Source: a virus
IMG/VR virus record: IMGVR_UViG_3300030102_008350
Coordinates: 7,042-42,864 of that record
Strand: one strand, 5' to 3'
Length of the DNA: 35,823 nucleotides
Positions 1-35,823 of the stretch are shown here, piece after piece (within the stretch, counting starts at the first letter, position 1; each line of letters opens with the position of its first letter). The notes below the pieces were generated by a model. The model saw only the letters and a program-made list of their open reading frames with translations, had not been told where the DNA came from and searched no databases. A program made the translations under genes and the position numbers.

Positions 1-40
1 CCAAGGCACGTAAAGCACCTTTAATTAAACCACCAGCCAT
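1..40 (-). CDS. 5' end of a minus-strand gene cut by the window edge
   Basis: Read on the minus strand, an ATG at 40-38 opens a frame of 13 codons (MAGGLIKGALRAL) that runs off the left edge. The start lies 5 nt after the TAG stop of the upstream membrane-protein gene, so the two are probably co-transcribed. The visible residues are Gly/Ala/Lys-rich, like the amphipathic start of a small phage protein. Too little is visible to assign a function. Confidence 0.5.
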   Translation of the reverse strand, partial: MAGGLIKGALRAL

Positions 41-45
41 TTTAA

Positions 46-303
46 CTATTTTTTAGTAGCTTTAGCAACTGCTTTTTTAACAGTGCTTTTTACAGTATCT
101 TCTACCTTTTCTTCAACTACTGCTTTTGCTTTTGCTTTGCCAATATTAAGTGCTAAAAATTCAACAGCTTTATAAACTTTTGAAACCCAAGTACCTTCTT
201 TAGGTGTTGGAGTTGCAGCACAAAACGCGGCAGCGGCAGCAATAATAGCTGCTACTAGTCCGAACCAAGGTTTATCACTTATAAATTCGAGTATCATATC
301 CAT
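46..303 (-). CDS. Small single-span membrane protein, candidate holin-like protein
   Basis: This 85-residue protein has a short acidic N-terminus, one hydrophobic Ala-rich segment at about residues 13-31, a TPTPKEGTWVSKVYK motif at about 31-45, and a Lys/Ala/Val-rich amphipathic tail ending in KATKK. Small phage membrane proteins with a similar TPTP...LALNIGKAK segment are familiar to me, but I cannot attach a proven function. It sits directly opposite the endolysin gene, separated by 53 bp that carry divergent late boxes, so a holin or other lysis-accessory role is a reasonable guess. A structural or membrane-anchoring role is also possible. A late box 5 nt before the ATG supports this start. 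Confidence 0.65.
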   Translation of the reverse strand: MDMILEFISDKPWFGLVAAIIAAAAAFCAATPTPKEGTWVSKVYKAVEFLALNIGKAKAKAVVEEKVEDTVKSTVKKAVAKATKK

Positions 304-308
304 ACAAC

Positions 309-315
309 TATTTAT
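309..315 (-). promoter_or_regulatory. T4-like late promoter box for the small membrane protein gene
   Basis: On the minus strand the box reads ATAAATA and ends 5 nt before the ATG at 303. T4 late boxes occupy about -13 to -6, so the start of transcription would fall on or next to the A of the start codon. Confidence 0.55.
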
Positions 316-344
316 CTTATTAATAGTATTTTACAACGTTTTAA

Positions 345-351
345 ATAAATA
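345..351 (+). promoter_or_regulatory. T4-like late promoter box for the endolysin gene
   Basis: ATAAATA, then CTTTT, then the ATG at 357. The 5-nt spacing equals that of several minus-strand boxes in the window. No Shine-Dalgarno sequence is visible between box and start. Confidence 0.6.
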
Positions 352-356
352 CTTTT

Positions 357-1097
357 ATGTCACTTAAAGATACTACAAAGAAAATTCAAGAGGCTGTTGG
401 TGCAACAGCAGATGGTATATATGGAAAAAATACCGCATTAAAGATTATTAGTAAATTAGGATTTACTAAAGAAGAGTTAACTAAAATTATACAGAAAAAA
501 ACTGACTCACTTCCAGACGGTGCTTATGGACCTAACACAGCAAAAACTATTCTCGAGGCATTAGGCTTAAGTGAAACTCCAGCTGTAGTTGAGGTCGCAT
601 CAAGTGCTGTCGACGGGTCATATCCTGAAGTAAGTAAACCTTCACCAAACATCTCATCATCAAGAATAAGACCTGAAGGTGTAGTTTTACATCACTCTTC
701 TGGTTCTTATGCCGGGTCAGTTAGTTGGATATGTCAATCTAAGTCACAAGTATCATATCACTGTATAATTGATACAAATGGTGAAAGGACTATTTTTGCT
801 GATGATGACCGTAGATGTTGGCACGCTGGTAAATCAAACTTTAATGGCAGAACAAACTGTAACGGATTTTTATTAGGATTAGCATTTAGTGGAAATACTA
901 ATGCTAGAGAGCTAACTGATGATGAAGTTGCATCTGCAGTTGAATGGTTGGTACCAAGATTTGAAAAGTGGGGATGGCCTAAAGATTTATCTACAGTTAC
1001 TACACATAGGGAAATATCTCCTGGTAGAAAAGATGATATAGATTCTAAGGCAGAAGCTAAATTAAGAAGTGCATTAGAAGCTGCGCTTAATAAATAA
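357..1097 (+). CDS. Endolysin: N-acetylmuramoyl-L-alanine amidase with N-terminal binding repeats
   Basis: This 246-residue protein would cleave the amide bond between N-acetylmuramic acid and L-alanine in peptidoglycan at lysis. Residues about 5-70 hold two short related units (each with D-G-x-Y-G-x-N-T-A) resembling peptidoglycan-binding repeats. A linker follows, then an Amidase_2/PGRP catalytic domain from about 100 to 240. Likely zinc ligands are H112 or H113 in VVLHHSSG, H217 in TTHREISPGRKDD, and D226 or D227; K225 matches the conserved lysine of the family. H135 (SYHCIID) and H156 (WHAGK) are also typical. No signal peptide is visible, so export would need a holin. It diverges from a candidate holin-like gene. 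Domain identity is strong; the ligand assignment is by motif only. Confidence 0.9.
   Translation: MSLKDTTKKIQEAVGATADGIYGKNTALKIISKLGFTKEELTKIIQKKTDSLPDGAYGPNTAKTILEALGLSETPAVVEVASSAVDGSYPEVSKPSPNISSSRIRPEGVVLHHSSGSYAGSVSWICQSKSQVSYHCIIDTNGERTIFADDDRRCWHAGKSNFNGRTNCNGFLLGLAFSGNTNARELTDDEVASAVEWLVPRFEKWGWPKDLSTVTTHREISPGRKDDIDSKAEAKLRSALEAALNK
1090..1096 (+). promoter_or_regulatory. Possible late box within the end of the endolysin gene
   Basis: ATAAATA overlaps the endolysin stop codon and ends 5 nt before the ATG at 1102, the same spacing as other late boxes here. In such AT-rich DNA this one could be chance, because the gene can also be read through from upstream. Confidence 0.35.
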
Positions 1098-1101
1098 TTA
1101 T

Positions 1102-1302
1102 ATGATTAGAAGGCTAACAGAAAATAGTGTAAAAGTTTGTTGCGGCAAGCAAGGCTGCCCAGTAATCGAAAAAATTGATGATGACAATTATAAGGTTACA
1201 GATGATGATGGGAATACTATTATAGTCAAAAAAGAAGAGTTAAAGCTTATGGGAGATGCTGTCAATGCTATTGACGGTGATGAAGAACTTCTCTGTGGCT
1301 GA
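1102..1302 (+). CDS. Conserved-looking small protein of unknown function
   Basis: A 66-residue acidic protein with a CCGKQGCPV segment at residues 13-21 (three cysteines) followed by alternating Asp-rich and beta-prone segments (DDDNYKVTDDDGNTIIV). The cysteines could bind a metal, but only this one cluster is present. It starts 4 nt after the endolysin stop and overlaps the next gene. I recall similar short proteins in marine T4-like phages but no function for them. Confidence 0.65.
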   Translation: MIRRLTENSVKVCCGKQGCPVIEKIDDDNYKVTDDDGNTIIVKKEELKLMGDAVNAIDGDEELLCG

Positions 1303-1585
1303 TTTAATATTCTACACCTTAGCTTCTTATGGCCTCTGTTATATATTAATGGAGGGAAAGATTTTTAATTTTGTTAGAGACAAAATTACTAAGATCAAAT
1401 TTTTTAAGGATTTGTTGAATTGCTCTCTTTGCACAGGTTTCTGGACAGGTCTCGTCATAGGAACTTATGCTAGCAGTTACAATAATATTCTTTTTGCTTT
1501 GTATAGCAGTAGCAGTTGCTATCTTATCTATCTAGTTAATAGCATACTACTCAACAAAGTGTACCCTACTGAGAAAGAGAAATAA
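1280..1585 (+). CDS. Small integral membrane protein with a CSLCTGFWTG motif
   Basis: The chosen ATG at 1280 gives 101 residues; an ATG at 1256 would add eight but deepen the overlap with the preceding gene to 47 nt. Hydrophobic segments lie near the N-terminus (ADLIFYTLASYGLCYIL) and in two stretches of the C-terminal half. Between them is NCSLCTGFWTGLV, a Cys-x-x-Cys followed by a G-F-W-x-G turn that resembles DUF1360-type phage membrane proteins. Function is unknown. Its 3' end overlaps the convergent gene by 20 nt. Confidence 0.65.
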   Translation: MKNFSVADLIFYTLASYGLCYILMEGKIFNFVRDKITKIKFFKDLLNCSLCTGFWTGLVIGTYASSYNNILFALYSSSSCYLIYLVNSILLNKVYPTEKEK

Positions 1586-1934
1586 TATGCTCTTTCAATC
1601 TAGACAACTGTTCGAGAGCATAATACATACCATCATCGTTAGCTTCTTCTTGAAGCTCTTCTATCTTTTCTAGCACATCTAAGTTAATTATTTCAGCTGC
1701 TTCAACTTCTTCATCAGCAATTATAGCTACAGTAGGTGTTTGATAATAGCCAGCTTGACCTGCCTCGTATTGAGAATACCCTCCAGCACCTGGATATGCA
1801 GTTGGTAATTGACCTTTACGATAAGAATAACCGGGAGAAGAAATATTTGCAGTATATTTAGCATTAGGTCCAGGGTTATAATCTAAACCCCTATAACCTT
1901 CATATATCTTTTGTATCTTCTCAAAATCGTTCAC
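1566..1934 (-). CDS. Hypothetical phage protein with GTG start
   Basis: The 122-residue frame starts with GTG at 1934-1932 (no ATG fits), 5 nt after an ATAAATA late box. The N-terminal half is Tyr/Gly/Pro-rich (YNPGPNAKY, AYPGAGGYSQY), a low-complexity composition often seen in virion-associated proteins. The C-terminal half (about 75-122) is acidic and predicted helical (EVEAAEIINLDVLEKIEEL), possibly a coiled coil. The late box suggests expression with structural genes. I do not recognise the family. Confidence 0.6.
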   Translation of the reverse strand: MNDFEKIQKIYEGYRGLDYNPGPNAKYTANISSPGYSYRKGQLPTAYPGAGGYSQYEAGQAGYYQTPTVAIIADEEVEAAEIINLDVLEKIEELQEEANDDGMYYALEQLSRLKEHIISLSQ

Positions 1935-1939
1935 ATATA

Positions 1940-1946
1940 TATTTAT
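1940..1946 (-). promoter_or_regulatory. T4-like late box for the 1566-1934 gene
   Basis: The minus-strand sequence ATAAATA ends 5 nt before the GTG start at 1934. Its first base coincides with the first base of the -35 hexamer of the opposing early promoter, so the two promoters overlap back to back. Confidence 0.55.
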
Positions 1947-1973
1947 TGAAAAAATAATGTTTTACTATATAAT
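1946..1973 (+). promoter_or_regulatory. Sigma70-like early promoter for the phosphoribosyltransferase gene
   Basis: TTGAAA at 1946-1951, a 16-bp spacer, and a perfect TATAAT at 1968-1973. Only 5 nt separate the -10 element from the ATG at 1979, which puts the predicted transcription start at or inside the start codon. The same arrangement recurs at 9192-9219. Confidence 0.65.
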
Positions 1974-1978
1974 ATGTT

Positions 1979-2416
1979 ATGGAAGTTACAAAGTTTACAT
2001 TTGACGAACTTAATATGCTATCTAGATATATAGCTAGTAGAGCTAAAAAATATAATTTTACACATATAGTTGGTATAGCGCGCGGGGGTATTATACCTGC
2101 TACTATCATTAGCTACGTTTTAGATATACCGTTAGTTACATGCAACGTTAGCTCATATGATGATACTATTAAAGGTCAGTTAACTGTACAAGATGATTTA
2201 AATATATCTAAGTTTACTAAAGACAGTAATATTTTAATTGTAGATGATATTTGTGATACTGGTGATACTATAGATTGGGTAACTAATAAACTAATTACAG
2301 CCAATATAAAGCATGAAACTGCTTGCATCTTTACTAAGAAAAAACATATAGAAAGATTAAAGTTTTATGGAAATGTAGTATCTGAAAATAAATGGATTGT
2401 TTTTCCGTGGGAGTAG
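1979..2416 (+). CDS. Type I phosphoribosyltransferase (purine PRTase-like)
   Basis: This 145-residue protein carries the PRPP-binding signature ILIVDDICDTGDT at about residues 85-97, with the two acidic residues that contact the ribose of PRPP. Upstream, GIARGGIIPA (about 32-41) matches the conserved loop that binds pyrophosphate in this fold. The C-terminal WIVFPWE is typical of xanthine/hypoxanthine-guanine PRTases of the Gpt type. It probably salvages purine bases to nucleotides, fitting the neighbouring ribonucleotide reductase genes. Substrate cannot be fixed from sequence. It is the first gene of the plus-strand block and has its own sigma70-like promoter. Confidence 0.85.
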   Translation: MEVTKFTFDELNMLSRYIASRAKKYNFTHIVGIARGGIIPATIISYVLDIPLVTCNVSSYDDTIKGQLTVQDDLNISKFTKDSNILIVDDICDTGDTIDWVTNKLITANIKHETACIFTKKKHIERLKFYGNVVSENKWIVFPWE

Positions 2417-2430
2417 ATTAATATAATATA

Positions 2431-2799
2431 ATGGCAAGTAGACGAATAACGTGTTTAATAACTGGTAAGAGCTATACTTATAGTCAAGATTACTATGATA
2501 AAAAAGTTAAAGACTATATAGATGAAGATAACCTTAAAAAATATTTTATAACGCAAAAAGCTAAAAATTATCTCAATAAAGGTTATTCGATTCAAGAGAT
2601 AAGAAACATATTAAATGTTAATGAAGAAAATTTACCTACTGCTGATTCTCATGTGTTAGTAGAACTTATTGAGTTTCATAAGATTCAAGCATCTCAAACG
2701 GCTAAAAAAATATCAAATACTTTAAACTTTGCCACACATAAATCCGATCCAGAGGTAACCCATTTTATAAATAATATAAGAGATTATGAACAAGACTAA
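2431..2799 (+). CDS. Conserved phage protein of unknown function
   Basis: A 122-residue basic, mostly helical protein. Its N-terminus RRITCLITGKSYTYSQDYYDKKV resembles a short protein I recall from marine T4-like phages; the first ten or so residues may form a beta hairpin. No catalytic motif is evident. It starts 14 nt after the phosphoribosyltransferase stop; a TATAAT lies 3 nt before the ATG but without a well-placed -35. Its last 14 nt overlap the next gene. Confidence 0.7.
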   Translation: MASRRITCLITGKSYTYSQDYYDKKVKDYIDEDNLKKYFITQKAKNYLNKGYSIQEIRNILNVNEENLPTADSHVLVELIEFHKIQASQTAKKISNTLNFATHKSDPEVTHFINNIRDYEQD

Positions 2800-3016
2800 A
2801 CAATTTATCGCACAGCAGGGCTCGAATACTACAGTAAAAATATTTGAAGCGGGAACCGGACAATTATATAGAGTTATTACTGTTGGTGGTAATATTGTAT
2901 CTCAACCTTACATAGCAGGTCATATTATGACTGTAACGGTCGAGTCAGCAGGAAAAAAGCATGTAAAGACATTTGCTCTCCCTCATGGTAGCTTAAAAAC
3001 TTCAGTCCCAGTATAA
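2786..3016 (+). CDS. Small beta-rich protein of unknown function
   Basis: A 76-residue protein made mainly of alternating hydrophobic/polar stretches (TTVKIFEAGTGQLYRVITV, HIMTVTVESAGKKHVKTFAL), suggesting a small beta barrel or sandwich. There are no cysteines or membrane segments. The start overlaps the previous gene by 14 nt, which suggests translational coupling. It sits directly before nrdB. I do not recognise a function. Confidence 0.65.
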   Translation: MNKTKQFIAQQGSNTTVKIFEAGTGQLYRVITVGGNIVSQPYIAGHIMTVTVESAGKKHVKTFALPHGSLKTSVPV

Positions 3017-3029
3017 GTAGAATCAGGTA

Positions 3030-4013
3030 ATGGACGGAAGTACTATTTTTACAGAGCAGCTATCAAGAAAACCTAACATGTATCCATGGACAGATCAGTT
3101 CATTGAAGCTATGCATAATGGGTTTTGGACTGATAAGGAGTTTTCATTTAAATCAGATATTCAACAATTTAAAGTTGAACTTTCAGATCAAGAGCGAGAG
3201 ATAATTGTACGTACTTTATCTGCGATTGGTCAGATTGAAGTAGCAGTTAAAACATTTTGGGCTAAGTTAGGAGAGAATCTACCTCACCCATCATTATCAG
3301 ATTTAGGTTTTGTTATGGCTAACGTTGAAGTTATTCACAATAATGCGTATGAAAGACTCATAAGTATACTAGGATTAGAAGAAGTCTTTGAAGAAAATCT
3401 TAAATTAGAATGGATACAAGGAAGAGTAAATTATCTTAGAAAATATACTCATAAATTTTACAAAAATAGTAAGAAGCAATATCTTTACGCTCTAATACTT
3501 TTTACTCTTTTTGTAGAAAATGTTTCTTTGTTCTCACAATTCTATATAATAAATTGGTTTGCTAGAAATAAAAACGTATTAAAAGATACAGATCAGCAAG
3601 TTAAGTATACTAGAAACGAAGAAAATATTCACGCATTAGTTGGTATGAAGATTATTAACACTATACGTGACGAGAGTCCAGAGCTATTCGATGACGAGTT
3701 AGAAGAAAGAATACTGCATGAAGCTGAAGAAGCGCTTAAAGCTGAAAGTAAAATTGTAGACTGGATGGTCAATGGGTATAAAGAGACGGGGTTAAATGCT
3801 ACTCTTTTAAAAGGTTTTATAAAGAATAGAATTATTAATTCATTAGAACAAATAGGATTTAAAGCTCCGTTTGAGATTGATAATGATGCTTTAGAGGCTA
3901 CAATGTGGTTTGAAGAGGAGTTAATGGGTAATAATATGGCAGATTTTTTCCATACAAGACCTACCGAATACTCTAAGAAAAACCAATCATTTGACGAAGA
4001 CGATTTATTTTAA
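3030..4013 (+). CDS. nrdB: Class Ia ribonucleotide reductase, small (beta) subunit
   Basis: A 327-residue ferritin-like protein that would house the di-iron/tyrosyl radical cofactor for reducing ribonucleotides to deoxyribonucleotides. Metal-ligand pattern: likely first acidic ligand E70 (IGQIEVAV), E100 and H103 in EVIHNNAY, E163 (FVENV), E198 and H201 in RNEENIHAL. Y107 sits four residues after H103, the spacing of the radical tyrosine in Escherichia coli NrdB, so a normal tyrosyl radical is expected. It is shorter than bacterial NrdB (about 375). It is followed by nrdA after one nucleotide. A weak AGG lies just before the start. Confidence 0.93.
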   Translation: MDGSTIFTEQLSRKPNMYPWTDQFIEAMHNGFWTDKEFSFKSDIQQFKVELSDQEREIIVRTLSAIGQIEVAVKTFWAKLGENLPHPSLSDLGFVMANVEVIHNNAYERLISILGLEEVFEENLKLEWIQGRVNYLRKYTHKFYKNSKKQYLYALILFTLFVENVSLFSQFYIINWFARNKNVLKDTDQQVKYTRNEENIHALVGMKIINTIRDESPELFDDELEERILHEAEEALKAESKIVDWMVNGYKETGLNATLLKGFIKNRIINSLEQIGFKAPFEIDNDALEATMWFEEELMGNNMADFFHTRPTEYSKKNQSFDEDDLF

Positions 4014-4014
4014 T

Positions 4015-5661
4015 ATGAAAGATTATAGCTGGCTTAACGCTGATTCGAGAAAATTTCTCAAGCGAGGTTATTTAGAAGAAGACGAGACTGCAGAAGAGAG
4101 AATAGAGACAATAGCAAAAACTGCTGAAAAGTATCTTAAAATAAAAGGTTTCGCAGGTAAGTTTACTGACTATATGTCTAAAGGGTATTATTCTCTTTCA
4201 TCTCCTATATGGTCTAACTTCGGTAAGAAAAGAGGTTTACCTATTTCATGCTTTGGTAGTTATATTCCCGATGATATGGAGAAGATTTTAACTAAAGTAT
4301 CTGAAGTGGGTACTATGTCTAAAGTAGGAGGTGGTACTTCTGGATACTTTGGAGCTGTAAGACCTAGAGGAGCTCCTATTTCTTCTGGTGGAGCTGCTAC
4401 TGGAGTACATCATCAACTTACAGTATTTGATGCACTTATAAATTATGTTTCACAGAGTAATGTAAGACGTGGTTCATTTGCAGCTTATTTACCTGTAGAG
4501 CATGATGATATAGAAGAGTTTTTAAGAATAAGATCTGAAGGAGACCCTATTCAAGATTTATCATTTGGTGTTTGTATAACAGATGAATGGATGCAATCAG
4601 TTGTAGATGGTGATAAAGATAAGCGTAAGTTATGGGCTAATATTATTAAGAAGCGATATGAGACTGGCTATCCTTATATATTCTGGACTGATACAGCTAA
4701 TAACAACGCTCCGCAGGTATATAAAGATAATAAGAAAAAAATTCATGCAAGTAATCTTTGTACTGAAATCTTTTTATCTACAGATGAAGATGAATCATTT
4801 GTATGTGACTTATCTTCTATTAACTTAGCTAAATGGGATGATATAAAAGAAACTGATGCAATAGAGACGTTAGTGTACTTTTTAGACGCTGTAATGTCTG
4901 AATTTATTAAAAAGACAGAAGGGGTAAAGTATATGGAAGCTCCTCATAACTTTGCTGTAAGACAGCGCGCTATTGGAGTAGGTGTATTAGGTTGGCATTC
5001 ATATTTACAGTCAAAGATGATTGCATTTGAATCATTATTTGCTAAAGGCATAAATCAAGAAATATTTGTATTAATGAAAGAACGTTGTGATAAAGCAACA
5101 GCTGAGTTAGCAGAGCTATTTGGTGAGCCAGAATTGTGTAAGGGTTATGGAATTAGAAACGCTACTACTATGGCTATAGCTCCTACTACTAGTAGCTCAT
5201 TTATCTTAGGTCAGATATCTCCTTCAATAGAACCTTTAAACTCTAACTATTTTGTAAAAGATTTAGCTAAGGGTAAGTTTACTTTCCGTAATCCACATTT
5301 AGTTAATCTGCTAAAAGAGAAGGATAAAGATGATGCTACTACATGGAAAAGTATTTTAAATCACGGAGGTAGTGTTCAGCATTTAAAATTTTTATCTGAA
5401 GAAGAAAAAGATGTTTTTAAAACGTTTGGTGAAATATCACAAAAAGAAATTATTATTCAAGCTTCTATGAGACAGAAGTATATTGATCAAGGTCAATCTT
5501 TAAATCTAATGATACCACCAGAAATTAAGCCGAGAGAAGTTAACGAGCTACTTATATACGCCTGGCAAAGCGGAATTAAGTCGTTATATTATCAAAGAAG
5601 CGCTAACCCAGCTCAAGAACTTGCAAGAAATATATTGAATTGCGCTTCATGTCAAGGCTAA
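4015..5661 (+). CDS. nrdA: Class Ia ribonucleotide reductase, large (alpha) subunit, no ATP cone
   Basis: The ATG at 4015, one nt after the nrdB stop, gives 548 residues; an in-frame ATG at 3991 lies inside nrdB and is less likely. Catalytic residues are visible: C79 (PISCFGSY) and C264 (FVCDLSSINL) as the redox pair, and N247, C249 and E251 in NLCTEIF as the active-site trio that takes the thiyl radical. The glycine-rich loop SKVGGGTSG and the late motif AIAPTTSSS are also present. The C-terminus ends CASCQG, the swinging dithiol that accepts electrons. The protein starts close to the ten-stranded barrel and has no room for the N-terminal ATP-cone of bacterial NrdA (about 760 residues), so dATP feedback is probably absent. 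Confidence 0.93.
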   Translation: MKDYSWLNADSRKFLKRGYLEEDETAEERIETIAKTAEKYLKIKGFAGKFTDYMSKGYYSLSSPIWSNFGKKRGLPISCFGSYIPDDMEKILTKVSEVGTMSKVGGGTSGYFGAVRPRGAPISSGGAATGVHHQLTVFDALINYVSQSNVRRGSFAAYLPVEHDDIEEFLRIRSEGDPIQDLSFGVCITDEWMQSVVDGDKDKRKLWANIIKKRYETGYPYIFWTDTANNNAPQVYKDNKKKIHASNLCTEIFLSTDEDESFVCDLSSINLAKWDDIKETDAIETLVYFLDAVMSEFIKKTEGVKYMEAPHNFAVRQRAIGVGVLGWHSYLQSKMIAFESLFAKGINQEIFVLMKERCDKATAELAELFGEPELCKGYGIRNATTMAIAPTTSSSFILGQISPSIEPLNSNYFVKDLAKGKFTFRNPHLVNLLKEKDKDDATTWKSILNHGGSVQHLKFLSEEEKDVFKTFGEISQKEIIIQASMRQKYIDQGQSLNLMIPPEIKPREVNELLIYAWQSGIKSLYYQRSANPAQELARNILNCASCQG

Positions 5662-5666
5662 TAATT

Positions 5667-6281
5667 ATGAATTGGAAATATACAAATCAAGAAGATACAG
5701 CTGAACAAGCTCCACAATATATAGTAAATGCAGGCGCGTCAGGCAGTGGTTCAGTAACTAAAAGCGTTGAAAATAATATATACTTTTATGGTGATATATT
5801 AGAATCTAATGCGCTAGAGTTAAACGCAGCTTTATTTGAATTAGATAAAAAATTATCTATTAGCGGTGTTTTTTTAGATGTAAAACCTATTATTAATTTA
5901 AGAATTAATTCCTATGGTGGTTCTCTATTTGCTGGGCTAGCAACAGTAGATGTAATTAGAAATCTAAATAGCGAAGTTCATTCATACGTTGAAGGTGCAG
6001 CTGCATCTGCTGCTACTATTATTTCAGTAGCTTGTAGTAAAAGATATATTGGTAAATATTCAAAAATGCTTATTCATCAATTAAGCTCAGGTATATATGG
6101 TAAGTATACAGAGTTAGAAGATGATATGGAAAATAATAAGCACCTTATGACAACTATAAAATCAATATACAAGCAATATACTAAATTACCTATGAAGAAG
6201 CTAGATGAGATATTAAAGCATGATTTATGGTTTGATAGTAAGACATGCTTAGATTACGGACTAGTAGATGAAATAATTTAA
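5667..6281 (+). CDS. ClpP-like serine protease
   Basis: The ATG at 5667, just after the nrdA stop, gives 204 residues; upstream starts would overlap nrdA. The fold is ClpP/crotonase-like. S114 lies in EGAAASAAT (nucleophile), H137 in MLIHQLSSG, and D186 in KHDLWFDS aligns with the ClpP aspartate. NSYGGSLFAG (81-90) matches the oxyanion-hole strand of the family. The N-terminal 35 residues are Gly/Ser-rich and not part of the core. In other phages such proteases process capsid proteins. Here it is coupled to the nucleotide genes rather than head genes, so it may act on host or phage proteins in the cytoplasm. Whether it needs a ClpX/A partner is unknown. Confidence 0.85.
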   Translation: MNWKYTNQEDTAEQAPQYIVNAGASGSGSVTKSVENNIYFYGDILESNALELNAALFELDKKLSISGVFLDVKPIINLRINSYGGSLFAGLATVDVIRNLNSEVHSYVEGAAASAATIISVACSKRYIGKYSKMLIHQLSSGIYGKYTELEDDMENNKHLMTTIKSIYKQYTKLPMKKLDEILKHDLWFDSKTCLDYGLVDEII

Positions 6282-7990
6282 CTAGGTTGTTCTTTTTGAA
6301 AAGACCCATCTTTTTGTATTTGTGGAAACTCAGGATTAATAATGCCATCTAATGATACCCTTTCACGGTCATGAGGCAGTACTGTATTAGTTGATTCCTT
6401 TTCTACAGATCTTGGTGGCGATGGTATAGACGTTGGTACCTTTTTGTTATGGTCTATTGGTTGCGCTGGTGTACTATAACCGTCTATATTAATATTTTCT
6501 ACAGAGGCTATTTCTCTTATATTAGCACCTGACTCTGTTAATCTAAGAGGTAAATTTTTAAAATGATGAGAATGAGGATAAAGCTCAACTGTATTAGCAG
6601 TGTCTAAAGCTGTTACTGTATAATCTCGACCGTCTATTCTAACGGTACCAATTACTTCGCCTGAAACTAACCTTCCAAAAACCGTTGTATCCTCTGTCTG
6701 TTGTAGTTCAGCTGGAGCAGTTACATGGTGTAGATATGTTTCGCCTTGAAGATAACTACCACCTCCTACTACTAAATTATTTTTAACTCCCAAGCCTGGT
6801 TCAATATAAATTTGTTTATTTGATCTAAGAGATATATTTTTTTGTGAGGTAAGCTCTACTAAGTTTTCACTACCTATATGTATACCTTTAGATGAGTTTA
6901 TATGGACTTTATGTGCTGCTAATTTATAGCTTGTAGCACCAACTTCAACAGGACCAGTAGTTTTAATATCTACACCACCTGAGCCCACATTTACATTGAA
7001 TTTATTAGTAGCATGTAATGAATAATTTCCTACAGGAAATCTACTATTGTCTACTTCTTCAACATGAGGGACTGATTCAACCTGAACATAAGCACCTGCA
7101 TGCTCACCTACTGATACTCTCCCAGGAGTTGATCTACCTTCATCATCGAATCTTATAGACGGGTAATCGTTTACAGTAGCTCCAACCATAACTACTTTAT
7201 TTCTAAAAGTAAACTCTTGATCATCACCACCCACACTTGCACCATCACCAAAAGCTTCTATTTCTAAATCAGTTAATTTTTCTTTTTGTAATCTAGTTAT
7301 ATCCTGCTCTAGTGTTTGTTTTTGTGGTGTAGGGGGAAAATCCCCACCTTCTGTAGCTGGGTTATCTTCATTTAAATAATCTACTGATGAAGGATTTAGT
7401 ACTTTAAAAGTACTAGGTTGCCTGCTATAAACTGAGTAACTATTAACTTGATTACTCCCACTTCTAACTACTGAGCTTGATGAACTTGAATTAGGAAACC
7501 CTGCATCTTGATTTATATAAATCTCTTGACTCTTAGAGGGATTTTGACTTCTTGTTCCTGTAAAAGGAGTCTCTACTCCATTAGGATAACTCTTACCACC
7601 TCGTTGTATATCAAACATCGAGTTACGCTCAGCAACAGGTCTATATTCTTCTTTCCAGGCTTCTATTGCTGATACTTGACTTTCATTAGTAAAACCACTT
7701 TGATATACTTGTGAACCGGTAACCTTTTTTACATAATTTCCATTTACTGATAGATGCTTATCATTTCTTACAGTCTCAAAAAAATCATTTACTACTAATA
7801 GTTGTTTATTTTCTTTTGCGTATTCTGAATTGACTTGTGGAGTTATCTTAATATTACTACCGTGATAATTATTAATATACACACTCTCTTGACCTGTAGC
7901 GTTATTAAACTCTAAAGAGCCACCTCGCTGATTTAGTACAGCTTTATTCTTGTATAGATCTTGATTAGCTTCTAATGCTTCTTTATTCAT
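6278..7990 (-). CDS. Baseplate hub beta-helix spike protein (gp5 C-terminal-like)
   Basis: A 570-residue virion protein. The N-terminal part (about 20-100) contains QRGGSLEFNNATGQESVYINN and HGSNIKI, which resemble the start of marine T4-like gp5-type proteins. Residues about 320-420 form short beta repeats with regular hydrophobic spacing (VEVGATSYKLAAHKVHINS, GIHIGSENLVELTSQKNISL), as expected for the triple-stranded beta-helix needle of T4 gp5/VgrG. The C-terminal about 50 residues are Pro-rich and probably flexible. It overlaps the upstream OB-fold gene by 4 nt (ATGA), consistent with co-translation of two halves of one hub. Tail-spike location is inferred from fold pattern. Confidence 0.8.
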   Translation of the reverse strand: MNKEALEANQDLYKNKAVLNQRGGSLEFNNATGQESVYINNYHGSNIKITPQVNSEYAKENKQLLVVNDFFETVRNDKHLSVNGNYVKKVTGSQVYQSGFTNESQVSAIEAWKEEYRPVAERNSMFDIQRGGKSYPNGVETPFTGTRSQNPSKSQEIYINQDAGFPNSSSSSSVVRSGSNQVNSYSVYSRQPSTFKVLNPSSVDYLNEDNPATEGGDFPPTPQKQTLEQDITRLQKEKLTDLEIEAFGDGASVGGDDQEFTFRNKVVMVGATVNDYPSIRFDDEGRSTPGRVSVGEHAGAYVQVESVPHVEEVDNSRFPVGNYSLHATNKFNVNVGSGGVDIKTTGPVEVGATSYKLAAHKVHINSSKGIHIGSENLVELTSQKNISLRSNKQIYIEPGLGVKNNLVVGGGSYLQGETYLHHVTAPAELQQTEDTTVFGRLVSGEVIGTVRIDGRDYTVTALDTANTVELYPHSHHFKNLPLRLTESGANIREIASVENINIDGYSTPAQPIDHNKKVPTSIPSPPRSVEKESTNTVLPHDRERVSLDGIINPEFPQIQKDGSFQKEQPS

Positions 7991-9174
7991 GATGTTTGAT
8001 TAAATGTTCTTAACCAGTTTTGCTCTTTTGGAAACTCTTTATTATAAAAAGTTTCACCACCAATAACTATTATAGAGTCTACATTAGCATCATATCCCCC
8101 CGCTCTAACTTTTCTTGCAACTCCAGCTGATGCGTTATGAGTAGCTCCTTTAGTAATGTTGGATCCTCCAACTACCTCACTAAATACACTGTCATAGTTA
8201 GTTCTTGTATTATTATTTACTGGTCTAGTTATACCCCTTTGTAGGGGTTCATAATATCTTGTATCGGTAACTATAGAATGAATAGATCTTCCTTCTGCAG
8301 CTGCTCTATTAGAAACTGTTTCCATAAAAGCTAGCTGCGCATTTCTTCCCTGACCACCAACTTCTGATTGCATAAGCTCATATAATAGCCGTTTAGTTTC
8401 AGGATCTATATTACCTAAATCTCTTCTTTCATTTACTTTCTCTCTGCTTAAATCTGCTGTAGGATCTGGTTGAGAAGTTGGCTCTGGAGGCCTATCTTCT
8501 GCGCCCTGAGGATTACTTTCTGTACTAAATGAACCTGGATAGTTTTCATCTTGATAAACTTGAGCAGCTTCTGGGTAAGAAGGTATTGATGCAAAGTAAA
8601 CAGGAAAATTTATATCACCTCTTTCAAAAAATACCCACACATGAGCACCAACTTGAGGTACTCCGTATATACCACTCGCTAATGGACCAGATAATTTAGG
8701 AATATAAGCACCTGCTGTAGGATTATTTTGTGGAAAATCATCTATAGAGGAACCTGCGCCAGCGTTATCTCTATTAGCCATTTGCATAGCTGGTGTACCT
8801 CCTCCTGTTTTACTATTTATAGGATTTGTAGACGTGTTACTATTAACGTAAGTTGCTTTACTTATTTGATCTTGCTCCTTAGCACTATAATGACTTAAGC
8901 CTCTTTCACCAAATAGGCCTGAAGCTTGCTCTGCCCATGGAGTCATATTCATTAACTCTTTATGTAGACTCGGATTTAAATCTGCTATTTTAGCTGGTGC
9001 GTTATATATAGCTTGAGTAACCTCTTCATTATAATTTAAATTAGTAAGCTCAGGAATAAAGATTTTTACTCTTTGCATTTTATTAGGATCATTATTATTA
9101 ATAACTATACCTCTAAAAAAAGAACTTACGTCTCTTTTGTATTCGTTATTTTGATCTGAACCTCTTACGTACAT
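7987..9174 (-). CDS. Baseplate hub OB-fold protein with C-terminal hydrolase-like domain (gp5-like)
   Basis: A 395-residue protein. Residues about 18-45 (FFRGIVINNNDPNKMQRVKI) and 170-200 (YGVPQVGAHVWVFFERGD) are the hallmark strands of the gp5/VgrG OB fold, split by a Ser/Asn/Gly-rich insertion. A Pro-rich linker (about 215-245) leads to a C-terminal domain with LLYELMQSEVGGQGRNAQ and NRAAAEGRS, resembling SleB/lysozyme-type wall hydrolases; the Glu in QSEVGG is the likely catalytic acid. It would make a hole in peptidoglycan during infection, the job of the T4 gp5 lysozyme domain. The start at 9174 follows two overlapping TAAATA boxes. Confidence 0.82.
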   Translation of the reverse strand: MYVRGSDQNNEYKRDVSSFFRGIVINNNDPNKMQRVKIFIPELTNLNYNEEVTQAIYNAPAKIADLNPSLHKELMNMTPWAEQASGLFGERGLSHYSAKEQDQISKATYVNSNTSTNPINSKTGGGTPAMQMANRDNAGAGSSIDDFPQNNPTAGAYIPKLSGPLASGIYGVPQVGAHVWVFFERGDINFPVYFASIPSYPEAAQVYQDENYPGSFSTESNPQGAEDRPPEPTSQPDPTADLSREKVNERRDLGNIDPETKRLLYELMQSEVGGQGRNAQLAFMETVSNRAAAEGRSIHSIVTDTRYYEPLQRGITRPVNNNTRTNYDSVFSEVVGGSNITKGATHNASAGVARKVRAGGYDANVDSIIVIGGETFYNKEFPKEQNWLRTFNQTS

Positions 9175-9175
9175 G

Positions 9176-9182
9176 TATTTAT
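9176..9182 (-). promoter_or_regulatory. Late promoter boxes before the baseplate hub operon
   Basis: On the minus strand TATAAATA ends only 1 nt before the ATG at 9174. An overlapping TTAAATA seven bases further upstream has a spacing of 7-8 nt and would give a near-leaderless start. Which one is used cannot be told from sequence. Confidence 0.5.
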
Positions 9183-9191
9183 ATTTAATCC

Positions 9192-9219
9192 TTGAACTTA
9201 TAACGCAAGTAACTATAAT
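9192..9219 (+). promoter_or_regulatory. Sigma70-like early promoter for the TGT/DpdA-like gene
   Basis: TTGAAC at 9192-9197, 16-bp spacer, TATAAT at 9214-9219, then AAGGT and the ATG at 9225. Spacing to the ATG is 5 nt, identical to the promoter at 1946-1973. The AAGG could act as a very close Shine-Dalgarno in longer transcripts. Confidence 0.65.
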
Positions 9220-9224
9220 AAGGT

Positions 9225-10019
9225 ATGCTAGTAAGTCATGAATCCCCTATCGCTATATTAGATGAGTCTCGTAATTATAATGATTACGATTATGCTTTAG
9301 TGCATTTATTTGAGACAGATCCGGAGTATTATAATTTTTTTAAAATATCAAAAACGTTAGGAAGAGAGGTTCTCTTAGATAATTCTATTTTTGAATTAGG
9401 TCATTCATTTGAACCTAAAAAATTTGCTAAGTATGTTCAAGAGTTAAAGCCTACATACTATGTAGTACCAGATGTATTAGAAGATAGTCAACAAACTTGT
9501 TCTTCATTTAATAAATTTACTTTAAATTACCCAGATTTACCTGGCCTAAAGATTGGAGTTGTACAAGGTAAAACGTATCAAGAGTTAGTAGAGTGTTATA
9601 GGTTTATGGTTAATCATGCTGACTATATTGCTATTTCTTTTGATTACTCTTGGTACGAAACTATTGCTTTCTCTAACGTTAGTTGTAAACTAGAACAGCA
9701 AACGAAAGGTAGGCAACGTTTTATCGATATGCTTATACAAGATAATATTTGGAACTCAAGTAAGCCTCATCATCTTCTTGGCTGTTCATTAGCTCAAGAA
9801 TTTAAATATTATAAAGATGTTGAAGGTATTAGATCTGTAGATACTTCTAACCCTGTAGTAGCAGGATTACTTGGTAAGAGATATTATAAAAATATAGGTA
9901 TGTTAAATAAACCTTCTACTCTTCTTGCAGATCTTATCAATTCTGAAGTTAATGACGAACAAAAAGCAGATATACTATATAATGTAGCTGAGTTTAAAAA
10001 GCTTCTCTTGACTAAATAA
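9225..10019 (+). CDS. tRNA-guanine transglycosylase-fold protein, DpdA-like (DNA 7-deazaguanine insertion candidate)
   Basis: A 264-residue protein whose motif order follows the TGT barrel: LLDNSIFE (D52) for the base-binding aspartate, VVPDVLED (D83), GVVQGKTYQEL (Q114, G115; compare GVVQGG in TGT), HHLLGCS (about 182-188), and SVDTSNPV with D206 in the place of the nucleophilic aspartate. I see no CxCxxC zinc cluster, and the length is well below bacterial TGT (about 370). Phage DpdA proteins of this superfamily exchange guanine in DNA for preQ0/preQ1-type bases. A QueF gene at 17617 in the same window fits that. A tRNA-directed activity, or an unrelated use of the fold, remains possible. 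Confidence 0.6.
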   Translation: MLVSHESPIAILDESRNYNDYDYALVHLFETDPEYYNFFKISKTLGREVLLDNSIFELGHSFEPKKFAKYVQELKPTYYVVPDVLEDSQQTCSSFNKFTLNYPDLPGLKIGVVQGKTYQELVECYRFMVNHADYIAISFDYSWYETIAFSNVSCKLEQQTKGRQRFIDMLIQDNIWNSSKPHHLLGCSLAQEFKYYKDVEGIRSVDTSNPVVAGLLGKRYYKNIGMLNKPSTLLADLINSEVNDEQKADILYNVAEFKKLLLTK

Positions 10020-10023
10020 ATTA

Positions 10024-10194
10024 ATGAACAAAGGTCATCAGGATATAATTGTTCGAACTAACGATAAAGATTTTTTTCCTTTAGTTAATAAACCCCTTTT
10101 ACGCTTTTTACTTTATACTCTAGTCTGGTTGTTTGGAGTAGGGTTTACAGTAGTTCCTGCTTGGGCTGTGGTAAATTATTTTATTTCGAAGTAG
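10024..10194 (+). CDS. 56-residue single-span membrane protein
   Basis: ATG at 10024, 4 nt after the stop of the DpdA-like gene, opens 56 codons ending in TAG at 10192-10194. The first 25 residues are polar with charged pairs (NDKDFF); residues about 26-54 form one long hydrophobic helix (RFLLYTLVWLFGVGFTVVPA). Tight spacing after the upstream gene and a 14-nt convergent overlap with the cyclase gene support a real gene. Function unknown; a small membrane effector is possible. Confidence 0.6.
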   Translation: MNKGHQDIIVRTNDKDFFPLVNKPLLRFLLYTLVWLFGVGFTVVPAWAVVNYFISK

Positions 10195-12217
10195 CTCTAT
10201 ATATAGTATCCCAACCCTTACCAGGTTTATTCTTTTTAAGGCTCTCTATTCTTTCCTTCATCATCTCATAGTATCCTTGTAGTTCAGGATATGTCATTTG
10301 ATTTAATTCAATCATTTTTAGAGCTCTATTCCAATGCTGTTTTCTATAATAAGATAAAAATGTCTCATGATGGGATACATCACCTTCAGATATAACAGTA
10401 TAAATTTTAACCCCCTCCTTCTTACCTTTAACTGCTATTTTATCTAGTTCAACAAATATAAACTTATCTTCAATTCCTTTGACGGTTCCTTCACCTATAA
10501 TAATACCTACTCTATATTCTTTAGTCTGACCTTCTAATCTTGAAGATAGATTAACAGCATCTCCTAGACATGTATAATCAAATCGCTGTTCGGAGCCCAT
10601 ATTACCTACTACAACATCTCCTGAATTAATACCTACACCTATTTTTAATTCTTCTAGTCCTTCTTTCATTACCTCATTATTAAGTTTTTCTAATAACTCA
10701 AACATTTTTAAACCACATTTGATTGATTGTTCTTTATGATCTTCTACATCGAGAGGAGCATTCCAAAATGCCATTAGAGCATCACCTATAAACTTATCAA
10801 CTGTACCGTTAAAATCTATTACACATCCTGTCATTGGGGTAAGATATCTATTAATGAGCTCAGTTAATCCTTGAGGGTTAGTTTTAAAATGCTCACTGAT
10901 AGTAGTAAAGCCTCTCAAGTCACTAAACAGTATAGATAGCTCTCTTGTATCACCACCTAGCTTTAGTAAAGTGGGATCTTTTTGTAATAGCTTAACAATA
11001 GGAGGAGCTAAATAATGTTCAAATTGCTTTTTAATTTGTTGTTTAGATTTACTTTCGCTTATAAATCTTATAAATGTAGCTACCGACCATGTAATAAAAA
11101 TACAAATTATAGGCCAGGTATAATCAATTAACCATCCATTATCGTTATAAAATTTAAAACCTACACCTATACAAGAGCTCAAAGCAGCTAAAATAACTAC
11201 TAAGCTAAATTTATATGATAACCAAAGAGCTCCTATAATAAGTAAAGAACAAAAAGCAGCAGTTATAATCACTTCATATACTGTTGATTCAGCAGGTCTA
11301 GTTAATCTAGAATCATCTATAATCATTTGAAGAGCAGAGCTGGTAACTTCATGCCCATACTTTATACCTGTTGAAGTAGCTGTAGTATTACTTAAACCTT
11401 CACCAGTTAGCGCTATCACTGCTATTTTATCCTTTACTGCTGACCAATCTTCATCAGTAAATGAAACTTTATCAAAATCATATTTATAATTTATCCATAT
11501 TCTAGAATTTGCATCTGTCTTTATTGGATCAAATCCTGGAACTCTTATAGCTTCAACTCCTCCAAAATCAACTTTGGCTTGATAAGATTCTTCACCTGCA
11601 AACATTCTTATAACTTCTAGAGGTATAGTAGGGTAAGCTTCTCCTTTAATCTGTATTACTAAAGGTAATCTTCTAACTACGCCATCAAGTTCAGGAGCAG
11701 TAACAATCATTCCAACGCCTGCTGCAACTTCCCCTAACTCTTTAACAGGTCCAATTGCTTCTGGATAGTCGTATAACCAACCATCCAGGGGTTCACCAAT
11801 GGTAGCTAATCCTCTTGGAATAGGTTGGCCTTTACCTTTTGTACTAGCTGATTGACCTATAATAACTGGTGCTTCGCTTAATACGTTAATAAGATCTTCA
11901 TCACCACCTAGTCTATCTGATTCAGCAAACAGAATAGGTATAACTACTAACTGAGCACCATTCTCAAATGCTTTAATTATACCTCCTGCAATTAAACTTC
12001 TATTCCAAGGCCATTGACCATACTCATCTAAACTATCTTCATCTATTTCAATTATAGCGATATTTTCGGATTTTGTTTTAATTTGTTTTGTTTGATAGTA
12101 GTCGATACCCTTTAATCTTAAAGTTTCAACAAAAAAAGGATCTGACATTCTTAAAATTACTAAAAGCATAGTAATTAATAAACATATTAAGTAGTTTTTT
12201 ATATTAAAAAATTTCAT
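10181..12217 (-). CDS. CHASE2-domain class III adenylate/guanylate cyclase
   Basis: A 678-residue membrane enzyme. TM helix at about 8-27, extracytoplasmic CHASE2 sensor about 30-305 (IAIIEIDEDSL, YGQWPWNRS), three TM helices about 312-385, then a cytoplasmic cyclase domain about 425-605. Catalytic residues are intact: metal-binding D433 (LFSDLRGF) and D479 (FIGDALMAFW), purine-selecting K475 in VDKFIGD, T549 at the second selectivity position, and transition-state N556 and R560 in VNLSSRLE. Lys with Thr is the class IIIb pattern, pointing to ATP and cAMP. The C-terminal 65 residues are helical and basic. It overlaps the FecR gene by 4 nt (ATGA) and ends a late operon with curli genes. Very unusual in a phage. 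Confidence 0.92.
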   Translation of the reverse strand: MKFFNIKNYLICLLITMLLVILRMSDPFFVETLRLKGIDYYQTKQIKTKSENIAIIEIDEDSLDEYGQWPWNRSLIAGGIIKAFENGAQLVVIPILFAESDRLGGDEDLINVLSEAPVIIGQSASTKGKGQPIPRGLATIGEPLDGWLYDYPEAIGPVKELGEVAAGVGMIVTAPELDGVVRRLPLVIQIKGEAYPTIPLEVIRMFAGEESYQAKVDFGGVEAIRVPGFDPIKTDANSRIWINYKYDFDKVSFTDEDWSAVKDKIAVIALTGEGLSNTTATSTGIKYGHEVTSSALQMIIDDSRLTRPAESTVYEVIITAAFCSLLIIGALWLSYKFSLVVILAALSSCIGVGFKFYNDNGWLIDYTWPIICIFITWSVATFIRFISESKSKQQIKKQFEHYLAPPIVKLLQKDPTLLKLGGDTRELSILFSDLRGFTTISEHFKTNPQGLTELINRYLTPMTGCVIDFNGTVDKFIGDALMAFWNAPLDVEDHKEQSIKCGLKMFELLEKLNNEVMKEGLEELKIGVGINSGDVVVGNMGSEQRFDYTCLGDAVNLSSRLEGQTKEYRVGIIIGEGTVKGIEDKFIFVELDKIAVKGKKEGVKIYTVISEGDVSHHETFLSYYRKQHWNRALKMIELNQMTYPELQGYYEMMKERIESLKKNKPGKGWDTIYRATSK

Positions 12218-13128
12218 TGTTGCTTTATATTAAATTGAACGTTATTACCGGAATTCATTTTTGCATTTATAATGCTACCTTTATTGTCATAGTTTACTGT
12301 AACATTACTACCCTCTTCAACTATTAATGATATCATATTATCTTTATCCTTAGAAAAGAAAACATACCTACCATCATCCATTTTCAAGAACGTATTCATT
12401 ATTTTTTTTTCTTTCCTCTTTATTTTTATATCTTCAAACTCTTCTTTCTCTTCCTCTTCATCAGTGTTCTTATCGTTTTCTAGATTATCTTTATTCTCTT
12501 TATCCTCTTTAACTGCAGGTCCGTCTTGTTTAATAACTTGAGGTGGTGTAGGAGGAGCTATAGCTGAAGTAACTGAAGTAGCTTGATAAGCTTTATTTAA
12601 AGTTACTGTTCCACCTAGTGTTGATACATCTATAGAGCCTACATATGACTTACCGGTGTCGTCTGTAGAAGGTAATAGTAAAAAGCTACTTGCTCCATCT
12701 TCCTGTACATTCATAGTAAAGTCAGTACCTCTTACTGAAACAGATGCAGTAGGTGACTTTATCTTTACATTTTTTCCTGAATTTTGAGCTATTTTACCAG
12801 ATGAATATCTTATCGTACCTAAAGCAGCTTTTAAAGATAACTTACCAGTTTTCTTTTCAGGATTATATACAAACTCATCTATTAATAATTTTGAGTACTC
12901 TGTAACGCTAACTTTAGTATCGTCTACAAATTTGATATTTGTTTTACCTTTTAACGTTTCAATTATATCTCTCATTTCAACTGGAGTATTAACTTCAGTT
13001 AAAATCTTATCACCCTTTCTAGTTATTTGAGCGGCTTTAGTTTGAGATACGACGTTTCCTACCTTACCATATACTGATATAGATAATAAATTAAGGATTA
13101 TTATTAGTATTACCCTGCGGTATACCAT
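12214..13128 (-). CDS. FecR-domain protein, secreted or membrane-tethered
   Basis: I chose the ATG at 13128 because it begins a signal-peptide-like segment (VYRRVILIIILNLLSISVYG); a frame-open ATG at 13236 would add 36 unlikely residues inside the curlin gene. This gives 304 residues. Residues about 20-160 match the FecR fold, including IKSPTASVSVRGTDF, the most conserved strand. A Lys/Glu-rich linker (about 195-235) leads to a small beta domain. In bacteria, FecR proteins sense or transduce envelope signals and are often next to CHASE2 cyclases. It overlaps the curlin gene by 38 nt and the cyclase by 4 nt. An A9 run in the linker (12402-12410) could be slippery. Confidence 0.8.
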   Translation of the reverse strand: MVYRRVILIIILNLLSISVYGKVGNVVSQTKAAQITRKGDKILTEVNTPVEMRDIIETLKGKTNIKFVDDTKVSVTEYSKLLIDEFVYNPEKKTGKLSLKAALGTIRYSSGKIAQNSGKNVKIKSPTASVSVRGTDFTMNVQEDGASSFLLLPSTDDTGKSYVGSIDVSTLGGTVTLNKAYQATSVTSAIAPPTPPQVIKQDGPAVKEDKENKDNLENDKNTDEEEEKEEFEDIKIKRKEKKIMNTFLKMDDGRYVFFSKDKDNMISLIVEEGSNVTVNYDNKGSIINAKMNSGNNVQFNIKQQ

Positions 13129-13876
13129 CTGGATTTGTGTATGTATTGACTGGTGTAACCCCATTATCAGTTTGTTCTGGCATAAAGGTTGGATCAAAGG
13201 TACCGTCTGTTTGGAATATTTGATAAGTATTTTCATTTCCTAGGATTGAAAGTTCCAGAAATTGGCTTTCTGAACCTACTTGAGATACTAATAAATTATT
13301 ACTACTTCCGAAAACATCAACTAGTTGCCCGTGACCAATAAGGCCACCGTGACCTTCTTGATAAGAGCTTATTGTATTTAAAGAACCACCAATATAGTAA
13401 TCAGTAAATGTATATGAAGTATCAAATAGTAATAGTTCAATATCATTTGAAGCTCCTTCAACATTTAAGTTAATAAGACCGTTATTTACAGTAGCCTTTT
13501 CTGTGTCTTGTTGATTACCAGCTATAAGTACATCATTAGAATCTCCTGCCACAAAAGCGTTAACAGTATTTTGATCACCCTCAAGAGCTAGAATAAACTC
13601 ATTAGCATCACCTTCTATTTGTAGATTTACTTCTTCTTCATTACCTATTGAATCTATATCAATTAAGTTTTCATTACCTATGGTAGCTACATTAAAAACT
13701 ACTTCTTCACCTTCAATTCGAGATCGATTATTACCTTCACCGAGTTTGTTACTCGATCCTATTTGTGAAATGTTAAATATACCTGCACTACCAATCTGAT
13801 CTAAATAAATTTCATTAGAAGAGAAAACCAAGCTAGTTGATAAAGCTAGCGATATTAAAATAGATTTTATTTTCAT
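13091..13876 (-). CDS. Curlin-repeat protein (CsgA/CsgB-like amyloid subunit)
   Basis: A 261-residue secreted protein with a signal peptide (MKIKSILISLALSTSLVFSS). The mature part opens with two clear curlin half-repeats, LDQIGSAGIFN and ISQIGSSNKLG, followed by a run of degenerate 11-residue units with I/E-G-x-x-N turns (TIGNENLIDI, SIGNEEEVNL, IEGDANEFIL, LEGDQNTVNAF) to about residue 125, and again around 205-240 (VSQVGSESQFLEL, ILGNENTYQIF). Many Gln positions of classic curli are replaced by acidic residues, so polymerisation may differ. The tail is Pro/Asn/Thr-rich. It lies directly after csgG and carries its own late box. Only one such subunit gene is present. Confidence 0.8.
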   Translation of the reverse strand: MKIKSILISLALSTSLVFSSNEIYLDQIGSAGIFNISQIGSSNKLGEGNNRSRIEGEEVVFNVATIGNENLIDIDSIGNEEEVNLQIEGDANEFILALEGDQNTVNAFVAGDSNDVLIAGNQQDTEKATVNNGLINLNVEGASNDIELLLFDTSYTFTDYYIGGSLNTISSYQEGHGGLIGHGQLVDVFGSSNNLLVSQVGSESQFLELSILGNENTYQIFQTDGTFDPTFMPEQTDNGVTPVNTYTNPDGIPQGNTNNNP

Positions 13877-13881
13877 AAAAG

Positions 13882-13888
13882 TATTTAT
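13882..13888 (-). promoter_or_regulatory. T4-like late box for the curlin/FecR/cyclase genes
   Basis: Minus-strand ATAAATA followed by CTTTT and the ATG at 13876, the same box and spacer as before the endolysin gene. It lies in the 19-nt gap after the csgG stop. Confidence 0.6.
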
Positions 13889-13895
13889 GTAAAAT

Positions 13896-14786
13896 CTATC
13901 TTTTTATTGAGCCTAGCCGTGACTTATGTCTTACTGTAGTAGGAGAATTAACCTTTGTATCCTTAGTTTCTTTTATTGGAGTTACTGTTTTTTCTTTAGG
14001 CTTAATCTTAAACTTCCACATATCTTTTTTTTCACCTTGCTCTATTAAATCTACTATAGCTAAATCTATAGCTGCTCTAGTAGCAACAGAAACTAATTCA
14101 TTTTTAGCGAACCCTACTTCAAACTCTACTGGATCTAAAGCTGCATTTACGAATTTAAAAACATCTGAACCTACTGAAGTAGAGTATATAGTTTTAGAAA
14201 CTGTAGAGGATAATAGTATTTCACTTGTTAATGTACTAACAAATCTTAATGAAATTGTAACAACATCTTTTCTATGTTGTTCATGAGCACCTATACCTAG
14301 GTATGCAGCTCCAATACCCCCTGAAACTGTATTAGTATCATATCCTATAATACCTCCATGGATAAGCAAGCCTGCAAATAGTAAAGGTTTAAGACCCGTA
14401 TCATTATCTTCTGTAAAGTCTTCTCTAGTTTGTTGTACAAGAGCTCTTTCTCTCATTACTGTATCAAGTTGGCCTCTTTCTAAAACTTTAAACCAACCAT
14501 TTGATTCTAAAAGAGATTCAATTAACCATGCTTCTCCACCTTGTGTAACAGCGGCTGAAAAACTAGCATAGTTATCAGCTTGTTTTCTAGCTCCTGTCAT
14601 ATCTTTAAAGCTATTCACCCCTACATATATAGGTTCTCCATCTAATTCTGGAATGGTACTTAATTTAGTTGATAACGGTGTGGGTGCTATATATGGAGGT
14701 AGATTAGGACCAGTTTCTTTATAAGTTGTACAACTGCTTAAAAAAAGAGGTAATACTATAACACTATTCAGTAGTAGTTTCTTCAT
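13896..14786 (-). CDS. csgG: CsgG-family outer-membrane curli secretion pore lipoprotein
   Basis: The ATG at 14786 begins a lipoprotein signal (MKKLLLNSVIVLPLFLSSC) with lipobox L-S-S-C and acylated C19; an ATG ten codons upstream lies inside csgF. The 296-residue protein tracks CsgG along its length: YVGVNSFKDMTG (54-65), the SFSAAV segment with F76 aligning by eye with the pore-constriction Phe56 of E. coli CsgG, FKVLERG (99-105), GGIIGYDTNTVSGGIGA (144-160), YLGIGA, and SEILLSSTVSKTIYS (188-202). The C-terminal 35 residues are basic and beyond the usual core. It should form a nonameric outer-membrane channel. It overlaps csgF by 23 nt. Confidence 0.93.
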   Translation of the reverse strand: MKKLLLNSVIVLPLFLSSCTTYKETGPNLPPYIAPTPLSTKLSTIPELDGEPIYVGVNSFKDMTGARKQADNYASFSAAVTQGGEAWLIESLLESNGWFKVLERGQLDTVMRERALVQQTREDFTEDNDTGLKPLLFAGLLIHGGIIGYDTNTVSGGIGAAYLGIGAHEQHRKDVVTISLRFVSTLTSEILLSSTVSKTIYSTSVGSDVFKFVNAALDPVEFEVGFAKNELVSVATRAAIDLAIVDLIEQGEKKDMWKFKIKPKEKTVTPIKETKDTKVNSPTTVRHKSRLGSIKR

Positions 14787-15231
14787 TAGTAGGCTCAGGT
14801 AATAGAAGTGATCCAATAGGAATTAAAATTTCGGTAAGATCACCATCTGTATCTGCTACGGACAAACTAATTTGATCAGCTAGTCTATACCATGATATAG
14901 TATTACCATCTAGATCGAATGACCCAGAATCAGCACCTGTATCGGCAAATAGCTGTTCAGTAACCTGCTTAGAGAGCTCAGAATATATTCTAGACTGCAA
15001 GTTAGTCATGAATACATTTAGAGGCGTTCTTTGAGCAGCTAGATTAGCTTGAATCTCTAAAGACTTTATTTCATCCCTAATAACTTTACGTCTACCAGCT
15101 GAAATATTCTCTAGATTTATTTTATGCGCACTGTACCCAATACCTGTAAAAGATGGAGATTTGAATCTAAAAGTTAGTTCATTAGCAGAGACGCTACTAC
15201 AGAAAAGTAATATTAACCAAATATACTTCAT
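14764..15231 (-). CDS. csgF: CsgF-like curli assembly factor
   Basis: A 155-residue protein with a signal peptide ending near SVSA (residue 16). The mature N-terminus ELTFRFKSPSFTG matches the start of CsgF (TMTFQFRNPNFGG), the segment known to insert into the CsgG pore. Further matches are the amphipathic helix LNVFMTNLQSRIYSELSKQV (about 71-90) and the C-terminal beta segment ISLSVADTDGDLTEILIPIG. A CsgF role (coupling secretion to surface nucleation of curlin) follows from the adjacent csgG. The usual partners CsgE, CsgC and CsgD are not in the window. A late box lies 5 nt before the ATG. Confidence 0.88.
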   Translation of the reverse strand: MKYIWLILLFCSSVSANELTFRFKSPSFTGIGYSAHKINLENISAGRRKVIRDEIKSLEIQANLAAQRTPLNVFMTNLQSRIYSELSKQVTEQLFADTGADSGSFDLDGNTISWYRLADQISLSVADTDGDLTEILIPIGSLLLPEPTNEETTTE

Positions 15232-15236
15232 AACAC

Positions 15237-15243
15237 TATTTAC
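15237..15243 (-). promoter_or_regulatory. T4-like late box for csgF-csgG
   Basis: Minus-strand GTAAATA ends 5 nt before the csgF ATG at 15231. Confidence 0.55.
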
Positions 15244-15261
15244 CTACAATAATATATATGG

Positions 15262-15558
15262 CTAGAGCTTGTTATCCAAATTAGTTAATTTTCTTCTATT
15301 TTCCTTTTTTTCTAATTCTTTTAATCTTTCCTGTTCTTGAAGGATCATTTGAATTTTGGTATTAAGTCGAATCATATCATTATCAAGCATTCTTATCCTA
15401 TCTATCAATCCTATTAATGTACCTGTTGATTCATCTAACACGGGTTTAATTTCTTTTACTACCCAATTCCATGTATAGTAAACAAAGTAACCTAATCCGA
15501 AAGCTGCTATTATCGGAAATCCAAACTCATTTATTGCTTTTACTACTTCTTCATTCAT
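15262..15558 (-). CDS. Small membrane protein with coiled-coil tail, paralogue of its upstream neighbour
   Basis: A 98-residue protein: one TM segment (about 13-34, GFPIIAAFGLGYFVYYTWNW) followed by a helical tail with heptad-like spacing (IGLIDRIRMLDNDMIRLNTKI) and a charged end. Shared positions with the next gene upstream are V-x-x-x-GFPI-x-x-A, G-x-FV, E-I, a Leu-x-x-R, M-x-ND and a Thr. Its ATG overlaps the neighbour's stop by one base (TAATG), so translation is coupled. The layout resembles UviB/BhlA holin-like proteins. Position just before csgF suggests it could belong to the curli cluster instead. Confidence 0.7.
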   Translation of the reverse strand: MNEEVVKAINEFGFPIIAAFGLGYFVYYTWNWVVKEIKPVLDESTGTLIGLIDRIRMLDNDMIRLNTKIQMILQEQERLKELEKKENRRKLTNLDNKL

Positions 15559-15839
15559 TAGTCTTTTCTAGCATCTTCTTTACCTTCATTAGCAGCTAAC
15601 CTATCTAAGTTTGGTTGTTTATTAAAAGCATAAGAAACTAAAGTATCGATTTTTACTATATCATTATTCATAGTTTGAACTCTATTTTCTAAAGATTTAA
15701 TCATTCCTCCTAATCCTTTTACAGCACCAGTTATTTCACTGAGTATAAATTTTAGAATAATAAAAACAAAACCACCACAAACAATAGCGCCAGCTATCGG
15801 AAAACCTACATCAGTAACTAAATTAAGGAACGCCTCCAT
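15558..15839 (-). CDS. Small membrane protein with coiled-coil tail, first gene of the late curli cluster
   Basis: A 93-residue protein with one TM segment (about 12-33, GFPIAGAIVCGGFVFIILKF) and an amphipathic tail (LGGMIKSLENRVQTMNNDIVKIDTL). It is a paralogue of the following gene, so the pair likely arose by tandem duplication. Hetero-oligomerisation is plausible. Function is unknown; holin-like activity or anchoring of the curli/cyclase machinery are alternatives. A CTAAATA late box lies 5 nt before the ATG. Confidence 0.7.
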   Translation of the reverse strand: MEAFLNLVTDVGFPIAGAIVCGGFVFIILKFILSEITGAVKGLGGMIKSLENRVQTMNNDIVKIDTLVSYAFNKQPNLDRLAANEGKEDARKD

Positions 15840-15844
15840 AAAAT

Positions 15845-15851
15845 TATTTAG
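15845..15851 (-). promoter_or_regulatory. T4-like late box heading the curli/cyclase cluster
   Basis: Minus-strand CTAAATA ends 5 nt before the ATG at 15839. It sits nine bases from the -35 of the opposing early promoter, in a 57-bp divergent intergenic region. Confidence 0.55.
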
Positions 15852-15859
15852 TATACACC

Positions 15860-15887
15860 TTGAAAAATAGACCTTCTAATATAAAAT
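15860..15887 (+). promoter_or_regulatory. Sigma70-like early promoter for the DUF3307-QueF operon
   Basis: TTGAAA at 15860-15865, 16-bp spacer, TAAAAT at 15882-15887, with the ATG at 15897. The predicted start of transcription is only a few bases before the ATG. The -10 is weaker than at the other two early promoters. Confidence 0.5.
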
Positions 15888-15896
15888 AATAAATAA

Positions 15897-16280
15897 ATGC
15901 TCCAGTTAATACTCCATCTAATTGGTGACTATCTTCTTCAGAGCGATTGGATGGCCCTTAATAAGACTAAGTGTAGTAAAGCCGCTGCAGCGCATGCGAT
16001 TACTTATTCACTACCCTTTCTTATTTTAGATCCTTCATTAACTGCTTTTGCCGTAATATGTATTACACACTTTTTCATTGATAGATTTAGATTAGCTAGA
16101 TATGTGGTTTATGTGCGTAATATAGTATTACAACCTAAAAAGTTTAGAAATAAGTGGAAAGATTGTCAGGAAACAGGTTATCATAAAGATATGCCTCAAT
16201 GGCTTTCTTTGTGGCTATTAGTAGCATGTGATAATACTATCCACTTGCTAATTAATTTTTTGGCATTAGAATATCTATAG
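15897..16280 (+). CDS. DUF3307 family integral membrane protein
   Basis: A 127-residue protein opening with LILHLIGDYLLQSDWMALNK, then AAAAHAITYSLPF and ITHFFIDRFRLARYV, the conserved His/Asp-containing segments of DUF3307. Four hydrophobic stretches suggest several membrane passes; the conserved His and Asp residues lie within or at the edge of them. The biochemical role of the family is not known to me. It heads a five-gene plus-strand operon, followed without gap by another membrane protein. Confidence 0.8.
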   Translation: MLQLILHLIGDYLLQSDWMALNKTKCSKAAAAHAITYSLPFLILDPSLTAFAVICITHFFIDRFRLARYVVYVRNIVLQPKKFRNKWKDCQETGYHKDMPQWLSLWLLVACDNTIHLLINFLALEYL

Positions 16281-16463
16281 ATGTTTAAAAAATATCTTAA
16301 GTACAATGTAAGATGGCAGTTAGGTTTTATAATTTGCTACCCCTGTCTTTGGTTTTTTCAAGATTATTTAAATTGGAGTATAGCTACTAGCGTTATTGCT
16401 TTTCAGTTTGTAGGGGCTAATATATTCTTTTGGGTAGATAAATGGATATTTAAAAATAGATAA
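16281..16463 (+). CDS. 60-residue two-span membrane protein
   Basis: The ATG follows the previous stop codon directly. Two hydrophobic helices, about 13-28 (LGFIICYPCLWFF) and 33-54 (SIATSVIAFQFVGANIFFW), are flanked by basic ends (KKYLKYNVR, DKWIFKNR). It probably works with the adjacent DUF3307 protein, as spacing and membrane location suggest. Function unknown. Confidence 0.65.
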   Translation: MFKKYLKYNVRWQLGFIICYPCLWFFQDYLNWSIATSVIAFQFVGANIFFWVDKWIFKNR

Positions 16464-16464
16464 T

Positions 16465-17028
16465 ATGAAAAAATATACTAAATGGATAACATTATTCTCT
16501 CAAACTGGTCAAGAGATTATCGATATATCAAATCAAATAGATAGAAAGCCTGATCTTATTATATCTAATAATCATCCAAGTAATATTTTTAATATTCTTA
16601 AAGGTGTAGAATATAGATGGCTTACTACTTTTGGTAAAGAAGCGAAAAGTTTAGATATTCTAGATGAAATCGTCGAAGAGCCTGAAGATACTTTAATTAC
16701 TTTAAATGGTTGGTTAAGAATTGTACCACCCGATAAATGCAAACGGTATAACATATATAATGGTCATCCGGGATTAATAAATAAATACCCTGAACTTAAA
16801 GGTAAAGATCCTCAAGAAAGAGCTTGGGATAATATTCATGATTATGATATAGCTGGTAGTGTGGTACATAGAGTAGTTGAAGAAGTAGATGCAGGAGAGA
16901 TTAATACATATTCTGAGATATCAACAGCTAATATTTTAACTTTAGATGAAATGTATGCAGCATTAAGGTCAACTTCTTTAACAGCTTGGAGTAGTTTCCT
17001 AAAGGAACGTCTATATAATAAGGTATGA
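16465..17028 (+). CDS. PurN-like formyltransferase (GART fold)
   Basis: A 187-residue protein with the formyl-transferase fold. FSQTGQEI (11-18) stands in for the N-terminal glycine-rich loop, NNHPSN follows the second strand, and YNGHPGLINKYPELKG (98-113) matches the catalytic NxHPSLLPxYxG segment with N99 and H101. VVHRVVEEVDAGEI (133-146) supplies D142, the third residue of the Asn-His-Asp triad. It would use 10-formyl-tetrahydrofolate, possibly on glycinamide ribonucleotide as in purine synthesis; PurN genes are known in marine T4-like phages. Other formyl acceptors, such as an amino sugar, cannot be excluded. It overlaps the next gene by 4 nt. Confidence 0.8.
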   Translation: MKKYTKWITLFSQTGQEIIDISNQIDRKPDLIISNNHPSNIFNILKGVEYRWLTTFGKEAKSLDILDEIVEEPEDTLITLNGWLRIVPPDKCKRYNIYNGHPGLINKYPELKGKDPQERAWDNIHDYDIAGSVVHRVVEEVDAGEINTYSEISTANILTLDEMYAALRSTSLTAWSSFLKERLYNKV

Positions 17029-17615
17029 TAATTTCGTTTACTGGAGCTCAGAGTACTGGTAAGACTACTCTACTAAAAAAACTGGTAGAAAAAAATGGTA
17101 GCTATCCCTTTGAATTTGTTCCGGAGGTAACAAGACTTATTATGAGAGAGTATGAAGTTCCTATTAATGAAGATGGTGATGATTTAACTCAAATGCTTAT
17201 AATGACTGAGCATATTCGTAATCTTTATCGTAATAGAACTGATAGGTTAGTAAGAGGAGTGCATCAGATATATGATAGATGTGCAATTGATGGTATTGTT
17301 TATTCTCATTATTTGTTACAAAATCAAAAGATAAGTAGGGATACGTTTGATGCTTGTGATTTAATTTATAAGAGACTTAAAAACAAATATGATATTATTT
17401 TTTATACTTCTGATAAAGATGTAGAGTTAGTTGATGATGGTGAGAGAAGTGTTGATACTGCTTTTAGAAGTAATATTATTTCTCTTTTTGATTTATATCT
17501 TAATTCAAATAATAAAGGTGATTATAAGTTAGTTAAACTAGAAGGTTCTGTTGAAGAAAGATTAGAAACTATAAAAAGAACCCTTGCTAACTATAGCATA
17601 GATATTAAAATTTAG
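17025..17615 (+). CDS. P-loop NTPase/kinase, AAA_28 or NadR-like
   Basis: A 196-residue protein beginning with a beta strand and Walker A motif FTGAQSTGKTTL (5-16). FEFVPEVTRLIM (about 29-40) and YDRCAIDGIVYSHY (about 85-98) match the substrate-side segments of NadR/AAA_28-type kinases; the D in YDRC may serve as the Walker B or catalytic acid. A DGERS loop near residue 138 could be the lid. It probably phosphorylates a small molecule such as a nucleoside or ribosyl compound, fitting the purine and preQ genes around it. The substrate is not evident. ATGA overlap with the upstream gene. Confidence 0.72.
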   Translation: MIISFTGAQSTGKTTLLKKLVEKNGSYPFEFVPEVTRLIMREYEVPINEDGDDLTQMLIMTEHIRNLYRNRTDRLVRGVHQIYDRCAIDGIVYSHYLLQNQKISRDTFDACDLIYKRLKNKYDIIFYTSDKDVELVDDGERSVDTAFRSNIISLFDLYLNSNNKGDYKLVKLEGSVEERLETIKRTLANYSIDIKI

Positions 17616-17616
17616 T

Positions 17617-18552
17617 ATGGTAAAATTAGATAACAGTAATATTAGTAAGCATTTAGGTCAAACTTCAAAATATAAATCTAAGTATGATCCTGAACTGCTA
17701 GTCAGAGAACCTCGTCAGTCTAATAGAACACATTTAAATATTGACGATAATAATTTACCTTTTCTTGGTAATGATACCTGGAATGCTTATGAGATTTCGG
17801 CTTTAACAGTAAATGGATTACCTGTTGTAGGTGTAGCAAAAATTGTTTACCCTTGTAGTAGTAAATATATAGTTGAATCTAAATCTATTAAGTTGTATTT
17901 TAATTCATTTAATATGACTCGCTTAGGGGAAACTACTGAAGAAGTTCTTAAAAATATTAGTGATATTGCTTCTCAAGACTTAAGTAAATTACTTGAAACT
18001 AAAGTTCAAGTAAAAGTGCATACTAATGCATATGTTTTATCCGATACTAATCTTTTTACTGCTAAAAAAGAATGGATGCATGGAGAAGAATGTACTCCTA
18101 GCTATATAACTCTTGAAGATGAATATCCTATTGAAGATACAGAGTTTACTGTATATGCTGAAAATCCTGATTTACTAAAAGATATAGAAGATGCTCCTTC
18201 TGAAGAAGTGTATTATCATAGCGCCTTGCTAAAATCTAATTGTAGGGTAACTTCGCAGCCCGACTGGGGCGATGTTTATGTCTATATGAAAGGTAAAAAT
18301 ACTGTTGATCCTATTTCTTTGTTACAGTATATTGTTTCTTTTAGAGATGAATGTCATTTTCATGAAGAGATTTGTGAAGCTATCTATAAAAGACTAATGG
18401 ATACGATTGGCCCTGATGAGTTAGCAGTACGCTGCTTATATGCTAGACGTGGAGGTATAGATATTAACCCTGAGCGAGTCTCTCATGAAAAGCTTTTGCA
18501 TCATACTCTAAGTCAAGTTGATGTACCTCATATAAAAACTCCTAAACAGTAG
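17617..18552 (+). CDS. queF: QueF, NADPH-dependent preQ0 (7-cyano-7-deazaguanine) reductase, long form
   Basis: A 311-residue protein aligning along its length with the two-domain (YqcD-type) QueF of E. coli. N-terminal half: NLPFLGNDTW (46-55), ESKSIKLYFNSFNMTR (87-102), the QueF signature. C-terminal half: LLKSNCRVTSQPDWGDVYV with nucleophile C209 and D216, then SFRDECHFHEEIC with H249 and E250 for substrate binding, and ARRGGIDINP near the end. It reduces preQ0 to preQ1 using NADPH. With the DpdA-like gene at 9225 it suggests preQ1-type bases in phage DNA; queuosine in tRNA is the alternative. It starts 1 nt after the kinase stop. Confidence 0.93.
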   Translation: MVKLDNSNISKHLGQTSKYKSKYDPELLVREPRQSNRTHLNIDDNNLPFLGNDTWNAYEISALTVNGLPVVGVAKIVYPCSSKYIVESKSIKLYFNSFNMTRLGETTEEVLKNISDIASQDLSKLLETKVQVKVHTNAYVLSDTNLFTAKKEWMHGEECTPSYITLEDEYPIEDTEFTVYAENPDLLKDIEDAPSEEVYYHSALLKSNCRVTSQPDWGDVYVYMKGKNTVDPISLLQYIVSFRDECHFHEEICEAIYKRLMDTIGPDELAVRCLYARRGGIDINPERVSHEKLLHHTLSQVDVPHIKTPKQ

Positions 18553-18575
18553 TAGACCTAGTTAATACTTATCTA

Positions 18576-18599
18576 CCCCATTAAATATGTTAAATGGGG
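18576..18599 (+). promoter_or_regulatory. Inverted repeat enclosing a late box and the first fibre gene's start codon
   Basis: CCCCATT at 18576-18582 pairs with AATGGGG at 18593-18599 (7 perfect pairs, 10-nt loop). The ATG at 18594 lies inside the 3' arm and the TTAAATA box in the 5' arm/loop. In RNA read through from the queF operon the hairpin would mask the start codon. RNA starting at the late box would lack the 5' arm. There is no T-run, so a terminator is less likely. Confidence 0.55.
18581..18587 (+). promoter_or_regulatory. Late box for the first giant fibre gene
   Basis: TTAAATA ending 6 nt before the ATG at 18594. The second fibre gene has the same box and the same 6-nt spacing. 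Confidence 0.55.
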
Positions 18600-21500
18600 C
18601 TTATAAGAACATTTGACGGTCAAACTAACGTATTCCTTGGGAGCGTAGGTCTAGGAGCTACTCCTAATGAGCGTTTAACCGTAAATGGTAGTATTAGTGC
18701 TAATAATACTATTTTTGGTAAATCTATTTCATCCGGTAATTATTTAGGTACTTGGAAAGGGGACCCTTTAAGTAGCGATCAAGTTATAGTAGAGAGTGTT
18801 GATTTAAAAACAACAAATATATCTGCGGGATTAATATTAGCAGCAGACGGAAAAGGTGGAGTTGAATTTGTTGAAAATACCGGTGTTAGTAATATTAACA
18901 ATATAGAAGGTAACTTAACTGTCACAGGTAATATTAGCGCCGGTGGTAATTTAAGCGCTAGCACTATAAACGCTGCTACATCATTTATTTCAGGCGGTAT
19001 AGATCTTTTTGATATATTTGGCGCAGGTGGCTGCGCAGGTGGTGTAGGAGGAGCAGGAACTATAAATAAAATTCCTAAATTTACTACTTCTTCTTGTATA
19101 GGTGATAGCCTTATAAGTGAACTTGGTACTACTATTACAGTAAATGGTAATCTAAGTGCTAAATGTAATCTAAATATTGACGGTGATAGTACAATATTAG
19201 GCAATTTAAGTGTGCATGGTGACATGCATTATATTGATACCAATGTTACAGTAACATCAGCTTTATCGGTAGTTAACACTGGTACTGGACCAGCATTATT
19301 TGTTCGTCAGGATGGAGCAGAGCCTATTGCTCATTTTATAGATAAAGACGGTGATGACATAGTTTTTGCTGATGATGGTAAGCTCGGAATAGGTACATTT
19401 AATCCAGATGAGAAGCTTACAATTGTAGGTAACGCTAGCGCTAGTAGTAATATATTTGCTAAAAATAATGTATATTCAGGTAATAAATTATTTGTTTTTG
19501 GTGAGTCAACTTCTGCTGGTAATTATATTTGTAATAATAGTTCTGGTGATACTACATTCTTTAATAATGGTGGAGAAAGAATGACCATAGAAAATGCTGG
19601 TAATGTTGGTATAGGTACAGCAACACCCGGTGATAAACTAACTGTACAAGGTAACATTAGCAGTAGCGGTAGCATATGTCTGTTAAATGATGGTAGAATT
19701 AGATTAGGTGACAGTAATGATTTAGATATTTATCACGATGGGACAAACACTCGCATTGAAAATGATACAGGTGATTTAATTATAGAGAATGGTGGAGACG
19801 ATATTAAAATTTTAGCCGAAGACGATGTTGTTATTAGAGACAATGATGACTCTACCAATATGGCTCAATTCATTAATGGCGGTGCTGTAGAGTTATACCA
19901 TAGCGGTAATAAAAAATTAGAGACTACTACTGACGGAATTAACGTAACAGGTACAGTTACTTCTGATGGTCATACCATTGCGGGTAATCTTAGTTCTAAT
20001 GGTACTGGAATATTTAAATCTTTAAGCGGTGAAGATTCAAACTGTTGTAATTATTTTGCTGGTAATGTTGGTATAGGAACCAAAGTGCCGGAAGCGCCTC
20101 TGCATGTTAATTCTTCTGGCGGTACTTTGGCTCAGTTTCATAGAAGCGGTACTCAATTAGTAACAATTGGTGGGTCAAGTAACATGGGACAAATTCGCTT
20201 TCAGCATGGTAGTGATTGCGTTTCAACAGGAGCTACTACAGGTGGGGATTATAGGATAGACACCGGTGGTAGTGTGGGGGCTGGCGACAACATGTTCTAT
20301 GTTTGTAAGGGTGGTAATGTTGGTATAGGTACAACATCACCAGCTGAAAAATTAACAGTTGCAGGTAACATAAGCGCTAGTGGTAGTCTTAGTGCTATAG
20401 GTTCAGATCCTAACTACTTTGAAGGTAGAGTTGGTATAAATACTACCTCTCCAAGTACCTGTTTAGAAATCGACGGAGGAACAGGCGTTGATAGCTCTGG
20501 TGGTACTATAGTTATAAGACAAAAAGGAAACACATTTAATGATGGTATTGCAATAACAAGCAGTCATGCTAATTCTCATAGAATATGGAAAGATTCTGAT
20601 AGTACTTTATATATTGGATCAACAGTCGACCCAGATGCGTTTGCACAAACATTAGCTGGTAATGTTGGTATAGGAACTACAAATCCTGCTGAAAAACTCT
20701 CCGTATATGGTAACATAAGTGCTAGCGGGTCATTGAGCGGTACAAGCGTATCAGTTACAGATACATCTAGAGGGTTTGTTTCTGCTGGTCGTGACTTAGC
20801 AGATATCTTTCAAGTTGAACCCGGTGGTATAGATGGGTCAGGAACTGCTTGTAAAATTCCTATTTGGACTGATAGTGATACCATCGGTAATTCAATTTTA
20901 AGTGCTACGAGTACTACAGCAACTGTACAAGGAAATTTTTGCTCTTGTGCATTGAGCTCGATTAATGCAAGTTGCGATAATTATTTTGCTGGTAACGTTG
21001 GAATTGGTACAACTAACCCGTCGCATAAGTTTCATGTAAAAGCGGAAGCTGATGGTGATTATGTTGCTAGGATAGGAAATACAGAAGCTACCGCAGGTGC
21101 TAACTATGGATTAAAGATAGATGGCGGTTCGAATGCTTCAGATGTTGCGCTAGAAGTAAGTAGCTTAGCAGGCACTCATCTTTTTGAGGTAAGAGGTGAT
21201 GGAAATGTAGGAATAGGTACATCTACACCATCTGCTCCTTTACATGTAACATGTAATGGTGATGTTAGTACAGTAATTATTCATAGAGATGGTAGTGATC
21301 CAGGCTCAAGCGCTCTTGTAAATAGGATAAATTTTAAAACTGACTTTTCATCTGTTGAAAGTGATGTAGGTAAAATAGATGTTTGTACCAATGCTAGTTC
21401 ATTTAGAACTGATATGGACTTTTTTGTAAAGTCGACAGGAGGAAATATTTGTAAAGGTTTAACTGTACATGGTTCTACCAATGATGGAGCAAGAGTTGGT

Positions 21501-24500
21501 ATAGGTAATAATGTTTCTGATCCAACAGAAGCTCTTACAGTAACGGGTAATATTACCGGAAGTGGTAATATTACCACACAATGTGGTACTATGTGTGGTA
21601 AGATTGTTAGAGGTATAAGCTGTGTTGTAGCAACAAAAGTTGATTCACAATTTGTAGGAAATACTGCTGAGGTGTGTATTACTAGTGGGTGTCAAGGGTG
21701 TGTTAGAATAGGAACATCTAATGCAGTTGCGATGACTTTATCAGCTAATTCAGCTGGTACACCAAGAGTAGGTATTGGTACATCTACCCCTGATAAAACT
21801 TTAGTAGTTAGAGGAACAGATGCGGAAGTTGTAATTGATGATATTGATTCAACAGATACTCCTCGTCTTAGATTTAGAGAGTCTGGTAATACGTCAGGTC
21901 AAGTTTCAACTGATAGTTGTAATTTAAGATTCTTTACTCAGTCGTCTGAGCGCATGCGACTAGTTAACTCTACTGGTAACGTTGGTATAGGTACTACTTC
22001 ACCTTTAGGTAAATTAGAAGTACAAAGCTCTTCAGTTATAGGATCAGTTAATGCTGGTGCAGATGAATTGGTTCTTCAAAATTGTGGATTTACAGGCATG
22101 TCTATTTTAGCCTGTAGTAATGCAGCAGGTCAAATACTCTTTGGTGATGAAAATGCAAACGTTGAAGGTAAGATTCAATATTTTCATACTGATGATAGTT
22201 TTAGATTTAGTACTAATCAAACAGAAGCAGTTCGTATTGATTCATCAGGCTGTGTGGGTATAGGAACAACTAATCCTGCCGAAAAACTCTCTGTTTATGG
22301 TAACATAAGTGCTAGTGGTAGTATTTGTACTGCTGCTACTACAAATGGGTTTATGTCAGCTGGTAGAGATTTAGCTGATATATTTTCAACCACTTCAACA
22401 GGCGGGGTAGATGGTTCAGGTACCGCTGGTAAATTACCAGTTTGGGCAGATTCTAATACATTAGGAGATAGTCCTATTTCATCAATAAGTAATGGTATAT
22501 CTATTGGTAGCAATGGTTTAAATATTACAACTGGTAGTACAGTAGATAAGATTCGAAGCGATGCGTCATTCTTAGTACTTGAGAGTGATAATGTTATACT
22601 TAGAAACTGTGGAGGAACAGAAGATTATGGTAAGTTTCAAGAAAATGGAGCAGTATTACTTTACCACAATAACGTACAAAAATTTGAGACAACGAGTGCA
22701 GGAATCACTGTTAATGGTAGTATTAGCTCTAAAGGTTATTGTAGCGATGTAAATAATAATACATTTTTAGGTACAAATGCTTTGGTAAGCATTACTGAAG
22801 GGTGCTGTAACATTGGTATAGGAACATGCGCTCTGTTTGCTAATCTAACTTCTAATAATAATACAGCTATAGGTTCTCAGGCATTAAGGTGTAATACTAC
22901 AGGCGCGCAAAATACTGCTATAGGCAGAAATTCTGGTCGTGATAATACAGAGGGTACACAGAATACATCTGTAGGTGCTAATAGTTTTGTTTGTAATACT
23001 ACTGGAAGCTTTAATGCTAACTTAGGATACAATGCAGGATGTTCTAACACAACTGGTAATTATAATACCGGGATTGGTTATAATGCTAACCAAGATGTTA
23101 CTGATGCAGATTATAATACTGCAGTAGGATTTTACGCAAATAGAAATACCACAACTGGTAACTGCAATACAGCGCTAGGAGGATATGCTTTAAATACTAA
23201 CACTACCGGTGGTAATAATGTTGCTATAGGTATGATGTCATTATGCGCAAATGAGACCGCTAGTAATAATGTGGCTATTGGTAAATTTGCCTTGCGTAAT
23301 AATACTACTGCTAATAGTAACGTAGCTGTTGGGCATTCAGCATTATGTGCTAATACAACTGCTACCCAAAACACTGCTATAGGTTTTGCAGTATTAAAAG
23401 CTAATACTGGTGGTTGTAATACTGCATTAGGATTTTGTGCTTTACATAATAATAGTAACTCAACAAGAAATACTGCAGTAGGAATGAAAGCTGGATTAAG
23501 TAACACTACAGGTGCTTGCAATACTATAATGGGTAGTGAAGCATTTCTTTTAAATACCACCGGTGATAAAAATGTTGCTATAGGTCAAGGAAGTTTATAC
23601 ACAACTAACGGTGGTGCTCAAAACACTACAGTAGGTACATCTTCTATGTTTTATAACACTACTGGTTGTTTTAATACTGCAGTAGGAAAAAGTGCTTTAT
23701 TATGTAACACTACTGGTGGAAATAATGTAGGAATTGGATTGTGTACTCTTGCTTGTGTAGAAACAGGTTGCTGTAACATAGCGATAGGTGAATGTACGGG
23801 CCATGGAGTTGCTTGTGTTAACGGTACGATAGCTATAGGTCATTGCGCTTTATTTACTGGTCCGGGTTCTGCCGCTACAATAGCTATAGGTACTTTTGCT
23901 CTTAAGAGTTTGACAACAGGTGCAGGTAATATGACCATGGGTGCATGTAGTATGTGCACAGCAACTACAGCATGCAATAATATCGGTTATGGTATCCAGT
24001 CACAAAAGAATCTTACAACTGGCCGTTATAATACTAGTTTTGGATTCAATACATTAGCAGGTAATAGAGAGGGTTGTTATAATACTGCTATTGGTTATCT
24101 AGCTGGAAATGGAGTATTCAACGGCAATCTTATGTGTAATACATATGTAGGCGCCTGCGCAGGTTATAGCAATTGCGATGGAAGTAGTAACGTTGCAGTT
24201 GGATGTGGTGCTCTGTTTAGTGGCGTTAGTGATGATAAGAATGTTGCTGTAGGACAGGGAAGCTTATATACAACTAACGGAGGAGCAGATAACACTGCAG
24301 TAGGTTTTAAATCTTTATATAGCAACACAACTGGATGTTATAATACTGCTGCTGGTTTATGCGCTCTATCAAATAATACTACAGCAGTTTGGAATACTGC
24401 AGTAGGATATCAGGCAGGTTTAGAAATTACTACTGGATCCCAAAATACTTTATTAGGACCTTATGCTGGTCAAAAAACAGCCTCAGGACAACAAAATACA

Positions 24501-26228
24501 TATCTAGGATTTGCTGCTGGTAGATGTAATGTATGCTCTAGTAATGTTGCTATAGGTTATAATGCTGCTAGATGTCAAAATGATGGTAGTACTGCCTTAA
24601 CTTGTGCTATGTCAGGAATCTATATTGGTGATTCTGTAAAAGGTACTCAAGGAGAAATAAATTCAATAGTTATTGGATACGATGCATGCAGCTGTGGAAG
24701 CAATACTGTTAATATTGGTAATAGCTGTACTACAACGACTTATTTAAATGGTAATGTTACATTTAACTGTAGCTTAAGTACAAACTGCAGCGGTATATTT
24801 AGCTCATTGAGCGCAGAGAATTCAAGCTGTAATAATTATTTTGCAGGTAATGTAGGTATAGGTACAAATATCCCGCATCCAAATGCTAAACTAACAGTAC
24901 AGAGATCAGATGATCAAATTAGAATAACTGATGGTACCCTGGGGTATGATATAGGTTACGATAATACATATTTTAGATTAAAAAATTCAGCTGGTGATAC
25001 GCATTTTGTAGCAAACTGGAGCACTGGTAATGTAGGTATAGGTTGTGCTGCTCCTGGTACTAAGCTTCATGTTAAAGGTGCAGTAAAAATAACAAATAAT
25101 AGTACAACTCATACTGGAGGTTTATGTGTAGTTGATTGTGCTAACGCTAGACCATGGCGTATATATGGTACTGGTCCAGGAGGATGTCAAGTAATTGAAA
25201 CTTCTGGTACAAGTAATTCTATTCATTTTGGTTCAGAATTAGGTGGAGCAATAAACATAAAAACATGCGATACTACTAGAATGTTTATATCTGGTGGTGG
25301 TCATGCTATAGGTATTGGTTCTACTAATCCTACATCAACAATGATGTTTGCTGATAACTGTAAATTAGCATTTGGTAATGGTAGCGACTTACAAATATAC
25401 CATGCTGGATGTCATAGTTATGTAGATCAAACTGCTGCTCCTCTAGGTGATTTATACATCAGACAGATGGGAGCAAATAGAGATATCCTTATTCAAGCTG
25501 ATACTGATGGTAATGGTGCTGCGTCTAATTTTATTATAATAGATGGTAGCCAAAGTGCTATTAGGATGAAAAGACAGACTAAATGGGACGATAACATTTG
25601 CGCTACATTTGGTGATGGTTCTGATTTATGTATATTTCATAATGGTACCCACAATTTTGTAACAGCTGAAGGAGGAAATGGTAGTTTATATATAAGACCC
25701 GGATCAGGTAACACTGTACAGATAGAAGATAAAGATGGTCAAGATATGATTACTGCAGCTGGTGCTGGTGCAGTTAATCTTTACTATAATAATTCTAAAA
25801 AGCTAGAGACGACTAATGTTGGTGTTTGTGTAACAGGCCATGTTTGTGCGTGTGGAAATGGTTATTTTTCCTGTGTTATAGCAGGTGGTTATTTTGAGGA
25901 AAAAGCAGCTAATCCGAGTTTAGCTGGATACCCTACCGGTACTATAGTGAGCATAGGTGAAAGTGGTGATTTAATTAAGTCTACCGTTAAAAATGATAGA
26001 AAAGTATTTGGAGTAACACAAAATGGTGTTTGTCAGCCTATAGTTTTAGGAGCTGAGCCTGTTTTAGTTACTGGAGACATAAGAATAGGAGATTATATAA
26101 CTACGTCGAATAAACCTGGACATGGTATGAGAGCTACTTGTATCCTACATGGAGCAGTGATAGCACAAGCTATGGAAGCAGGTTGCGGTGACTCTCATTT
26201 AGTGAAAGCGATGATTCGTAAGATGTAG
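18594..26228 (+). CDS. Giant tail fibre protein 1 (NVGIGT modules plus NTAIG head-like repeats)
   Basis: A 2544-residue virion fibre, probably for host recognition. Residues 1-1385 consist of tandem phage-fibre modules ending in NVGIGTxxPxxKLxVxGNISASG, with three copies of an SAGRDLADIF-type unit (about 136, 725 and 1255) and a TSALSVVNTGTGPALF module near 220. Residues about 1388-2045 are roughly 38 copies of a 17-residue unit (NTAIGxxALxxNTTGxx) like YadA head repeats, expected to stack as a trimeric beta roll, with cysteines at recurring positions. Fibre modules return to about 2430. The C-terminal 110 residues (GTIVSIGES, GVTQNG, GDIRIGDYITTS, AQAMEAG) resemble the beta-barrel Peptidase_G2-like fibre tip. 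No signal peptide. Confidence 0.88.
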   Translation: MGLIRTFDGQTNVFLGSVGLGATPNERLTVNGSISANNTIFGKSISSGNYLGTWKGDPLSSDQVIVESVDLKTTNISAGLILAADGKGGVEFVENTGVSNINNIEGNLTVTGNISAGGNLSASTINAATSFISGGIDLFDIFGAGGCAGGVGGAGTINKIPKFTTSSCIGDSLISELGTTITVNGNLSAKCNLNIDGDSTILGNLSVHGDMHYIDTNVTVTSALSVVNTGTGPALFVRQDGAEPIAHFIDKDGDDIVFADDGKLGIGTFNPDEKLTIVGNASASSNIFAKNNVYSGNKLFVFGESTSAGNYICNNSSGDTTFFNNGGERMTIENAGNVGIGTATPGDKLTVQGNISSSGSICLLNDGRIRLGDSNDLDIYHDGTNTRIENDTGDLIIENGGDDIKILAEDDVVIRDNDDSTNMAQFINGGAVELYHSGNKKLETTTDGINVTGTVTSDGHTIAGNLSSNGTGIFKSLSGEDSNCCNYFAGNVGIGTKVPEAPLHVNSSGGTLAQFHRSGTQLVTIGGSSNMGQIRFQHGSDCVSTGATTGGDYRIDTGGSVGAGDNMFYVCKGGNVGIGTTSPAEKLTVAGNISASGSLSAIGSDPNYFEGRVGINTTSPSTCLEIDGGTGVDSSGGTIVIRQKGNTFNDGIAITSSHANSHRIWKDSDSTLYIGSTVDPDAFAQTLAGNVGIGTTNPAEKLSVYGNISASGSLSGTSVSVTDTSRGFVSAGRDLADIFQVEPGGIDGSGTACKIPIWTDSDTIGNSILSATSTTATVQGNFCSCALSSINASCDNYFAGNVGIGTTNPSHKFHVKAEADGDYVARIGNTEATAGANYGLKIDGGSNASDVALEVSSLAGTHLFEVRGDGNVGIGTSTPSAPLHVTCNGDVSTVIIHRDGSDPGSSALVNRINFKTDFSSVESDVGKIDVCTNASSFRTDMDFFVKSTGGNICKGLTVHGSTNDGARVGIGNNVSDPTEALTVTGNITGSGNITTQCGTMCGKIVRGISCVVATKVDSQFVGNTAEVCITSGCQGCVRIGTSNAVAMTLSANSAGTPRVGIGTSTPDKTLVVRGTDAEVVIDDIDSTDTPRLRFRESGNTSGQVSTDSCNLRFFTQSSERMRLVNSTGNVGIGTTSPLGKLEVQSSSVIGSVNAGADELVLQNCGFTGMSILACSNAAGQILFGDENANVEGKIQYFHTDDSFRFSTNQTEAVRIDSSGCVGIGTTNPAEKLSVYGNISASGSICTAATTNGFMSAGRDLADIFSTTSTGGVDGSGTAGKLPVWADSNTLGDSPISSISNGISIGSNGLNITTGSTVDKIRSDASFLVLESDNVILRNCGGTEDYGKFQENGAVLLYHNNVQKFETTSAGITVNGSISSKGYCSDVNNNTFLGTNALVSITEGCCNIGIGTCALFANLTSNNNTAIGSQALRCNTTGAQNTAIGRNSGRDNTEGTQNTSVGANSFVCNTTGSFNANLGYNAGCSNTTGNYNTGIGYNANQDVTDADYNTAVGFYANRNTTTGNCNTALGGYALNTNTTGGNNVAIGMMSLCANETASNNVAIGKFALRNNTTANSNVAVGHSALCANTTATQNTAIGFAVLKANTGGCNTALGFCALHNNSNSTRNTAVGMKAGLSNTTGACNTIMGSEAFLLNTTGDKNVAIGQGSLYTTNGGAQNTTVGTSSMFYNTTGCFNTAVGKSALLCNTTGGNNVGIGLCTLACVETGCCNIAIGECTGHGVACVNGTIAIGHCALFTGPGSAATIAIGTFALKSLTTGAGNMTMGACSMCTATTACNNIGYGIQSQKNLTTGRYNTSFGFNTLAGNREGCYNTAIGYLAGNGVFNGNLMCNTYVGACAGYSNCDGSSNVAVGCGALFSGVSDDKNVAVGQGSLYTTNGGADNTAVGFKSLYSNTTGCYNTAAGLCALSNNTTAVWNTAVGYQAGLEITTGSQNTLLGPYAGQKTASGQQNTYLGFAAGRCNVCSSNVAIGYNAARCQNDGSTALTCAMSGIYIGDSVKGTQGEINSIVIGYDACSCGSNTVNIGNSCTTTTYLNGNVTFNCSLSTNCSGIFSSLSAENSSCNNYFAGNVGIGTNIPHPNAKLTVQRSDDQIRITDGTLGYDIGYDNTYFRLKNSAGDTHFVANWSTGNVGIGCAAPGTKLHVKGAVKITNNSTTHTGGLCVVDCANARPWRIYGTGPGGCQVIETSGTSNSIHFGSELGGAINIKTCDTTRMFISGGGHAIGIGSTNPTSTMMFADNCKLAFGNGSDLQIYHAGCHSYVDQTAAPLGDLYIRQMGANRDILIQADTDGNGAASNFIIIDGSQSAIRMKRQTKWDDNICATFGDGSDLCIFHNGTHNFVTAEGGNGSLYIRPGSGNTVQIEDKDGQDMITAAGAGAVNLYYNNSKKLETTNVGVCVTGHVCACGNGYFSCVIAGGYFEEKAANPSLAGYPTGTIVSIGESGDLIKSTVKNDRKVFGVTQNGVCQPIVLGAEPVLVTGDIRIGDYITTSNKPGHGMRATCILHGAVIAQAMEAGCGDSHLVKAMIRKM
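19209..19430 (+). repeat. TSALSVVNTGTGPALF fibre module, copy in fibre 1
   Basis: About 74 residues reading SVHGDMHYIDTNVTVTSALS through GIGTFNPDEKLTI. A clearly homologous copy lies in fibre 2 at about 27291-27513 (SVHGDLTYINTTISTTSALS). Both keep NxGTGPALFVRQ(D/E)GA and a D-G-D-D/GDD stretch. It is a module shared by marine T4-like fibre proteins. Confidence 0.8.
22758..24725 (+). repeat. NTAIG/NTTG repeat tract in fibre 1
   Basis: About 2 kb of in-frame units of roughly 51 bp (17 residues), consensus N-T-A-(I/V)-G-x-x-A-L-x-x-N-T-T-G-x-x. Units differ in nucleotide sequence, so this is an old, diverged array. Cysteine recurs after TG, before NTTG, and in the GxC(A)L position. An octapeptide-plus block GQGSLYTTNGGA occurs twice (about 23583 and 24252). 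Confidence 0.85.
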
Positions 26229-26236
26229 ACATTAGA

Positions 26237-26243
26237 TTAAATA
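26237..26243 (+). promoter_or_regulatory. Late box for the second giant fibre gene
   Basis: TTAAATA in the 21-nt gap between the fibre genes, ending 6 nt before the ATG at 26250. Confidence 0.5.
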
Positions 26244-26249
26244 TTATAA

Positions 26250-29200
26250 ATGGCAAAAGAATTAAGAATAACATCAACTGGAGGTATAAGCGCTGCCGGC
26301 GGCTTAAGTGGTGGGGGTGACTGTAATTACTTTGCTTGTAGTGTAGGTATTGGTACAAATAAACCTAGCACCTCGCTCGATGTAGCAGGTACAATAAGAA
26401 TGACTAGCTCGTTAAGAGTTAATAACGGGAGTAATAAATTAGTTCTTTTTGGTGATAGTAGTAAATTAGAGCTTCATGCAGCCGGATCTGATGGTATAAT
26501 TTTTAAAAATAATGCAAACAGTGAGACAATTAGGATAGATGGAAGTGGAAATTTAGGTATAGGTACTTGTAGCGCTGCTTCAGCACCATTACATTTTGGG
26601 AAAACTACTTATGATACACCTTCTGGTGAGAATTTTTATAGAATAAAGTTCAAAGATCAGGGAGGTATAATGAATGATGTTGGTATAGGCCAACAAAATT
26701 TAAACTCCATGGGATTCAACATTACACCAGGTGGTTGCTTTACATGGTACGCCGGTACTAGTGATGAAAAAATGAGGTTAAATAGTGGTGGATGTCTGGG
26801 TATAGGTATATCAAATCCAACATATCAAGTAAGTGTAGCTGGATCAATATGCGCTTCATGCCAAGGTCGTTTTGGTAATGGTACTGCTGGCGCGCCATCT
26901 TATTCGTTTAATTCAGATAGTGACTCTGGAATGTATAGAGCTACTACTAATGAATTAGCTTTCTCCACTGGAGCTACAGAGCGGGTAAGAATAGATTCTG
27001 CTGGTTGTGTTGGTATTAATGAAGATGATATTGATGCCTATTTACATTTATCTAATAGTGGAGTAATAAATCAAAAATTTGAAAGACCGGGAGCAGCTGC
27101 CTGGCGTTTAGGTATCCCTGCTAGTCAGACATATTTTGCTATCGATCGCAATAATGATAATTTAAGTACTCCAAAATTAATAATTGATTCAGATGGTCGT
27201 GTTGGTATAGGTACTACAACTCCACTGTCTGCACTTCATGTAGATGGTGAAGCTTATATTTCTCAAGATACATCTATAATGGGTAACTTGAGCGTTCACG
27301 GAGATTTAACATATATTAATACTACTATTTCTACGACATCAGCTTTATCTGTAGTGAACGCTGGTACGGGTCCTGCTTTATTTGTACGTCAAGAAGGCGC
27401 GCAACCGGTTGCACATTTTGTAGATGCTGAAGGAGATGATGTAGTTATCGATAATGATGGTAGATTAGGTCTCGGTACATTTAGCCCTTCCTATAAATTA
27501 CATGTAAGTGGTGGGCAGTCTGGTTTAATTGCAAGTAACGGAAGTGAGAGCTCCTTAATATTAGGAAGAGCGGATTTTCCTGGACATGATTGGTGTTTTA
27601 ATCATGCCGGTTGTGATTTAAGAATTTATAATACATGTGGAGCAGGTCATTGTGTATTAATTGGTGTTAATTCAGGAGGTACAGCTCAAAGCAACTGTGT
27701 TGGAATTGGTACTGCTCAGACTAGTCACATGTTAAACGTGAAATGTACTATAGCTGTTGAAGATAGAAATTCAACAGATACCCATGCAATACTTGACTCG
27801 AGTTGTTCAGAAGGTAGATTGAGACTATATAATGGAGTTAACTGGGGCTTTATTGCAAGAGGCATAGATAATTCTCCAGTAATTGGTGCAGCTTATACTG
27901 GTTGTCTAAGAATTGCAGGATTTTGTGATTCAGCTGGATCATCTGCACAATCTGATTTAGTGAGGTTTCATTTTTCTAATAGTACTGTTGGTATTAGAAA
28001 ATCATCTACAGCAGAACGTGCTTTAGATGTTGGATCCGGACATGCTATAATTAATTCTGCTTTACAACAAAGATCCGGAGTAAACCTATCTCAAATATGC
28101 TGTGATAATGTTTATATTAATACCATGGGTCCAATATTAACTGATGGAACTGCCGCTAATATTAATAAATACGGTACATTTAAAGGTTATCAAGCAGCTT
28201 ATGGATGTTGTGATAGTTCTGGTTATAGAGTTTATGCGCAAGGAGGTTTTTCACGCCCATTGTTTGAGTTTTATTCAGGTAATGCTGGAACTACCGGTGG
28301 GTTAAATTGTAGTTCTGCTATTAGAGATGGTTATTTATATCAATTTATTAAAGGTCCTTCCTTTTTTGGTGATGGTTCAGGATTTGGATTATCTGCTACA
28401 AATACAGATTTTATATATGGTATCGACTCAAGCTGTAGATTAACAGTAGGTAATTCAATTAGTTCTGCTTTTGGTTATTGTAGTGATCATAATAATAACA
28501 CACGAATCGGTACTTCAGCTGGGGAAGATTTAACTAGTGGATTAAACAATACTACAATAGGTGCTTTTGCTGGTAGATGTACTACAACTGGATGTTATAA
28601 CGTTGCTATAGGTAATAACTCTCTGCAACTTAATACAACCGGTTGTCAAAATGTAGCAATTGGTCAAGGAGCATTGAATCTTAATACGGGTTCAGGTAAT
28701 ATAGCTATTGGTAAATGTACAATGAGATGCGCTACTACAGCCGGTCTAAATATTGGAATCGGTCTTTGTGCTATGTTAGGGACGGTTACTGGATGTTTTA
28801 ATGTTATAATGGGTAGATTTGCAGGTGTGGGAATGACCAGTGCTGCTAGCAACGTTGGGATAGGAGATCAAGCAGTTAGATGTTTAACTACAGGTGAGTG
28901 TAATACCGCGGTAGGTGGTAGCGCTTTATTTTCAAATACTACTGGCTGTTTTAATACTGCAGTAGGAAGACAAGCTTTAGCAAATGAAGTAACTGGTTGC
29001 TATAATACGGGGTTAGGATTTAGAGCTTTATGTTCTAGTAACGGCGGTATTTATAATACCGCAGTAGGCGCGCAGGCAATGCTGAACAATACTACTGGTG
29101 ATAATAATACAGCTATAGGCGGTTTAAATGCAATGGTAAATAACACAACCGGTCATAGAAACGTCGCTGTAGGTACTGAAACTCTAAGATCTAATACATC

Positions 29201-32200
29201 AGCTAGTTGTAATACAGCTGTTGGTAATACTGCAATGTTTTGTAATACTACTGGTAAAGAAAATACGTCTGTAGGTCAGAGCTCTATGCTTCGAAATAAG
29301 ACTGGCTGCTACGGTACAGCTATTGGTTGGTCAGCATTATATCATAACGTTTCAGGTAACAGTAATACAGCGCTTGGTTACAATTCATTAAAGAATACCG
29401 GTAATGTAGGTAGTTGTGGTACAGGGGGACAGTACAATACAGCAGCTGGTCATGGTTCACTAATGAATAATATTACCGGAAGTCAAAATACCGGTATAGG
29501 TTATTTCGCCGGATCTTGCTTAAACGGGTTAGCTAATACTGCTATAGGATATACAGCATTATGTGGTTTTGATGGAAAAGAAGGTTACCATGTAGCAGTC
29601 GGAGTAAATTCATCTAGATGTATGACTACCGGTGAATATGCTACTAATGTAGGTTTTGCTGCAGGTCAGAATACCACTACTGCTAACCATAACACTTTTA
29701 TAGGTTTTACTGCTGGATGTTGTAATGTAACGGGTTCCCTTAATACTGTATTAGGTAGTACAGCAAGAAGATTTGGGTGTACTGGTTGTAATAATGTTGC
29801 AATAGGTTATGGTTCACAACATTGTGGTGGTGACTGTAATAATAATACATCAATTGGTACTTGTACAATGTACTTTAATACCAACGGTTTAGAAAACGTA
29901 GCTATAGGTGCATCGTCTCTAAAAGCATCAGTAACCGGAGCTCAAAACACAGCAGTTGGTACATATACTTTATTAGTATCAAAAGCTAGTCATAATACAG
30001 CTGTTGGATATTCGGGACTTAAATGTAATATACATGGTACTGATAATACAGTTTTAGGATATTGTGCCGGTCACTCTAATACTTACGGTTGTAGAATAGT
30101 TTACATTGGTAATGAAGCTGGTAAATGTAATACTACCGGTTGCAATAATACAGGTGTTGGTAATCTCGCTATGTTTAAAACAGTTGGAGGTGATCAAAAT
30201 ACTGCCTTAGGTACTTACGCATTAATTTGTAATACTAATTCTAATGAAAATACAGCAATAGGTTACGCATCATTATATCATAATACAGCGGCGTGCAATA
30301 CTGCTCTTGGTTCTAGAACTTTATGTAATAATACGTGTGGTGCTAGCAATGTCGCTATAGGTTATAATACTTTATCTACTAGTGTTACTGCAGCTAGTAA
30401 CGTTGGTATAGGTGATCATGCTTTATTCAAAACTAATGCTCCAGATAATACCGGTGTAGGTAGAGATGTATTGCGTTGTAATAGAGCAGGTAGTTTTAAT
30501 ACTGCTGTAGGTAGATGTGCTGTGTATTGTAATACAAATGGTGGAGGGAATGCCGCTTTAGGTATGTGCGCTCTGTATAATGTGTTTTCATGCAATAACG
30601 TCGGTGTAGGTAGGAATGCAGGTGCATGTATTACTACCGGTTGTTTAAATACAGCTGTAGGTGCATCAGCATTAATGGGATTTAATACACAAGTAACTGG
30701 AAGTGATAATACTGGTTTAGGTTATTTTGCTGCGGGAAGAACAAGTTCCGGGGGAGGAAATGTTGCTGTTGGAGCCCGAAGTTTTTGTAATAATGCAGGT
30801 GGTAACTGGAACACTGCAGTAGGTTATTGTAGTCAACTGACAGCCACAGGTGGTAATTATAATACTGCAGTTGGTACTGTTAGTATGTGCTGTAGAACTA
30901 CAGGTCAGTGTAATACTGCTATAGGATATGCAGCCGGTAGATGTGGTACAACAGCTGAAGTAACGACCTTTGTTGGTATGAATGCTGGTTTAAAAAATAC
31001 AGCAGATAAGACTACAGCAGTAGGTTTTGGAGCTTTATCAAATAATACATCTGGTATTAATAATACTGCTGTAGGTTTTTGCTCTTTAGTAAATAATACA
31101 GGGAGTAATAATACGGCTTTTGGTACTTTTTCTTTACGAGATAATACTTCAGCAAATGGTAATATAGCAATTGGTAATTGTACTTCACTTAAAACTACTA
31201 CAGGAGCAAATAACGTTGCTATAGGAGCTGAAGCAATGAAATGTAACACAGAGGGGTGTAGAAATGTTGCTCTTGGTCATACAGCTCTACGAAGTAGTGA
31301 ATGTGCAAGCTTTAACGTTGCTATAGGTTATGTTGCGATGTATGATAACACAACTGGTTTTCAAAACGTTGCTGTTGGATACGGCTCCTTGGAAAATAAC
31401 ACCACTGGTAATAATAATACTGCAGTGGGTCAAGGTTCATTAGGAGCTAATACGACTGGTGGTGCTAACACTGCTATAGGTAGACAAGCCATGCTAGACA
31501 ATACAACTGGTAGTTTAAATACAGCAGTTGGAGAAGGAGCATTGAGTAATAATACTACTGCTACATGTAATACTGCTGTTGGTGGTAATGCATTATTTGC
31601 CAATACTACAGGTTGTTTTAATACTGCAGCTGGTAATGGTGCAATGCAATGTAATACTTGTGGTATTTGTAGTACAGCAATGGGTAGAAATGCATTATTA
31701 AATAATACACAGGGTCATTGTAACGTTGCAATTGGTTCTGGTGCTTTATTTAGTAATACAACTGGTTGTTTTAATACGGCTATAGGTACAAGAACTATGC
31801 TTTCTAACACCACAGCAAGTTATAATGTAGGTGTTGGTCAACAAGCAATGCATAATAATACTACCGGTGAATATAGTGTAGCTATTGGAATGTGTAGTAA
31901 TTATAGTAACCTTACTGGTGGTCTTAATACCTTTATTGGAGCCCTAGCTGGTCTATGTAACAAAGGTTCAAATAATACTTCATTAGGTTATAGTACATTA
32001 CGCTTCAATCAAGCAGGTTGTTATAATACTGCAATAGGTATAAATTCAATGTACTGTAACACTAATGGTACATTTAATGCAGCTCTAGGATATGCTGCTT
32101 TATTTAGCAATACTACCGGTACTCAAAATACTGCTACAGGTATTGAGACTTTAAAAAATAATACAACTGGTAGTTATAATGTAGCTGTAGGAACAACCGC

Positions 32201-35200
32201 ATTATGCTCTAATACTTCCGGACACTGTAATGTAGCTATGGGTAGACTTGCTTTACGTTTAAATACATCTGGTTGTCAAAACGTAGCTATAGGTGAAGCA
32301 GCTATGTGTAAAAATACAACAGGAATACGTAATGTAGCTTTGGGTAGAGCTGCTCTCTTTAATAATACAACCGGTTGTTATAATGTTGGTTTAGGTTATG
32401 GTGCAGGTGATTCTATTACTACAGGAAGTAAAAATATAGCTATAGGAGGATTTTCTTTACAAGCTTTAACAACTAACTCTAGCAACGTTGCAGTAGGATA
32501 CGAATCTCAATGTGCTAATACTTCCGGTAATTATAATGTAACTGTAGGTGATTCAGCTGGAAGAAAAGGTACATCAGCGGAAGGAAGTACTGCAATTGGT
32601 TTTGCTGCTTTATGTGCAAATTTAACTGGTGGTGATAATACTGCTGTCGGTAATCAAGCTTTAAGAAATACTATTTGTGGTTGTAACGTAGCTGTAGGTG
32701 CTTGTGCATTATATTCTAATACATGTGGTGAGCGTAATATTGCAATAGGGCGTCTTACATTCTGTAAAAATACTACTGGTTGCAATGCTGTAGCTGTTGG
32801 TAACGAAGCATTAAGATGTAATACTACAGGAATTAGAAATGTATCTGTTGGTGCATATGCTGGATGTTGTAATACCACCGGTGCTGATAATGTTTACATG
32901 GGTTATGCAGCTGGTTTGTGTAATTGTACTACTAACAATAGTGTAGGTATAGGTTTTTATGCTTTAATGAAAAACCAATGCGCAGGTAATACTGCTGTTG
33001 GAGCTTACGGTTTAATGTGCAATACAACAGGTCTTTATAATACCGCTGTAGGTTATGCTTCTCAGAACTACACCACTACAGGTGGAGGCAATACTTCATT
33101 AGGTTATCAGGCTTTATATCTTAATAATGAAAGTTCAGCTGCCCACAACACTGCAGTAGGTTCTTTTGCATTGGCTAATAATTCATTCGGTGGATGTAAT
33201 GTAGCTGTAGGAACTTGTGCACTTTGCGCTAATACTACTGGTGGTAATAACATAGCAATGGGCTTTAGAGCTATGTGTAGTAATACCACAGCAGCTAATA
33301 ACATTGCTATAGGTAGAGATGCAATGTGTACTAATACTACTGGCTGTGAAAACGTAGCAGTGGGTATGTGCGCTCTACGTAATAATTCCTTAGGTTGTGA
33401 TGGGCATAATTATAATGTTGCAATTGGTAATTGTGCACTGTTTCATAATACAGCACAAAGTAATACCGCTGTTGGTTATGCTTCATTAAGATGTAATACA
33501 ACCGGTGCTACTAATACAGCGTTAGGTGAAAACACTTTAAATAAAAATACAACGGGTAGTTGTAATATAGCTATAGGTAGACAAGCCATGTTTAGTAATG
33601 AAGTTGGAACTTGCAACATAGCTATAGGTAATAATGCTTTAATATGTCATTGCAGTGGTAATGGTAATATTGCTATTGGAAGACGTTCACTTAACAATCA
33701 ATGTACCGGTGTAAGTAATACTGTTGTCGGTACAGATGCAGCCTTTAATAATGTATCTGGTTGTAATAACGTTGCTATAGGTAGTAATACTCTTGGTAGA
33801 TCATTAACTGCATGTCGTAATGTTGGTATTGGTGATAATGCAGCATGTTGTTTGCTTGTTTGCGGCAGCGTTGCAGTAGGTTATAATGCTTTAATATATG
33901 GTACATGCGCGTGCAACAGTGTAGCGATAGGTTATAACGCTTTATTAAGTTGCTCAAGCGCAACTCCGTCGTGTCATTTTAATAATACTGCAGTAGGTGC
34001 ATTTGCTGGTCAATGTGCATTTAGTGGTATTAATAATGCATATTTTGGAACTACAGCTGGTCACAATAATAAATGCGGTAATGATAATACTGCAATTGGT
34101 TATGCAGCTATGCACTGTAATGTTGCAGGTGGACAAAATACTATAGTTGGTAATTTAGCTGGATACCTTACTACAGGATCCGCAAATACTATAGTTGGTA
34201 AAAATGCAATGCGTAATAACACATCTGGTTCATGTAACGTTGCAATGGGCTTTTGTGCTCTAGCATCTAATACGACAGGAAGTTGTAAAGTTGCAATTGG
34301 TTCATTTGCTTTATGTAAAGATACTACTTCTACCGGTTTTAATACAGCAGTTGGTGATCATTCTGGGTTCGGAAATACTACTGGTTACTCAAATATATAC
34401 ATGGGCCATATGACAGGTTGCTGTAATTCTAATGGTTATCAAAACGTATTTTTAGGTGCTCAAGCTGGTAGAAATATATCTGCAAGTGTTAATGACGTTG
34501 TTATGGTAGGTTATGCTGCAGCATGTAGCAACCAATGTTCACGTATTGTAGCTATAGGCTCCAGCGCATTAAGATCTAATACTACCGGTGCATGTAACTT
34601 AGCAATAGGTTTTACTGCATTACGCTGCAATACTACAGCTAATAACAATACTGCTGTTGGTACTGAAGCAATGTTTTACAACACAGAAGGATGTCAAAAT
34701 ACCGCATTAGGTAAAGCAATGACACTAAACTGCTGTGGAAGTAATAATACTGGATTAGGTTATTTAGCTTTAAATTGTAACGTTAATGGTAGTAATAATA
34801 CTGTAGTTGGATCACAAGCTTTAAACTTTACAACAACAAGTAACAATACTGCTATGGGTTACGGTGCAGCATATTGTGTTACCGGTTGTCAAAATACTGC
34901 AATGGGTTCTTTAGCTATGCGAGGTAATGCAACTGTTACTGGTAATTGTAACACAGCTGTAGGTATGAATGCTATGCGTTGTATATCAGCTGGTGTTTGT
35001 AGAACAGTAGCTATTGGTAACGGAGCATTATATAATTTTCAAAGTAATAATACTGTAGCGGTAGGTACATGTGCTGGTGCAAATACAACAACACCAAATA
35101 CAAATACATATGTAGGTCATTTTGCTGCTTATTCTAATACGACCGGAGCATATAATACGGTAATAGGTAGATCAGTATTTTATAATAATACTACCGGTAC

Positions 35201-35823
35201 ATGCAATACTGCAGTAGGTACTGATGCTTTAGGTAAGAATACAACTGCTAATAACAATACTGCAATAGGTACTCTAGCCATGGGTTGTAATACAACTGGT
35301 TGTAGCAATGCAGCTGTAGGTACATTTGCTTTATGCTGCAATTGCACAACTCATGAAAATGCTGCTTTAGGTGCATATGCATTATCTCGTCAGACTGGAT
35401 TTAGAAACGTTGGTGTAGGTTATGGTTCAGGTTGCACTACTAGTGGACATTGTAATATTTTTGTTGGTTGGGAAGCAGGTAGGTTTGTATGTGGTGCTTG
35501 TAGAGTAGTTGCAATAGGTTATCAAGCTCTAGGAGGTGGTGGTGATAAAACTGCTAATAATGTTATGGCTATAGGTTTTGCCGCTCTTTGTAGCAATACA
35601 ACAGGAACTGGTAATCATGCTATAGGTTATCAAGCTATGCAATTTAATACTACTGGTTGTCATAACGTAGGATTAGGACAAACAGCATTCTATTGTAACA
35701 CAACTGGTCAGAAAAATATTGGTATTGGTACTAGTGCAGGTTGCAGAAATGTATCAGGTAATTGTAATATAGCTATTGGTTTCCAAGCTGGTAAATTAAA
35801 TTGTACTGGTAGTCAAAATACAG
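26250..35823 (+). CDS. Giant tail fibre protein 2, incomplete at the window edge
   Basis: An ATG at 26250 opens a frame with no stop to the end of the window: at least 3191 residues. It starts MAKELRITSTGGISAAGGLS and has about 745 residues of fibre modules (CSVGIGTNKPSTSLDVAG, RVGIGTTTPLSALHVDG, GRLGLGTFSPSYKLHV) including the TSALSVVN module shared with fibre 1. From about residue 748 to the edge it is an almost unbroken array of NTAIG-type units, over 2400 residues. Cysteine recurs throughout. The frame is still in the repeat (GSQNT) at the last base, so the tip domain is not visible. Neighbouring late box and fibre 1 indicate a late structural operon. Length alone makes it one of the larger phage proteins. 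Confidence 0.88.
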   Translation, partial: MAKELRITSTGGISAAGGLSGGGDCNYFACSVGIGTNKPSTSLDVAGTIRMTSSLRVNNGSNKLVLFGDSSKLELHAAGSDGIIFKNNANSETIRIDGSGNLGIGTCSAASAPLHFGKTTYDTPSGENFYRIKFKDQGGIMNDVGIGQQNLNSMGFNITPGGCFTWYAGTSDEKMRLNSGGCLGIGISNPTYQVSVAGSICASCQGRFGNGTAGAPSYSFNSDSDSGMYRATTNELAFSTGATERVRIDSAGCVGINEDDIDAYLHLSNSGVINQKFERPGAAAWRLGIPASQTYFAIDRNNDNLSTPKLIIDSDGRVGIGTTTPLSALHVDGEAYISQDTSIMGNLSVHGDLTYINTTISTTSALSVVNAGTGPALFVRQEGAQPVAHFVDAEGDDVVIDNDGRLGLGTFSPSYKLHVSGGQSGLIASNGSESSLILGRADFPGHDWCFNHAGCDLRIYNTCGAGHCVLIGVNSGGTAQSNCVGIGTAQTSHMLNVKCTIAVEDRNSTDTHAILDSSCSEGRLRLYNGVNWGFIARGIDNSPVIGAAYTGCLRIAGFCDSAGSSAQSDLVRFHFSNSTVGIRKSSTAERALDVGSGHAIINSALQQRSGVNLSQICCDNVYINTMGPILTDGTAANINKYGTFKGYQAAYGCCDSSGYRVYAQGGFSRPLFEFYSGNAGTTGGLNCSSAIRDGYLYQFIKGPSFFGDGSGFGLSATNTDFIYGIDSSCRLTVGNSISSAFGYCSDHNNNTRIGTSAGEDLTSGLNNTTIGAFAGRCTTTGCYNVAIGNNSLQLNTTGCQNVAIGQGALNLNTGSGNIAIGKCTMRCATTAGLNIGIGLCAMLGTVTGCFNVIMGRFAGVGMTSAASNVGIGDQAVRCLTTGECNTAVGGSALFSNTTGCFNTAVGRQALANEVTGCYNTGLGFRALCSSNGGIYNTAVGAQAMLNNTTGDNNTAIGGLNAMVNNTTGHRNVAVGTETLRSNTSASCNTAVGNTAMFCNTTGKENTSVGQSSMLRNKTGCYGTAIGWSALYHNVSGNSNTALGYNSLKNTGNVGSCGTGGQYNTAAGHGSLMNNITGSQNTGIGYFAGSCLNGLANTAIGYTALCGFDGKEGYHVAVGVNSSRCMTTGEYATNVGFAAGQNTTTANHNTFIGFTAGCCNVTGSLNTVLGSTARRFGCTGCNNVAIGYGSQHCGGDCNNNTSIGTCTMYFNTNGLENVAIGASSLKASVTGAQNTAVGTYTLLVSKASHNTAVGYSGLKCNIHGTDNTVLGYCAGHSNTYGCRIVYIGNEAGKCNTTGCNNTGVGNLAMFKTVGGDQNTALGTYALICNTNSNENTAIGYASLYHNTAACNTALGSRTLCNNTCGASNVAIGYNTLSTSVTAASNVGIGDHALFKTNAPDNTGVGRDVLRCNRAGSFNTAVGRCAVYCNTNGGGNAALGMCALYNVFSCNNVGVGRNAGACITTGCLNTAVGASALMGFNTQVTGSDNTGLGYFAAGRTSSGGGNVAVGARSFCNNAGGNWNTAVGYCSQLTATGGNYNTAVGTVSMCCRTTGQCNTAIGYAAGRCGTTAEVTTFVGMNAGLKNTADKTTAVGFGALSNNTSGINNTAVGFCSLVNNTGSNNTAFGTFSLRDNTSANGNIAIGNCTSLKTTTGANNVAIGAEAMKCNTEGCRNVALGHTALRSSECASFNVAIGYVAMYDNTTGFQNVAVGYGSLENNTTGNNNTAVGQGSLGANTTGGANTAIGRQAMLDNTTGSLNTAVGEGALSNNTTATCNTAVGGNALFANTTGCFNTAAGNGAMQCNTCGICSTAMGRNALLNNTQGHCNVAIGSGALFSNTTGCFNTAIGTRTMLSNTTASYNVGVGQQAMHNNTTGEYSVAIGMCSNYSNLTGGLNTFIGALAGLCNKGSNNTSLGYSTLRFNQAGCYNTAIGINSMYCNTNGTFNAALGYAALFSNTTGTQNTATGIETLKNNTTGSYNVAVGTTALCSNTSGHCNVAMGRLALRLNTSGCQNVAIGEAAMCKNTTGIRNVALGRAALFNNTTGCYNVGLGYGAGDSITTGSKNIAIGGFSLQALTTNSSNVAVGYESQCANTSGNYNVTVGDSAGRKGTSAEGSTAIGFAALCANLTGGDNTAVGNQALRNTICGCNVAVGACALYSNTCGERNIAIGRLTFCKNTTGCNAVAVGNEALRCNTTGIRNVSVGAYAGCCNTTGADNVYMGYAAGLCNCTTNNSVGIGFYALMKNQCAGNTAVGAYGLMCNTTGLYNTAVGYASQNYTTTGGGNTSLGYQALYLNNESSAAHNTAVGSFALANNSFGGCNVAVGTCALCANTTGGNNIAMGFRAMCSNTTAANNIAIGRDAMCTNTTGCENVAVGMCALRNNSLGCDGHNYNVAIGNCALFHNTAQSNTAVGYASLRCNTTGATNTALGENTLNKNTTGSCNIAIGRQAMFSNEVGTCNIAIGNNALICHCSGNGNIAIGRRSLNNQCTGVSNTVVGTDAAFNNVSGCNNVAIGSNTLGRSLTACRNVGIGDNAACCLLVCGSVAVGYNALIYGTCACNSVAIGYNALLSCSSATPSCHFNNTAVGAFAGQCAFSGINNAYFGTTAGHNNKCGNDNTAIGYAAMHCNVAGGQNTIVGNLAGYLTTGSANTIVGKNAMRNNTSGSCNVAMGFCALASNTTGSCKVAIGSFALCKDTTSTGFNTAVGDHSGFGNTTGYSNIYMGHMTGCCNSNGYQNVFLGAQAGRNISASVNDVVMVGYAAACSNQCSRIVAIGSSALRSNTTGACNLAIGFTALRCNTTANNNTAVGTEAMFYNTEGCQNTALGKAMTLNCCGSNNTGLGYLALNCNVNGSNNTVVGSQALNFTTTSNNTAMGYGAAYCVTGCQNTAMGSLAMRGNATVTGNCNTAVGMNAMRCISAGVCRTVAIGNGALYNFQSNNTVAVGTCAGANTTTPNTNTYVGHFAAYSNTTGAYNTVIGRSVFYNNTTGTCNTAVGTDALGKNTTANNNTAIGTLAMGCNTTGCSNAAVGTFALCCNCTTHENAALGAYALSRQTGFRNVGVGYGSGCTTSGHCNIFVGWEAGRFVCGACRVVAIGYQALGGGGDKTANNVMAIGFAALCSNTTGTGNHAIGYQAMQFNTTGCHNVGLGQTAFYCNTTGQKNIGIGTSAGCRNVSGNCNIAIGFQAGKLNCTGSQNT
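27291..27513 (+). repeat. TSALSVVNAGTGPALF fibre module, copy in fibre 2
   Basis: Homologous to the module at 19209-19430 in fibre 1, at a similar distance ahead of the repeat arrays though in a different order relative to other modules. The pair documents module exchange or duplication between the two fibres. Confidence 0.8.
28492..35823 (+). repeat. NTAIG/NTTG repeat tract in fibre 2, continuing past the window
   Basis: About 7.3 kb of in-frame units of 16-19 residues, most of them 17 (for example NTAVGNTAMFCNTTGKE, NTSVGQSSMLRNKTGCY), with occasional insertions such as NTGNVGSCGTGGQY. By length this is roughly 130-140 units. Spacer residues carry Cys, Asn, Thr, Ser and Gly. Some stretches nearly match fibre 1 at DNA level, for example TTTTAATACTGCAGTAGGA at about 23669 and 28949. 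Confidence 0.85.

Follow-up and report, generated by a model that had tools for sequence, protein, structure and literature searches.

Two long cysteine-rich repeat fibres of a T4-like phage and the association of such fibres with phage-encoded GT9 glycosyltransferases

The stretch of viral DNA analysed here (the window, 35,823 nucleotides) spans positions 7042-42864 of the virus record IMGVR_UViG_3300030102_008350, which is 61,241 bases long. The record is a scaffold with four runs of exactly 10 N (contig 263-272, 7032-7041, 42865-42874, and 59109-59118). Two adjacent same-strand ORFs, fibre 1 and fibre 2 (Table 1), are the subject of this analysis. The second of these continues into the right-hand flank, which was missing from the preliminary description and has now been obtained, so that its end is known (Table 1). 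The third run of N lies in frame inside fibre 2, starting one base past the end of the window, and the true length of fibre 2 and of its array is therefore uncertain. At the other end of the record, the genes at contig 3298-6245 resemble, as judged by eye, bacterial DUF1501/DUF1549 proteins and, given this bacterial look, the left piece of the scaffold might be misjoined.

Table 1. Features in and around the two fibre genes (window coordinates; aa, amino acids)
Feature	Position	Strand	Description
csgF and csgG curli-secretion genes	10181-15231	-	adjoin genes for a FecR-domain protein and a CHASE2-adenylate/guanylate cyclase protein
Formyltransferase-like gene	16465-17028	+	runs towards fibre 1
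AAA ATPase gene	17025-17615	+	runs towards fibre 1
QueF (7-cyano-7-deazaguanine reductase) gene	17617-18552	+	directly before fibre 1
Fibre 1 gene	18594-26228	+	2,544 aa, 87 Cys (3.4%); matches PHROG families for virion structure and for tail spikes/fibres
Fibre 1 repeat array	22758-24575	+	aa 1389-1994; 35-37 coils of 17 residues; 5.6% Cys
Fibre 1 C-terminal domain	25629-26225	+	conserved in relatives with differing repeat content
Fibre 2 gene	26250-35823, open at window end; stop at 39092 (contig 46133)	+	4,280 aa including the 10-N gap, 228 Cys (5.3%)
Fibre 2 repeat array	28497-35823 in the window	+	aa 750 to about 3902 of the full gene; 181-189 coils, 142 of which start in the window; 5.8% Cys

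The QueF gene suggests DNA base modification. Downstream of the fibres lie T4-like genes, including a capsid gene around 32% identical to T4-like capsids. Curli genes are a described feature of the pelagimyophages, T4-like phages of SAR11 (PMC7029224), and the contig of the window shares with them a T4-like gp23, csgF, and csgG. It differs from them in that its capsid is only about 32% identical to that of the nearest named phage among the matches listed, and in that the contig holds no evidence as to the host.

Units of the 17-residue NTAIG repeat were counted with a cyclic 17-column profile, which gave 37 units in fibre 1 (35 of them near-complete) and, over the full gene past the window edge, 189 units in fibre 2 (181 near-complete), in keeping with earlier estimates of about 38 and at least about 130. 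The profiles of PHROG 23837, 6002, and 4636 match both proteins strongly (E 0, 8.6e-282, and 1e-269 for fibre 2; 6.6e-73, 4.5e-59, and 2.3e-68 for fibre 1), and tblastn links them to cyanophage, roseophage, and pelagiphage tail fibres. This homology to tail fibres is the reason for supposing that they serve in host attachment, and the products of the two genes would be the long tail fibres of a T4-like phage. Neither Pfam nor NCBIfam returned anything informative for the fibres, nor did Pfam for the C-terminal domain of fibre 1, and PDB sequence searches with the repeat returned nothing useful.

As to the fold, an AlphaFold single-chain model of the repeats is a beta-solenoid in which registers 2-4 of each coil form a strand, at a pLDDT of 65. 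YadA-type rolls are among its best structural matches (Z 11-12), with 1p9h at Z 11.6 (rmsd 2.5 over 120) and 7o23 at Z 11.6 (rmsd 6.5 over 215), although with this pLDDT-65 model other beta-helices reach Z 10. The YadA-like left-handed parallel beta-roll heads (YadA 1P9H, BpaC 7O23, AtaA 3WP8, and BoaA 3S6L) have one invariant glycine per coil, at position 8 of the repeat and following a strand of the V/I-x type, and here a glycine occupies register 5 in every near-complete unit (181/181 in fibre 2 and 35/35 in fibre 1). The fibres also share the NTAIG-like strand (NSVAIG in YadA), and the YadA-like character first proposed for the repeats is supported. They differ from the YadA heads in being phage-encoded, without a Pfam match and Cys-rich at variable positions, and in having coils of 17 rather than 14 residues; because of this coil length, they are likened to the YadA beta-roll rather than filed as a member. 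Insertions between positions 14 and 1 are known in beta-rolls (PMC9543794), and the three extra residues would fit in this place. The shafts would then be YadA-like left-handed parallel beta-rolls of 17-residue coils, trimeric by analogy. With a rise of about 4.3 A per layer (BpaC covers 81.5 A from layer 23 to layer 42; PMC9543794), around 185 units should form a roll of about 80 nm in fibre 2, and fibre 1 should have a roll of about 15 nm; the suggestion that fibre 2 could span hundreds of nanometres was thus too generous.

Is the array real? In IMGVR_UViG_3300030106_007757, a close relative from another sample, both fibre genes are present in the same order, each with 5.4% Cys, which rules out the possibility that the array is an assembly artefact. 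Other relatives (L201-L206) keep both ends of fibres 1 and 2, with 0 to 90 NTAIG units in the middle, so the arrays behave like exchangeable modules.

Cysteine makes up 3.4% of fibre 1 and 5.3% of fibre 2 as against 0.81% of the contig's other genes, and a contig-wide Cys excess is thereby rejected. In fibre 2, the cysteines of the repeats fall at registers 7 (21), 10 (26), 11 (47), 13 (9), 14 (13), 15 (1), 16 (39), and 17 (22), and none at registers 1-6, 8, 9, and 12. This corresponds to the set positions that had been noticed by eye, "GxCAL" being register 7, "before NTTG" registers 10-11, and "after TG" register 16, and the register preference in the repeat alignment is strong (chi-square P = 7.6e-71 for fibre 2 and 4.9e-8 for fibre 1). 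Much of this preference is exclusion from the framework: positions 1-5, 8, 9, and 12 never hold Cys, which occurs only at variable registers, chiefly 7, 10, 11, 16, and 17. The variable positions hold roughly one Cys per coil, spread out. In solved beta-rolls, the invariant glycine, the core strand, and the solvent-facing positions have been located (PMC9543794), and a mapping anchored on the glycine would place register 16 facing the solvent and registers 7 and 17 at the subunit seam.

A wider sample showed how unusual these fibres are. When 73 NTAIG arrays were sampled blind to Cys, 68 had less than 1% Cys and three had at least 2%; the initial remark that cysteine is out of the ordinary in phage fibres is supported. 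NTAIG fibres form two classes, one nearly Cys-free and one Cys-rich, the latter with the same Cys registers in 52 fibres. Taking as Cys-rich those with at least 2% of repeat residues as Cys at registers 7, 10, 11, 16, and 17, the fibres of the window, at 5.6% and 5.8%, belong to this class. They share the repeat and the strong PHROG matches with the known NTAIG-repeat phage fibres (PHROG 23837, 6002, and 4636; HTVC112P gp48 and P-SSM2 PSSM2_298), the typical member of which has less than 1% Cys in its repeats, and they differ from them in Cys content and in the very long array. Of the named phages, HTVC112P, HTVC111P, and AG-345-L05 carry arrays that contain cysteine (2.2-4.1%), whereas P-SSM2, CRP-1, CRP-7, Venkman, and others do not. 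A literature search on Cys-rich or S-glycosylated phage fibres found nothing direct.

One candidate role for the cysteines is in disulfides, whether inside a roll, from one to another of its three chains, or linking separate fibres, which might stiffen the fibre after release. The preliminary description proposed that the cysteines would form ladders along the fibre and that disulfides, metal binding, or thiols at trimer contacts could make it rigid. Tests for such ladders, and for paired cysteines inside a coil or from coil to coil, found neither. In fibre 2, same-register Cys neighbours occur at or below chance (at register 11, 6 observed and 11.9 expected), and over 44 non-redundant Cys-rich fibres there are 242 such neighbours where 272 are expected (z -2.25). 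In these same fibres, two cysteines share a coil less often than expected (322 against 419, z -5.6), an avoidance that is absent for Ser and Asn. Along the stack of the 44 fibres, Arg and Lys keep apart from each other, as charge repulsion predicts, and the test can therefore detect spatial effects. Between coils, no Cys pair was significant after permutation and multiple testing, seam registers 7 and 17 included; the diagonal pair from register 17 to register 16 one coil further on is slightly more frequent than expected (52 against 34.6), which together with the sheer number of cysteines is what speaks for disulfides, but its permutation P is 0.096. With neither same-register nor seam enrichment, and with within-coil pairs depleted, in what is a single-chain analysis, ladders of disulfide or metal lose their main prediction, and disulfides as the role of these cysteines are very unlikely. 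Another possibility is that the cysteines bind metal along the fibre, and iron-binding tail fibres have been proposed for marine phages (for example PMC11705849). Metal binding is, however, extremely improbable here, since the cysteines are lone and dispersed, their close pairs are depleted, and no two- to four-ligand geometry recurs.

A different explanation is that the exposed thiols are simply tolerated: selection against surface Cys would be relaxed in some phage lineages, cysteines would drift into the variable positions as other residues do, and close pairs would be purged as would-be wrong disulfides. This fits the confinement of Cys to variable registers, the lack of pairing, the depletion of close pairs, and the AT-richness of the Cys-rich loci. 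It also fits the Cys conservation between fibre 2 and its relative, which is only modestly above that of other variable residues (Cys is kept at 82% of aligned variable positions and other residues at 67%, P 0.036); in fibre 1, Cys conservation is not above that of other variable residues. However, the Cys fraction of fibre 2, 0.053, exceeds the codon expectation of 0.034, and Cys is confined to the fibres. Codon bias as the sole cause is rejected: Cys is above the position-specific codon expectation and yet near absent in many relatives with the same repeat. Moreover, low-GC reference arrays are mostly Cys-poor (7/31 have at least 2%). Tolerance also leaves unexplained the link to glycosyltransferases described below, and we consider it rather unlikely.

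This link emerged from the genes next to the arrays. Beside Cys-rich arrays lie, among others, genes for GT9, GT1, and GT2 and for sugar modification, while no glycosyltransferase is among the families listed for genes adjoining Cys-poor arrays; associations involving antisense ORFs were left out of this test as artefacts. GT9 was then used as a bait, blind to Cys. In the HTVC112P-type GT9 clade, an NTAIG ORF lies directly upstream in 71 of 74 cases (median gap 19 bp), and 64 of these 71 arrays have at least 2% Cys, in the same registers. In a second GT9 clade, which shares 24% identity with the first, Cys reaches at least 2% in 39 of 40 arrays, compared with 7 of 111 reference arrays. A third clade adjoins NTAIG fibres with 5.6-6.7% Cys or is near unrelated proteins that have 8-11% Cys and no NTAIG repeat, although 5 of its 14 loci are without a Cys-rich ORF. 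At L302, L304, and L305, fibre-like proteins that lack NTAIG repeats and in which Cys makes up 9.5-11% of residues (as many as 126 of 1,142 aa) are found close to GT9 genes.

Among arrays picked blind to both traits, GT9 is on 5 of 6 Cys-rich contigs and on none of 39 Cys-poor ones (P 4.9e-6), the latter having been hand-picked with some preference for low GC. Outside the window lineage, contigs of 50 kb or more have GT9 in 10/10 cases if selected for Cys and in 0/5 if Cys-poor; over all Cys-selected contigs, many of which are short, it is found in only 17 of 36. As for complete or large named records, GT9 is in HTVC112P, HTVC111P, and AG-345-L05, which have Cys-rich arrays, and is absent from eight Cys-poor records, with a weaker match in P-SSM2 and P-SSM5. 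In P-SSM2, the NTAIG fibre of which is Cys-poor, another protein, PSSM2_304 (357 aa), has 36 Cys (10.1%), including CCC runs, and is encoded about 2 kb upstream of the GT9-like gene; after this gene come those for a carbamoyltransferase, a PfkB kinase, and nucleotidyltransferases, as well as sugar genes and one annotated as phosphoheptose isomerase (L396 1261-8993, P-SSM2 232260-239992). Shared ancestry inflates such counts, and this confounding is reduced, not removed, by the repetition of the association over divergent GT9 clades, which share only 21-26% identity. Cys-rich fibres of whatever fold are accompanied by a phage-encoded GT9, often in the gene that follows; the linkage is statistical, and from it we infer the chemistry.

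The enzyme itself is confidently modelled as a GT9 fold. Its model (pLDDT 90.7) has GT9 enzymes as best matches (3tov, Z 22.9; 1psw, Z 20.2; TibC, Z 19.5), followed by unrelated GT-B folds at Z around 12. In the GT9-linked phages, a GT9-fold enzyme beside a repetitive beta-solenoid surface protein recalls the autotransporter heptosyltransferases TibC and AAH with their adhesins TibA and AIDA-I. The phage enzymes have about 290 aa, around 100 fewer than TibC, share near 12% identity with it, and are not filed as members of this group, of which a four-Cys iron finger and a dodecameric assembly are marks; the known acceptor is moreover Ser (PMC4358343), whereas the acceptor proposed for the phages is Cys, and there is no such enzyme on the fragment that contains the window.

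In the window's own lineage, GT9, GT1, GT2, and GT8 were sought on the 61-kb contig of the window and none was found. Three further Cys-rich fragments from this lineage, of 50.8, 86, and 96.6 kb, have no GT9. GT2 genes are present elsewhere in relatives of the window phage. The largest two of these, the 171-kb G002 and the 155-kb G006, have a GT9 32-37 bp downstream of another Cys-rich fibre, made of GGGxN repeats with 5.7% and 3.7% Cys, respectively (L394 2753-6175 and L395 3132-6519). Fibres 1 and 2 of G002 have no NTAIG repeats and only 1.6% Cys. In no relative examined are fibres 1 and 2 themselves adjacent to GT9.

The GT9 association points to modification of thiols. In the explanation that we consider the best, and hold with middling confidence, the exposed cysteines are sugar-attachment sites for a phage GT9, with a linkage through sulfur that we infer. 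After translation, GT9 would attach a sugar, possibly heptose, to the Cys thiols, much as the autotransporter heptosyltransferases hyperglycosylate solenoid adhesins, with Cys in place of Ser. The sugar may cap reactive thiols and protect the fibre or tune host binding. That the cysteines are lone, dispersed, and excluded from the framework counts in favour of their being acceptors. Against it are the absence of GT9, GT1, GT2, and GT8 from the 61 kb of the window's contig, the absence of GT9 from three other fragments of its lineage, the lack of a GT9 beside fibres 1 and 2 in the relatives examined, the Ser acceptor of the TibC precedent (PMC4358343), the limited share of Cys-selected contigs with a GT9, and the unremarkable Cys conservation of fibre 1. 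The proteins with around 10% Cys also count against it, since their cysteines occur in runs as well, unlike the spacing in the beta-roll.

TibC modifies Ser and not Cys or Thr (PMC4358343), AAH likewise modifies Ser, and GT9 adjoins the arrays, so the phage GT9 could instead glycosylate Ser, Thr, or Asn of the fibres, with Cys-richness as an independent trait of those phages. At the variable positions, Ser is nevertheless lower in Cys-rich fibres than in the others (12.8% vs. 15.9%), and what the GT9 neighbours of differing folds have in common is only high Cys. Glycosylation of these other residues is hence distinctly unlikely. If Cys is indeed the acceptor, then, slightly more tentatively, the phages would have a previously undescribed modification system, in which a phage GT9 glycosylates tens to hundreds of surface Cys thiols on fibres of several folds, Cys being enriched as the acceptor.

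Most relatives of these fibres nearly avoid cysteine, and against this background a recurrent class with up to about 11% Cys is linked, across phage lineages, to an enzyme with a heptosyltransferase fold. Cys glycosylation is testable in cultured phages, namely the Pelagibacter phages HTVC111P and HTVC112P and the Prochlorococcus phage P-SSM2. If true, it would be a common but so far unrecognised means of modifying the proteins of host recognition, and one of the rare examples of protein glycosylation that is both dense and S-linked.
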